Source: Desulfocapsa sp.
GTDB lineage: Bacteria; Desulfobacterota; Desulfobulbia; Desulfobulbales; Desulfocapsaceae
Assembly: GCA_016765495.1 (NCBI GenBank)
Contig: JAESPV010000027.1
Coordinates: 248,001 to 312,000 of the forward strand
Length of the DNA: 64,000 bases
Reading direction: 5' to 3'
In this document: positions 1 to 64,000 of the stretch, piece by piece
Position numbering within the stretch: the stretch's first letter is position 1
How the letters are laid out: each line of letters begins with the position of its first letter
Notes under the pieces: model-generated
Told to the model about the DNA's origin: nothing
Seen by the model: only the letters and a program-made list of their open reading frames with translations
The model's database searches: none
Made by a program: the position numbers and the translations under genes

Positions 1-1236
1 GTCAGAATGTTTCCACTTGGATACAAAATCGACTAGCTCTTTTTTGAGATCCACTTTACGGAAGCGGGGTGGTTTATGACGAGCCAGTCCAAGCAGATTG
101 TTGATGACCAGATTCAGGCTGTCCACCTCATCAACAATATAATGTAATAATTCCTCCTGCATCTCCGGTTTGCGCTCCCCAGTCACTAAAAACTGTGCGG
201 AACTGCGAATAATGCCAAGAGGATTTCTTAACTCATGGGCAAGGATAGCTGTCATCTCGCCAAGGGCTGCAAGTTTTTCAGCTTGCAGCAGTTTGTTGTT
301 GAGTCGCTGAAGTTGATTTTTACTTTCGGAAAGGGTTTCGTAATGCAGTGCATTTTCAACCGCTATGGTAACATGGTTTGCCAGAATGCTGAAAATCTGA
401 ATATCACGATTGCTATATCGACAACCGTCCTTCCTCGGCCCAAGTAGCAGCATACCGCCAAACTTGGAACCTCCCTGTAATCCGTAGACCAGAGAAAAAC
501 CAGCTTTTTGTATTTCCAGTAATTCGCTGGAAAGATCCGGGGAATTGGGCACTGGTTTACAGAAAAAAAAATGCTTGCCTGCACGCAACAGATCAATAAG
601 TTGACTTTCCGACCAGAGATGAGAGCCAAATCGCAGATTCTCAGGGTATAGGCGACTGCGCTTTTCTTCCATGATCATTAGACCAACGCGGGTTATTCGC
701 AGCCGTTCAGGTAATTCGGATATGAGCACCTCAACCAGATCAGGCAAGTACAGTGAGGAGGCGATCCGGCCGCCAAGATCACAGAGCAATGTTCGACAAT
801 CCGGAAGATTATAAAAAAATAGTCGATTAATCGTACGATGAATTAAATCGCAAAGTGAATAAACAATGAGCGCTGTTGCCAGCAGAAAATATAAAAAAAA
901 CTCCGCCAATGCAGCCTGACTGCAAATGGAAAATCGATTGAGAGTAACAAGCATGATCGTATATAGCCCAAAGAGTATTCCAAACAAAACCATACACGTG
1001 AAACTGTGGATCAGTAAGTGATCCATATCCATTCTCGGGTGCATACCGATTGCGCCAAAGAGTGTGAGCGAGATAGCAACACTACCCCACAGAGCGGGTG
1101 ACAAGGAAAGAAGGATGTGATCAAGGATGAATAAAGGTAACAGATAAAAAAATAGAAAAGAGAGAATACCGAACCAGATACTCACAAGAAAACGTTTGGG
1201 GAGTTCTTTGATATAGGTTGATGAGAGTAGAGACAT
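1..1236 (-). CDS. Membrane sensor histidine kinase, C-terminus cut by window edge
   Basis: Reading the reverse strand from the ATG at 1236 gives 412 codons that stay open to base 1. The first roughly 130 residues contain about four hydrophobic stretches and look like an integral membrane sensor. Next comes a GAF-like region, roughly residues 150-290. A dimerisation/phosphoacceptor segment follows with the H-box LGEMTAILAHELRNPLG; the predicted phosphorylated histidine is about residue 334. The ATPase domain lies beyond the left edge, so the cognate regulator cannot be seen. Histidine kinases of this layout phosphorylate a response regulator, but no signal can be inferred. The start is the first good ATG before the first membrane segment; no strong Shine-Dalgarno is visible, so it is uncertain by a few codons. 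Confidence 0.85.
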   Translation of the reverse strand, partial: MSLLSSTYIKELPKRFLVSIWFGILSFLFFYLLPLFILDHILLSLSPALWGSVAISLTLFGAIGMHPRMDMDHLLIHSFTCMVLFGILFGLYTIMLVTLNRFSICSQAALAEFFLYFLLATALIVYSLCDLIHRTINRLFFYNLPDCRTLLCDLGGRIASSLYLPDLVEVLISELPERLRITRVGLMIMEEKRSRLYPENLRFGSHLWSESQLIDLLRAGKHFFFCKPVPNSPDLSSELLEIQKAGFSLVYGLQGGSKFGGMLLLGPRKDGCRYSNRDIQIFSILANHVTIAVENALHYETLSESKNQLQRLNNKLLQAEKLAALGEMTAILAHELRNPLGIIRSSAQFLVTGERKPEMQEELLHYIVDEVDSLNLVINNLLGLARHKPPRFRKVDLKKELVDFVSKWKHSD

Positions 1237-1540
1237 ATCGGCAGATGTATAGAAAATGAGAGTTTTCTTTCAGGCCGGGGATCGGGGTGAACCGTTGGCC
1301 ATAGACTTACTGTTAACCGGCTATCGTATTTGCGGCGATTAACTTGTCCGTCAAAATCGTTCACAAAATGAGTTCAGTCATTGTGCCAGCCTTACTGCGA
1401 CACTAACTGCACAGTAAAGATAGTAATTAGAGTTACAAAACAGTAAGTTGGAAGTCAAGGTCTTTTAGGTTAGTGCTTGAAAGTATACTGCCGGTGTTTG
1501 AATAAAAAGAGAAAATTGTTGAACAAAAACTTGAGTATCC
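1237..1540. other. Intergenic region without a recognised gene
   Basis: About 300 bases separate the stop of the aminomutase-family gene from the start of the histidine kinase, both on the reverse strand. I saw no conserved open frame, no perfect hairpin with a T-run and no convincing promoter. A short reading frame covering 1182-1364 has no recognisable features and overlaps the kinase start. The kinase promoter presumably lies here. Confidence 0.5.
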
Positions 1541-2590
1541 CTAAATGGGGTCGCCGTTTTCAGGATACGAACAAAGTTTACCGGAGTAATTACGAAATGA
1601 AAGCTCCTTGTTGCTGCTCAGTATATAATCGGGAGTGAGTGGAATCTTTCCTTTTCCACCAGGTGCATCGAGTGCAAAGGTTGGTATTGCCATTCCAGAT
1701 ATGGTTCCAATGAGTTGCCGCATGATTTTGACTCCGTTCCGGGTGTGGGTGCGGAAGTGATTGGTTCCTCTGGTGAGATCTCCCTGAAAAAGATAATAAG
1801 GCTTAACCCGCATACGAAGCAGGCCTAGAAAGAGTTCTTGCAGGGTTAGCGGATCGTCATTGACTCCTTTTAGAAGAACAGTCTGACAGCCGAGGGGAAT
1901 ACCAGCGTTTGCCAGAAGCTCACAGGCCTGAATTGCTTCTGTTGTAAGTTCTCTGGGGTGGTTAAAGTGAGTGTTAATATAGAGCGGATGGTGTTTTTTT
2001 AACATTGTGGCAAGTTCTTTTGTCACACGCATGGGCAGGGTGCAGGGTATTCGGGTTCCAATTCGAATGACTTCAACGGTGGGGATTGCCCGAAGACGTG
2101 TGAGCAATAAATCAAGTTTTCTGTCTGATAGCAGAAGCGGGTCGCCACCTGAAATAAGAACTTCCCTGATTTTCGTATGTTCTTTGATATATCGAATCCC
2201 GGCCTCAATTGATTCCTCAGTGATGAGCATTGAGGGTGTACCCACTTTACGCTTTCTGGTGCAGAACCTGCAATACATGGCACATTCACTGGCAACCAGA
2301 AAAAGAACTCTGTCCGGATACTTATGAACGAGATTCGGAACCGGACTTAAGTGTTCTTCAGCTAGTGGATCCGGTACGCATATGGAGTCATTGAGTTCCA
2401 TGGGATCCGGAACGGCCTGTTTCCATAGAGGGTCATTCACCGATTGAATAAGACCCAAATAATACGGATTGATTCGCATTGGAAAGCTTGCACAAGTAGC
2501 TTCTAATGCAGTAGTATCAAAATCAAAATGGCGTGTAAGTTCGGCAGGGCTATTTATCGAGTTCTGTAGAATTTTTTTCCAGTTTGTCAT
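1541..2590 (-). CDS. Lysine 2,3-aminomutase (KamA) family radical SAM protein
   Basis: The 349-residue protein carries the radical SAM cluster motif CAMYCRFC (Cys103, Cys107, Cys110), followed by TRKRKVG. Near the C-terminus (about residue 313) is APGGKGKIPL, whose lysine is the PLP-binding residue in the KamA family. Family members migrate an amino group between C2 and C3 of lysine; the EpmB branch acts on a lysine destined for EF-P. The text between residues 40 and 100 (INPYYLGLI, PVPNLVHKYPDRVLFLV) resembles KamA more than EpmB. However, the protein is shorter than typical KamA (above 400 residues) because the ends are trimmed. No beta-lysine acetyltransferase, EpmA or EF-P gene is adjacent, so the substrate is unresolved. 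It is divergent from malic enzyme. Confidence 0.85.
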   Translation of the reverse strand: MTNWKKILQNSINSPAELTRHFDFDTTALEATCASFPMRINPYYLGLIQSVNDPLWKQAVPDPMELNDSICVPDPLAEEHLSPVPNLVHKYPDRVLFLVASECAMYCRFCTRKRKVGTPSMLITEESIEAGIRYIKEHTKIREVLISGGDPLLLSDRKLDLLLTRLRAIPTVEVIRIGTRIPCTLPMRVTKELATMLKKHHPLYINTHFNHPRELTTEAIQACELLANAGIPLGCQTVLLKGVNDDPLTLQELFLGLLRMRVKPYYLFQGDLTRGTNHFRTHTRNGVKIMRQLIGTISGMAIPTFALDAPGGKGKIPLTPDYILSSNKELSFRNYSGKLCSYPENGDPI

Positions 2591-2662
2591 AGTGGCATAT
2601 TATGGAGGATTGCAGGTCAAAAGTCAATTTTCCAGTGTAACTAAATGGTCGGGAGTGACGAA

Positions 2663-4399
2663 ATGTCTGAGAATCAATATGGCTTCAAGTATGATGAATA
2701 CGGAAACACGAGGGAAATCCTTGTCTATTCCAGTGGCGTAGCTGTTCATAGTATCAGCTATGTGAACAAGGGAACAGCCTTTAGCCTGGCTGAACGTAAA
2801 CGACTTGGGCTTGAAGCGGCTTTACCTCCTGCTGTCAGAAGCATGGAACATCAGGTTGAAAATTCTCTTATTAAAGTTAACTCCAAGGATAAGCCATTAG
2901 AAAAATTCATCTATTTACGATCACTTTTTGATCGTAATGTGGTGCTGGCCCATGCACTTATTAAGAGTGATATTGAAAATCTGATGGGGATAATTTATAC
3001 ACCCACCGTAGCCCTTGCTGTCCAACAGTATTCATCCATGTTTCGCCAGGCTAATGGTCTCCATTTCTACCCAGGTAATATTGACCAGGCTGAGAATATT
3101 CTACGCAGATATCTTCATCGCGATATCAGAGTGGCCGTGGTTACTGATAATCAGGGAATTTTGGGGATTGGAGATCAGGGTGCCGGAGGCATAGCTATTT
3201 GTCTTGGTAAGCTCATGCTTTACACGCAGGGGGCTGGTGTTGCCCCCTGGCATTGTCTGCCAGTTTCGCTTGATGTCGGAACCGATAATGAAGCCTTGCT
3301 CGCTGATAACGAATATTTAGGATGGCGTCACCATCGTTTAAAAGGTGATGAATATCTTGACCTTATAGGACGTTTTGCGCATGCATTCAGAAATGTGTTT
3401 CCTAATGCTTTGTGTCAGTGGGAAGATTTTTCCAAGCAGAATGCCTTTGCAATTCGCGATTCATACCTTCATGACTTGATATCATTTAATGATGATATTC
3501 AAGGCACAGGAGCTATAACCCTGGCCGGTATTTTGACAGCGATGCGTATCAAGCTTGAGAGGCTTGAGGATCAGGTTTTCCTGGTGCACGGGGCTGGGGC
3601 TGGTGGTATTGGAATAGCGGAACAAATAGGAATTGCACTTGTCGAGGCGGGACTCACTGAACAGGAAGCAAAGGATAGAATTTTCACCCTCGACTCGAGG
3701 GGTGTTGTCACCAGTGACCGTGATCTGGAGGAGTATAAGTATAAATTTGCAAAGGACAAAGAGCAGTTTACCTGGCTTAAGGATTCGTCAAAGATATCTC
3801 TGACAGAAGCCGTAAAGGAAGCAAGGGTTACTGTTTTAATCGGTACATCGGGGCAGGGAGGATGCTTTACCAGAGAAGTGATTGAGGCAGTGCTCGCAAA
3901 TACTGATAGACCTGTAATTATGCCACTTTCCAATCCTACCTCAATGACCGAGGCTCTACCAGAGGATATTTATAAATGGACGGATGGCAGGGCGCTGGTG
4001 GCAACCGGAAGTCCGTTTGAGCCGGTAACGCATAATGGCGTAACTCACAGCATAGGACAATGTAATAATGTGTTTGTCTTTCCGGGGGTCGGGCTTGGTG
4101 TACTCGGTTCCGGTGCAAGGGAAGTGTTGCCACAGTTTTTTACTGCTGCTGCTCACGCCGTATCCTCATGTGTATCTAAGGCTGAAATGGAGAATGGCTG
4201 CCTGGTGCCACCAGTGAATTCCCTCAAAGAGGTGAGCAGAAAAGTAGCTTTGGCAGTTGCAATGTCTGCAGTGGCAAGTGGTGTTAGCCGGCCATGCGTT
4301 TTTTCTACTTTCCAGCATGAAGGGGACGAGGCTCGTATGGCTGAGTTACTTCGGAAGATGCGCTGGGATCCGGAATATCTCCCGATTGTTGCGATGTAG
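2663..4399 (+). CDS. maeA: NAD(P)-dependent malic enzyme (oxaloacetate-decarboxylating)
   Basis: This enzyme would convert malate to pyruvate and CO2 with reduction of NAD(P). The protein of about 578 residues is the long malic-enzyme type. Visible motifs are YTPTVALAVQQYS in the substrate domain, the metal/substrate segment around NDDIQGTGAITLAG, and the dinucleotide fold VHGAGAGGIGIAEQIG. LSNPTSMTEALPEDIYKWTDG and QCNNVFVFPGVGLG are classic C-terminal malic-enzyme stretches. I chose the ATG at 2663 over the in-frame ATG at 2645 because GGGAG lies 7 nt before it and nothing similar precedes the upstream ATG. It is a single gene, divergent from the aminomutase-family gene. With the pyruvate carboxylase at 36-40 kb it would connect C3 and C4 pools. 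Cofactor preference cannot be read from the sequence. Confidence 0.93.
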   Translation: MSENQYGFKYDEYGNTREILVYSSGVAVHSISYVNKGTAFSLAERKRLGLEAALPPAVRSMEHQVENSLIKVNSKDKPLEKFIYLRSLFDRNVVLAHALIKSDIENLMGIIYTPTVALAVQQYSSMFRQANGLHFYPGNIDQAENILRRYLHRDIRVAVVTDNQGILGIGDQGAGGIAICLGKLMLYTQGAGVAPWHCLPVSLDVGTDNEALLADNEYLGWRHHRLKGDEYLDLIGRFAHAFRNVFPNALCQWEDFSKQNAFAIRDSYLHDLISFNDDIQGTGAITLAGILTAMRIKLERLEDQVFLVHGAGAGGIGIAEQIGIALVEAGLTEQEAKDRIFTLDSRGVVTSDRDLEEYKYKFAKDKEQFTWLKDSSKISLTEAVKEARVTVLIGTSGQGGCFTREVIEAVLANTDRPVIMPLSNPTSMTEALPEDIYKWTDGRALVATGSPFEPVTHNGVTHSIGQCNNVFVFPGVGLGVLGSGAREVLPQFFTAAAHAVSSCVSKAEMENGCLVPPVNSLKEVSRKVALAVAMSAVASGVSRPCVFSTFQHEGDEARMAELLRKMRWDPEYLPIVAM

Positions 4400-4411
4400 T
4401 CTGGTGCAGGG

Positions 4412-4448
4412 TCTGACTGCCGGGATTGGCATAATTTCGGCAGTCAGA
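4412..4448. terminator. Hairpin between convergent malic enzyme and hemerythrin genes
   Basis: TCTGACTGCCG (4412-4422) and CGGCAGTCAGA (4438-4448) form a perfect 11-bp stem with a 15-nt loop, starting 12 bases after the malic enzyme stop. No immediate T-run follows; one appears at about 4471. It is therefore a probable rather than certain terminator for the convergent pair. Confidence 0.5.
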
Positions 4449-4491
4449 TCGAGTGTAATCATTTGGCTTGTTTTTTTATGCTACGCCGCAT

Positions 4492-4902
4492 TTAGTTGTC
4501 GTTCATAGCCCTGGAAAGGCAGTCACTGTATTTCATATCTTCTTCGAGTATGTGGTTGAGTAGCCAATCTCTTAAAAAGAGATAGAAAGCAGAATTTATT
4601 CCAGCTGTGTTGTTTTCTATCTGCTCTTTGAAATCAGTTACTTCTTCCATAAGTTTTTTGTGTATGGCTTTGTGTTCATCAAGAAGATTGAAACCTGCCT
4701 TTTCCATGGCGGCCTCTTCATTTGCAAAATGTTTCCTGGTGTAATCCGCTAATTGGTCAACTTCATAACTCACTGATATCTTGATGTCACTTGCTTTCAC
4801 AATTTCGAACATTTCATTGATTAGTTTTACAATCACTTTATGTTCCTCATCAAATTGATCAATTCCAACTGAGTAAGAATCTCTCCATTTTATTAAGGCC
4901 AT
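4492..4902 (-). CDS. Bacteriohemerythrin
   Basis: The 136-residue single-domain protein matches the hemerythrin four-helix bundle. It has the expected di-iron ligands: a first His in DEEHKVIV, HFANEE, HKAIHKKL and a final HILEEDMKYSD segment. Bacteriohemerythrins bind O2 reversibly at a non-haem di-iron site. In anaerobes they are thought to scavenge, store or deliver oxygen; that role here is inferred. GGAG 6 nt before the ATG supports the start. There is no transmembrane or chemoreceptor domain, so it is a soluble cytoplasmic protein. It is monocistronic and convergent with malic enzyme. Confidence 0.93.
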   Translation of the reverse strand: MALIKWRDSYSVGIDQFDEEHKVIVKLINEMFEIVKASDIKISVSYEVDQLADYTRKHFANEEAAMEKAGFNLLDEHKAIHKKLMEEVTDFKEQIENNTAGINSAFYLFLRDWLLNHILEEDMKYSDCLSRAMNDN

Positions 4903-5406
4903 GGTATTCTCCGAAAAAAATAGTTTTCAAATTGCTTATCAGGTTTATGTTATTAATTAGTGTATGGCATGTATTTAAAAAAATACAGGTGAATAAAGCA
5001 TTAGAGTAGATTTATTTGCTGTAGGAACGTATTGGCTTGAGATTTTCAGAAGAGTTTTTTTAATTACATCGATTGAACTGCTATAATTACGAAATCAACC
5101 AACTTTTTGGGAGTATTTCTCAGGTATGACGACGTTTTTTAAAAACAAAAAGTCAGAAAAAGCCGATGATTATTAAAAAAAATTGATATGTTACTTGAAA
5201 AGAATTGAAAAACCAGTTAATTTGTCTCCTCTGTTGTGCGCGATAGTCTTGTTGACACAGAGTCTTTTGTTGAAAAAAATGCTAAGAATTATTCTGTGGT
5301 ATTTTCTCTTTGTTAAGGGGAGGGATAATTCAATTCTGGTCAACCCAACAATGTTACGACATGGTTTGCAGCAACATCAATCATCAGAATAATTGAGGAT
5401 ATATTA
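4903..5406. other. Intergenic region ahead of the Wood-Ljungdahl gene block
   Basis: Some 500 AT-rich bases lie between the divergent hemerythrin and folD genes and should hold both promoters. TTGACA at 5252-5257 is a perfect -35 box, but I see no good -10 at normal spacing, so it is not called as a promoter. GGAACGTA at about 5023 matches half of the dispersed palindrome seen elsewhere, but no partner arm was found. A 69-codon frame at 5183-5392 lacks features of a real protein. Confidence 0.4.
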
Positions 5407-6294
5407 ATGACGGCAAAGCTTATAAGCGGTATCGAGATAGCGAAAGAAATTCGTGAAGAATTAAACACAGAAGTTACAGAACTGAAAGAAAAACATGATA
5501 TCGTTCCCGGTCTTGTGACTATCCTTGTAGGTGAGGATCCAGCCTCTCAGTCATATGTAGCTGCTAAGAACAAGACTGCCCATGCACTTGGTATCCATTC
5601 GGAGCAGGTAACACTCGATCCTGAAACCAGTGAGGCAGATCTTCTGGAACTTGTGGATAAATACAATAACGACCCCAAAATCAACGGCATCCTTGTCCAG
5701 TTGCCTCTGCCGAAACATATTAATGAAGCGAATATCCTCTATGCCATTGATCCGAACAAAGATGTGGACGGATTCCATCCTGTCAATGTTGGAAAGATGG
5801 TGCTTGGCGAACAGTGTTTTCTGCCCTGTACTCCCCACGGAATCCTTGAGATGCTCACCAGAAGTGGTGTGGAGACCAGTGGTGCTGAGGTGGTAATAAT
5901 TGGCAGGTCCAACATTGTTGGTAAACCCATTGCTAATCTGATGCTTCAAAAACGTGATGGTGGTAATGCCACTATCACACTTTGTCATACCCGAACGAAA
6001 GACATGGCCGCTCATTGTAGACGTGCTGATATTATCATTGCAGCAGTTGGAGTACCTAAGATGGTAACCGCGGATATGGTAAAAGAAGGCGCTGCCATTA
6101 TTGATGTTGGTGTTAATCGCATTGGTAAGGCAAGCAACGGAAAAGCAATTCTTGCAGGTGATGTTGATTTTGATGCTGTGAAAGAAATAGCGTCTTGTAT
6201 TACCCCTGTGCCTGGTGGTGTCGGCCCCATGACCATTACCATGTTAATGAAAAACACAGTGCAGGCTGCCAAAATGGCGGCTGGCCTAGTCTAA
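5407..6294 (+). CDS. folD: Bifunctional methylene-THF dehydrogenase / methenyl-THF cyclohydrolase
   Basis: FolD interconverts formyl-, methenyl- and methylene-tetrahydrofolate, steps of the methyl branch of the Wood-Ljungdahl pathway. The 295-residue length is normal. Tyr50 and Lys54 in SYVAAKNKTA match the catalytic pair of the family. PLPKHI, DVDGFHPVNVGK, the NAD(P) segment VVIIGRSNIVGKP and the C-terminal PGGVGPMTITMLM are all present. GAGGA 7 nt before the ATG supports the start. It opens a co-directional block that continues into cooS 66 bp downstream, which suggests a dedicated C1 role in addition to biosynthesis. No formyl-THF synthetase gene is in the window. Confidence 0.97.
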   Translation: MTAKLISGIEIAKEIREELNTEVTELKEKHDIVPGLVTILVGEDPASQSYVAAKNKTAHALGIHSEQVTLDPETSEADLLELVDKYNNDPKINGILVQLPLPKHINEANILYAIDPNKDVDGFHPVNVGKMVLGEQCFLPCTPHGILEMLTRSGVETSGAEVVIIGRSNIVGKPIANLMLQKRDGGNATITLCHTRTKDMAAHCRRADIIIAAVGVPKMVTADMVKEGAAIIDVGVNRIGKASNGKAILAGDVDFDAVKEIASCITPVPGGVGPMTITMLMKNTVQAAKMAAGLV

Positions 6295-6360
6295 ATATAA
6301 GCGTATATTGAGTGTTTAAGGCAGAGTTGTAAATCGCCTATCATTGTTTTGGAGGAAAAT

Positions 6361-8358
6361 ATGAGCAACAGTAAAAATAGATGTAACTCTTGTAACGACA
6401 TCACCACTGCTTCAACCATAGATTTGCTTAATCAGGATCTGGCAAAACAGGTGCGAACGGCCTATGATCGTATTGAGGATCGAGGTGTATCGGCCTGTCT
6501 GTTTGGGTCTGGCGGAACCTGCTGTCGTATTTGTAACATGGGCCCCTGTCAGGTGATTGATGGAGTTGAGCAAATGATTGGTATCTGTGGTGCAACTGCA
6601 GCTACTGTTGTAGCCAGGAACTTTGCCCGTATTGTTGCTGCCGGAACTGCAGCCCATACCGATCATGCCCGTGAGATGGTCATGGGATTTATCGAAACTG
6701 CCAAGGGGAATAATCAACATGAAATCAAGGATGTTAAAAAACTTCATGCCATGGCCGAAATTTTTGACATAGAGATAGAGGGCAGAGATAAGAATGAAAT
6801 TGCGCTTGAGCTTGGCGAAAAGGCTCTCGCTGAATTTGGTCAACAGAAGGGTACCCTTACAATGCTCAAACGTGCTTCTGCAAAGCAGCAGGCCATTTGG
6901 AAAGAAAAGGGCGTAGAACCCCGAGGTATTGATCGCGAGGTTGTAGAAACCATGCATCGTACACATATGGGTGTTGATCAGGAATATCATAACATCATGA
7001 AGCAGGCAGCACGTTGTTCACTCGCTGATGGCTGGGGTGCTTCCATGCTTTCCACAGAACTTACCGATATCATGTTTGGTACTCCGGTTCCAAAGCGTGC
7101 ATTGATTGATCTTGGTGTGTTAAAGGCAGATCAGGTGAATGTAACTGTTCATGGACATGAGCCACTTCTCGCTGAATCACTCTGTATAGCTGCTGAAGAT
7201 CCTGAAATTCTTGCTCTTGTAAAGAAAGTTGGCGCCAAAGGAATTAACCTTGCCGGTGTTTGTTGTACAGGTAATGAGATTCTCATGCGTCGCGGAATTC
7301 CAGTTGCCGGATCTTTCATCAATCAGGAGATGGTTTTGGCCACTGGTGCCGTTGAGGCCATGGTTGTGGATGTACAGTGTACCATGCAGTCATTGGCTCA
7401 GGTAGTCAAGGAAAAACATACAGACATTATTACCACCAACTATCGGGCAAAAATGCCTGATGCTATTCATATGCAGTTTGAGGAAAGCGATTCTATCGGA
7501 TCAGCTAAAAGCATCCTCGCCCATGCGATTGGCAACTTCAAAAAACGTGGCGAATTCTATATCCCAAAAGACAAAACGTTTGATATGGTTGTCGGATTCA
7601 GTCATGAATCAATCAATTATATGCTTGGTGGAAGTTTTCGTGAAAGTTACCGACCATTAAATGATAATATCATCAATGGTCGCATTAAGGGAGTTGGTGC
7701 TCTCGTAGGATGTGAACATTTCAAATACAGCGATGATCACCACTTTAAGATCGCTGTAGAGCTTCTTAAAAATAATGTCCTTATTCTCGCAACCGGTTGT
7801 GCTGCCCAGGCACTTGGTCGTCGCGGACTAATGACACCTGAAGCAGCTGCCGAGTATTGTGGTGAAAGTCTTGCTGAAGTATGTGAGGCCGTTGGTATGC
7901 CGCCGGTTTTGCATGTTGGGTCATGCGTAGATAACAGTAGATTGCTCATTGCACTTACTGAGATGGTGAAACAGGGTGGTCTTGGAGACGATATATCCGA
8001 ACTTCCTGCATGCGGTACGGCACCTCTCTGGATGAGTGAAAAAGCGGTTGCCATTGGACAGTACTTTGTGACATCCGGTGCCCATGTTGTTTTCCAGAAT
8101 CTTCCAGTAACCGGATCCAAAGAGATGACTGATTTTATGCTGGATGGAATGAAGGAGGAGTATGGCGCATGCTGGGGGTGTGAAGAAGACCCTGTTAAGC
8201 TGGCACAAAAAATGATCAAAGCCATTGATGGGAAACGCGATGAGCTTGGTATTAACAAGAAACAGGATCGTGTACTTTTTGATATGGAAATGCGTCGGGA
8301 CCTTGATGCTGGTGCATCGGGTCAAAGTCTCTCTGGTATGGGTTGCGGTAACAAATAG
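6361..8358 (+). CDS. cooS: Anaerobic carbon monoxide dehydrogenase catalytic subunit (CODH of CODH/ACS)
   Basis: This Ni-Fe-S enzyme interconverts CO and CO2 and would feed CO to acetyl-CoA synthase. The N-terminus shows Cys46, Cys54 (D cluster) and Cys55, Cys58, Cys63, Cys76 (B cluster), in CLFGSGGTCCRICNMGPC and GICGATA. C-cluster regions are recognisable: VHGHEPLLAE, GVCCTGNEIL, VDVQCTMQS, LVGCEHFK, ATGCAAQALG and HVGSCVDNSR. The 665-residue length fits AcsA/CooS. The start is the ATG at 6361, preceded by GGAGG five bases upstream; a TTG at 6349 is in frame but overlaps that ribosome site. Acetyl-CoA synthase genes follow, so this is the CODH/ACS form and not a standalone respiratory CODH. 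No cooC/acsF maturation gene is nearby. Confidence 0.97.
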   Translation: MSNSKNRCNSCNDITTASTIDLLNQDLAKQVRTAYDRIEDRGVSACLFGSGGTCCRICNMGPCQVIDGVEQMIGICGATAATVVARNFARIVAAGTAAHTDHAREMVMGFIETAKGNNQHEIKDVKKLHAMAEIFDIEIEGRDKNEIALELGEKALAEFGQQKGTLTMLKRASAKQQAIWKEKGVEPRGIDREVVETMHRTHMGVDQEYHNIMKQAARCSLADGWGASMLSTELTDIMFGTPVPKRALIDLGVLKADQVNVTVHGHEPLLAESLCIAAEDPEILALVKKVGAKGINLAGVCCTGNEILMRRGIPVAGSFINQEMVLATGAVEAMVVDVQCTMQSLAQVVKEKHTDIITTNYRAKMPDAIHMQFEESDSIGSAKSILAHAIGNFKKRGEFYIPKDKTFDMVVGFSHESINYMLGGSFRESYRPLNDNIINGRIKGVGALVGCEHFKYSDDHHFKIAVELLKNNVLILATGCAAQALGRRGLMTPEAAAEYCGESLAEVCEAVGMPPVLHVGSCVDNSRLLIALTEMVKQGGLGDDISELPACGTAPLWMSEKAVAIGQYFVTSGAHVVFQNLPVTGSKEMTDFMLDGMKEEYGACWGCEEDPVKLAQKMIKAIDGKRDELGINKKQDRVLFDMEMRRDLDAGASGQSLSGMGCGNK

Positions 8359-8396
8359 TAGTTTTTTTTTATTCAACCATCATTCTTGAATACGTG

Positions 8397-8422
8397 TAGC
8401 AGCCTGTTGGTTCAGGCTGCTA
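8397..8422 (+). promoter_or_regulatory. Intercistronic hairpin between cooS and metF::acsD
   Basis: TAGCAGCCTG (8397-8406) and CAGGCTGCTA (8413-8422) make a perfect 10-bp stem with a TTGGTT loop. TTTAAAAG follows, not a long T-run. It may be a weak terminator, or an mRNA processing or stability element that sets relative expression of cooS and the genes after it. Confidence 0.5.
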
Positions 8423-8458
8423 TTTAAAAGATAGGTTTTGGCAGAAGGAGTCTAGCAG

Positions 8459-11119
8459 ATGAAGTCGGGTAGTAATCTAGAAACACTATTAAAGAAAGGG
8501 ACATTCGTTGTAACAGGCGAACTTGGACCTCCCAAAAATGGAAACCCCGAAGTAGTACGCAAAAAAGCGAATCTGCTGAAAGGTAATGTGGACGCAGCCA
8601 ATATTACTGACTGTCAGACTGCGATTGTTCGTATGTCGTCCATTGCAGCTGGACTTATTGCAAAAGAAGAAGGGGTGGAACCAGTTATTCAGATGACATG
8701 TCGTGATCGTAACAGGATTGGCATGCAGTCTGATATACTTGGTGCTTCGGCACTTGGCCTCAAAAACCTTCTCTGTTTGACGGGTGATCACCAGAAGTTT
8801 GGTAATCACCCCGGATCAAAGGGCGTCTTTGATATGGATTCGATCCAGATGCTTGGAATGATGAAAGGGATGCGCGATGATCAAGTATTTCAATGCGGAG
8901 AAGAAATAAAAAGTGATGTACCTAAACTGTTTTTAGGTGCTGCCGCAAACCCCTTTGCCTATCCTTTTGAATATCGGGCCGTTCGCCTTGGAAAAAAGGT
9001 AACAGCCGGTGCCGACTTTGTTCAAACCCAAATCATATATAATGTGGAAAGATTTCGCGAATTCATGAAAATGGTTCGTGATCTTGGCCTCCATGAGAAA
9101 TGTTACATATTGGCTGGTGTGACCCCTCCTAAATCACTGGGAATGGCTCGTTACATGAAGAAATTTGTTCCTGGAATGGATGTTACCGACGAGGTAATCC
9201 AGAGAATGAAGGACGCCAAAGATAAGCAGGATGAAGGTATTCAGATCTGTGCAGATATTATCAATGAAGTAAAGGAAATTGAAGGTGTTGCTGGCATTCA
9301 TTGTATGGCTATCGAATGGGAAAGTGCTGTTCCTGAGATATTAAACAGGGCTGGTCTTCTTCCACGTCCAAGTATTAGTGAACCTGCTGAAGTTACCATA
9401 AAAGAGGAAATCAAAGAACAGATCGTTGTTCAATCTGTTGATACTAATGCTCTGCTTGAGAAAGCAAAAGCCGAAGCATCAAAGATTATAGCTGCTGCAG
9501 AGGCCAAGGCTGATGCAATAAAGAAAAACGCTGGCACTGCTGAAGTTGCAGATACCGTTGCCACTAAAAGTATAACCACTAACGCGCCACAGAGTGCGAA
9601 TGATTCAGGAGAGCATGAAATGAATGAAAAAGAACGGATCATGGCACTCGATTCTGTGAATCTTGGTCTGGCCGCACTGAAAAAAGCATATGGATTAACC
9701 GATGATCAGTTTGAGGCACTGTCCAGTTTTGCTGGTGCACATGCAATTCTTAAAAAAGAACCTGAAATTGATGGTGCAGCTCCTGTGGCTTCCGCTCCTG
9801 TAGCCGCCGCACCAGTTTCACCTGCTGCACCTGTGGCTGATCCTTCTGCTGAAAAAGCCAAAGCAGAAGAAGAGGCAAAAGCAAAAGCCGAGGAAGATGC
9901 CAAGGCTGCAAGTGATGCTAAAGCTAAAGCAGATGCCGAAGCTACAGAAAAGGCTGAAGCGGCTGCTAAAGCACTAGCCGATGCTAAAGCCGTAGAAGCG
10001 GCCAAAGCTAAGTCTGAAGCGGAGGCAAAAGCAAAAGTTGAGGCAGAGGAAAAAGCAAAAGCAGAAGCTAAAGCAAAAGCAGAAGCAGAAGCTACAGAAA
10101 AGGCTGCTACCCCTGTCACTGATTTTGGTGTTGCAGAACTTGCCAAAGAAACCATAGCACTTGCAGATCGTTCTACAAAGATTGCCCCTACATCTTACGA
10201 AACCAAATATTCAGGGACTATTCGTCCTGTGACAATGGGTAATGATGGAAATGAGAGACTCATTGGTGGTTCCACATCGATGCCTTTCCAGCTTTTTGAA
10301 GGCGAGCATCCGAACAAACCACTTATTGCAATGGAAGTATCCGATGTAAAACCAGAAGAATGGCCAGAGACCTTAAGTCAACATTTTAGTGATGTTTACG
10401 ATAATCCGGTTGCCTGGGCTGAGAAATGTGTCAAAGTATATGGCGCAGAAGCAATAGCCATAACTCTTGGTTCAACAGACCCAAATGGAATGAATCGTTC
10501 TGCAGCAGATGCTGCAAAGACCGCTGCTGCTGTTATTGCTGCAGTCGATGTTCCTGTTATTGTCTGGGGGTGTGGTAATGCTGATAAAGATACTGAAACC
10601 TTACGAGATATTACATCTGTTATTGGTGATAAAAAAGTTTGCCTCTCCCCCCTTGAAGACTCCAACTACAGAACCATCGGCGCAACTGCTATGGCATTTA
10701 AACATCCTGTAGTTGCGGCATCACCTATTGATGTTAACCTTGCTAAACAGCTTAATATCCTTCTTGAAAATCTTGGTGTTTCCCTTGATACAGTTCTTAT
10801 GGATCCCTCTGTTGGAGCTCTTGGATACGGTATAGAATATACCTATTCTGTAATGGAGCGTATCAGGATTGCAGCTCTTACCCAGCAAGATGAAAAATTA
10901 CAGGTACCCATAATCTGTAATCTTGGTTGTGAAGTCTGGAAAGCAAAAGAGACAAAATTGCCGAGTGATGATATGATTGGAGATCAGGAAACCCGCGGAA
11001 TTATGATGGAAGCTCTGACTGCAAGCTGTATGCTTCTGGCTGGTGGTGAGGTGATGATTATGCGGCACCCTAAGGCTATAGCATTGACAAAAGCAATGAT
11101 TGCCGGTCTCACGGACTGA
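8459..11119 (+). CDS. metF-acsD: Fusion of methylene-THF reductase (MetF) and corrinoid Fe-S protein small subunit (AcsD)
   Basis: One uninterrupted frame of 886 residues. Residues 1 to about 300 are MetF: TFVVTGELGPPKNG, NITDCQTAIVRMS, LLCLTGDH, GADFVQTQIIYN and AGVTPPKS fit the flavin TIM barrel that makes methyl-THF. Residues 330-440 contain short helical and Ala/Pro stretches, and about 440-550 is an almost pure Ala/Lys/Glu segment like the TolA linker. From about 570 to the end is the AcsD/CdhD TIM barrel, with GGSTSMPFQLFEGEHPNKP, VWGCGNADKD, LMDPSVGALGYGIEYTYSVMERIR and GGEVMIMRHPKAI. AcsD normally forms a heterodimer with AcsC to carry the cobalamin. The fusion would place the methyl-THF source beside its corrinoid acceptor. 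An internal ribosome site at 9607-9622 could also yield a separate AcsD. The product domains are certain; the fusion as a stable protein is not proven. Confidence 0.93.
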   Translation: MKSGSNLETLLKKGTFVVTGELGPPKNGNPEVVRKKANLLKGNVDAANITDCQTAIVRMSSIAAGLIAKEEGVEPVIQMTCRDRNRIGMQSDILGASALGLKNLLCLTGDHQKFGNHPGSKGVFDMDSIQMLGMMKGMRDDQVFQCGEEIKSDVPKLFLGAAANPFAYPFEYRAVRLGKKVTAGADFVQTQIIYNVERFREFMKMVRDLGLHEKCYILAGVTPPKSLGMARYMKKFVPGMDVTDEVIQRMKDAKDKQDEGIQICADIINEVKEIEGVAGIHCMAIEWESAVPEILNRAGLLPRPSISEPAEVTIKEEIKEQIVVQSVDTNALLEKAKAEASKIIAAAEAKADAIKKNAGTAEVADTVATKSITTNAPQSANDSGEHEMNEKERIMALDSVNLGLAALKKAYGLTDDQFEALSSFAGAHAILKKEPEIDGAAPVASAPVAAAPVSPAAPVADPSAEKAKAEEEAKAKAEEDAKAASDAKAKADAEATEKAEAAAKALADAKAVEAAKAKSEAEAKAKVEAEEKAKAEAKAKAEAEATEKAATPVTDFGVAELAKETIALADRSTKIAPTSYETKYSGTIRPVTMGNDGNERLIGGSTSMPFQLFEGEHPNKPLIAMEVSDVKPEEWPETLSQHFSDVYDNPVAWAEKCVKVYGAEAIAITLGSTDPNGMNRSAADAAKTAAAVIAAVDVPVIVWGCGNADKDTETLRDITSVIGDKKVCLSPLEDSNYRTIGATAMAFKHPVVAASPIDVNLAKQLNILLENLGVSLDTVLMDPSVGALGYGIEYTYSVMERIRIAALTQQDEKLQVPIICNLGCEVWKAKETKLPSDDMIGDQETRGIMMEALTASCMLLAGGEVMIMRHPKAIALTKAMIAGLTD
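9607..9622 (+). promoter_or_regulatory. Internal Shine-Dalgarno and in-frame ATG within metF::acsD
   Basis: AGGAG (9607-9611) lies eight bases before an in-frame ATG at 9620, which is codon 388 of the fusion. Translation from here would give a 499-residue AcsD form beginning MNEKERIMALDSV. It falls exactly between the MetF barrel and the AcsD part, where a separate gene would be expected to begin. Confidence 0.55.
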
Positions 11120-11186
11120 TTTTTTTCTTAGAATGAATTGAAACAAACAAATCAGCTTTAATACCGATTTTACAGGAGTTTAAGAT

Positions 11187-13391
11187 ATGTCCAAAATAAT
11201 TTGTTCAGCAGCCATCCGCGGTGCCCAAAAAATTATCGATATGGCCGAAAACAGCTATGAAGATGCTGTTAAAAAGTATGGAAAAGATAAAGAAGTATCT
11301 TTTCCGAATACGGCATATTACCTACCTATTATTTACAGTATGCTAGGAGCTAAAGTTGAGAAACTTGGCGATATGGAAGATATTTTTAAAGAATGTCGAG
11401 GCCTCATGCCTCCTGTCGTTACAGGAGATATCTGGCTTCCCTATCTTGCTCCTGCACTTGATGCTGGTATGGCTACCTTCTTTGCCGAGGAGATGTATGA
11501 GGCCATCAGGTATTTGAATGAGCCTAATCTTTATACCGCGACAGAAGAGCCGACAGCAGAAAACTTCTGGTTAGGTGCTGCAGATGATGTCATTTTCCGT
11601 AAACGTGGTGTTGAATTTGTTGATGGTTCTGCACCCGGTTTTGCTGCGATTTTAGGAACTCCAAAAGATCCTGAAATGGCGGCTAAAATCGCACTTGAAC
11701 TTCAAGAAAAGAATCTCTATATTTTCATGCATGAGCAGACCGAAGGTATAAGCCTTCCAGATCAGCTTATAAAGCAAAAACAACAGGTTGGCTGGGGGAC
11801 TCGCCTCGTTCCTTTCGGTCGTGAGTATACCACAGCAGTTTTTGCCATCGGATTCGCTTGTCGTGTTGCTCTCGCCTTTGGTGGGGTTAAACCTGGCGAT
11901 TACGCTGCTAATCTTAAATATAATAAAGATCGTACCTTTGCATTTGTTATGGCCTTTGGTGAGGTTAGTGATGAATGGTATGCAAATGCTGCAGGTGCCA
12001 TAAACTGGGGCTTCCCAACCATTTCAGATTGGGATATTCCTGAAATTCTCATCACTGGTGTATGTACTTATGAGCATGTTGTATCAAATGTTCCACATGA
12101 TGAAATTGTGCAGAAAGCCATTGAGGTTCGCGGACTTAAAATAAATGTAACAAAAATTGATATACCAATGTCCTTTGGTCCTGCATTTGAGGGTGAGCGT
12201 GTTCGTAAAGACGACCTCTTTATGGAATGTGGTGGAGGTCGTACTCCTGGCGTTGAAGTTCTTATCTCTAAAGAAATGGATGAGATTGAAGATGGTCTTG
12301 TTACCCTTGAAGGAGTCGATATCTCTGACTTAGAGCGGGGACAGAACGTGCCCCTCGGAATTCTTGTAGAAGTTGCTGGACGTGAAATGCAGTCTGACTT
12401 CGAACCAATTCTTGAGCGTCAGTTTCATCATTTAATGAACTATATTCAAGGTATCATGCATATGGGGCAGCGAAATATTATGTGGCTGCGTATTGGTACT
12501 GCCGCTGTAGAGAAGGGCTTTTCCTTCAAACATCTTGGAACAGTTCTTCATGGTAAACTGCATCAGGAATTTGGTGCCATCGTTGATAAAATTCAAGTAA
12601 AATTGTTCACAACTGAGGAAGGCGTGCAGATGGTTTCTAATCTTGCCAATTCCGTATATACTGAGCGTGATCTTCGTCTGGGAGCAATGACCGATGAAAC
12701 GGAGGATGTATTCTATTCCTGTACACTATGCCAGTCTTTTGCTCCAAGTCATGTTTGTGTAATTACACCAGAGCGAATCGGCATGTGTGGAGCTTATAAC
12801 TGGCTTGACGGTAAGGCTTCCTTCAATATTAATCCCACAGGCCCCAATCAGCCTATTGAAAAGGGTGAGTGTACCGACGAGGATAATGGTTATTATACTG
12901 GGATTACTGAGTTTGTAAATCAGGCATCCCGTGGTGCGGTTCCCGAAGTTAGTTGTTATTCTCTTATGAATAATCCCATGACTGCCTGTGGTTGCTTTGA
13001 AGCCATTGCAGCCATGCTTCCAACATGTAACGGTATCATGGTCGTTAATCGGGATTATCTTGGTATGACACCATCTGGAATGAAATTCACATCCCTTGCC
13101 GGTATGGCGGGTGGTGGTATGCAGACTCCAGGTTTCATGGGAGTCAGTAAGCATTATATGACTTCAAAAAAACTGTTTAAAGCTGAAGGTGGTCTCAAAC
13201 GAGTGGTCTGGCTTCCTAAGATGTTGAAAGAAGAACTTGCAGAAAAACTTAAAGAGGTGTGTGCTGACATTGGCATGCCTGAACTCTTTGACATGATTGC
13301 AACGGAAGAACAGGGAACCACTGAGGAAGAGATTTACGAATTCCTTAAAGAAAAAGGACATCCTGCACTTGAAATGGAAACAGCTGTATAA
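11187..13391 (+). CDS. acsB: CO-methylating acetyl-CoA synthase (ACS)
   Basis: ACS joins CO, a corrinoid-bound methyl group and CoA into acetyl-CoA, or runs in reverse. The 734-residue protein has the A-cluster ligands with canonical spacing: Cys512, Cys515, Cys524, Cys534 (CTLCQSFAPSHVC then GMCG), and the CGC motif in MTACGCFEA for the distal nickel. A run of identical family stretches (GVEFVDGSAPGFAAILG, MHMGQRNIMWLR, SLAGMAGGGMQTPGFMG) supports full activity. CAGGAG before the ATG supports the start. It sits between the genes for the two corrinoid protein subunits. No membrane or export signal is present, so the protein is cytoplasmic. Confidence 0.98.
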   Translation: MSKIICSAAIRGAQKIIDMAENSYEDAVKKYGKDKEVSFPNTAYYLPIIYSMLGAKVEKLGDMEDIFKECRGLMPPVVTGDIWLPYLAPALDAGMATFFAEEMYEAIRYLNEPNLYTATEEPTAENFWLGAADDVIFRKRGVEFVDGSAPGFAAILGTPKDPEMAAKIALELQEKNLYIFMHEQTEGISLPDQLIKQKQQVGWGTRLVPFGREYTTAVFAIGFACRVALAFGGVKPGDYAANLKYNKDRTFAFVMAFGEVSDEWYANAAGAINWGFPTISDWDIPEILITGVCTYEHVVSNVPHDEIVQKAIEVRGLKINVTKIDIPMSFGPAFEGERVRKDDLFMECGGGRTPGVEVLISKEMDEIEDGLVTLEGVDISDLERGQNVPLGILVEVAGREMQSDFEPILERQFHHLMNYIQGIMHMGQRNIMWLRIGTAAVEKGFSFKHLGTVLHGKLHQEFGAIVDKIQVKLFTTEEGVQMVSNLANSVYTERDLRLGAMTDETEDVFYSCTLCQSFAPSHVCVITPERIGMCGAYNWLDGKASFNINPTGPNQPIEKGECTDEDNGYYTGITEFVNQASRGAVPEVSCYSLMNNPMTACGCFEAIAAMLPTCNGIMVVNRDYLGMTPSGMKFTSLAGMAGGGMQTPGFMGVSKHYMTSKKLFKAEGGLKRVVWLPKMLKEELAEKLKEVCADIGMPELFDMIATEEQGTTEEEIYEFLKEKGHPALEMETAV

Positions 13392-13417
13392 TGTTTTCTG
13401 CCAAATTTAATTTGACA

Positions 13418-13456
13418 GGGAACGTACACGAAATAACCTGAAAATAGTACGTTCCC
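13418..13456. repeat. Dispersed palindromic element, copy A
   Basis: GGGAACGTAC (13418-13427) and GTACGTTCCC (13447-13456) form a perfect 10-bp stem around a 19-nt loop, in the 148-bp gap between acsB and acsC. The 18 bases GGAACGTACACGAAATAA from 13419 recur exactly in copy B upstream of trpE. In this position it may attenuate or stabilise the transcript. Confidence 0.7.
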
Positions 13457-13539
13457 TTTCCTGACAATAAAGTTCTAAATATTACAATTAATACAATTAA
13501 TACAAAATTCCAATTGTATAGATAACTGGAGGAATCACC

Positions 13540-14892
13540 ATGGCCTTAACCGGTATTCAAATTCTTAAGATGCTGCCCAAGAAAAATTGTGGCGAATGTA
13601 GCATCCCTACCTGCCTTGCCTTTGCTATGAAAGTAGCGGCGGGCCAGGTTGAAATTGATGAATGTCCTTATGTTTCAGATGAGGCCAAGGCCACCATTAG
13701 TGAGGCGTCCGCCCCTCCTATCCGTACTATTAAAATTGGAGCTGGTGATGATAGTTTTACGGTTGGCGGTGAGACTTGTATGTATCGTCACGATAAGCGT
13801 TTCGAAAATCAGACTGGTATAGCAGTTCTGGTGACCACCGAGATGAGTGACGCTGATGCGGATGGACGTATTGAACGTTTTAACAAGTTTGAATATGAGC
13901 GTGTAGGCGTAATTATGCGCGCTGATCTTATTGCTGTTAAAGATTCAAAGAATGATGAAGCTTCTTTTGTTGCACTTACTCAAAAAGTACTTGATGGTTC
14001 TGCCCGTGCTGCCATTATTCTGATGAGTGATTCTGCCGCTAATCTTGAAGCAGCTGCAAAAGTATGTGGTGAGAGGCTCCCTATCCTGTATGGAGCAACT
14101 CTTGAAAATGCCGATGAGATGGCAAAACTTGGCGAAAACACCAAGGCTCCAATTGGTGTTAAAGGGAGCAATCTTGACAATTGTGTTGAGATTACCGAGA
14201 AGCTTTCCGCAGCAGGCTTGAAAGATATGGTCATCGATACCGGTGCCCGTACTCTTCGTGCTGCATTTGAGGACAATGTCGTTGCAAGACGTTCTGCTGT
14301 TACTGCCAAGTTTAAGGCTCTTGGTTTTCCAACTATTACCTTTCCGTGCGAGATAACCGACGATCCAATGCTTGAGGCCATGGTTGCCTCAGTGCTCATT
14401 GCAAAGTATGCAGGTATCATTGTGCTTTCTGATCTTCAAGGTGATTTGCTTTTCCCGCTGTTTCTGGAAAGGATGAACATCTTTACCGATCCTCAGCGTC
14501 CAATGGTTGTGACCGAGGACATTTATCCGCTCACCGGACCTGAGGAAAATTCACCTGTTGTAATTACGTGTAACTTCTCACTTACCTACTTCATTGTATC
14601 TGGTGAAATAGAAGGTTCCAAAGTGCCAACCTGGTTACTTATTAAAGATACTGAAGGTCTTTCTGTTCTTACTGCATGGGCAGCTGGCAAATTTGGTGCT
14701 GATCTCATAGCACAGTTTGTGAAGAAAAATGGGATTGAAGATAAGGTCAAACATCGTGACCTTATTATTCCAGGATATCTTGCTTCTCTTAAAGGTGAGC
14801 TTGAAGAAGAACTTCCTGACTGGAATATCATTATAGGACCTCGTGAAGCCGGTCATCTTCCAGTTTTCTTAAAAGAATGGAAACCTTCCTAG
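13540..14892 (+). CDS. acsC: Corrinoid iron-sulfur protein large subunit
   Basis: AcsC is the large (gamma) subunit of the corrinoid/Fe-S protein that carries the methyl group to acetyl-CoA synthase. The 450-residue protein begins with the characteristic N-terminal 4Fe-4S module, KKNCGECSIPTCLAFAMKVA and a fourth Cys in DECPYVS. A TIM barrel and a C-terminal cobalamin-binding domain follow (GADLIAQFVKKNGIEDKVKHRDLIIPGYLA, with GPREAGHLPVFLKEW at the end). ACTGGAGG precedes the ATG. Its partner subunit is encoded in the metF::acsD fusion two genes upstream, and fdhA starts 18 bp after its stop. Confidence 0.96.
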   Translation: MALTGIQILKMLPKKNCGECSIPTCLAFAMKVAAGQVEIDECPYVSDEAKATISEASAPPIRTIKIGAGDDSFTVGGETCMYRHDKRFENQTGIAVLVTTEMSDADADGRIERFNKFEYERVGVIMRADLIAVKDSKNDEASFVALTQKVLDGSARAAIILMSDSAANLEAAAKVCGERLPILYGATLENADEMAKLGENTKAPIGVKGSNLDNCVEITEKLSAAGLKDMVIDTGARTLRAAFEDNVVARRSAVTAKFKALGFPTITFPCEITDDPMLEAMVASVLIAKYAGIIVLSDLQGDLLFPLFLERMNIFTDPQRPMVVTEDIYPLTGPEENSPVVITCNFSLTYFIVSGEIEGSKVPTWLLIKDTEGLSVLTAWAAGKFGADLIAQFVKKNGIEDKVKHRDLIIPGYLASLKGELEEELPDWNIIIGPREAGHLPVFLKEWKPS

Positions 14893-14910
14893 TTGCAACA
14901 AAAAACTATT

Positions 14911-17900
14911 ATGAGCACTGTAAAACTGAATATAAATGGTAATGAGCTTGTTGCTGAAGAAGGTCTAACTATCCTGGAGATAGCTAAGAGATCTGACATC
15001 AATATCCCTACACTCTGTTATGTAGAAGGCAAAGCGGCAGATAAACCATGCGATATCTGTATTGTTGAAGTGGATGGACGGGAAGGTCTCCTCCGTTCCT
15101 GTGAAACACTTGCCATTAATGGGATGTCTATTCAGACTGAATCTAAGGCTGTTGTTGCACATAGACAGGAAAAACTGGCTGCTCTTTCCGAGACCCATTT
15201 TGGTGATTGTAAAGCACCGTGTAACCTTACCTGTCCAGGTCAGATAAATGTTCAGGGGTATATTGCTCATGTTGCTCGTGGTGAGTACGAAGAGGCACTG
15301 CGGGTTGTTATGGATCGTAATCCTATTCCCTTTTCCGTCGGTCGTGTTTGTCCCAGGTTTTGTGAAAGCCGTTGCCGTAGAATTTTGATTGATGAGTCAG
15401 TATCCATTAATCACTTGAAACGCTTTGTAGCAGACTGGTGTATGAGTCAGGAAATTGATCTCAAAATTCCAAAGGACGAACCAACAGGTAAAAGAATCGC
15501 AGTAATAGGTGGGGGGCCTGCTGGTCTCACAGCTGCATGGTTTCTTGCAAGGAAGGGACACGACGTCACCATCTTTGAGGCGGCACCTAAACTAGGTGGA
15601 GCGCTACGCTATGGCTTTCCTGATTATAAAGTACCTGATGCAATTGTAGATTACGAAGTAAATACTATTCTTCATATGGGGATTAATATCCAATTGTCCC
15701 AAAAATGGGGTAAGGATTTTACTCTCCAGGATCTTAAAGACAAGGGATTTGATGCTACTTTTATTGGCATAGGGGCAACCAGAGATGTTCCTCTCGATGT
15801 TCCATGTTCCGACAAGGAGAATGTGTATACTGCGGTTGATTTTCTTCGCATGATTAATGAAGGAAAAAAGTTAAACCTTGGCCGGAGAGCTGCTGTTATT
15901 GGTGGAAACGATATCGCAATGGAAGTGGCCAGAGTACTTCTTCGTGAAGGTGTTGAGCAGGTTACAATCGTTTATCCCCGTACTCGTCATGAGATGTCTG
16001 CAAATCAACGTAATGTGAAAGAGGCTGAAAAAGAAGGTGTACAGTTTCTTCAGATGACTTCTCCAGCCGGACTTTGTGCTGCACCCGATGAGGACAACAG
16101 GCTTAAACTTGATCTTGTCAGGATGAAATGGGGAGAACCTGATAAAAAAGGTAAACGAAATATTCTTCCAATTCCGGGGGCAACAAATTTTCTCTGTATT
16201 GATACTGTAATTTCATCCCTTGGACAAATGGCAACAGATGGTGTTATGGCCGGTGGAGAACTTGAAGAACAGTTAAAAATGAAACCTGGTGGAATGTTTT
16301 TTGCCAACCCCAGGAGTTCTGAGACCAGTATAAAAGGAGTTTTTGCCGGCGGTGATGCTGTCACCGGAAGTAAAACCGTAATTCAGGCAGTTGCCTCTGC
16401 CAGGCGGGCGGCAAACAATATTAATGCCTATGTCATGGATTGTGAAAAGGATCCTGCTGACAATCGTTTCAACTTTAGTCGCGGGAAATCTTTTGATAAT
16501 GTTTCTCCTAAGAATTTCAATAACATTGGTATCACTCTTCGTGAGAAAATGCCTGAGCGTCCATCTGAAGTTTCTATCCAGGATTACAGTGAAGTTAAAC
16601 TTGGGTTCACCGAGAAGATGGCCAAACGGGAGGCAGAACGCTGTCTTAAATGCGGTTGCACGGCATTTGAACGTTGTGATTTGAAACGTCTTGATATTGA
16701 TCTTAAAGTCAATATTAATAAAACTGGAATGGGTAAAGAGCCTATTTATCCGGTTGATACCAGTCATCGTGCTATTATTGTTGATCCCAATAAATGCATT
16801 TATTGTGGGCGCTGTGAGAGATCATGTGAATATGATGCTCTCGAAATAAGAGCAGAATCCATTGATGAGAAAGGCCGTCCTGTTGGATTGGTAATAGATT
16901 TTAAGGATCATTGTGTATCATGTGGAAAATGCGTCGAATACTGTTCTACAGGAGCACTGAATAAAAATAATCGAATAGTTCCAATCCAATCAGAAGAGGT
17001 TCGTGAAATACCCACAACCTGTCCTTATTGCGGCACTGGTTGCCAAATGATACTTAAGGTCAAAGGTCACACCTTAATGGAGATATCAGCAGATCCGGAA
17101 GTTGGGCCTAATTATGGGGATCTCTGTGTGAAAGGTAGGTTTGGGCATACCTTTATTCAGCACCCGGATCGATTGAAAACACCCATGATTCGACGTCAAA
17201 AAGGAATGCCTCTGGAACCTGTTACCTGGGATGAAGCGCTGGATTTTATGACTCAATCCTTTTCTGCAATTCTTAGCGAGAAGGGACCCGATGCCTTAGC
17301 TGGTTTATCATCAGCGAGATGCACAACTGAAGAAAACTATGCTTTCCAAAAATTCTTTAGAGCAGGAATAGGGACAAATAACATTGATCACTGTGCCAGA
17401 TACTGACACAGTCCAACGGTGACCGGTCTGGTCACAGTATTAGGTTCTGGTGCAATGACCAATACCATTAATGGTATACTTGATAGTGATGTTATGCTGG
17501 TAATAGGCTCAAATACCACGGAAACGCATCCAATTATTGCCCTTCGTATGTTAGCCGCTGTCAAAAAAGGATCGAAACTTATTGTTGCTGATCCTCGTCG
17601 CATTAAACTCTGTGATTCAGCTGCACAGTGGATGCAGCAACGACCGGGAACCGATGGTGCTTTAATTAATTCACTGTGTCATGTCATTATTCGCGATGGC
17701 CTTGAAGATAAAGAGTATATTGCAAAACGTGCAGAAAATTTTGATGCCTTTAAGGAGTCTATTTCTGAATGTACTCCACAGTGGGCGGAACAGATTACTA
17801 ATGTAGCAGCAAGTTTGATTGAAGAAGTCGCCCATACCTTTGCCAAGGGGAAATCTGCTGGTATTTACTATACCATGGGGATTACCCAGCATACTTCCGG

Positions 17901-19077
17901 TACTGATAATGTCTACGCTCTTGCAAATCTTGCAGTCATAACCGGTAATCTCGGTAAAGATGGTGCCGGGCTGAATCCTCTGCGTGGTCAAAATAATGTT
18001 CAGGGGGCAAGCGACATGGGATGTCTTCCACACTTTTTCCCAGGTTACCAAAAATGTGACAATGAGGAAGCAAAGGCTAAATTTGCAAAAATTTGGGATT
18101 CTCCCATAACTGATAAACCTGGACTTATGGCCACTGAAACCGGAGATGCCATAATGGAAGGAAAAATTGGTGGTCTATGGATTATGGGAGAGAACCCGGT
18201 CATAAGTGACCCCAACTCCTCTCATGCAACAAAAGCATTCAAAAAACTGGATTGTCTTGTCGTTCAGGATATCTTTTTAACTGAAACGGCAGAAATTGCA
18301 GATGTAGTACTCCCTGCCGCCTCTTTTGCAGAAAAGGAGGGAACATTTGCCAATACTGAGCGAAAAGTTCAACGTGTACGTCGGGCTGTACCTCCTCCAG
18401 GAGATGCAAGGGACGATCTCTCCATCATTAATATGGTGAGTAACAGAATGTTTGGAAATCGAAACAACGAACGCTGTGATACAATTGATCCGGTTTTTCA
18501 TACTGTGCCGCCCTTTGCATCAGATGTATTTGATGAAATCACAAAATGCTGGGTCGCCATGGCTGGAATGAGTTATGATAGGCTTGAAAACGAGTCTCTT
18601 GCATGGCCTTGCCCTGAAAAAGATCATCCGGGGACTCCGGTTCTCCATAAGGATGCATTTCCCAGAGGAAAAGCCTGGTTATCCGCAATTACCTGGAGTG
18701 GCCCGGCAGAAAAACCAGATAATGAATATCCTCTGGTTTTAACAACTGGCAGGGTGCTGTATCAGTACCATACCGGTACCATGACAAGGCGATCTGAAAT
18801 TTTGGAGAATTCCGCACCCTCGCCATATGTTGAAATGAATCCCTCCGATGCAGAAGCATTGAATCTTGCAGATGATGAAATGGTACGTGCTTCTTCTCGT
18901 CGTGGTACGATAGAGCTTGCTGTACGGATTACTGACAGAGTTTACAAAGGTTTGGTATTTATTCCTTTCCATTACAAGGAAGCATCGGCCAATCTGCTTA
19001 CTAACGATGCTCTTGATCCTCACTGTAAAATCCCGGAAGCAAAGGTTTGTGCAATTAAAATAGAAAAGCTTCAGTAA
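14911..19077 (+). CDS. fdhA: Multidomain selenocysteine formate dehydrogenase (2Fe-2S, GltD-like, ferredoxin, FdhA)
   Basis: The gene reads through an in-frame UGA at 17404-17406 (residue 832), in the active-site context DHCARY-U-HSPTVTGL. This is the Sec position of formate dehydrogenases. Full length is about 1388 residues. Domains in order: a 2Fe-2S ferredoxin (1-80); a glutamate-synthase small-subunit-like flavoprotein (about 95-540, with CKAPCNLTCPGQ, AVIGGGPAGLTAAW and a second fold at AAVIGGNDIAMEVAR); two 4Fe-4S motifs (CIYCGRCERSC, CVSCGKCVEYC); then the 4Fe-4S plus molybdopterin domain from TTCPYCGTGC onward. It would interconvert formate and CO2, and the GltD-like part suggests NAD(P)H exchange by flavin. 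HdrA and MvhD genes follow, so an Hdr-linked, possibly bifurcating complex is inferred. The start is uncertain: no clear Shine-Dalgarno, and TTG at 14893 is an alternative. Confidence 0.93.
17419..17435 (+). promoter_or_regulatory. Bacterial SECIS hairpin for fdhA
   Basis: Directly after the Sec UGA, GTGACC (17419-17424) pairs with GGTCAC (17430-17435) around a GGTCT loop. The GGUCU apical loop is that of the E. coli fdhF SECIS recognised by SelB. The loop starts 19 nt after the UGA, within the usual range. Confidence 0.85.
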
Positions 19078-19166
19078 GCGGACTGTGTATATATTTTCCG
19101 TAGCTTCCATACTACGTTGAGTAAATAGAATTAAAAATTTAAAATAATATTAGCTCGGAGATTCTG

Positions 19167-22100
19167 ATGGGAAATGAAATTAAACAGAGAGAAGGGGCAG
19201 TTATGATACTAGGTGGTGGAATCACCGGTATCCAGGCAGCTCTCGATATGACCGACCTTGGTTATTATGTCTATCTAGTTGAAAAATCACCGGCAGTTGG
19301 CGGTGTTATGGCTCAGCTGGACAAGACCTTTCCTACCAATGATTGCTCAATCTGAATCCTGGCGCCAAAGCTGGTAGAGGCCGGTCGGTCTCCAAACATA
19401 GAGATGATTACCAATGCTGATTTTCTTGCGTTGGAAGGAAAGCCTGGAAACTTTACTGCAAAGCTGAATATCAGGCCACGCTACATTGATGCTGATGCCT
19501 GTACAGCCTGTGGTTTATGTACTCAGTACTGCCCCAAGCATCACTCGGATCCGTACAATGAAGGATTGTCCATTACCCGACCAATCCATATTGATTATGC
19601 TCAAGCAGTTCCTGCAACCTACTATATTGATCCATCGACATGCATGTATATTCAGCATGACACCTGTCAGATCTGTGTACCTGTGTGTCAGAGTCATGCC
19701 ATTAACTTTAATCAGACACCTGAACTTCGTGATCTCAAGATTGGTGCTGTCATTTTATCTCCTGGTTTTGGAAAGATTGCACCAGAAGTATTGGAGAAAT
19801 TCAGTTATGGAAAACATCCAGATGTCGTAACCGCCTATGAATATGAGCGAATGACGACATCATCTGGCCCTTTTCTAGGCGAAATAAAATGTTTCTCCGA
19901 TGGTCGTCATCCTAAATCAATGGCATTTATTCAATGCGTTGGTTCAAGAGATCTGGGCTGTGATAATGGCTACTGTTCTTCAGTTTGTTGTATGTACGCC
20001 ATTAAAGAAGCGCTTGTCACAAAAGAGCATGACCCTGAAGTGGATATCACTATTTACTATATGGATATCCGTACCCAGGGCAGGGATTTTGACGCAGCTC
20101 GTGAACGTGCTGAAGCCATTGGAATAAAATTCGTTCGTGCAAAAGTGGCAGATGTCACACCTTGGGAAAATCACCTGAAACTCACTTATTCCACCCTTGA
20201 TGGTCAGCATAAGTTTGAGTCTCATGATATGGTTGTTCTTTCTGTGGGCATAGAGTCTCCTAAAGACGCCCTGGGCATTTCAAATAGTACCGGGATTGAA
20301 CTCAATAATTACGATTTCTGTAAAACAGAAACATTTACACCTCTGCAAACTTCAGAGGAAGGCATTATTGTAGCCGGTGCATTTCAAGGACCAAAAGATA
20401 TTCCCGAATCAGCTACCCAATCTTCAGGTGCCGCAGCCCTTGCTTCAACTATCCTCAAGACACAGAGGGGGAAAGGGACTGAATCAAAGGAATACCCTGA
20501 TGAACTCTTAGTAAGTGATGAAGATGAAGTCCGTATCGGAGTTTTTGTCTGCCATTGCGGTATCAATATCAGCTCCGTTGTTGATTGTCCTGAAGTTGCA
20601 GTGGATGCCGGTAAAATGAAAAATGTTACCTATCATACTGAACAACTATACTCCTGCTCGCAGGATTCTCAGGAACAAATAAAACAAATCATTAAGGATC
20701 AAAAGCTAAACCGTGTGGTTATAGCTGCTTGTTCTCCAAGAACCCATGAACCACTTTTTCAGGAAACCCTGAGAGATGCAGGACTCAATAGAAATCTTTT
20801 TGAAATGGTTAATATTCGTGATCACTGTTCCTGGGTACATGCTAATGAGCCCGAAGCTGCAACGGATAAATCAAAAGATCTCGTTCGTATGGCAGTTTCA
20901 AAAGCTGCTCATATTCAGCCACTTCCAGAACAGACAGTTCCTGTAACACCGAAAGCGCTTGTGTTAGGTGGTGGCATTGCCGGGATGACTGTTGCATTGA
21001 CGCTGGCTGAGCAGGGATTTGAGTCGGTTCTTGTGGAAAAGTCTTCTGCAATTGGCGGCAATTTGAAGAATTTGAAAAATACTCTTGCCGGAGACAATGT
21101 CGCCGGTTTTCTGAAAACGCTTACTGCAAAGGTTGAAAAATCTGCAAAGATCGATGTTGTAACCGATGCTACTCTTGCTCAAACAGCAGGGTTTATCGGA
21201 AACTTTAACTCTGTAATTGAGAGTGGAAAAGGTGAGGAAAAGAAGGAACAAACCTTTGATCACGGTGTTATTGTAGTTGCAACAGGTGGTCATGAACATC
21301 GTCCTGATCTGTATGAGTTGGGAAAATCTAAAAAAGTTGTTACCCAGCAGGAGCTTGAAGCCAAGCTTTCTGGACGTGCCAGGAATCGTGCACCTAATTC
21401 CATTGTGATGATTCAATGTGCGGGGTCACGTGGTGAAGATCTGAATTATTGTTCTAAGGTTTGCTGTAATCATGCGATTAAAAATATTTTGAAGATCAAG
21501 GAAATTAATCCTGATTCTCAGATTATTGTTCTTTACCGTGATATGCGAACCTATGGCTTTGCAGAAGATTCATATCTTGAGGCCAGAAAGAAGGGGGTTA
21601 TATTTATTCCGTATGAAGTTGATCGCAGGCCTGTAGTTATTTCAAAGGGAACTAAGGTTCAAGTGGACTTTTTTGATTCCATCATGCAGGAAGAAGTCAG
21701 CATAACCCCAGACCTTGTGGCCCTTTCAGTTGGAATTGTACCCGATGGAACTGCAGAACTTTCCAAAATGCTGAAACTGCCTACTACAGCAAACGGATTC
21801 TTTTTAGAAGCCCACGTTAAACTTCGCCCAGTCGAAGCCGCGGTTGGTGGTATTTACATTTGTGGACTGGCTCATGCTCCAAAACCAGTTGAAGAAACCA
21901 TTGCTCAGGCTCAAGCTGCTGCAGCAAAGGCTGCAATACCACTTGTGAAGGGATCTGTAACTGTTGATCCAATTGTTTCCAGTGTTGAACAGGACAATTG
22001 TATCGGTTGTGGGATTTGCACCAGTCTCTGTCCCTATGGTGCAATTATTATGGAAAAAGTTGGTAAGAAACGCAAGGCAAGAACTATTTCTGCATCCTGC

Positions 22101-22232
22101 AAGGCCTGTGGCATCTGTGCTTCCCGCTGTCCAACTTTTGCAATCTCAATGGGTGGTTTTACCAATGAGCAATTGATCTCACAGATTGAGGCATTTGGAA
22201 ACAAAGTAGCTGACGAAAAAGTTGAAGCTTAA
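19167..22232 (+). CDS. hdrA: Selenocysteine-containing long HdrA-type electron-transfer flavoprotein
   Basis: Reading through UGA at 19353-19355 (residue 63) gives [17 protein letters not shown], where most HdrA proteins have CSICILAPKMVE. Total length is 1021 residues, longer than a simple HdrA (about 650). Residues 1-450 hold a first FAD fold ([14 protein letters not shown]) with ferredoxin motifs [12 protein letters not shown] and CQICVPVC, and a Cys-rich [14 protein letters not shown] second HdrA module from about 460 has [38 protein letters not shown], a second FAD fold ([20 protein letters not shown] at about 600), and C-terminal [12 protein letters not shown] and [12 protein letters not shown]. 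HdrA carries the bifurcating flavin of heterodisulfide reductase-like complexes. With mvhD next and fdhA before, it probably passes formate-derived electrons between ferredoxin and disulfide or NAD(P) acceptors. The downstream HdrBC partner is not in the window. Confidence 0.93.
19377..19392 (+). promoter_or_regulatory. Bacterial SECIS-like hairpin for hdrA
   Basis: GAGGCC (19377-19382) pairs with GGTCTC (19387-19392), with one G-U pair, around a GGTC loop. The loop begins 27 nt after the UGA. Loop sequence and distance match the fdhA and mvhD hairpins. Confidence 0.7.
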
Positions 22233-22277
22233 CGATTAATAGATTAAGTAAAAAGAGCAATATACGGAGAATAAAAC

Positions 22278-22880
22278 ATGTCTGATAATTCATTCAGCCC
22301 AAAAATTCTTGGGTTCCTCTGCAACTGGTGTTGTTATGCAGCTGCAGATGCAGCCGGGGTCTCGCGATTTCAATACCCGCCAAACCTTCGAACTGTACGT
22401 GTTATGTGTACAGGAAGAGTAGACCCTTCCTTTGTCTTAAAAGGCTTTCTGGAAGGTGCTGATGCAATTTTTACAGGCGGCTGACAACTTGGTGAATGTC
22501 ATTACCAGGTCGGTAATTATGATGCAATGGGCGTGGATGCACTTGTAAAAAAGGTGCTGAGAGATGTGGGAATTAACGAAGAGCGTTTCAGCCTTCAGTG
22601 GGCATCAGCTGCTGAAGCACCTTTGTTTGTACAACATATTACAAAATTCACTGAAAGTATGAAGAAGCTTGGTCCCATCGGCGAGCCTGAAGGGCTTACC
22701 AGGGAAGAGGTTCAGGAAAGAATTCAAAAGGCACTGGATGCTGTTTCGAGTCAGAAAGTTCGGATGAGTTTTGGCAATGCCAGTAAGGCAGTTCGTAAGG
22801 ATGGAATATGGACTGCTGAACATATCGATGAGATCATTAATACTAAGATGGAGAAATCCTTAGCATCCCTTAGTGAATAG
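22278..22880 (+). CDS. mvhD: Selenocysteine-containing MvhD/FrhD electron-transfer subunit
   Basis: A 200-residue protein if the UGA at 22482-22484 (residue 69) is Sec: FTGG-U-QLGECHYQVGN, where cysteine forms have GCQLGECHY. The N-terminal half, with CNWCCYAAADAAG and MCTGRVDPSFVLKGF, is the 2Fe-2S MvhD domain. It docks HdrA to hydrogenase or formate dehydrogenase and hands electrons to it. Selenocysteine at this site is known in FrhD/VhuD-type proteins. The C-terminal 60 residues are less conserved helical sequence. It lies 45 bp after hdrA with ACGGAG as ribosome site, and ends the Wood-Ljungdahl block ahead of a strong terminator. Confidence 0.93.
22501..22517 (+). promoter_or_regulatory. 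Bacterial SECIS hairpin for mvhD
   Basis: ATTACC (22501-22506) pairs with GGTAAT (22512-22517) around AGGTC, 16 nt after the UGA. The GGUC loop matches the two other Sec genes of this block. Confidence 0.8.
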
Positions 22881-22902
22881 TTACCTATAACGTAACTATT
22901 CA
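22874..22902 (+). terminator. Hairpin at the end of mvhD
   Basis: TGAATAGTTAC (22874-22884, spanning the stop codon) and GTAACTATTCA (22892-22902) form an 11-bp perfect stem with a 7-nt loop. No T-run follows. It probably protects the 3' end or assists the stronger terminator about 80 bp downstream. Confidence 0.5.
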
Positions 22903-22980
22903 CAGCAGCATGGGATAAATACGCTGCTACTGTCCTTCTACAAAAAAAGCCCCCCCGTGTAAGCAGCAACAGGAGGAAAA

Positions 22981-23026
22981 GTGGTCAGATTTATTTAACG
23001 AAAAATAAATCTGACCACTTTTTTTT
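22981..23026. terminator. Strong bidirectional rho-independent terminator
   Basis: A perfect 16-bp stem (22981-22996 with 23003-23018) with a 6-nt loop is followed by eight T residues and preceded by four A residues. It therefore works in both directions between the convergent mvhD and Fe-S subunit genes. Confidence 0.93.
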
Positions 23027-23049
23027 ATCCATTTTCTGATTAGAAGAAA

Positions 23050-23856
23050 CTATTTTTCATCATTCTCAGAAAATCCTTTCACAAGCATTGCACCGGCAAG
23101 TCCGAGGACGCCGATTTCTTTTGCTCTTCTCATGGCAGGTTTTGCCATGGAAGCCATCATGGCACGGCGTTTAACACTGTCCATATCTGCAAGCTTTGGT
23201 GTGTAGTCAGCAAAAAGAAGAGATATGTCTTTCCTGGTTCCAAAATACATGGAGTTAGGTCCAATATGTCCATCTTTTACCTCAAGGCCTTTAGCACCTT
23301 TTTTCACATACTGCGATACTGCTGATTTAGGATCATCAAGATCACCAAAAATACGTGCTTCGGTGATACAGGCCAGTACACAGGAAGGTACCAGTCCCTG
23401 GTCAACACGAGGTTTACAGTAAGTACATTTATCGACTTTACCTTCACTGTCATCATCGGCCAGGGCAGGGTCAACAAAACGGGCACCATATGGGCAGGAA
23501 TCAACACATGCACCACAACCAATGCACCGTTTCTTATCTACCTGTACAGTTCCATCAAATGGATCTTTCCAAGTGGCAGCCACCTGCATGGTGGTTGTTT
23601 TTTGGGATTTTGCGTCTGTAAAGGTCATTTCAACCATATCTACAGGACATTCGTCCACGCAGGGTGGTTTATCACAGTGATTACAAAGTCCAGGGTAGTA
23701 GGTTGCAGCCATTCCATCATCGGTCATGGTTGGGCCAAGACGTTTTACCCATACACGCTGGTAGGGAACTGGAACTTCCCATTCTGCCCGGCAGGCAATT
23801 GTACAGGCATGACAGCCCACACAACGTTCCAGATCTATGATCATTCCATATTGCAT
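23050..23856 (-). CDS. Four-cluster iron-sulfur subunit of a molybdopterin oxidoreductase
   Basis: The 268-residue protein is of the PhsB/PsrB/NrfC/DmsB type. It has four ferredoxin-like Cys motifs: CVGCHACTIAC, CNHCDKPPCVDEC, CIGCGACVDSC and CTYCKPRVDQGLVPSCVLAC. These would carry four 4Fe-4S clusters, passing electrons between the catalytic subunit and a membrane or soluble partner. There is no own export signal; such subunits travel with the Tat-exported catalytic partner. A hydrophobic stretch near the C-terminus (IGVLGLAGAMLVKGF) could touch the membrane. It is the last gene of a chaperone-catalytic-FeS operon, and no NrfD/PsrC-type quinone subunit follows. Confidence 0.92.
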   Translation of the reverse strand: MQYGMIIDLERCVGCHACTIACRAEWEVPVPYQRVWVKRLGPTMTDDGMAATYYPGLCNHCDKPPCVDECPVDMVEMTFTDAKSQKTTTMQVAATWKDPFDGTVQVDKKRCIGCGACVDSCPYGARFVDPALADDDSEGKVDKCTYCKPRVDQGLVPSCVLACITEARIFGDLDDPKSAVSQYVKKGAKGLEVKDGHIGPNSMYFGTRKDISLLFADYTPKLADMDSVKRRAMMASMAKPAMRRAKEIGVLGLAGAMLVKGFSENDEK

Positions 23857-23891
23857 TGAATATATCCTCCTGAAAAGGCTTAAAGATAAGA

Positions 23892-26132
23892 TTAAGCTGG
23901 TATATCCAGAACCTTTCCATTTTTGATCAGTTTAACAAAGTTATTTCTCATCCCATGACATCCGGTTTCGGGGTCAACAGCCAGTTTTGTAATCAGCGAC
24001 TGAGCAGAAACCCCGGCATCAACACCTGTGGTCATCAGCGGGTTAACAGAACCATAACCGTGATACATGTAGACACAGTCTTTTCTGATTCCTGCAGTCA
24101 CCTTAACGGTTGTAGTGGTGGCAGACTTAACACCTTCACTATTTACAAAGCCGACAGTATCACCATCCGTGAGCCCGATTTTGGCAGCAACCTCATCATT
24201 CACCCACACAGGGTTGTCAGGCATGGCATTATGCAGCCATACATTATTCTGACTTCTGTTAAAGGTGTGAACAGGAGCACGGCCAAAGAGCAACCGGGCA
24301 AATCCTTTTGGATTATCAGGAACTGCGACATAGGTAGGAACACCTGGATACCCGGCATCTTCAATGTCATCATTGTAAAGACGAATTTCAAAGTCTTCAG
24401 GCATGACGTATGGATCCTTACCGGGCATGATATGAATACCATCTTCGGCTTTCAGTTGCTTAATGGAGAGATTTACCGATGCAAGGCTCTTGTCCACCAG
24501 TTCTTCAATGGTTTTGACAGGGATCTTGTCTTCATGTCCCATGCGTTTGGCAATTTCGTTACAAATATAAATTTGATCTTTACGCTCAAACATTGGGGCA
24601 ACAAGAGGCATACGAGCAGAAATGTATTGCTGATGTTCTTTGGAAAGATCCCATTGAGTACCCTTTTTGATGTAGTCATACCGTTCAAGGTAGCTTAATT
24701 CCGGTAGAAGAATGTCGGCCCATGCGGTAACATCGGTTGGCAGTACATCAACACACATTACAAAGTCCATGGCCTTGAAGAGATCCTTCGTCTTCTGCTG
24801 GTTAGGAATGGTCTGCAGGAGGTTTTGCCCCCAGACAACACAACTTTTAATGGGGTAAGGCTTACCGGTTATGGCACAGTCACGAATCAGATCTGTGGGA
24901 GTTCCCGGGGGACTAAAAGGATAAATCTTTTCATCTTTCTGGTGATCATAGTTCAAGTCATAATCGGAATCATGATCTTCCCTTGCCCAGGAAACACCTT
25001 TTACTTTTGGACCTTTGGCTGGAACCCAACCACCTTTTACATAGTAGGCACCAAGGATTCCAGTAAGACAGGCCAAAGCACGCTGGCGCTGGAAATCATT
25101 TCCGTGCCAGGATACGAAGCGACCTGGGTGGATGGCTACATTTGGTGCATTTGCTGCCAGCATATCAGCAACTTCTTTTATCTGCTCTGCAGGGATGTCA
25201 CATACTTTGGCTCCTTTCTCAAGGGTCCACTCTTCAATACCTTCTGCGAATTCTTCAAAACCATCGGTGTAATCTTCAACAAATGCTTTGTCGTATTTGT
25301 TGTTTTTTACAAGGTAATTCATGATAGTCAGTAGATATGCTGTGTCGGTACCGGGTTTAATCTGAACCCAGATATCAGCTTTAGCAGCAGATGCAGAAAA
25401 ACGTGGATCAGCAACGATCAGTTTAGCACCATTTTGTAGGCCTTGGATGTACTGTTTGATATGTGAGATATGAACATTCTCACCAAGGTGGACTCCAACG
25501 AAAAAGAGGACTTTGGTGTTTGGCATATCAACTTTTTCACCAGGTGCCTTGTCGATTGTAGCAATATAAGCAGTATCACGGATACCGCGACACTGGAAAA
25601 AAGATGATTCAGAAACGTTGTGAGTTCCTACAGCACGTTCAAAGTAGTGCATGGGGTATTTGGCAGAAGCACCATGTGGAAAAACACAGATTGCGTGTGC
25701 TCCATATTGGTCAACAGTACTTTTCAACCTGGCCCCACATTCATCAAGTGCTTCTTTCCAGGAAATGCGTTTCCATTTGGGAGCACCACGTTTACCAACG
25801 TTTTTCATTGGGTATTTCAGGCGATCCACATCATAAAGCAGTTTCATGCCGGCGCCGCCACGGGCACATATTGCAGTGCCGTTGTCAATGGATTTAGGGT
25901 TTCCTTCGAGTTTTATCAAACGACCGTCCCGTACCTTGCCGACCAACTGACAACGCCAAAAACACATTTCGCAGATTCCACCCACAACGGTTTTGTCACC
26001 GGCAGTTCCCGTTGTATCGAGCGCTGATTTGGTGACACCGGTGCTGGCGGAAACAACCTTAGACAATGGTACCGAGGCTGCTGCCAGGGATGCCGTCTGA
26101 AGGAATTTACGCCTTGTTAGGTTGAAAGCCAT
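23892..26132 (-). CDS. Tat-exported molybdopterin oxidoreductase catalytic subunit (PhsA/PsrA/TtrA-like)
   Basis: About 746 residues of the DMSO-reductase superfamily. The N-terminus MAFNLTRRKFLQTASLAAASVPLS is split here as TRRKFLQ plus a hydrophobic Ala-rich region, a clear twin-arginine signal; the protein is therefore periplasmic. The 4Fe-4S motif is GICEMCFWRCQLVG with a fourth Cys in AICARGGAG. A cysteine in the FFQCRGIRD segment is a possible molybdenum ligand. AGGAGG nine bases before the ATG at 26132 fixes the start; an upstream in-frame ATG would precede it by 30 bases. Relatives reduce thiosulfate, polysulfide, tetrathionate or arsenate, or oxidise sulfur compounds; the substrate cannot be told from sequence alone. 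It overlaps the chaperone gene by 26 bp. Confidence 0.9.
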   Translation of the reverse strand: MAFNLTRRKFLQTASLAAASVPLSKVVSASTGVTKSALDTTGTAGDKTVVGGICEMCFWRCQLVGKVRDGRLIKLEGNPKSIDNGTAICARGGAGMKLLYDVDRLKYPMKNVGKRGAPKWKRISWKEALDECGARLKSTVDQYGAHAICVFPHGASAKYPMHYFERAVGTHNVSESSFFQCRGIRDTAYIATIDKAPGEKVDMPNTKVLFFVGVHLGENVHISHIKQYIQGLQNGAKLIVADPRFSASAAKADIWVQIKPGTDTAYLLTIMNYLVKNNKYDKAFVEDYTDGFEEFAEGIEEWTLEKGAKVCDIPAEQIKEVADMLAANAPNVAIHPGRFVSWHGNDFQRQRALACLTGILGAYYVKGGWVPAKGPKVKGVSWAREDHDSDYDLNYDHQKDEKIYPFSPPGTPTDLIRDCAITGKPYPIKSCVVWGQNLLQTIPNQQKTKDLFKAMDFVMCVDVLPTDVTAWADILLPELSYLERYDYIKKGTQWDLSKEHQQYISARMPLVAPMFERKDQIYICNEIAKRMGHEDKIPVKTIEELVDKSLASVNLSIKQLKAEDGIHIMPGKDPYVMPEDFEIRLYNDDIEDAGYPGVPTYVAVPDNPKGFARLLFGRAPVHTFNRSQNNVWLHNAMPDNPVWVNDEVAAKIGLTDGDTVGFVNSEGVKSATTTTVKVTAGIRKDCVYMYHGYGSVNPLMTTGVDAGVSAQSLITKLAVDPETGCHGMRNNFVKLIKNGKVLDIPA

Positions 26133-26697
26133 CTTCGTCTTCCTCCTTAGTAAAAAAATCAATTAATTGTACAACCACCCTGTAAAAAGGATGGTGAGCT
26201 CCTTCTGTTACCCTGGGGTGAAACTTTTGATACCAAGGGCGAAACAGTTTTTTCAAGAAGTCCTCTACTCCGGTGAAATCTTTTTCTTCAGCCAGAAGTG
26301 AAAGAAATTCAAGTTCGTGAATTAAGTGGTCGGGCAGGTCGGCTTTTTCATCCATTCCAAAACCTTTTTCCCGATAGAAAGCAATGGTGTTACCGGCAAA
26401 TGCTCCTTGCAATGATTGATCCATATAGACAGAGCCGTAGGGAGGAGCAACAACATGGGGCGCTCCATTAATGAAAAGTCTAGTGTACTCTACCTGCAGA
26501 TCTTCAATTGCATCCTGAGCGTTATCAATCTTTTTTTTTATTGATACGCCTTCTTCAACACCACCAAGAGTTCCAAGTAAATTGTAAAAGGCATTGAAGA
26601 AGTCTTCAGTCATCCAGGCAGCATCGGGATACTGCATACACTGTGAAAGAAATCGGTAGATCCTGGCTATATCGTCGGATGGTTCGGTTGCAGACAT
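26107..26697 (-). CDS. TorD/DmsD-family molybdoenzyme chaperone
   Basis: The 196-residue, mostly helical protein belongs to the TorD family: IYRFLSQCMQYPD near the start, VEYTRLFINGAPHVVAPPYGSVY, then DHLIHELEFLSLLAEE. Family members bind the Tat signal of their molybdoenzyme and help cofactor insertion. Its 3' end overlaps the start of the catalytic subunit, so translational coupling is likely and the client is almost certainly that protein. No strong ribosome site is visible before its ATG. Confidence 0.88.
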   Translation of the reverse strand: MSATEPSDDIARIYRFLSQCMQYPDAAWMTEDFFNAFYNLLGTLGGVEEGVSIKKKIDNAQDAIEDLQVEYTRLFINGAPHVVAPPYGSVYMDQSLQGAFAGNTIAFYREKGFGMDEKADLPDHLIHELEFLSLLAEEKDFTGVEDFLKKLFRPWYQKFHPRVTEGAHHPFYRVVVQLIDFFTKEEDEDGFQPNKA

Positions 26698-26947
26698 GAA
26701 TTGTATTGTAATGTATTGTTGGTGAGGTAATGGACATATGTCAATACCTGCATTGCTTTTATTGTTACGGACGTAAAAATAAGTATCATTGAGAATTGCT
26801 ACAAAGTAGTGGCTAACATATCCAAGTGGGTGTGTATTGTCAATGTATTGCTATTTACAGGATTGAAAAAACAGTTGGTTGAGAAGCGTTAGAGCATTAT
26901 GCCCTGCGGGCAGAAGGTGTTTGGTAAGTCCCACAGTGAAAAAGGAT

Positions 26948-28048
26948 TTAATTCGTTTTTCTTTCACGAGCGTCATCTAATCGCCGCATACCTTCCATAA
27001 GCAATTTCATAAAATAGCCAATCTCTGGAATTTCAAAGTCTTCAGAGGGGATCCCCGGGGTAAAACGAAATCGTCCGTCCTGTTCTTTTAAAATTTCGTA
27101 GAAAGCTGATTCGCCTTCATGGTTATTGTATTTTGCTTTTATAAGTGAGCCTTGTCGAAAAGAAAACCTGGCAGTTCCATTAACCAATTCATTAATAGTT
27201 AAGATTCCTGTTTTGTTGTTCATGTTGAGTGTTTGAAAAAGAGCTTCAGCAGGGATTTCAGCAAGGTTGCCAATCATTCCAGAGGAGAAATCTTCTGTGC
27301 GGATGATATTGGATTTCGTTAATCTTTTAGCCATCAGGCGGGTAAAATAGAGTTGAATGGCCGGGTATTGCGCAAGGATTTTCTGAAAGTTTTTCCTGTC
27401 AATGTGTAGAATGGCAGAATGTTCCCGTACCTGAATGGTTGCCCCAACGGAATCATTACAAATAAGGCTCATCTCCCCAAAGACTTCTCCTTTATTAAGC
27501 GTGGTGATGGTCATTCCGCCATCATTAATAACATTTACGGAACCGGTCACAATGATATAAAAGTTACAACTCGGATCGCCCTTGCGTATGACGATGTCAC
27601 CCTTTTCAAGTTTGTTGAGGCGAAAAAACTGAACCACTTGCTCAAGGTTTTGCTCATCAATATTCTTAAAAAAGGCAAAATCAGATAGAAGATGCAACAT
27701 GGAAACAAGTTCGTTTGCATAATCCTCTTCTTTTTCATTTTGAATAAGAGCTAACTCTTTCGTATGTTCAAGCCTGAGAGAACCTGTGCACCCGCTGCAA
27801 CTTATCATACAAATGGGAATTTTATCGGCACGTTCATATTGAATGATAACCTTTGTAAGATCACCGCTTAAAATTTTACATTTTTCCTTGCCCGTTGGAG
27901 AATATATTATTGTTGTATTAACAAAGGTGTTCGCCTCTTCAGAGTTCATGGAAATTGTAATACCTGTGACACCAAACAGATCTCCGTAAATATACAATGG
28001 ACAATTTTGCACTTCACTAACTTTAAAAACAGCCTTTGGAAAACCCAT
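26948..28048 (-). CDS. Cyclic-nucleotide-binding domain protein with C-terminal DUF4388-like domain
   Basis: The 366-residue cytoplasmic protein has three parts. Residues 1-110 are an uncharacterised N-terminal region with a CSGC pair. About 125-245 is a cNMP-binding beta-barrel, with RLNKLEKGDIVIRKGDPSCNF split here as KGDIVIRKGD, then GEVFGEMSLI and the signature SVGATIQVREHSAIL. About 265-350 resembles DUF4388/PATAN, with LFQTLNMNNKTGILTINE and GSLIKAKYN. There is no helix-turn-helix, so it is not a CRP-type DNA-binding regulator. It probably works by protein contact. It lies 250 bp upstream of the molybdoenzyme operon on the same strand; a regulatory link is only suggested by position. 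Confidence 0.8.
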   Translation of the reverse strand: MGFPKAVFKVSEVQNCPLYIYGDLFGVTGITISMNSEEANTFVNTTIIYSPTGKEKCKILSGDLTKVIIQYERADKIPICMISCSGCTGSLRLEHTKELALIQNEKEEDYANELVSMLHLLSDFAFFKNIDEQNLEQVVQFFRLNKLEKGDIVIRKGDPSCNFYIIVTGSVNVINDGGMTITTLNKGEVFGEMSLICNDSVGATIQVREHSAILHIDRKNFQKILAQYPAIQLYFTRLMAKRLTKSNIIRTEDFSSGMIGNLAEIPAEALFQTLNMNNKTGILTINELVNGTARFSFRQGSLIKAKYNNHEGESAFYEILKEQDGRFRFTPGIPSEDFEIPEIGYFMKLLMEGMRRLDDARERKTN

Positions 28049-28442
28049 AATTTAACCAATAATTACGATGAAAACATTAAAAGAACTCTTCACTTGCCAC
28101 TTTCTGAGGGACGGGAGCTGAATAAGTTGAACATATTACGCTGCCCTTTGTTTCAAGTACAGGTGACGGAACAAAGGACAAGTAGTGTATATACCGTAAA
28201 TTTCTAGTCAATACCAACTATATCTAAATTAGATCACTTCTTGGCAAGATATCAAGCCAATCACTGCTGATTCCAAGCATAATCTTGATTATTTATGGAA
28301 TAACTGTTGACTTCAAGGTCTTTTTGTATTAATAATTCGTTTTTTTTCGTGATCAGAAGCGATCAATAAACAAAAAAGTTATATATACCCAGTACTTTAA
28401 GCTGGTTAGACATATATTAGCAAATACATACAGGAGAAATTC
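28049..28442. other. Divergent intergenic region with rpsT promoter
   Basis: Nearly 400 AT-rich bases lie between the divergent cNMP-binding gene and rpsT. Apart from the promoter at 28307-28336 I see no gene, repeat or structured RNA. A 66-codon frame at 28007-28207 overlaps the cNMP gene and has no features of a real protein. Confidence 0.45.
28307..28336 (+). promoter_or_regulatory. Candidate sigma-70 promoter for rpsT
   Basis: TTGACT (28307-28312), an 18-bp spacer and AATAAT (28331-28336), a five-of-six match to TATAAT, lie about 105 bp before the rpsT start. Confidence 0.45.
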
Positions 28443-28715
28443 GTGGCTAATCATAAATCCGCTGAGAAACGCAATCGTCAGTCTCAGGTACGCCGTCTTA
28501 GAAATCGTGCCAACAGAACTCATATGAGAAATGTAATCAAAGCTGTTGACGCTGCAATTGTTACAGGTTCTCAAGAAGATGCACAAACAGCTTTAAGTGT
28601 AGCTATTCCTGTAATTGCTAAAACAGCCTCTAAAGGAACCGTTCATAAAAAGAATGCTTCCCGCAAGGTATCGCGTTTGACCAAGCGTGTTAACAAAATG
28701 CAGGTTGCAGCCTGA
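28443..28715 (+). CDS. rpsT: 30S ribosomal protein S20
   Basis: S20 binds 16S rRNA early in small-subunit assembly. The 90-residue basic protein shows the family opening MANHKSAEKRNRQS and VIKAVDAAI, then KKNASRKVSRLTKRVN at the end. It starts with GTG, with AGGAG six bases upstream; there is no closer ATG in frame. Monocistronic, between its own promoter and a strong terminator. Confidence 0.97.
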   Translation: MANHKSAEKRNRQSQVRRLRNRANRTHMRNVIKAVDAAIVTGSQEDAQTALSVAIPVIAKTASKGTVHKKNASRKVSRLTKRVNKMQVAA

Positions 28716-28766
28716 TAAAAGTTATCTGCCGGCTGCTATCCGCCGTATTGCACACTTCGATTCAAA

Positions 28767-28801
28767 GGCCATAAAGTCAGCAAGACTTTATGGCCTTTTT
28801 T
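28767..28801 (+). terminator. Rho-independent terminator of rpsT
   Basis: GGCCATAAAGTC (28767-28778) and GACTTTATGGCC (28784-28795) form a perfect 12-bp stem with an AGCAA loop, followed by six T residues. Confidence 0.95.
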
Positions 28802-28878
28802 GTATTTTATGGTAATGTGTTGCAAGTTATCCAACAATCACTGTTACGCTACGTTCAATTTTCGATTATATCTTTTTT

Positions 28879-28932
28879 CTAAGGAACGTACACGAAATAA
28901 GTTGTTCAAGCTTTTTCGTGGACGTTCCTTAG
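28879..28932. repeat. Dispersed palindromic element, copy B, in the trpE leader
   Basis: CTAAGGAACGT (28879-28889) pairs with ACGTTCCTTAG (28922-28932). After one mismatch, CACGAAA (28891-28897) pairs with TTTCGTG (28914-28920), leaving a 16-nt loop. It shares GGAACGTACACGAAATAA exactly with copy A. It ends 12 bases before the trpE ATG, where it could influence translation. Confidence 0.75.
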
Positions 28933-28944
28933 TATTTTAAAGTC

Positions 28945-30450
28945 ATGGCCACAACAACACATCTCCCTGATTATAAAACTTTTCTGAAGAGTAGCCATAG
29001 GGCCGGTTTAATTCCGGTCTACCGGAAGATCATATCAGATCTCGACACTCCCCTTACTCTTTTCGCCAAAATCTCCGGTGAGGAAGAACATATCTTTCTC
29101 TTTGAAAGTATGGAAGGTGGCGAAAAGTGGGGGAGGTACTCTTTTATAGGCTTTGATCCTATTCTCACTTTTTCGTCAAAAGGATCAACTATTGATGTGA
29201 AGTCCTTTGATGAGAGTCTTTCATCAAACGCCTCAGTTAAAGGGACCCCTCTGGAAATACTGCAACGTATTCTTGAGGACTGCAGGGCCGCAGAAAATGA
29301 GGATTTGCCCAGATTCTGTGGAGGAGCAGTAGGGTTCCTCGGATATGACATGGTTCGGTTTATTGAGGAGTTACCAGGCAATCATGAGCAGCTTGATTTT
29401 CCTGATTCATCCTTTATGATTCCCAGGATTGTTCTTGTTCATGACAGTTTTAAGCAGACGGTTACCGTTGTTTGCTGGGTGCCGGTTGATGTGCATATGG
29501 ACAGCCAGGTTGCTTATAATAGAGCTACACAAAGAATAGATGCTGTTGTGGAACTTCTTCGTGCACCAGTACCTGTTTCCTTTTCAGGATCCAGTGTTCA
29601 TGGGAGTAAAACCGGTCATTCATTCAAATCCAACATGGAGAAACAGGATTTTTGCTCCATGGTCGATAAAGCCAGAGAGTATATAAAGGCCGGTGATATC
29701 ATTCAGGTTGTGGTCTCTCAGCGATTTCACACGAAGACAGACCTTGTTCCCCTTGATCTTTACCGTGCACTACGCCATATTAACCCCAGTCCCTATCTCT
29801 TTTTCTTAAAACTCGGCGACCTCATCCAGATAGGATCATCACCAGAGATTCTCGTTCGCAAGGAAGGCGATAAGATTGAGCTTCGTCCCATAGCCGGCAC
29901 AAGAAAACGGGGCAACACCATTGAGGAAGATCTGGAACTTGAAAAAGAACTACTTGCTGATCCAAAAGAACGGGCAGAGCATTTAATGCTTGTAGATTTA
30001 GGACGTAATGATGTTGGTAGAGTGGCATGTGACGGCGCAGTTGAGGTAACAGATCTGCTTGTTGTAGAACGCTACAGTCATGTAATGCATATAGTCTCTG
30101 GTGTCCATGGTGTGATTAGAGACAATAAAGATCAGTTTGATGTGATGAAGGCATGTTTTCCGGCAGGAACTGTGAGTGGCGCACCTAAGATCAGAGCAAT
30201 GGAGATAATCGATGAACTTGAACCGGAAGGTCGTGGCCCGTATGCAGGAGCTGTTGGATACTTCGGGTTTTCTGGAAATATGGACTTTTGTATCACAATC
30301 AGAACCTTTATAATGCAGGGTGATGATCTTTGGGTACAAGCGGGGGCCGGAGTCGTTTTTGATTCTGATCCTGTTAAAGAATATGAAGAGACCATTAATA
30401 AATCAATGGGCTTACGACGAGCAGTCGAACTAGCCGAAAAGGGATTTTAG
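28945..30450 (+). CDS. trpE: Anthranilate synthase component I
   Basis: TrpE makes anthranilate from chorismate using ammonia supplied by TrpG. The 501-residue protein has the feedback/regulatory N-terminus [18 protein letters not shown], and the chorismate-binding core with [37 protein letters not shown] and a C-terminal [12 protein letters not shown]. The LFES-type segment is the usual tryptophan feedback site. It begins trpEGDCF. No clear Shine-Dalgarno precedes the ATG; instead a strong palindrome (28879-28932) sits just upstream. No Trp-rich leader peptide was found. Confidence 0.97.
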
Positions 30451-30452
30451 TC

Positions 30453-31037
30453 ATGCTTGTCATTATAGATAATTACGATTCATTCACCTATAATATTGTT
30501 CAGACCATCGCAGGAAATGAATTACAGGATGAACGTTCTGCCGACATACGAGTCTTTCGAAACGACAAAATCAGTATTGATGAGATTGTTGCCTTAAAAC
30601 CTGATCGTATTCTGATCTCTCCAGGACCTTGTACACCGATCCTGGCAGGAATATCAATTGATACCATCCGAGTTTTTAGCGGTAAAATACCGCTTCTTGG
30701 GGTTTGTCTTGGACATCAGTCCATTGGGGAGGCTTTTGGTGGCAAAATTATTCGGGCATCACGTATTATGCATGGAAAGACTTCCCCCATTTACCATGAT
30801 AATAAAGGAGTCTTTGTTGGACTCCCCAATCCTTTCGATGGCATGCGGTACCACTCACTCATTGTTGAAAAAGAGTCCATTCCGGATTGTTTTGAGATTA
30901 GTGCCTGGACAGATGAGGGTGAAATAATGGGACTTCGCCATAAAGAACTGGAAATCGAAGGGGTTCAATTTCACCCTGAATCCATTATGACCCCAGCCGG
31001 CATCACTCTTTTAAAGAATTTTATGAAGAGAAAGTAA
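30453..31037 (+). CDS. trpG: Anthranilate synthase component II (glutamine amidotransferase)
   Basis: The 194-residue class I glutamine amidotransferase releases ammonia for TrpE. The nucleophile Cys is in [15 protein letters not shown], the His/Glu pair in [10 protein letters not shown], and the oxyanion region in ISPGPCTP. It starts two bases after trpE ends and abuts trpD. Not fused to trpE or trpD, unlike some lineages. The enzyme could double as PabA in folate synthesis, but its place in the trp operon favours TrpG. Confidence 0.96.
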
Positions 31038-32072
31038 ATGAATATTAAAGACGCTATCAGCAAAGTAGTAATGAGAAAAGATCTCACCGAAAATGAGATG
31101 ATTGATGTGATGAATGAAATTATGGGCGGGGGGGCAACTCCTGCTCAAATTGGTTCTTTTATTACTGCACTGCGCATGAAAAGTGAAACTGTTGAAGAAA
31201 TCACTGGTGCTGTTCGGGTTATGCGTGAAAAGGCAACTCCCATCGTATCTGGAGTTGATACTGCTGCAGGTGATATTCTTGTTGATACCTGTGGTACAGG
31301 TGGCGATGGCTCGGGAACCTTTAACGTTTCAACAACCACTGCTTTTGTCGTAGCTGGGGCAGGCGTACCTGTTGCAAAACATGGGAATCGTTCTGTGTCC
31401 AGTAATTGCGGAAGTGCCGATGTCCTGGAAGCGGCCGGCGTTAATCTGGGTGTCAGCCCGGAGCAAGTTGGTGAATGTATACAGCGAATTGGAATTGGTT
31501 TTCTTTTTGCACCAGCGCTGCATGGAGCAATGAAGCATGCAATCGGCCCTCGAAAAGAGCTTGGGATTCGAACTATTTTTAATATTCTTGGCCCATTAAC
31601 CAATCCAGCCGGTGCAAATGTTCAAGTTCTGGGAGTTTTTGCTGGAGACTTGACCGAACCATTGGCCCGGGTTCTTGCTAAATTAGGTTCCAAAAGAGCA
31701 CTGGTTGTTCACGGTGAGGGGAACCTCGATGAACTGACTGTGACCGGTGAAACAAAGGTTTCTGAATTAAAAGATGGAAAAGTAACAAACTATTCAACAA
31801 ACCCAGAAAATTTTGGTTTCAAAAAAGCCACCATCGAAGACCTTAAAGGTGGAAAGAATGCCCAGGAATCAGCAGACCAGATGATTACAATACTAGGTGG
31901 AGAGAAGGGACCTAAGCGTGATATGGTTCTTTTGAATAGTGGAGCAGCACTCATGGCTGCAGGTCTTTGTACTGACCTCAAGACTGGTATTGCAAAAGCT
32001 GCTGATACCATTGATTCAGGCGCTGCCCTGGAAAAACTTGAGCAATTAATCTCTTTCACCAACAAACAGTAG
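31038..32072 (+). CDS. trpD: Anthranilate phosphoribosyltransferase
   Basis: TrpD couples anthranilate to PRPP. The 344-residue protein shows [18 protein letters not shown], the PRPP-binding glycine-rich motif, plus [21 protein letters not shown] and [17 protein letters not shown]. The ATG follows the trpG stop without a gap, which points to translational coupling. Confidence 0.97.
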
Positions 32073-32112
32073 CCTCACCTATTACATCATACTGTAGGTC
32101 TTTGTACTTGTT

Positions 32113-32907
32113 ATGGCGCATATTTTAGATATTATAGTTGCACGAAAGAAAGAAGAGGTCATCGCTTTAAAGAAGAATGGCGTTCAAATACCTAAGCCTT
32201 TTGCCGATAGGAATATTCCACCACCGCGTGGATTTAGAAAAACTCTGATAGACTATTCAGGAGTTGCAATTATTGCAGAAGCCAAAAAGGCATCCCCTTC
32301 AAAAGGTCTTATCTGTCCGAATTTTGATCCTGTTCAAATTGCAAAAGAATACGAAAAAAATGGGGCACAGGCTATTTCAGTTCTGACAGATGTTGACTTC
32401 TTTCAAGGTTCTCTTTTGTATCTTCTTCAGGCGAGAGAAAACGTTGGTCTTCCAGTTCTTCGGAAAGAATTTATCATAGATCCCTTACAGATTGAAGAGG
32501 CTCATATTTGTGGTGCTGATGCCATACTCTTGATGGCCTCTATCCTGGATGCATACCAGTTAAAAGATTTTATGGCTCAGGCAGAAGAGTACTCCATTGA
32601 CTGCCTTGTTGAAGTTCATGATGAGGAAGAACTTGATACGGTACTGGGAACCAACGCAAATCTGATCGGAATAAACAACCGAAATCTTAAAGATTTTTCA
32701 ATGGATACAGAGACTACTTTTCGGCTCAAAAAAAGAATTCCCGATACTATTGCAGTTGTTGGAGAGTCGGGTCTGAAAACTGCTGAAGATATTCAAAAGC
32801 TTGGAAATGCCGGAGTCTGTGCCGCACTCATTGGTGAAACCTTAATGAGAGGTAAAAATGGCGGAAACAGCCTTCAAGGGCTACGGGCAACCGGGGAAAC
32901 AAAATGA
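32113..32907 (+). CDS. trpC: Indole-3-glycerol phosphate synthase
   Basis: A 264-residue TIM-barrel enzyme that closes the indole ring. Visible residues include AEAKKASPSKGLI, VLTDVDFFQGS, VLRKEFIIDPLQI, LVEVHDEEELD, GINNRNLKDF and VVGESGLKT, all standard for TrpC. It lies 40 bp after trpD and overlaps trpF by four bases. It is a separate protein, not the TrpC-TrpF fusion of enterobacteria. Confidence 0.97.
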   Translation: MAHILDIIVARKKEEVIALKKNGVQIPKPFADRNIPPPRGFRKTLIDYSGVAIIAEAKKASPSKGLICPNFDPVQIAKEYEKNGAQAISVLTDVDFFQGSLLYLLQARENVGLPVLRKEFIIDPLQIEEAHICGADAILLMASILDAYQLKDFMAQAEEYSIDCLVEVHDEEELDTVLGTNANLIGINNRNLKDFSMDTETTFRLKKRIPDTIAVVGESGLKTAEDIQKLGNAGVCAALIGETLMRGKNGGNSLQGLRATGETK

Positions 32908-33554
32908 ACACTCGAACACGTATTAAAATGTGTGGTCTTACCAGAACTCGGGATGTTGAATTTGGTGTATCACAGGGGCTTGATGCACTTGGCTTTATTT
33001 TTTATGATAAAAGTCCCCGGAATGTGCTCCCTGACTTTGTAAGAGGAGTTGTCAGTAAACTTTCTCCATTTGTCGACAGTGTTGGAGTATTTGTTAATCG
33101 TGACAGGGAAGAAGTTGAGGAAATAGTAGAGTATTGCGGGCTTTCCCATGCTCAATTGCACGGCAAAGAAGATCGTACATACTGTGAGAGAGTAGAACGA
33201 AATAGTTCACCCTGTCATGTCATCAAGGCATTTCGAGTAAGTGAGTCAACAAAGAGTTCGGATTTCACACCCTACAACGACGTAGTTCACGGGTATCTTC
33301 TAGACACATATGCAAAAGGAACTGCAGGGGGAACCGGAGAAACGTTTGATTGGAATATTATAAATCGTCTGGACCTTCAACGCCCCATGATTCTTGCCGG
33401 AGGGCTGACGCCAGATAATATAGAGGAAGCCATCCAGGCAATCATGCCTTTTGGAGTTGATGTGAATTCCGGTGTTGAAGTTGAACCTGGAATTAAAGAT
33501 CACTCAAAGATTATGGATCTCGTACGAAAAGTGCGTATGGCTGACAATCCATAA
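32904..33554 (+). CDS. trpF: Phosphoribosylanthranilate isomerase
   Basis: TrpF isomerises phosphoribosylanthranilate. The 216-residue barrel begins RIKMCGLTRTRDVEF, where Cys is the catalytic base. It continues with GFIFYDKSPRNV, AQLHGKED, the catalytic Asp in LLDTYAKGTAGGTGETFDW, LAGGLTPDN and VDVNSGVEVEPGIKDH. ATG overlaps the trpC stop (ATGA). It ends the operon: trpB and trpA are not downstream, where an opposite-strand gene follows. Confidence 0.96.
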   Translation: MNTRTRIKMCGLTRTRDVEFGVSQGLDALGFIFYDKSPRNVLPDFVRGVVSKLSPFVDSVGVFVNRDREEVEEIVEYCGLSHAQLHGKEDRTYCERVERNSSPCHVIKAFRVSESTKSSDFTPYNDVVHGYLLDTYAKGTAGGTGETFDWNIINRLDLQRPMILAGGLTPDNIEEAIQAIMPFGVDVNSGVEVEPGIKDHSKIMDLVRKVRMADNP

Positions 33555-33587
33555 TTGTATCACCGCTCACGGCTCACCGCTCACCGC

Positions 33588-34337
33588 TCAAAGCGCAATA
33601 AGAAAAGCCCCTTTGTACCCCTTCTCTCTGAGTGCCCGTTCGCTCCTTCTTGCATTACTCAAGGTTTTGCCCACATAGACTTGGACACGATACACGATTT
33701 CCCCTTTCATTGAGGATTGTTTTATCAATACTTTATGGCCGAAATCACGAAATTTCTCCTGGAGTGAGAGACTGTTATGTTTTTCAATAAATGCGCCAAT
33801 TTGTACAAAATATTCACCGGATTTCAAATTAGCATATTGGGTAAATTTACGTTTTTCAATTTTTTTATCGTATTTGGTTTCTCCAAGAGCTGTAATTTTT
33901 ACCCTTGCGATACCAGGTTGTACAAGTGAAATTTTCTGGGCAGCCCCATAACTTAAATCAATAATGCGCCCTCGTACAAAAGGACCCCTGTCGTTTACTC
34001 GAACAACAATCTCTTTTCCGTTATCCAAATTCTTGACAAGGAGCATGGTATGCATGGGTAACAGTTTATGAGCAGCTGTAACATCATGCATATTATAGGT
34101 TTCGCCATTTGAGGTTGGATTCCCATGAAAATCAGAGCCATACCATGAGGCAAGTCCTGTTTCTTCAAAGCCCACAGCAGAGGGCAGGGGGGAATATGTG
34201 CGGTTCTTGATCACATAGGGACGCTGTGTAGCTACTGTTTTTGACCCATTCTGTTTTGCAGAAGTAGAGCAACCAGTGGCAAAACATTGGAAAAGAAGAA
34301 AGAGTATAAGGGCAAAAACAATTCTATTACTTCCCAT
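33588..34337 (-). CDS. rlpA: RlpA-like lipoprotein with SPOR domain
   Basis: A lipoprotein of about 249 residues. MGSNRIVFALILFLLFQ then CFATGCS gives a signal peptide and lipobox with Cys27 or so as the lipid site. The double-psi beta-barrel follows (GLASWYGSDFHGNPTSNGE, TAAHKLLPMHT, RVNDRGPFVRGRIIDLS) and keeps the His and Asp implicated in RlpA lytic transglycosylase activity. The C-terminal 75 residues are a SPOR domain (GEYFVQIGAF to KGYKGAFLIAL) that binds denuded septal peptidoglycan. The frame is open 59 codons further upstream, but that part looks non-coding and precedes the signal peptide, so I start at 34337. Convergent with trpF. Confidence 0.9.
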   Translation of the reverse strand: MGSNRIVFALILFLLFQCFATGCSTSAKQNGSKTVATQRPYVIKNRTYSPLPSAVGFEETGLASWYGSDFHGNPTSNGETYNMHDVTAAHKLLPMHTMLLVKNLDNGKEIVVRVNDRGPFVRGRIIDLSYGAAQKISLVQPGIARVKITALGETKYDKKIEKRKFTQYANLKSGEYFVQIGAFIEKHNSLSLQEKFRDFGHKVLIKQSSMKGEIVYRVQVYVGKTLSNARRSERALREKGYKGAFLIAL

Positions 34338-34525
34338 ATAACGAGTTCTGTTCCTGGTGATGCACAGTAAACCGGTGTTCTTTTCAGTACCCTTTTGAGA
34401 GGTATAAGTGTCTTGGTCGTATTTATAACGTACTGACTTCAATCTACTCTCCAGTTTTCTTGCTTTTTTATTACAGGTTTTATGGAGTAAGGTACAAAAA
34501 TGAAAAAGTAACAAATTGCTGTGTC

Positions 34526-36034
34526 TTAAAGGGTTGTGTCCTGTTCAGAATCCAAAAATCTTCGAATGCGATCCTGGTAGTAAAGACCTGCCTTTCCTGT
34601 CGTGTGCGGAACATATGGTACAAATTTGTCTCGTGTCATATTGGCAGGAACAGAGTCAAAACGAACATTTTCCTCTTCATCGACCCATGAAAGATATAAA
34701 TCAAGCAGGGGACGTACCACCTGCAAACGTCCATTTTCATCGCGACCAATGCTGATATTTTCCCAACGTCTGATTTCATATCCTTTGTGCCAAAGACCAG
34801 GTTTTTGTTCACCAGTGATTTTGTCACTCATTTTATTATCAATTTCTTCTTTGTCGAAATCAAGGTTATTCGTTAGAATTTTTTCAATTTCAAAACTTCC
34901 CTGGACGCTAAGCCTTGAAAAATCATCATACTCATCCAGGTCATTTCGCATAAGATGGACGCCCTTGTCGTTAAATGCCCATTGAGCGTGGCAAACCTGA
35001 CAATTGGCCAGTTTACTATATTTTTTGTGAGCAGGATGTTCCAACAACGGAATCCTATGCTGTTTACCATCCTTTGCAGAAATCAAAAGGTAACTGTCCT
35101 CAGTTTTATTATATTGTATGTTTTTTGTGAGAGCAGTAGTGCTGATTTTTTCTCTGTCATGACAATCTCCACAACGTATTTTATAATTGCCATCGGTCAT
35201 AAGTTCTTCACCGCCATGACAATCCACGCACACTAGTCCTTTCTGTTGATGGATATCTGGACTGAGTTGGTGAAATTCTACGCCAAAGGGACGGAAATAG
35301 TCCTGTTTTGTTGTATAGGGTGTTCTATATTCCTCGTTTAAATCATGCTCATAGCGTCCATAATAATCAAAACCAACCCAGTTGCCGTAATGACATTGTA
35401 AACATTGGGGGTCACCTGGTGTTTTCATAAATGAATGAGAAACAAGTTTTCCTTCATAAAATTCAAGATGGCAACTGGCACAACCGGTTCCTCTAGCAGT
35501 AGCGGGGTATTGATCTCCTGAGAAATAGGGATGGCATCGAAGGCAGCGACGCCTGAGAAGATCATCCGCCAGATCAAGCACTGTTTCGGGTGAATCCATA
35601 ACAGGGATATCTGTTAAAGAGTTTAGAGAGTTTTTTGCACCAAAAGCTTTACGTACAAGATTGACTTTGTTTTTTACGGTAAAATGAAGAGAGTGGGCAG
35701 TACTTTTAACTTGTTGTTCGTGACATTGACCACATGTCCGGGCCATATGATCCGGGTGGGCAGGGTTTTTAATTAAGTGTTTATGACCTGAATCTTTATC
35801 TTCGGTGTCGTCCCTGCCATCATGACATGCTGTACATGGCATGTCGTTATGGGCAGAGTCGAGTTCCATAGAATGACAAGCTTTGCAGCCTTTTTGGGGT
35901 ATATTTGTGTTCGTTTGATTAGCAACTTGAGTTTCAGAAACGTTTTTTTGTTTCTGCTCTTCATTTGCTTCTTCGGAACAGGAATAGAAACAAAAAAATA
36001 AAAGAAGTAGAGATGTTCTGATGGCTGGCTTCAT
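34526..36034 (-). CDS. Nine-haem c-type cytochrome lipoprotein
   Basis: The 502-residue protein starts with a short signal peptide and lipobox, LLLLFFCFYSC, so it is probably anchored in a membrane facing the periplasm or outer surface. Nine CXXCH haem motifs are visible: CKACH, CTACH, CGQCH, CLRCH, CASCH, CLQCH, CVDCH, CGDCH and CQVCH. All lie in the first 350 residues. The last 150 or so residues lack haem sites and form a separate domain (RRWENISIGRDENGRLQVVRP). Multihaem cytochromes of this kind carry periplasmic or extracellular electron transfer in Desulfobacterota. No other cytochrome or porin gene is adjacent, so partners are unknown. Confidence 0.9.
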   Translation of the reverse strand: MKPAIRTSLLLLFFCFYSCSEEANEEQKQKNVSETQVANQTNTNIPQKGCKACHSMELDSAHNDMPCTACHDGRDDTEDKDSGHKHLIKNPAHPDHMARTCGQCHEQQVKSTAHSLHFTVKNKVNLVRKAFGAKNSLNSLTDIPVMDSPETVLDLADDLLRRRCLRCHPYFSGDQYPATARGTGCASCHLEFYEGKLVSHSFMKTPGDPQCLQCHYGNWVGFDYYGRYEHDLNEEYRTPYTTKQDYFRPFGVEFHQLSPDIHQQKGLVCVDCHGGEELMTDGNYKIRCGDCHDREKISTTALTKNIQYNKTEDSYLLISAKDGKQHRIPLLEHPAHKKYSKLANCQVCHAQWAFNDKGVHLMRNDLDEYDDFSRLSVQGSFEIEKILTNNLDFDKEEIDNKMSDKITGEQKPGLWHKGYEIRRWENISIGRDENGRLQVVRPLLDLYLSWVDEEENVRFDSVPANMTRDKFVPYVPHTTGKAGLYYQDRIRRFLDSEQDTTL

Positions 36035-36072
36035 GGACAGATATCAATGGGCATACATGAAGTGGAAAATGT

Positions 36073-36101
36073 TTGACTTTGCAAGACTACCTTGCTATAC
36101 A
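36073..36101 (+). promoter_or_regulatory. Promoter of tRNA-Thr
   Basis: TTGACT (36073-36078), 17-bp spacer and TATACA (36096-36101), with the tRNA starting about 50 bp later. It lies in the 119-bp gap upstream of the tRNA, divergent from the cytochrome gene. Confidence 0.6.
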
Positions 36102-36153
36102 AGCCATGAAAATAGAATTTCATATTTTTTTTGTTTTGTTTATGCCAGCATTA

Positions 36154-36229
36154 GCCGACATAGCTCAGTTGGTAGAGCGACGCTCTCGTAAAGCGTAGGC
36201 CAGCAGTTCGATCCTGCTTGTCGGCTCCA
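36154..36229 (+). tRNA. tRNA-Thr (anticodon CGU)
   Basis: A complete 76-nt cloverleaf. Acceptor GCCGACA/TGTCGGC; D-arm GCTCAGTTGGTAGAGC; anticodon stem ACGCT/AGCGT with loop CTCGTAA, giving anticodon CGT; T-arm AGCAG-TTCGATC-CTGCT; and an encoded CCA end. It reads ACG codons for threonine. Confidence 0.95.
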
Positions 36230-36235
36230 GTCATC

Positions 36236-36277
36236 AAAGGGGAATCAAAGAATAATTTCTTTGATTCCCCTTTTTTT
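36236..36277 (+). terminator. Terminator after tRNA-Thr
   Basis: AAAGGGGAATCAAAGAA (36236-36252) and its perfect complement at 36257-36273 form a 17-bp stem with a TAAT loop, running into a T-run to 36277. Confidence 0.93.
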
Positions 36278-36346
36278 ATACACAACCATCACAATGGTCT
36301 TACATGAATAAATAAAACAATTTGACGAAAATTATTGTGGATGTTT

Positions 36347-38254
36347 TTACTCATCAACATCTACTTTTACAACCTTGTCACCAGGTTGTAAAGAATCACC
36401 AACTTTAGCTGAAATAGCTGTTACAATACCATCAAATTCAATATTTATTGGTGTCTGCATTTTCATTGCTTCCATGACAGCAACCTTGTCACCGGCGGAT
36501 ACCATCTGTCCTTCTTCTACACTTATTTCACAAATATTTCCAGCAAATGGCGCTCGCATATCGCCGGCTTTTGCAAGGTCAAGAATCTCTTCTTTGGGCA
36601 TTACTGCAGCTTTAGCGGTGACTCCTTCAGGGAGATCAGGTTCGAAATCATAGACTCTCTGGTGATGATCAACATTCAGGTAAACACTGGTTCCTCCATC
36701 TTCATTCACTATTGATGGACCGACCTCAACCATATGTTCTTTTCCTGTATGGTCTGTAAATTTAAGACTTTCTCCTGCATCAAAACTTCCCTGGTGAAGA
36801 AAAATAGAAGGAGGGAGCACATACACCTTGCCAAATTTATCCTCGAATTTGAAAAACTCTACGGCATCATTTGGATGTTGCAGATATAAGACTAATTGCT
36901 GGTCAGTAGGCTCTGTTCCGATTCTTTCAGTAAGAGTCTCTTTTTCCTTGGCGATGTCCATATCACTGATATCTTCCATGCCGCCTTCTTCTTCAAGAAC
37001 CTTTTTCCAGTCAGGGCCAAGAACTTTTTCAAATATCCATTCTTCAGGTTCGTAAAATGGAAAAGGACCATATTTTCCAAGCAGAAGATTGCGCAGATCA
37101 CCAGAAGCATTTCCGTAGCGTTCTCCACCTTGAACATTCGATACTGCAGTAGTCCAGAGAATCTGAGACCCGGGGGTTACAGACCAATAATTACCAAGCT
37201 CCTTCTGAACTCTTGGAAGTTCTTTATGGAGGATGTCCGGCATTTTATCAAGAAAGCCACCCTTGGAAGCCTGCTCGAGGCTTGAACCCATGGCACCACC
37301 GGGAAGTTTATGGATTTGTACAGTTGGCTGAAAACCTTTTATCTGTGATTCAAAGGCTTCGTAATGTTTTCTTTCACCACGAATCACTTCAGACGTTTCA
37401 ATAACTGCTTCTTCATTAATAGTAGCTGCTTTATGTCCAACATCTGTTAATGCTTGAATGACAGTTAAAATCGGTGGAGGGCCATAATAACCGGTAAAAG
37501 AAGCATCCCCTGCATCCACAATTGTTGCACCATTCTGAACTGCAGCAACAATTCGACCAACATCATTTCCATCGGTATTATGCCCGTGATAATGAATTGG
37601 AAGATCAGGATGTTTCTGGCGAATACTGTCAACAAGTTGACCGATGCGCCTAGGAGTTCCAAGGCCGCCATGGTTTTTGATACAGAGGATAATATCTTTT
37701 CCTGTTACATCTAGAATTTCCTGAACCTTTGTTAAATAAAAAGCATCAGTATGTTCAGGGCCTGTGGAAAAGCAGATACAGGGTTCATTAATTTTACCGG
37801 CTTTCCCTACTTCCTCAAATACAGCCTGCATATTTGGGATATAGTTCATAAAATCAAAGGTACGCCAAACATCTACATATTTAGCAAATTCTTTGACAGT
37901 AAACCTGATAACATTCTGTGGATATGGGCGATAGCCAAAAAGGTTTACACCACGACAAAGTGTTTGAAACATGGTGTTAGGCATCTTCTTTCGAAGAATT
38001 TTCAGTTTTAGAAAGGGGTCAACCTGTTTACGCAGAATATCAACATGAACAGACGCACCACCTGTAATTTCCAGTGAAAAAAAGCCAGCTCGTTCTCTTG
38101 CTTCTGCGGCCATGATTTCAGTGTGCAAAAGAATTCTGTTTTTGAAATCAGACTGAGAGAGGTCACGGGCAGTATTGGTGATATGGTATCCGTCTGCATT
38201 CTGTAACTGTTTGATAACCTCGGCAGGGGATGTCCCTTGTATAATTCGTTCCAT
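36347..38254 (-). CDS. pycB: Biotin-dependent carboxyltransferase, pyruvate carboxylase subunit B-like
   Basis: The 635-residue protein joins a carboxyltransferase TIM barrel to a C-terminal biotinyl domain with the biotin-lysine motif EAMKM about 45 residues from the end. It would transfer CO2 from carboxybiotin to pyruvate, giving oxaloacetate. The barrel motifs are variant. RDLSQS replaces the usual RDAHQS, IKNHGGLG replaces IKDMAGL, and HYHGHNTDG stands for HTHDTSG; the metal-binding Asp, the carbamylated Lys and the paired His are nevertheless kept. Oxaloacetate decarboxylase alpha is an alternative name for this fold, but no OadB/OadG genes are near and a biotin carboxylase gene precedes it by 95 bp on the same strand. 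That arrangement fits a two-subunit carboxylase. Confidence 0.85.
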   Translation of the reverse strand: MERIIQGTSPAEVIKQLQNADGYHITNTARDLSQSDFKNRILLHTEIMAAEARERAGFFSLEITGGASVHVDILRKQVDPFLKLKILRKKMPNTMFQTLCRGVNLFGYRPYPQNVIRFTVKEFAKYVDVWRTFDFMNYIPNMQAVFEEVGKAGKINEPCICFSTGPEHTDAFYLTKVQEILDVTGKDIILCIKNHGGLGTPRRIGQLVDSIRQKHPDLPIHYHGHNTDGNDVGRIVAAVQNGATIVDAGDASFTGYYGPPPILTVIQALTDVGHKAATINEEAVIETSEVIRGERKHYEAFESQIKGFQPTVQIHKLPGGAMGSSLEQASKGGFLDKMPDILHKELPRVQKELGNYWSVTPGSQILWTTAVSNVQGGERYGNASGDLRNLLLGKYGPFPFYEPEEWIFEKVLGPDWKKVLEEEGGMEDISDMDIAKEKETLTERIGTEPTDQQLVLYLQHPNDAVEFFKFEDKFGKVYVLPPSIFLHQGSFDAGESLKFTDHTGKEHMVEVGPSIVNEDGGTSVYLNVDHHQRVYDFEPDLPEGVTAKAAVMPKEEILDLAKAGDMRAPFAGNICEISVEEGQMVSAGDKVAVMEAMKMQTPINIEFDGIVTAISAKVGDSLQPGDKVVKVDVDE

Positions 38255-38349
38255 AGTCTTTCCTTGTTCTCTATCAATGGTTGCTCAGGATTGTTTTCTA
38301 GTCAATCAAGGATTGAACTAAAAAATATTTCTTTATGCAAATTGTGCTG

Positions 38350-39792
38350 TTACGCAGCGTAGGGATTGTGTCCCTTCTTATGAATCTCTGCGATTAAATT
38401 GGCAAGTTTATTCGCCTCATCAACATTATCATCATAGCTAAACAGTTCAGGATGTTTATCAAGATAGGACGTATCAAAATTCCCGGCAAGAAAATCAGGC
38501 TCTGCTGTAATGTTGAGATAAAAGGGAATAGTTGTTTTAGGACCTGAGATAACAAAGTTCTTAAGACAGCGCCGCAGCCTGTCTACTGTTTCGTTCCAGG
38601 AGAAACCATGTACGGTCATCTTCACAAGCAGGGAGTCGTACACTTCCGGAATGGTAAAGCCTTGATAGACAAAACCATCGAGACGAACACCATACCCACC
38701 AGGGGAGCGATAAACAGAAACAGTTTTTCCACCTTCTGGCATAAAATCAGCCTTTGGATCTTCTGCGTTGATACGCATTTCAATGGCATAACCGCGCATT
38801 TGAATGTCATCCTGAGAAAAAGAAAGGGGTTTTCCCAGGGCAAGTTTGATCTGAGTACGAACGATATCGATACCAGTGATCATCTCAGTCACAGTATGTT
38901 CAACCTGTACTCTGGTATTTATTTCCATGAAGTAGTAATTGAAATCCTTGTCAATTAAAAACTCAACGGTGCCTGCATTAAAATAGTTGGCAGCTTTGGC
39001 AGCTTTTACGGCAGTATCACATATTGTATCAAGAAGTTCTTTGTTGTCAATCATGGAGGGAGCAATTTCTATCAGCTTCTGATTTCTGCGCTGGATCGAG
39101 CAATCACGGGTACCAAGATGCACGGTTTTCCCGTCTTTGTCTGCCATGATTTGAACTTCAACATGCTTTGGCTCAATGACAACCTTTTCCAGATATACAC
39201 GGTCGTCATTAAAGGCAGCTTTTGCCTCAGATCGTGCGATGGGAATCTCCTCTTTCATCTGAGCAGCATTCTCAATGCGTCTGATACCACGACCACCACC
39301 ACCGCAGGTAGCTTTCAGCATTATGGGGTATTTATATTTTTCTCCAAAAGCAAGAGCGGCTTCTACCCCCTCATCCCCGTGTGCCAGATTGTCGCTCCCG
39401 GGAACCATTGGAATGCCCGCATCTGCCATAATCTGCCTGGCAATAACTTTATTGCCAAGATTAGTAATAACGGTGGAGGATGGTCCAATAAATATTATAT
39501 CATTGTTTTCGCATGCTTTTGCAAAATCAGGATTTTCTGCGAGAAACCCGTAACCTGGGTGAATGGCTACAGCACCGGTTTTTTTGGCAACGGTTATTAT
39601 TTTTGCAATATCGAGATAGTCACAGCGAGGTCCATCTCCGAGCCATACAGCCTCGTCTGCAATGCGAATGTGACGTGATTCCTTATCGGGTGTTTCGTAA
39701 ACGGCTACAGCTTCATAGTTCAATTCCTGAATGGCACGGATAAGCCGAATAGCAATTTCACCACGATTGGCTACAAGTATTTTTGTTTTCAA
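38350..39792 (-). CDS. pycA: Biotin carboxylase subunit (pyruvate carboxylase subunit A / AccC type)
   Basis: The ATP-grasp enzyme of about 480 residues carboxylates biotin. ILVANRGEIAIRLIRA opens the protein, KATCGGGGRGIR is the ATP loop, and EPKHVEVQIMAD, CSIQRRNQKLIE, FMEINTRVQVEHTVTE and MRINAEDP complete the fold. I start at the TTG at 39792, with AAGGAG five bases upstream; an in-frame ATG 16 codons earlier has no ribosome site. It pairs with the biotinylated carboxyltransferase downstream. No fatty-acid carboxylase genes (accB, accD) are adjacent, so a pyruvate carboxylase role is preferred. Confidence 0.9.
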   Translation of the reverse strand: MKTKILVANRGEIAIRLIRAIQELNYEAVAVYETPDKESRHIRIADEAVWLGDGPRCDYLDIAKIITVAKKTGAVAIHPGYGFLAENPDFAKACENNDIIFIGPSSTVITNLGNKVIARQIMADAGIPMVPGSDNLAHGDEGVEAALAFGEKYKYPIMLKATCGGGGRGIRRIENAAQMKEEIPIARSEAKAAFNDDRVYLEKVVIEPKHVEVQIMADKDGKTVHLGTRDCSIQRRNQKLIEIAPSMIDNKELLDTICDTAVKAAKAANYFNAGTVEFLIDKDFNYYFMEINTRVQVEHTVTEMITGIDIVRTQIKLALGKPLSFSQDDIQMRGYAIEMRINAEDPKADFMPEGGKTVSVYRSPGGYGVRLDGFVYQGFTIPEVYDSLLVKMTVHGFSWNETVDRLRRCLKNFVISGPKTTIPFYLNITAEPDFLAGNFDTSYLDKHPELFSYDDNVDEANKLANLIAEIHKKGHNPYAA

Positions 39793-40406
39793 AGCAACTC
39801 CTTTCACAAATAATTTCACAATTACTACAGAATGTAGCAATAAGGAAAATCCCCTTAAATAGTAAGAAGATTCTGGTGAATGTCTTTAATTATCTCAAAA
39901 TAAAGACTCAAGATAACAGAATCATTATACTTACCATATTTGTCTTGTAAAGGCAAGTAATACTGGTGAACTGGACAAAAGCAGTCCTTCCCCATAATGC
40001 CTGGAAGGGTTTGTTTCAAAAGGCCTACTTATTGGAAAAAAAGTAATTTTTATGATGATTTATTAAGTAAAACGATTTAATGAATCACCTGTCAATAATT
40101 TAAATATTAGAGATGGTTTTTCTTGCGCTGGTGGCAAGTCAAGGCAAGAAACAGCGCGTTAGATCGATCATAACACGAGCCGGAAGAGATCGTTGAGTAG
40201 CATTATCAACATACGGTACCTTTTATAAAACCGAACAATTGATACTCACTGGGTAAGGATCAGAGTCTTATGGGATTCTGTAACTGTAACTCGCTAATAA
40301 TCTAACACATTACCGTGGGGGGGGGAAGAAGAAGGGGGCGCTATGGTGTTTTTTTACCTGCATCGCAGTGTTTTTATAAATCTTAAACGACAAAATGGTC
40401 TAATCC
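39793..40406. other. Long intergenic region, with a nine-G tract
   Basis: More than 600 bases lie between the divergent pycA and korD genes, with no convincing protein frame on either strand. The region is AT-rich except for the stretch 40317-40341, where nine consecutive G (40317-40325) are followed by purine-rich AAGAAGAA and five more G. The promoters of both flanking operons should be here; I could not fix either. Confidence 0.45.
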
Positions 40407-40715
40407 ATGACAAAGAAAACCAATCTGGATGACAAGCAAAGCACAGAACCCTCTGTTGCTCCGCAACCTAAGGCAAAGGAAAAAGAAAAAAAGCTCTACG
40501 ATGTTGTTTTCTTTCACAAGTGGTGCAAATCCTGCGGTCTCTGCAGCGCATTTTGTACTAAAAAAATCATTCAAACAGATGACACAGGACTTCCCTATAT
40601 AAAGAAAATGGATAGTTGTATAGGGTGTCAGTTTTGTGAAATCCACTGCCCTGATTTTGCAATCACAGTAAAAGAAAGACATCCTAAGCGGAGGCGTCAA
40701 AATGGAAAATGTTGA
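40407..40715 (+). CDS. korD: 2-oxoacid:ferredoxin oxidoreductase, ferredoxin-like delta subunit
   Basis: A 102-residue protein with a charged N-terminal tail and two 4Fe-4S motifs, CKSCGLCSAFC and CIGCQFCEIHC, the second followed by PDFAI. This is the small ferredoxin subunit of the four-part KorABCD or VorABCD enzymes and relays electrons from the TPP subunit. It overlaps korA by 14 bp. No strong Shine-Dalgarno is visible. Confidence 0.9.
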   Translation: MTKKTNLDDKQSTEPSVAPQPKAKEKEKKLYDVVFFHKWCKSCGLCSAFCTKKIIQTDDTGLPYIKKMDSCIGCQFCEIHCPDFAITVKERHPKRRRQNGKC

Positions 40716-41844
40716 GCAGCAACAAAAGACTCTTCTTCAAGGTAATGAAGCCATCGTGGCAGGTGCGCTGGCTGCCGGGTGTCGGTTTTTTGCCGGATAC
40801 CCCATTACACCAGCCTCTGAGATAAGCGAAATACTCTCGGCCAAGCTCCCTGAATTGGGTGGTACTTTCATTCAAATGGAGGACGAAATTGCTTCAATGG
40901 GTGCTGTTATTGGTGCCTCACTTGCCGGAGCAAAGGCTATGACCGCTACCAGCGGGCCCGGTTTTTCTCTTATGCAGGAAAATCTGGGATACGGATGCAT
41001 TGTCGAAGCTCCCTGTGTGATTGTAAATGTTATGCGAGGTGGCCCAAGTACCGGACTCCCCACCAGCCCATCGCAAGGCGACGTGCAGATGGCAAGATGG
41101 GGAACACATGGTGATCACCCCATTATTGTGCTTGCTGTTTCATCCGTGGCAGATTGTTTTTCCGTTACCGTAAAAGCCTTTAATCTTGCGGAAAAATATA
41201 GAATCCCCGTAATTATTCTTTCCGATGAAGTTGTCGCACACACAAGGGAATCCGTTGTCCTTCCCGATGCTGAGCAGATTAGGGTTTTTGACAGAGTAAA
41301 ACCGGATGTGCCACCGGAATGGTACAAACCCTATGCCGACAATAACCGCGGCGTACCGGACATGGCTGCTTTTGGTGACGGGTATCGTCATCATGTTACC
41401 GGTCTTGTTCATGATGAAAAAGGGTTTCCAACTCAGAATTCCCAGGAGATAGATACATTTCTTAAACGAATACATTCAAAAATCAGCAAAGGCTTTCAGG
41501 AGATACAGGTGGTCAAAACGCATCTCATGGAGGATGCTGAAATCTGTGTTATTGCTTATGGCTCTGTTGCCAGATCTGCTCTTCGCGCTGTTCGTGATGC
41601 AAGAAATAGAGGAATCAAGGCAGGACTTGTTCAACTTGTAACCTTATTTCCGTTTCCCCGTAAAAGTGTTGATACCTACCTTCGCCAATGTCGTGTAGCC
41701 ATTGTACCGGAGATGAATATGGGGCAGATGGGAAGAGAGGTTTCCAGGGTAAATCAGGCAGGTTGTCGAATTGTAAAACATAATAGAATTGACGGCCAAC
41801 TCATCACCCCGGATGAAATCCTCAAACATTTAGCCACAGTATGA
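40702..41844 (+). CDS. korA: 2-oxoglutarate:ferredoxin oxidoreductase subunit alpha
   Basis: The 380-residue subunit supplies the pyrimidine-domain half of the TPP site. Typical stretches are GNEAIVAGALAAGCRFFAGYPITPASEI, here split as FAGYPITPASEI, then ATSGPGFSLMQENLGY, MRGGPSTGLPTSPSQGDVQMARWGTHGD and VPEMNMGQMGREV. The enzyme would convert 2-oxoglutarate and CoA to succinyl-CoA, CO2 and reduced ferredoxin, or the reverse reductive carboxylation. Branched-chain 2-oxoacids cannot be excluded as substrates. Order korDABC with overlaps indicates one operon. Confidence 0.93.
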   Translation: MENVEQQQKTLLQGNEAIVAGALAAGCRFFAGYPITPASEISEILSAKLPELGGTFIQMEDEIASMGAVIGASLAGAKAMTATSGPGFSLMQENLGYGCIVEAPCVIVNVMRGGPSTGLPTSPSQGDVQMARWGTHGDHPIIVLAVSSVADCFSVTVKAFNLAEKYRIPVIILSDEVVAHTRESVVLPDAEQIRVFDRVKPDVPPEWYKPYADNNRGVPDMAAFGDGYRHHVTGLVHDEKGFPTQNSQEIDTFLKRIHSKISKGFQEIQVVKTHLMEDAEICVIAYGSVARSALRAVRDARNRGIKAGLVQLVTLFPFPRKSVDTYLRQCRVAIVPEMNMGQMGREVSRVNQAGCRIVKHNRIDGQLITPDEILKHLATV

Positions 41845-41879
41845 TCTTGCGTCATAATAAGGACTAGGAGAACTAATAA

Positions 41880-42764
41880 ATGCTTGAACGTGCTGAAATT
41901 ATACGACAAAAATATTTACGACATGATAAAAAATTCCCTCATGTCTGGTGTCCCGGCTGTGGTAATGGAATTGTGATGGGTGCATTATTGCGTGCTGTGC
42001 ACAGTCTTGGTCTTGATAAAGATGAGGTGGTACTTGCATCCGGTATTGGATGTTCTGGAAGAATGCCCACTTATATTGATTTTAATACGATTCATACCAC
42101 CCACGGACGTGCTCTCACGTTTGCCACAGGAATCAAACTTGCAAAGCCTGAGCTCACTGTGCTTACAGTGATGGGAGATGGTGATTCAACTGCCATTGGC
42201 GGAAATCACTTTATCCACGCTGCAAGACGAAATATTAATCTCACAGCGATTATTATTAATAATGCCACATATGGAATGACAGGTGGCCAATATTCACCGG
42301 CTACGCCATATGGGTCTAAGTCCACAACGTCTGTGTATGGTCATGTGGAACACGCATTTAATATTGCTGAGCTTGCAGCGGCTGCTGGAGCATCATTTGT
42401 CGCAAGATCCACTGTGTACCACGCAACCCACCTTGAACAGATGATCAAAAAAGCCATAGAGAAACGTGGCTTTTCTGTTATGGAAATTATTTCCAATTGT
42501 CATGTTCAGCATGGACGACGAAATAAACTCGGTGGTGCCGTTGAGATGATAAATGGCTTCAAGGAGCAATCGGTAACAGTTGCAAAAGCTGCTAAGATGA
42601 CTCCAGCGGCCCTGGAAGGAAAAATCACCATTGGGGTTCTCGCTGACGTGGACAAACCAATATCTACGGATGAGTATCGTCGCATTGCTGAAGAGGCCAG
42701 GGAAAAAGCTGATAACATCACTAAAGCTATCGATAAAAATGGAGTCAAGTGCTATGAAGAATGA
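41880..42764 (+). CDS. korB: 2-oxoglutarate:ferredoxin oxidoreductase subunit beta (TPP-binding)
   Basis: The 294-residue subunit binds TPP and the proximal cluster. HVWCPGCGNGIVMGAL gives two cluster Cys, ASGIGCSGRMPTYIDFNT a third. VMGDGDSTAIGGNHFIHAARRN with later NNATYGMTGGQYSP is the TPP/Mg motif, and NCHVQHGRRN follows. AGGAG lies nine bases before the ATG. Its 3' end overlaps korC by 11 bp. Confidence 0.95.
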   Translation: MLERAEIIRQKYLRHDKKFPHVWCPGCGNGIVMGALLRAVHSLGLDKDEVVLASGIGCSGRMPTYIDFNTIHTTHGRALTFATGIKLAKPELTVLTVMGDGDSTAIGGNHFIHAARRNINLTAIIINNATYGMTGGQYSPATPYGSKSTTSVYGHVEHAFNIAELAAAAGASFVARSTVYHATHLEQMIKKAIEKRGFSVMEIISNCHVQHGRRNKLGGAVEMINGFKEQSVTVAKAAKMTPAALEGKITIGVLADVDKPISTDEYRRIAEEAREKADNITKAIDKNGVKCYEE

Positions 42765-43347
42765 CGAACGATATGAAATCAGGTTTAGTGGTTCTGGTGG
42801 TCAGGGGATCATCACAGCTGCTGTGGTTATGGCCGACGGAGTAGGTTCCTTTGATAATAAACACGTCTGTCAAACTCAGAGCTACGGCCCGGAAGCAAGG
42901 GGCGGGAAGAGTAAGGCTGAAGTTGTAATTTCAAACGCTCCCATAGATTACCCGAAGGCGTTGAGTGTGGATCTGCTGCTAGCCATGAACCAGACAGCGT
43001 GTGATGCATATTTTTTTGATATTAAGGCCGATGGCTTGCTGATTGTTGATAGTGGACTTGTACAACAGCTTCCAACCAGCCGTTCTGTTGCCATACCGTT
43101 TACTCAAATTGCAAAAGAAACAATTGGAAGAGAACTGGTGGCTAATATGGTGGCGCTTGGTGCTGTTGGCTATCTTTCGGGGATGGTGTCACTTAGTGGC
43201 CTGGAGCAGGCATTGCTTTCCCGTGTTCCTAAAGGAACGGAGAGTATGAATTCCGATGCCCTTCATGCTGGAATTGAGGAAGCCAAAAAAATTGATCTTG
43301 ATTCACTGCCACGTTCTGTTCTTTCTGAGTGGGACGACGAATTATAG
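42754..43347 (+). CDS. korC: 2-oxoglutarate:ferredoxin oxidoreductase subunit gamma
   Basis: The 197-residue gamma domain opens with RFSGSGGQGIITAAVVMADG and has QSYGPEARGGKSKAEVVIS, both signatures of the family, and NMVALGAVGYLSG. I start at 42754 because GGAG lies nine bases upstream and the conserved fold begins eight residues later. A longer frame from 42631 would merely translate korB in another phase. It closes the operon and is followed by a two-way hairpin. Confidence 0.93.
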   Translation: MKNDERYEIRFSGSGGQGIITAAVVMADGVGSFDNKHVCQTQSYGPEARGGKSKAEVVISNAPIDYPKALSVDLLLAMNQTACDAYFFDIKADGLLIVDSGLVQQLPTSRSVAIPFTQIAKETIGRELVANMVALGAVGYLSGMVSLSGLEQALLSRVPKGTESMNSDALHAGIEEAKKIDLDSLPRSVLSEWDDEL

Positions 43348-43382
43348 CCGCTAAACCAATACTATAAAAGTTTTTGATAATG

Positions 43383-43426
43383 TAATACCTGAGAGTGGAG
43401 AGAGAAGGCTTCATTCTCAGGTATTA
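43383..43426. terminator. Hairpin between convergent korC and SagB-type genes
   Basis: TAATACCTGAGA (43383-43394) pairs perfectly with TCTCAGGTATTA (43415-43426) around a 20-nt loop. The right arm includes the stop codon of the reverse-strand gene (43417-43419). No long T-run, so it is a moderate terminator or 3'-end stabiliser. Confidence 0.55.
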
Positions 43427-44175
43427 TCCTTCTGCTTCACTACTCTTTTACCAACTGCTGCTGCGTAAATTACAGTTTCTTCCTCTGACTCAAGACCCAA
43501 CAACTCATTTATTTCATCGTCGTAAAAAGCTGCAATGGGACAGGCACCATTCCCTGTTGCTTCGGCGGCTATAACAAGATTCTGGCAAATATGTCCTGCA
43601 TCAAGAAGAATATAGCGCATTCCACGATTACCATACTTACTCATAGAACGTCTGATGACTGCTGACCAAAGAAAGCCTACTGCTGCCTGTGCCATAAAAT
43701 TCTGATTGAGACAGGCGTTTGCTACTACTTCGGCACTGTCCGTAGTGCTTAAGCGGTCAAGAGAAAAATTTTCCACATCAAAATGATACAAGCCAGGTTG
43801 TAAGTCTTCCACTGAATTTGCACTGAAATATGTTTCAATCGGATACAATGCACCTGCTGAAGGCGCAGTTCTAAATGAATAATGTCCAGATGTCGCGGTG
43901 ATTCCCTGACTGGCCCAAAGCATAAATGCCAGTTCTCTCATTGTCACGGATTCTTTCTCATATTTACGCAGAGACCGCCTTGTCTGGAGAAGGGGAGTGA
44001 TGCGAGCCTCTTTCAATGTCCAATCTGTGGGTAACTTTATTTTCTCTGCATCGGGGTAGCGTTTAAAGGTATCTACTTGTGATATGGCAGGTCGTATAGC
44101 ATGCCTGATTGTTTCCCGATCATACGCACTGTCTCTAAGGTATTTGTATCCTGAGCAATCCGAAAGTTCAGGCAT
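43417..44175 (-). CDS. SagB/ThcOx-type FMN-dependent dehydrogenase (nitroreductase family)
   Basis: The 252-residue protein matches the SagB-type branch of the nitroreductase family: LLQTRRSLRKYEKESVTMRELAFMLWASQG, here cut to RRSLRKY and LAFMLWASQG, then FRTAPSAGALYPIETY, PGLYHFD and LLDAGHICQNLVIAAEATG. The family contains azoline dehydrogenases of peptide natural products, but many members stand alone and have unknown substrates. No YcaO, precursor peptide or transporter gene is adjacent, so no biosynthetic role is claimed. It overlaps rlmN by 8 bp and is cotranscribed with it. Confidence 0.85.
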   Translation of the reverse strand: MPELSDCSGYKYLRDSAYDRETIRHAIRPAISQVDTFKRYPDAEKIKLPTDWTLKEARITPLLQTRRSLRKYEKESVTMRELAFMLWASQGITATSGHYSFRTAPSAGALYPIETYFSANSVEDLQPGLYHFDVENFSLDRLSTTDSAEVVANACLNQNFMAQAAVGFLWSAVIRRSMSKYGNRGMRYILLDAGHICQNLVIAAEATGNGACPIAAFYDDEINELLGLESEEETVIYAAAVGKRVVKQKDNT

Positions 44176-45253
44176 GGTTCACCTCTTTTTGTTGCTGTTT
44201 TTGTTTTGCCAGCTGTCCACATGCTGCGGAAATATCTTCGCCTCGACTTGTTCGGATGAAGACTGAATACCCGGCATCCCTGACAATTTTTTGAAAAGCA
44301 TAAACCCTGTTTCTCGATGGACTCTTAAAGGGAAGGCCGGGAGATTCATTGTAGGACAATAGATTTATTTTACAGGGAATATCGTGTAGAATACGTGCCA
44401 GCTCACGCGCCTCTTCGTCAGAATCATTTATTCCTTTAAGGAGGACATACTCAAACATAATTCGCTTTCGTGTAGCCATCGGGTAATCCCGACATGCCTG
44501 TAGCAGTTCTTTAAGTGAGAACCTGTTGTTCACAGGCATCAGGCTCTCCCTTGTTTTATCGTCAACAGCATGAAGAGAAACAGCAAGGTTTACACCTGTC
44601 TGTTCTCCTAGCTGCATCATCTTGTTGACTATTCCACAGGTTGAAACTGTAATTCGTCTGTTAGTCATATCCAGCCCACGTTGTTCTGTTAGAATTGATA
44701 TAGACTTAATCAGATTTTCAAGGTTGTTGAGAGGTTCACCCATGCCCATAAAAACAAGATTTGTGACGCGATCAGGGCCAATGAGTTTACCTTTTGGTTC
44801 CCCTCGAAGAAATTCCCCAACGGCACAAACCTGATTCACGATTTCAGAAGGGGTGAGGTTACGAAGAAAGCCCATGGTGGCAGTGAGACAAAAGGAGCAG
44901 TTCATTGCGCAGCCAACCTGTGCAGACACACAGAGTGTGTTTCGGTCAGGTTCGGGAATAAGAACGGATTCTATCACTTTTCCATCATCAAGAGTGAACG
45001 CAAACTTGACACAACCATCACTGGATCGTTGGATAAGTGGTTCACGAAACTGAGACATACGAGCATGTTCAGCAAGTATCAACCTGAAATCTTTTGCCAG
45101 ATCAGTCATCTGAGAAAAGTCGGTAATACCGGGCCGGTACAGCCATGCCATGATTTGCCTGCCCCGAAATGCCGGCTGTCCCAGAGATTCAACATAGTGG
45201 ACAATTTCATCCTGGGTAAGGTTGCGAAGATCTGTTTTGGAATCGTTATTCAT
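44168..45253 (-). CDS. rlmN: Dual-specificity 23S rRNA / tRNA adenine-C2 methyltransferase RlmN
   Basis: RlmN methylates A2503 of 23S rRNA and A37 of some tRNAs by radical SAM chemistry. The 361-residue protein has CAMNCSFCLTATMG for the cluster, NLVFMGMGEPLNN, STCGIVNKM, NLAVSLHAVDD and RGEDISAACGQLA, whose Cys is the methyl-carrying catalytic residue. All essential residues are present. It lies between a radical SAM gene and the SagB-type gene on the reverse strand. Confidence 0.97.
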   Translation of the reverse strand: MNNDSKTDLRNLTQDEIVHYVESLGQPAFRGRQIMAWLYRPGITDFSQMTDLAKDFRLILAEHARMSQFREPLIQRSSDGCVKFAFTLDDGKVIESVLIPEPDRNTLCVSAQVGCAMNCSFCLTATMGFLRNLTPSEIVNQVCAVGEFLRGEPKGKLIGPDRVTNLVFMGMGEPLNNLENLIKSISILTEQRGLDMTNRRITVSTCGIVNKMMQLGEQTGVNLAVSLHAVDDKTRESLMPVNNRFSLKELLQACRDYPMATRKRIMFEYVLLKGINDSDEEARELARILHDIPCKINLLSYNESPGLPFKSPSRNRVYAFQKIVRDAGYSVFIRTSRGEDISAACGQLAKQKQQQKEVNHA

Positions 45254-45260
45254 TATTTTT

Positions 45261-46136
45261 TTATAGTGCTCGGTAATGCTCTTGTACTATAGGTTTGTTA
45301 CCTGCCAAAGCCTGTTTAATTGATTCGAGCATGGCTGCTTTGTCGCGCCCGAGTCTTCCACTTAATGGCAGATAATTGGACGCATGGTTTGCCATAAATT
45401 GAACAGGGTCACATTCAATATGCTGTATCAGCGTGCGTAATTCAATAAGCATTTCTTTGGCATCGGGCAACTTAAAAGTTCCGTTTTTATAGCTTTCGCC
45501 AAGTTCTGTATTGCTAAGAGGCATAAGGCAAAGGGCTGCTATCTGCTTTGGCTGCATATGATTTAAAACCCGTGCAGATTCTTGAGCATGCTTAACACTG
45601 CCAGCTCTTCCACCAAGACCCAGTAAAACTGTCACAGAGAGAAAAATGCCAGCTTCTTTAACACGCCGACCCGCTTCAATCATAGAATCTGCTGTTTCAC
45701 CTTTTTTTACAGAAGCTAAAACATCATTGTCGCCACTTTCAAGCCCCATATAAATACGATGCAGGCCACGTTCTTTCAGCTCTTTAAGTTCCTGAACGGA
45801 CTTTGAGCGGATTGCTTTGGCATTACCATATAATGCAATCCTCTTAACCTGGGGAAGAGATTCTTTAATTTTTTTAAAAAGAGTGAGTAAACGCTTTTGA
45901 GACAAGATGAGAACATCACCATCGGCAAGGAAAACACGCTTTTGTCTGAGACAGTATTGTGAAGCAAAGGCTATGTTTTCAGTTATTTCTTCATCGCTAC
46001 GAATGCGAAATGTTTTGTTTTTACCTTTGTATGCTCCACAAAAAGTACATGTATTATGGGAACAACCAACAGTGACCTGAATTATGATGGAGTTCGCCTC
46101 ACTTGGTGGGCGAATAATATCTCCATCATAATTCAT
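45261..46136 (-). CDS. Radical SAM protein, CX4CX2C type, function unknown
   Basis: The 291-residue protein has IIRPPSEANSIIIQVTVGC split here as RPPSEANS and VGCSHNTCTFCGAYKG, a cluster motif with four residues between the first two Cys instead of three. A radical SAM barrel follows, with ADGDVLILS, GLHRIYMGLESGDNDVL and SVTVLLGLGG. Proteins of this COG1032-like group have no assigned reaction. There is no cobalamin-binding or C-terminal TRAM domain. The first 19 codons lie in a long inverted repeat (46079-46134). It is between serC and rlmN with short gaps, so probably cotranscribed. Confidence 0.85.
   Translation of the reverse strand: MNYDGDIIRPPSEANSIIIQVTVGCSHNTCTFCGAYKGKNKTFRIRSDEEITENIAFASQYCLRQKRVFLADGDVLILSQKRLLTLFKKIKESLPQVKRIALYGNAKAIRSKSVQELKELKERGLHRIYMGLESGDNDVLASVKKGETADSMIEAGRRVKEAGIFLSVTVLLGLGGRAGSVKHAQESARVLNHMQPKQIAALCLMPLSNTELGESYKNGTFKLPDAKEMLIELRTLIQHIECDPVQFMANHASNYLPLSGRLGRDKAAMLESIKQALAGNKPIVQEHYRAL
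46079..46134 (-). promoter_or_regulatory. Long interrupted hairpin over the 5' end of the radical SAM gene
   Basis: A 14-bp perfect outer stem (46079-46092 with 46121-46134) and a 6-bp inner stem (46093-46098 TTCGCC with 46109-46114 GGCGAA) form around a 10-nt loop, with a 6-nt bulge. The structure includes the G of the start codon and most of the first 19 codons. It could restrain translation initiation, or act as an attenuator between serC and this gene. Confidence 0.65.
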
Positions 46137-46154
46137 ATTATTTCGAGTACGCTC

Positions 46155-47240
46155 CTAAGCCTTGTTGGCAGCCGCAAATTCTTTCATAAAAGCTATAAGC
46201 TTCTCAACACCCTCAGTCGGGAAGGCATTATAAATTGATGCCCGGCATCCGCCAATGGAGCGATGTCCCTTTAAACCCATCAAACCAACTTCAGCAGCCT
46301 CTGCAATAAATTTTGCTTCAAGATCAGCACTCGGAAGGTTAAAGGGAATATTCATTAGAGATCTGGATGTAACTTCAGCATGACCTCTGTAGTAATCACT
46401 GGAGTCAATGCAATCATACAGCAGTCCAGCTTTTGCAATATTTCTAGCCTCCATTGCCTCAACTCCACCTTGCTGTTTTAACCATTTCAACACTTCTCCG
46501 ACTCCATAAATTGCAAAGCAGGGTGGGGTGTTGAACATTGAATCTTTATCTGCGTGTGTTTTATAGTTTAACATTGTTGGGGTATTCGCTGGAGCTTTAT
46601 CCAGTAAATCATCTCGAATAATTACAACTGTAACACCCGCTGGACCCATATTTTTCTGGGCACCGGCAAAGATAATACCAAATTTGGATACATCAATTTT
46701 TCTTGAAAGAATATCCGATGACATATCAGCAATTAAGTCTTTCTCCGTTTCTGGAAAACTTGGGAACTGAGTGCCGTAAATAGTATTGTTAGATACAAAA
46801 TAGAGGTACTCGGAATCCGCATCAATCGTATAATCATCCTTCAGAGGGACCCTGTTAAAGGTCTGTTCTTCACTGGAATAGGCAACATCAATATCACCAA
46901 AAAGCTTAGCTTCCTTAATGGCTTTTTTGGCCCAGGTTCCGGTGTTGAGATAAGTAGCTTTTTTACCTGTTCCCAAAAGATTCATGGGGATCATGAAAAA
47001 CTGGCTCGATGCACCACCCTGTAAAAAGAGAACTTTATAATTGTCAGGAATTTCCATAAGCTCACGAAGCATACTTTCAGTATCAGCAGCTACAGCCATA
47101 AACTCTTTGGAGCGGTGACTCATTTCAATGAGCCCAATCCCTGTTTCTTTAAAATTAACTATATCTTTAGAGGCCTGTTCAAGAACATCAACAGGCAGTG
47201 TTGCCGGGCCGGCACTAAAATTATAAACACGATCAGCCAT
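46155..47240 (-). CDS. serC: Phosphoserine aminotransferase
   Basis: SerC makes 3-phosphoserine from 3-phosphohydroxypyruvate and glutamate for serine synthesis, and a related step in pyridoxal phosphate synthesis. The 361-residue protein begins YNFSAGPATLP and has EMSHRSKEF, FLQGGASSQF, the Schiff-base lysine in FAGAQKNMGPAG, and GLKGHRSIGGCRASIYNA. AAGGAG before the ATG supports the start. Phosphoglycerate dehydrogenase and serB are not adjacent. Confidence 0.97.
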   Translation of the reverse strand: MADRVYNFSAGPATLPVDVLEQASKDIVNFKETGIGLIEMSHRSKEFMAVAADTESMLRELMEIPDNYKVLFLQGGASSQFFMIPMNLLGTGKKATYLNTGTWAKKAIKEAKLFGDIDVAYSSEEQTFNRVPLKDDYTIDADSEYLYFVSNNTIYGTQFPSFPETEKDLIADMSSDILSRKIDVSKFGIIFAGAQKNMGPAGVTVVIIRDDLLDKAPANTPTMLNYKTHADKDSMFNTPPCFAIYGVGEVLKWLKQQGGVEAMEARNIAKAGLLYDCIDSSDYYRGHAEVTSRSLMNIPFNLPSADLEAKFIAEAAEVGLMGLKGHRSIGGCRASIYNAFPTEGVEKLIAFMKEFAAANKA

Positions 47241-47434
47241 CTTTTTTTGCTCCTTCTCTTTAAAATAGAATACCTAATGGATTGAAAACGGGAATCTGAC
47301 CCAAATCTAAAAAAAACAAACTACCATATTCATTACTCTTCGGCACCTATAGACTGCACGACAACAAATCAACAAGACAAGTTTGCAAGAGAATTGTCCT
47401 GTTAGCAGCACTTATTTTAAGTGGATATCTATGG

Positions 47435-47920
47435 TTACGTTTGCTGCGATCCTGTTTTTTGATTTTTTCGTATGGCATCATACAACACAACCCCAGCAGT
47501 CATGGCAAGATTCAAACTTCTGATATTTGGATTAGGCATTGGCAGCGTAAAACATCGATCTGCGTAAAGTCTGAGAAATTCTTCCGGCAGTCCTTTTGTT
47601 TCCTTACCAAACACCAGATAATCCCCCAGCCTGAAAGGTGCATCGACATAAGATTTATCAGTTTTAGTTGTGAGAAAAAATAATTTTGTTTCATCCTGAG
47701 CCTCAAGAAACTCCTCAAAGGAATCCCAGTATCGAATATCAACAAATTTCCAGTAATCAAGACCGGCACGTTTAAGATGTTTATCGTCGGTTGAAAAACC
47801 TAAAGGTCGTACAAGATGCAAGACACTGTTGGTGGCTCCGCATAATCTTGCGATGGATCCAGTGTTTGGAGGAATCTCAGGTTCAACAAGGACTATGTGG
47901 AATGCTTCGTTGTCGTTCAT
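47435..47920 (-). CDS. trmL: tRNA (cytidine/uridine-34 2'-O)-methyltransferase TrmL
   Basis: A 161-residue minimal SPOUT methyltransferase that methylates the wobble ribose of tRNA-Leu. Knot signatures are visible: VEPEIPPNTGSIARLCGAT, LVFGKETKGLPEEF, LPMPNPNIRSLNLAMTAGVVLYDA. The length is standard. It is separated from serC by about 190 bp and divergent from lysC; no recognisable element lies in either gap. Confidence 0.95.
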   Translation of the reverse strand: MNDNEAFHIVLVEPEIPPNTGSIARLCGATNSVLHLVRPLGFSTDDKHLKRAGLDYWKFVDIRYWDSFEEFLEAQDETKLFFLTTKTDKSYVDAPFRLGDYLVFGKETKGLPEEFLRLYADRCFTLPMPNPNIRSLNLAMTAGVVLYDAIRKNQKTGSQQT

Positions 47921-48174
47921 TGTTTTTTTGTGCCGTGGTTAAAATAGAACTCTTTTTCAGGTCAAAGAGGTTGTTTGAAGTCTATATGAAGAAATGAAAA
48001 GCTAAATTACATAGCATTAATTTGAAAAAGAAGAAAGAGTTGCATTTTTTCCGACAGATACTACATTGTACTGGTTATCAATAAAAAAGTTTGAGAATGG
48101 TGGACTTTTTCTATCAATCTCCGCTGTTTTTTTTTATAAGTAGTATCGTTTCTGTAAACAGGAGTTCGAAGTAA

Positions 48175-49425
48175 ATGGCGTTAATTGTACAAAAATTTGG
48201 AGGAACCTCCGTTGGCGATCCGGAAAAAATTAAAAATGTCGCTAAACGAGTTCTCAAAAATAAAAAAGAGGGTAACCAGGTGGTGGTTATTCTCTCTGCA
48301 ATGTCTGGTGAAACCAATCGACTTACAGACTTTGCCATGGCCATGCAGGATATTCCTGATAGCAGAGAAATGGACGTGCTGCTTTCATCCGGTGAGCAGG
48401 TAACCATTTCTCTTTTTGCCATGGCCATGAAAGCGCTTGGAGATGATTGTGTTTCATTTCTTGGCGATCAGGTTAAAATACTTACTGACAGCTCACACAC
48501 TAAAGCCCGCATAGAGTCCATTGATACTGAAAGCATCATGGAAGTTCTAAATGATGATAAGGTTGTTGTTGTTGCCGGTTTTCAGGGAGTTGACAGTGAC
48601 GGCAACATTACAACTCTTGGCCGTGGTGGTTCAGACACAACTGCGGTAGCCCTTGCAGCAGTGCTTAACGCTGATGTATGTGAAATTTTCACCGATGTGG
48701 AAGGGATCTATACTGCCGACCCAAATATCTGCAATAAAGCACGAAAAATTGACCGGATCTCATATGATGAGATGCTTGAACTTGCAAGTTTAGGAGCAAA
48801 GGTACTCGACATTCGATCCGTAACATTTGCAAAACAGTACCACGTCCCTATCCATGTTCGTTCTACTTTCACCGATACAGAAGGAACATGGGTTGTTGAA
48901 GAGGAAAAAGCAATGGAAGGAAGAATAGTTTCAGGTGTAACATATAATAAGAGTGAAGCTCGTATTACGATTTCAGGGGTTCCTGATCAGCCGGGGATTG
49001 CAACAAAGATTTTCACCCCTATTTCAAATGCCAATATTATTGTTGATATGATAATTCAAAATCAGGACACTGGTAATGGCATGACCGATATGACGTTTAC
49101 TGTTCTTCGTTCCGACTACGAAAGAACATTGAAAATACTTGGTTCTGTCGTCGAAAGCACCGAGGCAACCGGTGGTATCCATAGTTCTGATGCTATAACT
49201 AAAATTTCCATTGTTGGCGTTGGCATGAGGAATCATTCCGGTATTGCATCAACAATGTTTAGCGTACTTGCAAATGAAGGAATTAATATTTCGATGATTT
49301 CCACGTCGGAGATTAAAGTTTCATGTATTATTAATGAAAAATATACTGAACTTGCTGTTCGCGCTCTTCACGATGCCTTTGAACTCGATAAAGACAATAT
49401 GGCAGAAGAGGAAACTCTTGTATAA
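48175..49425 (+). CDS. lysC: Aspartate kinase
   Basis: Aspartate kinase phosphorylates aspartate, the entry to lysine, threonine and methionine synthesis. The 416-residue protein starts VQKFGGTSVGDPEKI, with GRGGSDTTAVALAA, EIFTDVEGIYTADP and LASLGAKVLDIRSV in the kinase domain. Two ACT repeats follow (ITISGVPDQPGIATKIF and IVGVGMRNHSGIASTMF), the site of amino-acid feedback. AGGAG ten bases before ATG supports the start. It is followed after 12 bp by cimA, a pairing that links aspartate-family and isoleucine synthesis. Confidence 0.97.
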   Translation: MALIVQKFGGTSVGDPEKIKNVAKRVLKNKKEGNQVVVILSAMSGETNRLTDFAMAMQDIPDSREMDVLLSSGEQVTISLFAMAMKALGDDCVSFLGDQVKILTDSSHTKARIESIDTESIMEVLNDDKVVVVAGFQGVDSDGNITTLGRGGSDTTAVALAAVLNADVCEIFTDVEGIYTADPNICNKARKIDRISYDEMLELASLGAKVLDIRSVTFAKQYHVPIHVRSTFTDTEGTWVVEEEKAMEGRIVSGVTYNKSEARITISGVPDQPGIATKIFTPISNANIIVDMIIQNQDTGNGMTDMTFTVLRSDYERTLKILGSVVESTEATGGIHSSDAITKISIVGVGMRNHSGIASTMFSVLANEGINISMISTSEIKVSCIINEKYTELAVRALHDAFELDKDNMAEEETLV

Positions 49426-49437
49426 CTGGTGAATTCC

Positions 49438-51042
49438 ATGACTAAATCAGTACAGATATATGACACCACCTTGAGGGATGGTACCCAGGCTGAAAATTTT
49501 AATCTTTCTGTGACGGATAAGGTTCGGATCAGCCACAAACTTGATGATCTGGGGATCGATTTTATTGAAGGTGGCTGGCCCGGATCAAATCCCCTGGCAG
49601 TTGATTTTTTCAAAACCATGCAGGGACAGACGTTGAAGCATGCCAAACTTGCAGCTTTTGGTTCCACTCGCCTTTTTTCAAACCCTTGTGAAAAGGATAA
49701 AAATCTGCAGGCATTAATAGATGCAAAAACTCCTGTTATTACAATCTTTGGCAAATCCTGGGATATTCATGTGCATGATGCACTGCGGATAGAACTGGAA
49801 GATAATCTGCGTATCATTGAAGAATCCCTCGCCTATTTGAAACCGCATGCGGAGAATCTATTTTATGATGCGGAGCATTTCTTTGATGGATTTAAAAAGA
49901 ATCAGGACTACGCATTAGCTACTTTGGAAAAAGCCATCCTCGGTGGTGCTGAATGCCTTGTTCTTTGTGACACCAATGGTGGTATGCTACCACATGAAGT
50001 AAAAGCAATCATAGAATGTGTACAAACCTTTATTGCGGGACACGGAGATCACATAACTCTTGGTATTCATGCCCATAATGATTCGGAAACTGCTGTTGCA
50101 AATTCACTTCTGGCTCTCAGCCTTGGCGTAAAACAGGTGCAGGGTACAATGAATGGCTATGGTGAGCGATGCGGTAATGCAAATCTTACATCCATCATTC
50201 CGGCGCTTGGTCTTAAAATGGGCTATACAGCTGAATCTCTGAAAAATTTAGATAAATTGTACGATACTGCCATGTTTGTTGATGAACTTGCCAATCTTCC
50301 GCATAATAAATATCAGCCGTATGTTGGACGATCAGCATTTGCTCACAAAGGCGGTATTCACGTCTCCGCTGTGAAGCGAAACCCTTTGACATATGAGCAT
50401 GTGGAACCTGAGAAAGTTGGTAATTTCAGACGGATTCTTATTTCAGATCAAGCCGGTAAATCAAACATTCTCCATAAGGCAAAAAAGTTTGGTATTGAGC
50501 TTGACCCCAAAAGCCCGATAGCGGCTTCCATTGTTTCAGAGTTGAAAGAGCTTGAAAACCAGGGGTTTCAATATGAGGGTGCCGAAGCCTCCTTTGAACT
50601 GCTTATGCGACGAGCCGTTGGAACTCATGCAACGTATTTCACCTTAAAGGGGTTCCGGGCTATTAATTCAAAGCGGAAAATGGGCAGGCCTCCTGAAACA
50701 GAGGCGACAATAAGGCTGGAAGTTGGAGGCCATGAAGTTCACACTGCTTCCATGGGAGATGGTCCGGTAAATGCGCTTGATAAAGCTATGCGTAAGGCGC
50801 TTACCAGATTCTATCCTGCCCTTGAAGAGATTGAACTTGTTGACTATAAAGTTCGTGTTCTCACAGGGCAACATGGGACAGGAGCAAAAGTCAGAGTTCT
50901 TGTAGAATCCAAAGATCAGTATGAACAGTGGGGGACTGTTGGGGTTTCAGTGAACATTATTGAAGCTTCCTGGCAGGCACTCGTTGACTCCATTAATTAT
51001 AAATTAATGCGCGATGATCAGCGTCACGCCAAAAGTTCCTGA
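49438..51042 (+). CDS. cimA: (R)-citramalate synthase
   Basis: CimA condenses pyruvate and acetyl-CoA to citramalate, the threonine-independent route to isoleucine. The 534-residue protein has IYDTTLRDGTQAENFNLS, FIEGGWPGSNP (typical of CimA, not LeuA), CDTNGGMLPHEV, GIHAHNDSETAVANSL, GYGERCGNANL and FAHKGGIHVSA. A C-terminal LeuA-type dimerisation/regulatory domain follows from about residue 400. The ATG at 49438 is preferred to a GTG three codons earlier. Using acetyl-CoA and pyruvate fits the acetyl-CoA pathway genes here. Its 3' end overlaps the ComEA-like gene by 29 bp. Confidence 0.95.
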   Translation: MTKSVQIYDTTLRDGTQAENFNLSVTDKVRISHKLDDLGIDFIEGGWPGSNPLAVDFFKTMQGQTLKHAKLAAFGSTRLFSNPCEKDKNLQALIDAKTPVITIFGKSWDIHVHDALRIELEDNLRIIEESLAYLKPHAENLFYDAEHFFDGFKKNQDYALATLEKAILGGAECLVLCDTNGGMLPHEVKAIIECVQTFIAGHGDHITLGIHAHNDSETAVANSLLALSLGVKQVQGTMNGYGERCGNANLTSIIPALGLKMGYTAESLKNLDKLYDTAMFVDELANLPHNKYQPYVGRSAFAHKGGIHVSAVKRNPLTYEHVEPEKVGNFRRILISDQAGKSNILHKAKKFGIELDPKSPIAASIVSELKELENQGFQYEGAEASFELLMRRAVGTHATYFTLKGFRAINSKRKMGRPPETEATIRLEVGGHEVHTASMGDGPVNALDKAMRKALTRFYPALEEIELVDYKVRVLTGQHGTGAKVRVLVESKDQYEQWGTVGVSVNIIEASWQALVDSINYKLMRDDQRHAKSS

Positions 51043-51511
51043 TCATTTCACTTACTCAAAAGAGGGGACAGGAATTGAGCGTGTCGTGCTTTTTTTCTGT
51101 GTCCTCTTTTTGATTGTACAGATGTATTCTTCACTGTCTTTTTCAAAAGCTACCATTCCAAAAGAATCTCAGCTTAGTATTTTACCGACAAATGTTCTTA
51201 CCGTATCGTCTGTTAGTGTCGATACAAGTAACTGTGTTTTAAATAATTTAGAGTTGGTCAATTCACGGGACACCTTTCACTTTGCTCCTTTTTTCTTCAA
51301 ACCCATTGCTATAAATTACTGCAACAAGGAATTACTCATGTCAATCAGAGGAATAGGGCCAAGTCTTGCCGAAAGTATAGTTGTAACCCGGGAAAGTCTG
51401 GGTAGCTTTTCCGGGCCAGAAGATCTTTTGCTGATTAAGGGTATGGGCCCCGGAAGAGTGGCAAAATTTAAATCCTCTTTTAGCTTTTCAAAAGATCATG
51501 CTCAACAGTGA
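51014..51511 (+). CDS. ComEA-like helix-hairpin-helix protein with N-terminal membrane anchor
   Basis: The 165-residue protein has one N-terminal membrane segment (about residues 23-45, RVVLFFCVLFLIVQMYSSLSF cut to VVLFFCVLFLIVQ), an unconserved middle and a C-terminal pair of helix-hairpin-helix motifs (LLMSIRGIGPSLAESIV and LLLIKGMGPGRVAKF). The layout resembles ComEA, the periplasmic DNA receptor of transformation, but it is shorter and lacks the usual INxA start of the HhH domain. It overlaps cimA upstream and miaA downstream, so it is translated in the same operon. A role in DNA uptake is only a guess. Confidence 0.75.
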   Translation: MISVTPKVPDHFTYSKEGTGIERVVLFFCVLFLIVQMYSSLSFSKATIPKESQLSILPTNVLTVSSVSVDTSNCVLNNLELVNSRDTFHFAPFFFKPIAINYCNKELLMSIRGIGPSLAESIVVTRESLGSFSGPEDLLLIKGMGPGRVAKFKSSFSFSKDHAQQ

Positions 51512-52448
51512 TCCGTTTCCGATTCTTGATCCGATTGTAGTCCTTATAGGGCCTACAGCCATAGGCAAAACTGTTCTCTCAATACAACTTGCCAAAGAGT
51601 TCGGTTTTGAGATAGTCAGCATAGATTCCATGCAAGTGTATCGATATATGAATATTGGTACTGCCAAAATTACCAGGGAGGAAATGGAGAACATTCCACA
51701 TCATTTGATAGATGTGGTAAATCCAGACGAACCTTTTAGTGCAGGGCTTTATGAACAAATGGCTCTCGATACTATTCAGAAAATCCTTGCCAGAGGAAAA
51801 AAAGTTCTGATAACAGGTGGAACTGGCTTGTATTTATCTGCTCTTCTGAATGGTTTAGCAAAACAGATCCCGACCTTTCCTGAAATTCGTGCTGAAATCC
51901 AACTGGAGCTAGAACAATACGGACATGATGTTTTACATGAACAATTGGCCTTAATCGACGAATCTACCGCCAAAAGAATACACACGAATGATACTCATAG
52001 GCTCATTAGAGCTATTGAGATTTTCAGGGGTACGGGAAAAAAATGGTCCAGACTGCTGGAGGAACACCAGCTTGAGAATGAATTACGATTTAAAAATGTG
52101 CTCGAAGTCGGTCTGACATGTGAGCGAGAAAAGCTATACAGCCAGATTGAAAAACGAAGCAGGATTATGCTTGAAAACGGTTTATATGAAGAAGTGACGG
52201 GCTTACTTAAAAAAGGATACAGTTCTCAGTTGAAGTCGATGCAATCAATTGGTTACAGCCATATGATCAAATTCATCAGGAATGAATGGAAAGAAGAGGA
52301 AATGTTGGAAAAGCTCACTCGGGATACACGCAGGTATGCTAAACGTCAGTATACCTGGTTCAATAAGATGAAAGGTATATCCTGGTTTGGTAAGGATCAG
52401 CTAAATGGAGTAAACACCAAGGTCGACAGCTTCATAAACAACCTTTAA
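51498..52448 (+). CDS. miaA: tRNA dimethylallyltransferase
   Basis: MiaA adds dimethylallyl to A37 of tRNAs reading UNN codons. The 316-residue protein has the P-loop VLIGPTAIGKTVLSI, IVSIDSMQVYRYMNIGTAK, LITGGTGLYLSALLNGL and the tRNA-binding RRYAKRQYTWFNKM. It acts before MiaB, which is encoded at 59.8-61.4 kb. Start overlaps the preceding gene by 14 bp. Confidence 0.96.
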   Translation: MLNSDPFPILDPIVVLIGPTAIGKTVLSIQLAKEFGFEIVSIDSMQVYRYMNIGTAKITREEMENIPHHLIDVVNPDEPFSAGLYEQMALDTIQKILARGKKVLITGGTGLYLSALLNGLAKQIPTFPEIRAEIQLELEQYGHDVLHEQLALIDESTAKRIHTNDTHRLIRAIEIFRGTGKKWSRLLEEHQLENELRFKNVLEVGLTCEREKLYSQIEKRSRIMLENGLYEEVTGLLKKGYSSQLKSMQSIGYSHMIKFIRNEWKEEEMLEKLTRDTRRYAKRQYTWFNKMKGISWFGKDQLNGVNTKVDSFINNL

Positions 52449-52496
52449 GCAAGTAGTTTAACATATTATCTATAATTTACATTAAACACTGAATGA

Positions 52497-54221
52497 ATGA
52501 ATGACATTGCTCAAAATAAAGCTCTAATTCGGCTCGCGGACGGGACAGTATTAGATCCATTTATTGTACGACTTCTCGGACAACGAGGTATTGTCGGTCA
52601 ACAATCAATTTCAGCATTTCTTGAACCTAAACTAAGTGAACTACCAAGTCCGTTCCTTATGAAAGGGATGGAACAAGCGGTACAAATAGTAGCAAATGCG
52701 CTTTCGAACAAACATTCTATTCTTATTTGGGGAGACTACGATGTCGATGGAACAACTTCCACCTCTCTGCTCCTTAGGTTTTTTAAATATCTCGGATGTA
52801 ATGCTCAATACTACATTCCAAATCGTTTGACCGAAGGGTATGGTTTACAGGAAGATGCATTAAAGCGAATTTCCGACAGAAATTCTGATGAGAATCGAGT
52901 TCTCATCACCGTTGATAATGGGATTTCTGCTCATAGTGCTGTGGAACTGGCGAATAAACTTGGCTATAAAACAATTATTACCGACCATCACACTCCGCCT
53001 CGAGAACCAGTTCCTGCAGATGCTGTCCTCAACCCCAAACAGATAGACTGTCCATTCCCAGCTAAAAACCTGGCAGGGGTAGGGGTTGCTTTTTATTTAG
53101 CCATGGGAATACGATCTCATTTACACAGCAATGATTTTTTTGATGATACTCGAACTGCTCCCAACCTCAAATTACTTCTTGATTTGGTGGCTGTTGGAAC
53201 CGTTGCTGATATGGTTCCGCTCCATGGTGTGAATAGAATTCTGGTTAGAGCTGGGATGGAAACATTGTCGCAATGCAGCAATTTCGGACTAACTGCCTTA
53301 TGTAGAGCAAACAGCCTGGACCCAACTTTTATACGATCAGAAGATATTTCATTTCAAATAGCTCCAAAAATAAACGCAGCTGGTCGACTTGGGGTAGCAA
53401 ACAGGGCTGTTGAGTTGCTTATTGCAGACACAAAGAGTGACGGCCAGTCTATTGCCAGGGAATTAACTAAGAATAATGAAAAGCGTAAAAATATTAACAT
53501 AAAAGAGTTAGCTAATGCAATACACGATATTGAGGCAAGTGAAAAAACCAGCAAATACGCAACGGTTATTGCGGGTGAGTATCACATTGGGGTTGCCGGC
53601 ATTGTAGCATCAAATCTTGTTGAAAAATACAATAAACCTTGTGTAGTCCTTTGTAAGGTTGACGGGGATACGTATAAGGGTTCGGCCAGGTCAATTCCGG
53701 GTGTAGATTTATATGTTGCAATTGAAAAATGTGACGAGTTGCTCCTGGGGTTTGGCGGGCACACAATGGCCGCTGGACTAAGTATTTCGGCTGAAAACAT
53801 ACCTAAATTCAAAGAGTTGTTTGATGAATCTATTTACGAACAAACTCAAGGAAAAGTAGACAAGCCAACCGCGGAAGTTGATGCGGATATTGAGATTGAG
53901 GATTTGTTTAAGAACCAAAAACTGAGGCAGTTGCATTTGTTTGAACCGTTCGGTCAAGGCAATCCTCAGCCGATTTTTCGTGATAGCGAATCGAGGATTG
54001 TTGAAATAATGGCTATAGGAAAGGACAAAAGTCATCTCCGTTTACGATTTGGGGGAAGCGGGCGAAAGGTCACCGATGGGATCGCATTTGGTTTGGGGTG
54101 TCTTGCTGAACATTGCCGTACAAATAAAGATAAAGAAATCGTGTACACTCCAAGCATTAATTTTTTCAGAGGAAAGCGCAGCTGGCAGGCAAGGGTAACA
54201 AGTATAGAGTTCAGCAAGTAA
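52497..54221 (+). CDS. recJ: Single-stranded-DNA-specific 5'-3' exonuclease RecJ
   Basis: RecJ degrades single-stranded DNA 5' to 3' in recombination and repair. The 574-residue protein has the manganese-binding motifs WGDYDVDGTTSTS, VDNGISA and TDHHTPP, the DHHA1 region with GVAGIVASNLVEKY and GFGGHTMAAGLSI, and the C-terminal OB-like domain with LFEPFGQGNPQP. Three overlapping ATGA repeats precede the start; no Shine-Dalgarno is clear. 48 bp after miaA. Confidence 0.96.
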   Translation: MNDIAQNKALIRLADGTVLDPFIVRLLGQRGIVGQQSISAFLEPKLSELPSPFLMKGMEQAVQIVANALSNKHSILIWGDYDVDGTTSTSLLLRFFKYLGCNAQYYIPNRLTEGYGLQEDALKRISDRNSDENRVLITVDNGISAHSAVELANKLGYKTIITDHHTPPREPVPADAVLNPKQIDCPFPAKNLAGVGVAFYLAMGIRSHLHSNDFFDDTRTAPNLKLLLDLVAVGTVADMVPLHGVNRILVRAGMETLSQCSNFGLTALCRANSLDPTFIRSEDISFQIAPKINAAGRLGVANRAVELLIADTKSDGQSIARELTKNNEKRKNINIKELANAIHDIEASEKTSKYATVIAGEYHIGVAGIVASNLVEKYNKPCVVLCKVDGDTYKGSARSIPGVDLYVAIEKCDELLLGFGGHTMAAGLSISAENIPKFKELFDESIYEQTQGKVDKPTAEVDADIEIEDLFKNQKLRQLHLFEPFGQGNPQPIFRDSESRIVEIMAIGKDKSHLRLRFGGSGRKVTDGIAFGLGCLAEHCRTNKDKEIVYTPSINFFRGKRSWQARVTSIEFSK

Positions 54222-54402
54222 TAACATACTGGTATTTTGATAAAAACAAAAACTATACATAATATACATTATGCGACATAAGATAATTTGCAGTTTTTTA
54301 TGTTCGTTTCTAGAGCCAATTATTAACCCTATGAGTATACTTGTAGCCGTTAAATAGCTCTGGAAACACTTAACGAATCACATTAACTCTCTTGGAGACA
54401 AA

Positions 54403-55059
54403 ATGACTTTAGCAATATTTGATCTCGATCACACTTTACTCAGTGGAGATAGCGATCATGGATGGGGAGACTTTTTAGTTAAAAAAAATCTCGTGGACGG
54501 AGAAGCTTATAAGCTTGCTAATGAAAAATTTTACGATCAATACAAGCAAGGAACGCTGGATATTTATAAATATGCCGAATTTAGCTTTCAAGCTTTAACA
54601 GAACATTCCAAGGAGACACTGGCTGAATTACATGTTGAATTTATGAAAGACGTGATATCTCCAATGATTAGTGAGAAGGCACGATCACTTGTAAATCACC
54701 ATCGGCAACAGGGACATGTCTTATTGGTGATTACAGCAACAAATAGTTTTATATCGCGCCCTATCGTCGATGCTTTTGGAATACCACATCTACTAGCTAC
54801 TGAACCGAAAATAGTAGATGGTCGATATGTGAACTCAATTGAGGGAACGCCCTGTTTTCAGGAAGGAAAAGTTAAGAGACTGCAGGAATGGTTGGATCAG
54901 GAAAACTTCAACCTTGATGGAAGTTACTTTTATAGTGACTCCCATAACGATTGTCCCTTAATGGAACAAGTGACAAATGCTATTGCCGTTGATCCCGATG
55001 AACAACTCAAAAAGATTGCAAAACAAAAAGGTTGGAAAATTATTTCCCTTCTAGAGTAG
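54403..55059 (+). CDS. HAD-superfamily (subfamily IB, SerB-like) phosphatase
   Basis: The 218-residue hydrolase has the nucleophile motif IFDLDHTLLSGDSD, motif II in LLVITATNS, and motif III/IV in YSDSHNDCPLMEQV. GDSDHGW and the helical cap match the group of SerB-like phosphatases that includes phosphoserine and phosphorylated lipid or sugar phosphatases. serC lies elsewhere in the window, but this protein is closer to the generic HAD-IB group, so I do not call it SerB. GGAG five bases before the ATG. Confidence 0.85.
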   Translation: MTLAIFDLDHTLLSGDSDHGWGDFLVKKNLVDGEAYKLANEKFYDQYKQGTLDIYKYAEFSFQALTEHSKETLAELHVEFMKDVISPMISEKARSLVNHHRQQGHVLLVITATNSFISRPIVDAFGIPHLLATEPKIVDGRYVNSIEGTPCFQEGKVKRLQEWLDQENFNLDGSYFYSDSHNDCPLMEQVTNAIAVDPDEQLKKIAKQKGWKIISLLE

Positions 55060-55076
55060 CTGTGTGTCTGCCTACA

Positions 55077-55916
55077 ATGAGTCCAAATAGTATGTTAATA
55101 GCCCATATAAGCGACACCCACATCGCCGGCAAGAACAAGAATGCATATGGAGTTGTTCCTACCGCGGCAAACCTTGAGCTCTGTGTAGCAAATATTAATC
55201 AACTTGCGCCCAATCCAGATCTTGTCCTGGTAACCGGAGATATCACTTGCAATGGTCTTTTAGAAGAATCCAAACGTGCAGCAGCTATTTTAAGAAAGTT
55301 GCGAAGCCCTTACTATATCGTTCCAGGTAATCACGATGATCGTTCCACCCTACTTTCTGCCTTCGGGCAAAATGCATGCCCTGTTGAAAATAACACGTTT
55401 ATTCACTATGTAATTGAAGGATATGATATTCGTTTAATAGCCTTGGATACTTCCAGCCCTGGCCAATCTGGAGGAGAAATTTGTGAAACGAGGCTATCCT
55501 GGCTCGAAGAACAGCTATCTCTCAAAAAGGATAAGGCCACAATACTATTTATGCATCACCCACCTGCAAAGTGTAGAGTTCTTGAAACCGACAAAGATAC
55601 ATTTATCGGCGTAGGTAAGCTTGGCGATCTTATAAAAAAACATCAGAACATTAAGCGAATTCTTTGTGGGCATATTCATATGTCGGCGCACCTCGAATGG
55701 TACGGTACTGTCATAAGTGTCGCACCAAGTATGGGTTTGGAAATAGTACTGGATCTAACGCTTAAACGTCCTTCAGAGTTCACCATGGAAGCGCCAGCCT
55801 ATCAGTTGCATTATTTGACACCTGAAAATAACCTCGTGTCTCATCTTATTACTGTCAAAGACAAAGATGGGCCATATCGGTTCAAAGAATATCCTGAATC
55901 CATGGGTTTACATTAA
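55077..55916 (+). CDS. Calcineurin-like metallophosphoesterase (CpdA/Icc-like)
   Basis: About 279 residues with all metal motifs of the family: AHISDTHIAG, VLVTGDITCNG, YIVPGNHDDRS, FMHHPPAKC and CGHIHMSAH. Close families are 3',5'-cAMP phosphodiesterase CpdA and glycerophosphodiesterases. A cNMP-binding protein is encoded at 27-28 kb, which makes cyclic-nucleotide cleavage plausible but unproven. The start could also be ATG 55092 or TTG 55032; none has a clear Shine-Dalgarno. Confidence 0.85.
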   Translation: MSPNSMLIAHISDTHIAGKNKNAYGVVPTAANLELCVANINQLAPNPDLVLVTGDITCNGLLEESKRAAAILRKLRSPYYIVPGNHDDRSTLLSAFGQNACPVENNTFIHYVIEGYDIRLIALDTSSPGQSGGEICETRLSWLEEQLSLKKDKATILFMHHPPAKCRVLETDKDTFIGVGKLGDLIKKHQNIKRILCGHIHMSAHLEWYGTVISVAPSMGLEIVLDLTLKRPSEFTMEAPAYQLHYLTPENNLVSHLITVKDKDGPYRFKEYPESMGLH

Positions 55917-55935
55917 TGATTTACAGGAATCCTTT

Positions 55936-56424
55936 ATGACCTCCACAAAAGACATCCAACCAATTCTTGTTGCCATTGATTTTTCTGCAGACTCCGAGTC
56001 GGCATTACTCTGGGCATGTACTTACACAAAGTACACAGCTGCTCCCTTGATTATTTTACATATTGTTCACGATCCTGCAGATGCGCCCGGTTTTTATCAC
56101 AATGAAGCAAATGATTGGTTAGAACCAATGGAAGCTGTAGCAAACCGAATGGCCAAGGATTTTATGAAAAAGGTGATCGCAAAACATCCAGATCTATCTC
56201 TCTTACAGGACGCACGCCTGGAGTTCGTTGCAGGTCTCCCCCCTGGGCGTATTGTTGAATTTGCAGAAAAAGAACAAGCACAGCTTATAGTGATTGGCAG
56301 TTGTGGCAGAAGTGGGCTATCCCATATTCTTTTAGGCTCTGTTGCTGAGCGAGTGGCTCAAATCTCCAAAATTCCCGTTGTTATCGTCAAAACACCTGTA
56401 GGTATTGAGGAAAAGCATGAGTAA
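55936..56424 (+). CDS. Universal stress protein (UspA family)
   Basis: A single Usp domain of about 162 residues starting PILVAIDFSADSESALLWA and ending with the ATP-binding loop GSCGRSGLSHILLGSVAERV, so the ATP-binding class. AGGA seven bases before the ATG at 55936 fixes the start; the frame is open upstream but translates the end of the preceding gene. It overlaps the phosphate cotransporter by 8 bp. Confidence 0.92.
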   Translation: MTSTKDIQPILVAIDFSADSESALLWACTYTKYTAAPLIILHIVHDPADAPGFYHNEANDWLEPMEAVANRMAKDFMKKVIAKHPDLSLLQDARLEFVAGLPPGRIVEFAEKEQAQLIVIGSCGRSGLSHILLGSVAERVAQISKIPVVIVKTPVGIEEKHE

Positions 56425-58123
56425 TCCTTTAATCAGCCTTGAGTTATGGGGGGGGCTATTTGGCGGTCTTGCACTCTTCCTGTTCGGCATGGATATAATG
56501 ACCAAGGCCTTAAAACTCACGGCTGGCGATCATATGAAAGACCTGCTTGCCCGGTTTACCCGCAATCGTTTCGTTGGAGCCGGGATGGGTGCTATAATAA
56601 CGTCAATTGTACAATCATCATCGGTGACCACTGTTCTTTTGGTTGGTTTTATCTCTGCCGGGATCATGTCCATGTCGCAGAGTATCCCCGTTATAATAGG
56701 TGCAAATATTGGCACAACTGTCACGGCACAGATTCTTGCGTTTAAAGTCACGAAACTTGCCCTGATATTAATCGCTGTTGGTTTTTTTCTCTCCCTTATC
56801 GCAAAGAAAGGCTACTGGCGACAATATGGTTTAATGATACTTGGCCTCGGCCTGGTTTTTTACGGCATGAGTGTCATGAGCGAAGGCATGAAGCCACTGC
56901 GTTCATACGAACCATTTATCAGCTTTATGATTACTCTTAAAAGCCCATTAATAGCAGTTATAATTGGTGCTGTCTTTACGGCTGTTATACAATCATCCTC
57001 TGCGACAGCAGGTATCATGATAGTTATGGCTGGTCAGGGGTTAATCGGTCTTGAGCCTGCAATAGCGCTCATACTTGGTTCTAACATTGGTACCTGTGTC
57101 ACTGCAGGTCTTGCCTCAATTGGGAAACCCCGTGAGGCTGTACGCACTGCAGTTGTGCATACACTATTCAATATAACCGGCGCCCTGCTCTGGGTTGCCT
57201 TTATCCCACAACTTGCCGATATTGCCCGGTGGATTTCTCCCGTACACAATGAATTGAACGGACTGGCTCGCCTGGCTGCGGAATCTCCTCGGCAGATTGC
57301 AAATGTTCATACTGTTTTTAATATGGTTAATGCCTGTATCTTTATTGGTTTTACAACTCAGATGGCCAGGCTTGTTGAATGGCTGGTTCCCGACAAACCT
57401 ATTCGTGTAGACGAAGATCTTTTGCCCAAATATCTTGATGAATCCTTGTTGACAACCCCATCAATTGCCCTTGAAGCAACGAGTCGTGAAATTGCCAGAA
57501 TGGGGGCCTTCACCAGAAATATGGTAGCCGAGTCCATGCCTCTTGCGCTCACCGGAAATAAACTTGAAGTGAAGAAAATTACGGCAAAAGATAAAATTAT
57601 AGATAGCTTATATTATCATATAATTGAATATCTTAGAATGATCAGCTCCAGTGATCTGTCCAGCTCACAATCAAAACGACTGGTAAACTTAATCCAGACA
57701 GCAAATGGGTTAGAGCGAATCGGTGATATAATTGCCACAGACCTTGTTGTTTCTTCGACCAAGCGTATTAACGAAAATGTCATCGCCAGTGAACAAACTG
57801 TCAAAGTTCTGATGAGTTTTCACAATGAAGTTGTTAAGGCACTTGATAGTGTCCTTAAGGCAGTATCCAATGGAGATAAAAAACTTGCCAAAAATGTAAA
57901 GTCCATAAAGGATGATGTTGCAAGAATGAATAAAGAAATCACTCGACATAAGATTCTTCGTTTGACTGCAGATGCCCCCAATCGCATTTCAACCTATGCT
58001 CGTGAAGTTGAAGTCGTGGATATTTTTGATAATATATTTCGTATTGTCCGCCGTATCTCACGCCTTCAAGCACCCCCTAAAAAGAATTCTTCTAAAAACG
58101 ATTCGACAGAAGTGACTGAATAA
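56417..58123 (+). CDS. Na+/phosphate cotransporter family protein with PhoU-like C-terminal domain
   Basis: About 568 residues. The N-terminal part is hydrophobic with two inverted repeats, each with the QSSS signature (IVQSSSVTTVLLVGF and VIQSSSATAGIMIVM) and a following GANIGTTVTA or GSNIGTCVTA. These mark the NptA/PhoU-like Na/Pi cotransporters (SLC34 group). The cytoplasmic C-terminal 200 residues are helical and PhoU-like, with ANGLERIGDIIATDL. It would bring in phosphate with sodium. GAGG six bases before the ATG at 56417. Co-transcribed with the Usp gene. Confidence 0.9.
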   Translation: MSNPLISLELWGGLFGGLALFLFGMDIMTKALKLTAGDHMKDLLARFTRNRFVGAGMGAIITSIVQSSSVTTVLLVGFISAGIMSMSQSIPVIIGANIGTTVTAQILAFKVTKLALILIAVGFFLSLIAKKGYWRQYGLMILGLGLVFYGMSVMSEGMKPLRSYEPFISFMITLKSPLIAVIIGAVFTAVIQSSSATAGIMIVMAGQGLIGLEPAIALILGSNIGTCVTAGLASIGKPREAVRTAVVHTLFNITGALLWVAFIPQLADIARWISPVHNELNGLARLAAESPRQIANVHTVFNMVNACIFIGFTTQMARLVEWLVPDKPIRVDEDLLPKYLDESLLTTPSIALEATSREIARMGAFTRNMVAESMPLALTGNKLEVKKITAKDKIIDSLYYHIIEYLRMISSSDLSSSQSKRLVNLIQTANGLERIGDIIATDLVVSSTKRINENVIASEQTVKVLMSFHNEVVKALDSVLKAVSNGDKKLAKNVKSIKDDVARMNKEITRHKILRLTADAPNRISTYAREVEVVDIFDNIFRIVRRISRLQAPPKKNSSKNDSTEVTE

Positions 58124-58180
58124 GCCCTCCCTTTCACTTTTTATGGAAAAATGGTAGAAGGATGCTTTCAATAATTTATG

Positions 58181-58243
58181 TAAGGAATGCACACGCGATA
58201 TCTTGGGTAAGTAAGATGTTCGGGGTGTTTAGTGTACGTTCCT
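58181..58243. repeat. Dispersed palindromic element, degenerate copy C
   Basis: AGGAATGCACAC (from 58183) and GTGTACGTTCCT (58232-58243) pair with two non-Watson-Crick positions around a long loop. The right arm is the complement of AGGAACGTACAC of copies A and B. A further ACGTTCC lies at 58261. It sits in the gap between the phosphate transporter and purB. Confidence 0.55.
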
Positions 58244-58313
58244 AATGCGGTAAACTTATTACGTTCCCATTCCTAAGCAAAATTTTCCGATATATTCGAA
58301 ATTGGAGTTAAGT

Positions 58314-59759
58314 ATGAATAGAGACATTTACCAGGAACCCCTTGTCAGTCGCTATACCAGTCGTGATATGCAGGAGCTTTTCTCTGAAAAGACAAAGTTC
58401 ACCACCTGGAGACGCTGTTGGCTTGCTCTCGCTGAGGCTCAGTATGAATTAGGGTTGACGGATATTATCACCCCGGAAATGCTTAATGAGATGCGGGCAA
58501 ATATAGACAATATTGATTTTGATGTTGCGGCTGCCAAGGAAAAAGAAATTCGACATGATGTTATGGCACATGTGTATGAGTTTGGAACAAAGTGTCCAAA
58601 AGCTACTGGTATCATTCACCTTGGCGCAACTTCTCAGTTTGTTGTATGTAATACAGATCTTATTATTCAGAAGAAAGCCTTTGATCTTATTCGTAAAGCT
58701 GTATTGAAGGTGGTCTCTAATCTGGCAAAATTCTGTCTTGAACATAAAGACCTGGCAACCCTTGGATTCACCCATTACCAACCCGCTCAACCAACCACGG
58801 TTGGTAAACGAAACACCCTTTATATTCAAGATCTTGTTATGGATCTTGAATATATTGACGCCTTTCTGGGTCAAGTGAAAGCACGTGGAGCGAAGGGAAC
58901 GGTTGGGACTCAGGCCACATTTTTGGAACTTTTCCACGGTGACAATGAAAAGGTGAGAGAGCTGGATAGGCTTGTTTCTCAAAAACTCGGTTTTGATAAG
59001 GTTTTTGAAGTTACCGGGCAAACGTATCCCAGAAAACTAGATATGAAACTTGCCGAAACTCTGGCAGGAATTGGAGCATCGGCCCATAAGTTTGCCGTGG
59101 ATTTACGATTACTTTCAAACTTAAAAGTTCAGGAAGAGCCTTTTGCAAAAAAACAGACTGGATCTTCTGCCATGGCCTATAAGCGTAACCCCATGCGTTC
59201 TGAAAGAATGACCGGTCTCTCCCGAAAACTAATGGGGCTTCCTGCAGACTTTGCAGCAACTTTTTCCAATCAGTGGTTTGAGCGCACTTTAGATGATTCT
59301 GCCATTAGAAGGATGGACATTCCCCAGGCCTTTCTTCTGACAGATGCAATATTAAAGCTTTACGTGAACATATCAAGCCAACTGGTCGTATTTCCAAAGC
59401 AGATAGAGCGCCATCTTCGTATGGAACTCCCCTTCATGTCCACTGAAAAAATCCTTATGGAGGCTGTGAAAAAAGGAGAAAGCAGGCAGGAGATGCACGA
59501 GGTTGTTAAGGAACATTCCCTTGCCGCCGGTAAAGTTGTTAAAGAGGAAGGCCTTGACAATGACCTCCTTCAACGTCTGGCAGATGACGAGCGCCTCCCC
59601 TTCTCTCTTGAGGATCTGTTGGATCTTGTCGGAGACTACGGCCAGTTTACCGGAAGAGCTTCAGCCCAAACCGATGAATACATACTGGAAGTAATTGTTC
59701 CCTTACTTGCTGCCCGTGAAAGCCAGATGGGTGAAGTAGATTCTTCCCTCTCTGTGTAG
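58314..59759 (+). CDS. purB: Adenylosuccinate lyase
   Basis: PurB cleaves SAICAR and adenylosuccinate in purine synthesis. The 481-residue protein carries REIRHDVMAHVYEFG-like DVMAHVYEFG, HLGATSQFV, THYQPAQPTTVGKR, KGTVGTQATFLELF and the signature GSSAMAYKRNPMRSE with the catalytic Ser. GGAG six bases before the ATG at 58314 sets the start; the in-frame TTG at 58302 lies within the ribosome site. It is of the eukaryote-like, longer PurB type. Confidence 0.95.
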   Translation: MNRDIYQEPLVSRYTSRDMQELFSEKTKFTTWRRCWLALAEAQYELGLTDIITPEMLNEMRANIDNIDFDVAAAKEKEIRHDVMAHVYEFGTKCPKATGIIHLGATSQFVVCNTDLIIQKKAFDLIRKAVLKVVSNLAKFCLEHKDLATLGFTHYQPAQPTTVGKRNTLYIQDLVMDLEYIDAFLGQVKARGAKGTVGTQATFLELFHGDNEKVRELDRLVSQKLGFDKVFEVTGQTYPRKLDMKLAETLAGIGASAHKFAVDLRLLSNLKVQEEPFAKKQTGSSAMAYKRNPMRSERMTGLSRKLMGLPADFAATFSNQWFERTLDDSAIRRMDIPQAFLLTDAILKLYVNISSQLVVFPKQIERHLRMELPFMSTEKILMEAVKKGESRQEMHEVVKEHSLAAGKVVKEEGLDNDLLQRLADDERLPFSLEDLLDLVGDYGQFTGRASAQTDEYILEVIVPLLAARESQMGEVDSSLSV

Positions 59760-59795
59760 CTTCACACGTAACCTTTAGACACAAGCGTTATCTAC

Positions 59796-61379
59796 ATGAT
59801 ACTAGAGTCTCTTTATCTACGAATTGATCCGGCAAGGTACCACTTTTTAAAGTTTATTCTTGAGGCGTACGATGGTCTCTGTCTTTTATCAACGGTACCC
59901 GACAAGAAAGGCTGTGTTTGCATTCGCTACTCAAAAGAACAGGATGAGATTCTCCTTGCTCTGCTCAGCAGCCTTGCAAGCTCACTAAAACCAGGCTCTT
60001 TACCTTCAAAACGTACCAATAAAACACCAATGTCCTCACAGCTTTTCTTTATAAAAACATTTGGATGTCAGATGAACGAACGTGACTCTGAGATCATGGC
60101 TCAACTCCTTTCAGAAAAGGGATATATTGAAACCGGAGAGTCCGATGATGCCGATCTCATTATCCTTAACACCTGCTCCATCAGGGCCAAAGCTGAGCAA
60201 AAGGTCATGAGTCTCCTGGGAGTTTTGCGCAAACATAAAAAACGTAATCCCAACCTGAAGATCTGTGTTGCAGGTTGCGTCGCCCAGCAGGAAGGCGAAC
60301 AGATCATTAAAAGAATGCCCCATGTTGATTTGGTCGTTGGTACACAAAACATCTACGAACTGGCAGAACTTCTCGAGGATATAGGAAAACCATCGGTACT
60401 CACGGAGCTAACCGATGATTACAGCATCCCCGCCTTTATCCCCAACTTGAACCGGGCAGGTGAATCAGGTGCTCAGGCAATAGTTTACAAAAAGTTTCTT
60501 ACCATCATGCAGGGTTGTAACAATTTCTGTACTTACTGCGTTGTTCCCTTTACAAGAGGGAGGGAAGTATCTCGGAGTGTCGAGCATATACTAAAAGAAG
60601 CTCATGCTCTTGTTGAGGGAGGAGTCAAGGAAATCACCCTGCTTGGCCAAAACGTCAACTCCTACGGAAAAACCAATAGTGTATCTGCTGAAGATGAGTC
60701 CTATGCTTTCAGTAAACTTTTACGTGCAGTCGCAAAAGTACCTGGATTGGAACGTCTTCGTTTTACGACTTCCAACCCTAAAGACCTCTCAGATGACCTG
60801 ATGCGTTGCTTTGCCGAAGTGGACATTCTCTGCCCACAGTTTCATTTACCGGTCCAATCGGGTTCTAACAGCATTCTGTCTCGCATGAACCGGAAGTATA
60901 CACGGGAGCTTTATCTGGAAAAAGTTGCCGCCCTTCGTTCTTATTGTCCTGAAATTGCCATTACAACAGATATGATAATAGGATTCCCTGGGGAAACCGA
61001 CCAGGATTTCGAAGAAACAATGTCACTTCTGGAAGAGGTTTACTATCACGGTTCCTATTCTTTCAAATATTCTGATCGCCCCGGTACTCGCTCAGAGGCG
61101 TTTGAAGACAAGGTTGAGGAGTCAATCAAATCTGCAAGACTCCTCAGATTTCAAACCAGACAGGATGAAATAAGCCTGGAACACAATAAAAGGTATATTG
61201 GTAAAAAACTTTCAATAATGATTGAAAAGTCCGGGAAAAAGTCACTTATTGGCCGTACTGAAACAAATCACCTTGTTCATATTCCTGATACTGTGTGCAA
61301 ATGTAAGCCAGGTGACCTGAAGACAGCTGTAATTGTTCACGCCGGGCATCATTCCCTGAGAGGAACGCTGCAGGATTAG
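59796..61379 (+). CDS. miaB: tRNA-2-methylthio-N6-dimethylallyladenosine synthase with N-terminal DUF4911-like extension
   Basis: MiaB inserts a methylthio group into i6A37, the product of MiaA. From about residue 79 (MSSQLFFIKTFGCQMNERDSE cut to FFIKTFGCQMNERDSE) the protein is a normal MiaB. It has N-terminal cluster Cys in FGCQM, LNTCSIRA and VAGCVAQQEG; radical SAM CNNFCTYCVVPFTRGRE; and a TRAM domain near the end. Total length is 527 rather than about 445 because of an extra 78-residue N-terminal domain (YLRIDPARYHFLKFILEAYDGL cut to YHFLKFILEAYDG). This extension resembles DUF4911, often a separate small gene beside miaB in Desulfobacterota. No ribosome site precedes the internal ATG at 60030, so the fusion appears genuine. 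Confidence 0.92.
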   Translation: MILESLYLRIDPARYHFLKFILEAYDGLCLLSTVPDKKGCVCIRYSKEQDEILLALLSSLASSLKPGSLPSKRTNKTPMSSQLFFIKTFGCQMNERDSEIMAQLLSEKGYIETGESDDADLIILNTCSIRAKAEQKVMSLLGVLRKHKKRNPNLKICVAGCVAQQEGEQIIKRMPHVDLVVGTQNIYELAELLEDIGKPSVLTELTDDYSIPAFIPNLNRAGESGAQAIVYKKFLTIMQGCNNFCTYCVVPFTRGREVSRSVEHILKEAHALVEGGVKEITLLGQNVNSYGKTNSVSAEDESYAFSKLLRAVAKVPGLERLRFTTSNPKDLSDDLMRCFAEVDILCPQFHLPVQSGSNSILSRMNRKYTRELYLEKVAALRSYCPEIAITTDMIIGFPGETDQDFEETMSLLEEVYYHGSYSFKYSDRPGTRSEAFEDKVEESIKSARLLRFQTRQDEISLEHNKRYIGKKLSIMIEKSGKKSLIGRTETNHLVHIPDTVCKCKPGDLKTAVIVHAGHHSLRGTLQD

Positions 61380-61418
61380 TTGATATTGTCTGACCTACAT
61401 GTCTCCCCGATAAAAGAA

Positions 61419-62378
61419 ATGAACATTCTAAAGGTTTTCACCTTTCCATCTAGAAATCTTATCTATGTGATTCCCTTTATCATTCTCCTGGCGTTGGTCT
61501 GCGGCCTGTTTGTTGATACCTCTTCCCTTAAAAATCTGCTACTACCGGTTGCAATGCTTACTGTTTTTCCAGCAATGATCGGATTTCAGCCCCGGGAATT
61601 ACTCAAACTCACCGACATACGACTTCTAAGCGCAAACCTGCTCCTTAACTTTATAGCCCTCCCCTTGTCTGCATTGCTGATTGGCATGATATTGCTGGAA
61701 CCCTGGCCGGAATTGCGCCTTGGTCTACTCATTATCAGTGTTGTTCCTGGAGGGAATATGGCCGTGGCTTTTACAATGCTTTTTAAGGGAAATGTAGAAG
61801 TCTCCTTAAAGCTCAGTACCATGAATTTGCTCCTCGGTTCTCTGCTGGCTCCTCTCTATCTTTATATTCTGGCCGGCACACTAGTTGAAATTGCCCCGTA
61901 CCATATCGGAAAAACCATTGGACTGATTGTTCTTGTACCACTTTGCGCAGGAGTAATAGTTTACAATTTTCTCTTGAAACGATTTGGCCGGGAACATTTT
62001 AAACGGGAAATAAAACCTCTGCTCCCGGCATTTAGTGTTTGGGGCTTGATATATCTTGTGTTTACAAGTGTGAGTGTGAAAGCGGAGATGATTTTTAGTT
62101 ATCCTGAACTTGTTATTCAGGCACTTTCCAGTCTGTTGCTCTGGTACTCCATCATTTTCATATTATGCATAAGTATTGGCCGCTATTTTTTCTCTCATAA
62201 AGATGCAATAAGCCTGCTCCTGAATGTGGAATTACGAAATCTTCCAATCTGTATGGGGCTCGCTGTTACGGCTTTCCCTCCTCAAACAGCAATGATGGTA
62301 GCTCTTGCATTTCTTTTTCAGCAACAGCTTGCTCTCTGGGTTTTGAAGCTTGATCAAAGGTATCGCTTGCTGGGATAG
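61419..62378 (+). CDS. Bile acid:sodium symporter / arsenite-efflux (BASS/ACR3) superfamily transporter
   Basis: About 319 residues with roughly nine to ten hydrophobic segments. Family features are the SVVPGGNMAVAFTMLFKGNV and LKLSTMNLLLGSLLAPLYLY stretches, and a late RNLPICMGLAVTAFPP. The substrate cannot be given: relatives carry bile acids, pantoate or other organic anions, or export arsenite. No ars genes are adjacent. The frame is open from a TTG at 61380 immediately after the miaB stop, but the first recognisable residues follow the ATG at 61419. Confidence 0.75.
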   Translation: MNILKVFTFPSRNLIYVIPFIILLALVCGLFVDTSSLKNLLLPVAMLTVFPAMIGFQPRELLKLTDIRLLSANLLLNFIALPLSALLIGMILLEPWPELRLGLLIISVVPGGNMAVAFTMLFKGNVEVSLKLSTMNLLLGSLLAPLYLYILAGTLVEIAPYHIGKTIGLIVLVPLCAGVIVYNFLLKRFGREHFKREIKPLLPAFSVWGLIYLVFTSVSVKAEMIFSYPELVIQALSSLLLWYSIIFILCISIGRYFFSHKDAISLLLNVELRNLPICMGLAVTAFPPQTAMMVALAFLFQQQLALWVLKLDQRYRLLG

Positions 62379-62538
62379 TCGTATCACTGGAATTTGGCGG
62401 TTCAATAGCAGACTGTTTCTTTCCAGCAGGTTTTTGGATCTTTTCTTTTGTGATAATTCAGATTATTGTGATCCACCAATTTGATGACCTTATTTCATAT
62501 CTTCCAAAGATACAATCTACTACTACAGGAATATAACC

Positions 62539-64000
62539 ATGAGTGTTGATGACAAAAAAATCATCTATTCGATGATAAACGTCAGTAAATCGTATAATGA
62601 CCAACCCATCCTGAAGAATATCTCACTTTCCTATTTCTATGGTGCCAAAATTGGAGTTCTTGGACTAAACGGTTCAGGAAAAAGTACTCTTCTCAGGATT
62701 CTTGCAGGTATTGACACTGAATTCAACGGAGAAACAGTTATCTCTCCTGGACTCACCGTAGACTACCTGCCACAGGAACCAGAACTTGATCCTGCAAAAA
62801 CAGTAAAGGCTATTGTTGAAGAAGGTGTTCAGGATACCGTTGATTTATTGCAGGAATTTAACGAAATCAATGAGAAGTTTGCCGAACCCATGACCGATGA
62901 TGAGATGCAGGCTCTTATTGATCGTCAGGGTGAAGTTCAGGATAAACTGGATACTCTTGATGCATGGGATCTGGACTCCAAGCTTGAAATGGCAATGGAT
63001 GCTCTACGCTGCCCTCCTTCTGACAGCACCTGTAAGCATCTTTCCGGTGGTGAAAAACGTCGCGTAGCTTTATGTCGAATCCTCCTCAAAAAACCGGACA
63101 TTTTACTTCTCGATGAGCCAACAAATCATCTTGATGCAGAATCTGTTGCCTGGCTTGAGCACCATTTACAACAGTACGAAGGAACAGTCATCGCAGTAAC
63201 ACATGACAGATATTTTCTTGATAATGTTGCAGGGTGGATTCTTGAACTCGACCGAGGCCACGGAATTCCCTGGAAAGGAAATTACTCTTCCTGGCTTGAA
63301 CAAAAAGAAAAACGTCTTGCCAATGAGGAAAAGAAAGAAAGCGGTCGACAACGTACTTTGAAAAGAGAGCTTGAATGGATCAAAATGTCCCCCAAAGGCC
63401 GGCGCAGTAAATCCAAGGCTCGTATTGCCTCCTATGAAAAACTGATGGGGCAGGAAACTGAAAAACTGGTTAAAGAATTACAGATTTTCATTCCACCGGG
63501 ACCTCGTCTTGGAAAAGTTGTTATAGAAGCTGACCATATTAATAAGGCATTTGGAGATCGATTACTTGTTGAGGATATGAACTTTAAGCTTCCCGCAGGT
63601 GGTATTGTAGGAATCATTGGTCCCAACGGTGCCGGAAAGTCCACATTATTCAAAATGATTATTGGTGAAGAAACTCCGGATGAGGGCAGCATTCGTCTGG
63701 GAGATACCGTGAAACTTGCCTATGTTGATCAGGATCGTGATTCACTTGACCCCGATGCAACTATCTGGGAAGTCATTTCTGAAGGACAGGAAACAGTGAG
63801 CCTTGGCGATAGTGAAGTTAATTCTCGTGCATACGTAGGAAAATTTAACTTTTCAGGTTCTGAGCAGCAGAAAAAGGTTGGACTTCTTTCAGGTGGGCAA
63901 AGAAACCGTGTCCATCTGGCCCGCATGCTTAAAGAAGGGGGCAATGTCCTTCTGCTCGATGAGCCAACCAATGATCTCGATGTGAATACGTTAAGAGCAC
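62539..64000 (+). CDS. ettA: Energy-dependent translational throttle protein EttA (ABC-F), C-terminus cut by window edge
   Basis: EttA binds the ribosomal E site and gates the first steps of elongation according to ATP/ADP. About 487 of an expected 555 or so residues are visible. First ABC domain: GLNGSGKSTLLRIL, HLSGGEKRRVALCR, ILLLDEPTNHLDAES. Linker with the PtIM region and KRELEWIKMSPKGRRSKSKAR, an EttA mark. Second ABC domain: GPNGAGKSTLFKMI, LSGGQRNRVHLAR and LLLDEPTNDLDV. No membrane domain, as expected for ABC-F. AGGA eight bases before the ATG. Confidence 0.95.
   Translation, partial: MSVDDKKIIYSMINVSKSYNDQPILKNISLSYFYGAKIGVLGLNGSGKSTLLRILAGIDTEFNGETVISPGLTVDYLPQEPELDPAKTVKAIVEEGVQDTVDLLQEFNEINEKFAEPMTDDEMQALIDRQGEVQDKLDTLDAWDLDSKLEMAMDALRCPPSDSTCKHLSGGEKRRVALCRILLKKPDILLLDEPTNHLDAESVAWLEHHLQQYEGTVIAVTHDRYFLDNVAGWILELDRGHGIPWKGNYSSWLEQKEKRLANEEKKESGRQRTLKRELEWIKMSPKGRRSKSKARIASYEKLMGQETEKLVKELQIFIPPGPRLGKVVIEADHINKAFGDRLLVEDMNFKLPAGGIVGIIGPNGAGKSTLFKMIIGEETPDEGSIRLGDTVKLAYVDQDRDSLDPDATIWEVISEGQETVSLGDSEVNSRAYVGKFNFSGSEQQKKVGLLSGGQRNRVHLARMLKEGGNVLLLDEPTNDLDVNTLRA

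Follow-up and report, generated by a model that had tools for sequence, protein, structure and literature searches.

The stretch of DNA analysed here (the window, 64,000 nucleotides of Desulfocapsa sp. contig JAESPV010000027.1) carries an acs gene cluster in which a methylene-tetrahydrofolate (THF) reductase (MetF) and the corrinoid Fe-S protein small subunit (AcsD) share one open frame, separated by a linker of ~270 residues, with the AcsD partners acsB and acsC alongside on the 3′ side (Table 1). A reading of the sequence alone had proposed a single frame of 886 codons running from a complete MetF into a complete AcsD, and profile searches bear this out, both domains being full-length and above a curated cut-off (PF02219 and NF003376, respectively). 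Pfam MTHFR (PF02219) aligned residues 8–299 with profile positions 3–287 of 287 at 125 bits (cut-off 24), and Pfam CdhD covered residues 591–865 at 146.9 bits (cut-off 24.8). The NCBIfam AcsD models span residues 580–885: NF003376 scored 369.7, exceeding its cut-off of 280, whilst WLP_AcsD (301.5, cut-off 430) and NF003377 (477.9, cut-off 527) stayed below theirs. Against the solved structure 2h9a chain B the AcsD domain gave an E value of 1.1e-80. That MetF and AcsD act consecutively in the Wood–Ljungdahl pathway, as that reading also held, is right.

Table 1. Coordinates of the fused gene, its parts and the neighbouring pathway genes in the window.
Feature	Position	Strand	Remarks
folD	5407..6294	+	FolD models; best 25 listed each below own cut-off
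acsA/cooS (CO dehydrogenase)	6349..8358	+	Pfam, NCBIfam
MetF-AcsD fusion ORF	8459..11119	+	ATG start, 886 codons, no internal stops
MetF (methylene-THF reductase) domain, residues 1–305	8459..9373	+	Pfam PF02219 over residues 8–299
Linker, residues 306–387	9374..9619	+	Variable save last few codons before internal ATG (51-row alignment)
Internal Shine-Dalgarno AGGAG	9607..9611	+	Holds the Gly384 GGA codon (9608–9610); 8 nt before ATG388
Internal start codon ATG, residue 388	9620..9622	+	Met in 51/51; putative start of stand-alone AcsD
Predicted second product (mid, Ala/Lys/Glu-rich linker, AcsD)	9620..11119	+	Inferred from conserved internal start
Small conserved domain 'mid', residues 388–435	9620..9763	+	Alignment; outside any Pfam family
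Linker, residues 436–577	9764..10189	+	Ala/Pro-rich, then Ala/Lys/Glu-rich (composition)
AcsD (corrinoid Fe-S protein small subunit), ~residues 578–886, and stop	10190..11119	+	Pfam, NCBIfam, 2h9a chain B match
acsB (acetyl-CoA synthase)	11187..13391	+	Pfam, NCBIfam
acsC (corrinoid Fe-S protein large subunit)	13540..14892	+	Pfam, NCBIfam

The catalytic residues of MTHFR are, in the E. coli enzyme, Glu28, Asp120 and Gln183. Many residues of the fused MetF domain are invariant in an alignment of 28 relatives, including the stretches TGELGPPK, LTGDH and QTQ; LTGDH aligns with 'l gd' of 1v93/3apt and QTQ with their 'tq', and Glu21 is likewise invariant among the 28 but lies just beyond the edge of the 1v93/3apt alignment. 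Among MTHFRs of solved structure the domain has only distant matches (best phmmer E 6e-13), and the host genome holds three further MTHFR-family genes, which would suit a MetF that has lost reductase activity and is just a domain for assembling CODH/ACS or docking on it. We regard this as very unlikely given the long invariant stretches, to which catalytic roles are ascribed, the occurrence of MetV in 31 of 36 relatives, and the non-fused homologues that adjoin metV (MetV homologues lie directly 5′ of metF homologues in the non-fused genomes G020 and G022). Genes of 512 aa carry DUF5981 on their C-terminal side. A plasmid collection gave 32 matching records, none covering 80%, and the 20 listed are matches to the MetF part.

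Comparison with related sequences confirms that the fusion is real. An ORF scan of related loci recovered 67 full-length fused ORFs, equivalent to 51 distinct proteins with the window's own counted in, and among the 58 named loci the frame is full in 42, cut by a contig end in 12 and interrupted in four (L047, L065, L095 and L096). In Desulfobulbales the linker domain was located in 141 of the 257 genomes of the order, and 115 of these 141 have it in an uninterrupted frame of 836 aa or more, some of them assemblies of one or two contigs (G008, G038, G117, G124, G129); the other 26 have shorter frames, with an in-frame stop in at least G017, G052 and G079. An assembly or annotation artefact, in which an overlooked stop or frameshift makes two genes look like one, could draw on the state of the host assembly (108 contigs, 99.96% complete, 7.28% contaminated) and on the interrupted frames of some relatives, but set against the 51 distinct full-length proteins, the predominance of the long frame in the order and a published record of the fusion (PMC5016858) its probability is negligible. 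For the clade it is refuted by a frame conserved in many genomes, some of one contig, and this conservation rules out chance as well as a false join in assembly.

The fusion extends well beyond the genus, occurring in Desulfobulbales (Ca. Electronema cable bacterium, Desulfocapsa) and in other families of the phylum, and in at least 40 of the 255 AcsD-bearing genomes of a 395-genome phylum sample. The fused AcsD form a single clade, within which the linkers are of several types and the two parts of one pair have become separate genes again: in the AcsD tree a branch with support of 100 sets fused and split AcsD together apart from the others, and the fused label requires two changes. Non-fused genomes of the same family were considered as the pre-fusion state and rejected, the seven examined falling in the other AcsD clade.

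The layout itself is not new, although the sequence-only reading knew of no described protein of this kind: the abbreviation list of Melton et al. 2016 has a "mthfr/acsD ... fusion" for Desulfurivibrio alkaliphilus AHT2, whilst the text there calls DaAHT2_0827 a methylene-THF reductase and the scheme follows strain MLMS-1 (reference 23 there, Pierce et al. 2008) (PMC5016858). The likeness, a comparison by name, lies in a fusion of the same name and in matching pathway genes at neighbouring locus tags; in the parts of that paper available to us the linker domain, internal start, other clades and mechanism go unmentioned. A Desulfurivibrio sp. protein (L094) is among our 51, and the fusion is far wider than the D. 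alkaliphilus case. In literature consisting mostly of papers free of subscription, searched in part as excerpts, the fusion was mentioned nowhere but in PMC5016858. A fused gene may also mislead annotation, as in the available parts of the Ca. Desulfobulbus rimicarensis paper, which list metF, acsE, acsABC and a corrinoid iron-sulfur protein gene with 0 occurrences of 'acsD' (PMC7117923), though the contig of this organism (L062) bears the fusion.

Within the linker, the small conserved domain that we call mid is probably helical, judged by eye from its sequence, and a Pfam search of it returned nothing but a weak TPR-like match (E 0.059). It is present in 26 genomes of the 395-genome sample, always (26/26) in frames of 868–1174 aa; a separate AcsD gene bearing mid was looked for in the same sample and none was found. 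Homology of mid with the small domain of family f42 was not supported (hhalign probability 3%, E 0.014). The distance from mid to AcsD ranges from 117 to 173 aa in the 51 proteins, and residues 464–550 consist of 44% A, 22% E and 22% K. The sequence-only reading recognised the fusion correctly and overlooked both mid and the internal Shine-Dalgarno (SD) and ATG at its first codon.

At codon 388 we find an in-frame start whose SD is conserved beyond protein constraint. Met388 is invariant in the 51 distinct genes, and the codon of Gly384, inside the SD, is GGA in all 51 (9.3 expected) and in 68 of 68 distinct DNA contexts, whilst the best of the other 43 conserved glycine columns reaches 34 of 51. 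On the tree this codon changes 0 times, against a mean of 18 over 41 glycine columns, and is the lowest of 192 conserved four- or six-fold degenerate columns; because the other invariant glycines change codon at least 12 times, protein constraint does not account for it. The next-lowest columns are Ser5 (6 changes), Ala744 (7), Arg393 (8) and Ala396 (9), of which Ser5 lies just 3′ of the first start and Arg393 and Ala396 just 3′ of the second. Met388 is also the only one of 21 conserved methionine columns with an SD energy of -6 or lower in every row; at Met868 this holds for 50 of the 51 rows, which constraint on the protein seems to explain. SD energy alone was rejected as sufficient proof of an internal start, since background ATGs also score strongly: among in-frame ATGs between codon 30 and the 30th codon from the end, Met388 takes the top rank in just 18 of the 51 genes, and its energy range is reached by 10.7% of the rest. 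The site is only mildly unstructured (on average 24% of codons are at least as open).

GGA is the core of CsrA sites, and the conserved element could be a binding site of the CsrA/RsmA type, or an SD-like pause giving MetF time to fold ahead of AcsD synthesis, as its place between two domains expected to fold independently might suggest. The invariant ATG that follows it at a distance suited to initiation, the low codon change that reaches Arg393 and Ala396 as it does after the first start, and an Rfam search with no family at gathering score within 4300–23000 make regulation or folding a rather improbable account. Read as a start, the conserved site should let the gene make AcsD on its own, as a predicted chain of 499 aa and 52.4 kDa that would begin MNEKER. 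A separate AcsD, which had been proposed as disproof of the fusion, is then no disproof because the conserved internal SD and ATG predict both products; separate AcsD beside the fusion is the expected outcome. Neither the internal start nor the breadth of the fusion was found mentioned in the literature searched, which was mostly without subscription papers and partly excerpts, including the passages available of PMC12827605, PMC7857596, PMC10553843, PMC4911364, PMC8780430, PMC3739170, PMC7117923 and PMC6344411.

Outside these 51 genes, two loci (L200 and L201) have metF and acsD as separate genes, the acsD beginning MQNEKEL at the place equivalent to codon 388, behind SDs with energies of -8.4 and -9.3, and the separate AcsD are comparable to the predicted second product. 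In the subclade of this split pair, four of the seven fused genes (L192, L194, L196, L197) have an in-frame ATG at the same place with SD energies of -9.4 to -10.7, the only ones at -9 or lower among the 22 linker ATGs of the 14 fused genes of the set; L198, L199 and L222 of the subclade are without such an ATG, as are the other seven of the 14, and GTG or TTG codons with a strong SD occur elsewhere in the linkers of those fused genes. Among 16 fused genes outside the order, five have an SD-bearing start near the beginning of mid: ATG in L147 and L158, GTG in L152 and L154, and a weak TTG in L153. That most examined fused genes outside the order have no clear internal start would fit a plain fusion, in which a single 94-kDa chain forms a 1:1 tether and the internal SD and ATG are idle; such a fusion also accords with the conserved frame, open throughout, and with SD-like sequences elsewhere in the ORF and at Met868. 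We think this unlikely, however, in view of the GGA conserved beyond protein constraint, the invariant ATG at SD spacing and the split relatives that begin AcsD at the equivalent place.

The pathway neighbours are retained across the 58 named loci, with acsA in 51, acsB in 51 and acsC in 43 (many loci are cut by contig or flank ends), and no acsE-like gene of at least 45% identity was found within them, nor any in the acs cluster of the window. A fusion that replaces a missing AcsE was considered and rejected, an AcsE-like gene being present on contig C35 of the same genome, adjoining a RACo/AcsV-type activator. With such a gene at another locus of the genome, it seems that the tether does not stand in for the methyltransferase in this organism. 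Its best NCBIfam scores are under the curated cut-offs (181 against 259, 160 against 370), and it is matched at 1e-30 in 31 of 36 relatives, three non-fused ones at 46–48% identity and G017 at just 30%; the fused genomes G039 and G041 have no match at this threshold. The genome's metV lies at L107 (11797–12465, PF12225) together with MvhD-like and HdrC-like genes, and the window has an HdrA-like gene further downstream; none of the 58 loci gave a metV with at least 45% identity.

The explanation we consider probable is that the MetF-AcsD fusion is genuine and old and that it is translated from two starts. The first would give the 94-kDa MetF-linker-AcsD chain, and ATG388 with its own SD a 52-kDa AcsD bearing mid and the charged linker; both products would pair with AcsC. 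The sequences themselves show the fusion, how widely it occurs, the single clade of its AcsD and the conservation of the internal start, from which we infer the use of that start, the pairing and ratio of the two products, a benefit of the tether and the electron partners. In the long chain the flexible Ala/Lys/Glu-rich arm would keep MetF at the CODH/ACS complex, where the tether probably holds it, whilst the short chain would be extra corrinoid protein, so that not every copy carries a reductase. MetF electrons may pass via MetV with the HdrC-like, MvhD-like and HdrA-like partners, and AcsE, encoded elsewhere, would still transfer methyl from methyl-THF onto the corrinoid. A more ambitious reading is tentative, and we would not yet bet on it: the two starts may give tethered and free AcsD, and MetF with MetV/Hdr may be built into a CODH/ACS of mixed stoichiometry, an old, clade-wide metabolon of Desulfobacterota with varied linkers (an Ala/Lys/Glu arm, a TPR-containing arm or a short arm). 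If true, a methylene-THF reductase with MetV/Hdr partners would be physically part of the CODH/ACS particle.

The methyl and carbonyl branches of the Wood–Ljungdahl pathway are usually drawn as separate enzymes, and a conserved covalent link between reductase and corrinoid protein opens channelling and stoichiometry to direct testing, and what the internal start predicts is a 52-kDa AcsD beside the 94-kDa fusion. Some bacterial genes, such as cheA, have two in-frame starts that give long and short products with a common C-terminal part, and the gene described here would be alike in this respect. CODH/ACS systems with separate AcsC and AcsD (2h9a, 2ycl, 4djd and others) resemble it in the AcsD match and in the co-clustering of acsA, acsB and acsC, but there the small subunit is its own chain of ~310 residues, here it is the C-terminal part of the fusion, and the acsE-like gene is absent from this cluster. 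The MetFV-HdrABC complex of Moorella has an MvhD subunit. The likeness to it lies in the grouping of metV, MvhD-like and HdrC-like genes and in the HdrA-like gene of the window, whereas metF is here not clustered with metV, hdrABC and mvhD and is fused to acsD instead (the Moorella complex is named in the available part of PMC10553843). AcsD also shares a chain with a pathway neighbour, across a long linker of low complexity, in the AcsD-CODH fusions L202 and L203, and has a long charged C-terminal tail with a small end segment in L100 and L101, but in all four the linker is C-terminal of AcsD, the partner (if any) is CODH, and the AcsD belongs to the other clade. A promoter scan gave 22 sites (17.5 ± 4.7 in shuffles), and a terminator scan gave 13 (6.8 ± 2.6 in shuffles), one of them, at 11104–11118, overlapping the stop of the fusion.

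The in-frame joining of MetF to AcsD proposed by the sequence-only reading is real, as the 886-codon frame is open throughout, MTHFR and AcsD profiles match its two ends (see table) and the architecture recurs across genomes. The AcsD part aligned to the solved corrinoid Fe-S protein small subunit (2h9a chain B) with an E-value of 1.1e-80. The spacer between the two domains is ~270 residues in the window's protein, includes a conserved stretch which we refer to as mid, and over residues 464-550 consists of 44% alanine, 22% glutamate and 22% lysine. Gene order in the window is folD, acsA, fusion, acsB, acsC, formate dehydrogenase, hdrA-like.

Coordinates of the fusion gene, its parts and other features (L107 and L108 are fetched loci)
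Feature	Coordinates	Remark
Fusion gene	window 8459-11119 (+)	886 codons without a stop
MTHFR profile match (Pfam)	residues 8-299	whole profile
Variable linker part	residues 306-387	
Mid, conserved 48-residue stretch	residues 388-435	no Pfam family
Ala/Pro- then Ala/Lys/Glu-rich linker	residues 436-577	
AcsD model matches (NCBIfam)	residues 580-885	one model above curated cut-off, others below
Terminator-like hairpin and T-run	window 11104-11126	overlaps fusion stop codon, within acs cluster
HdrC-like, MvhD-like and metV genes in a row	L107 10727-12465	contig C21 of the window's genome
Small HSDR_N_2-domain protein	L108 3898-4467	adjoins acsE-like and RACo-type genes
Formate dehydrogenase alpha	window 14893-19077	N-terminal NAD(P)-oxidoreductase-like part
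TGA breaking the formate dehydrogenase frame	window 17404-17406	ARY-TGA-HSP context, then hairpin

The fusion is widespread and already published by name, as an mthfr/acsD fusion of Desulfurivibrio alkaliphilus (PMC5016858); the sequence-only reading knew of no described protein of this layout. The word "fusion" or "fused" is absent from the genome papers of D. sulfexigens, T. dismutans and Dissulfurimicrobium, and no word beginning "fus" was matched in the portion seen of a recent Wood-Ljungdahl survey in Desulfobacterota (PMC12827605). The portion seen of the Ca. Desulfobulbus rimicarensis paper (PMC7117923) reports acsABC and two metF, reports no metV and never writes acsD; a contig of this organism (L062) carries the MetF-AcsD fusion. 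To the extent of our literature searches, what is new is how broadly the fusion occurs, that its AcsD domains form one clade, the variety of linkers, and a second start signal under strict conservation.

A whole-protein search gave some match in 52 of 56 genomes (the window's own included), many to one half only. A scan of named genomes yielded 58 loci. Many of their labels read Desulfobulbaceae, Desulfocapsa, Desulfobulbus, Desulfurivibrio, Ca. Electronema aureum or Ca. Desulfatifera, others only Proteobacteria or Deltaproteobacteria. The full fused frame was present in 42 of the loci, cut by a contig end in 12 and interrupted in four. Neighbours at these 58 loci, many of them cut by contig or flank ends, were acsA (51), acsB (51), folD (48) and acsC (43). 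Scanning both locus sets for ORFs left 67 full-length fused frames, which encode 51 distinct proteins (the window's own counted; partial, cut and interrupted frames left out). A search of 257 genomes of the order Desulfobulbales with mid found matches in 141, and in 115 of those the frame is 836 aa or longer.

Across a 395-genome phylum sample, AcsD was found in 255 genomes and mid in 26, 16 of which lie outside the order; all 16 encode MetF, mid and AcsD in one frame, as read from fetched, partly cut stretches, and the open frames span 1004-1174 aa. The linkers of these genes are longer and TPR-like by eye in the examples inspected. Two were scanned with Pfam: TPR repeats exceed the cut-offs in L147, and those in L150 are weak and fall short of them. 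The third set, 14 fetched genes from families f42, f78 and f105, is also fused with no mid match, and one of them, L188 (f105), also has TPR repeats. The fusion thus occurs in at least 40 of the 255 AcsD-bearing genomes, a lower bound from best AcsD rows that includes three order members (G192, G199, G201) assigned as fused by frame length. In a quick tree of 78 AcsD domains (hand-chosen rows, 17 of 51 for the order; SH-aLRT support only), a single branch (support 100) parts 49 fused-or-split rows from 29 unfused rows, with two changes required in the fused/unfused label. The simplest reading is one fusion followed by one later split, in L200 and L201, which are nested inside f42. The AcsD domains of seven fetched genomes of the same family that lack the fusion (L100-L106) group with the unfused clade, a placement suggestive of replacement or exchange. 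Their AcsD frames are 525-551 aa, and the two inspected (L100, L101) have an Ala/Lys/Glu-rich C-terminal tail with a short helix-like segment at its end. A second kind of AcsD tether is found in other families of the phylum (L202, L203), where CO dehydrogenase is joined at the C-terminal side via a low-complexity linker in frames of 1123 and 1150 aa.

Mid begins at a putative in-frame second start, which reads AGGAG, 8 nt, ATG in the window. Every one of the 51 distinct genes has methionine at residue 388; the residues ahead of it read (Ala/Ser/Leu)-Gly-Glu-(His/Asp)-X and those after it Asn-Glu-(Lys/Arg)-Glu-Arg. Any glycine codon at 384 would satisfy the protein, yet all 51 genes use GGA there, where the codon usage of the individual genes predicts 9.3, and GGA also occupies this position in all 68 distinct 120-nt contexts. 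The other 43 conserved glycine columns reach 34 of 51 at most. In a tree built from the 51 proteins this codon changes zero times, against a mean of 18 over 41 invariant glycine columns (Gly384 included) and a next lowest of 12. No other among the 192 conserved columns with four- or six-fold degeneracy changes so rarely; the next four are Ser5 (after the first start), Arg393 and Ala396 (after the second) and Ala744. Among 21 conserved methionine columns, Met388 alone has a Shine-Dalgarno (SD) energy of -6 or lower in every row, a value the first start reaches in 41 of 51; Met868 reaches it in 50 of 51, apparently due to protein constraint. Ranked by SD energy alone, Met388 is the top in-frame ATG in just 18 of 51 genes, 10.7% of other in-frame ATGs reach its range, and the surrounding region is only mildly open. 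Outside the order, five of the 16 fused genes have a start with an SD no more than six residues from where the mid match begins (ATG in L147 and L158, GTG in L152 and L154, a weak TTG in L153). An ATG lies 12-16 residues ahead of that point in L156 and L157, and a GTG inside mid in L155 and L156. In one Desulfocapsa genome (L012/L047) an in-frame TAG follows residue ~120 of the MetF part, with mid and the AcsD part open; the TAG could be a sequencing error, and AcsD would still be made if the internal start were used.

The split pair offers a natural comparison: in L200 and L201 metF ends at a stop codon and acsD follows, beginning MQNEKEL behind an SD. In four fused genes (L192, L194, L196, L197) the corresponding helix-like stretch opens with an in-frame ATG whose SD energy is -9.4 to -10.7, and these are the only four of 22 linker ATGs in the 14 third-set genes at -9 or lower. 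A stand-alone AcsD beginning here thus appears viable, and a start is kept at this position in some fused relatives. Four of seven fused genes in the pair's subclade have the internal ATG and SD, L198, L199 and L222 are without it, and GTG or TTG codons with strong SDs also occur elsewhere in the linkers of the 14 genes. An hhalign comparison of the small domains of f42 and Desulfobulbales did not show homology (probability 3%, E 0.014).

Beyond gene content, we infer a mechanism in which methyl-THF would come from the MetF domain and methyl transfer would remain the task of AcsE. The charged linker would serve as a long arm, and the internal start would determine the proportion of AcsD with MetF to AcsD without it. 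Likely electron partners of MetF are MetV with the HdrC-like and MvhD-like proteins, encoded together in a stretch with no metF (L107), and the HdrA-like protein encoded downstream of the fusion in the window. MetV is supported as a partner because metV homologs lie directly upstream of metF homologs in two non-fused genomes (G020, G022). MetV of the window genome's type was found in 31 of 36 relatives. The AcsE-like gene, on contig C35, adjoins a RACo/AcsV-type corrinoid activator gene; its protein scores below curated NCBIfam cut-offs and was matched in 31 of 36 relatives (in G017 at only 30% identity), with no match at 1e-30 in two fused genomes (G039, G041). The TGA in the formate dehydrogenase frame is probably a selenocysteine codon, and the hairpin after it is not better than shuffles. 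Two small contigs of genome G000 (C71, L003/L041; C40, L004/L040) each carry an MTHFR gene of 512 aa that ends in a DUF5981 (MetV-type) domain; the two may be strain duplicates, given an assembly contamination of 7.28%.
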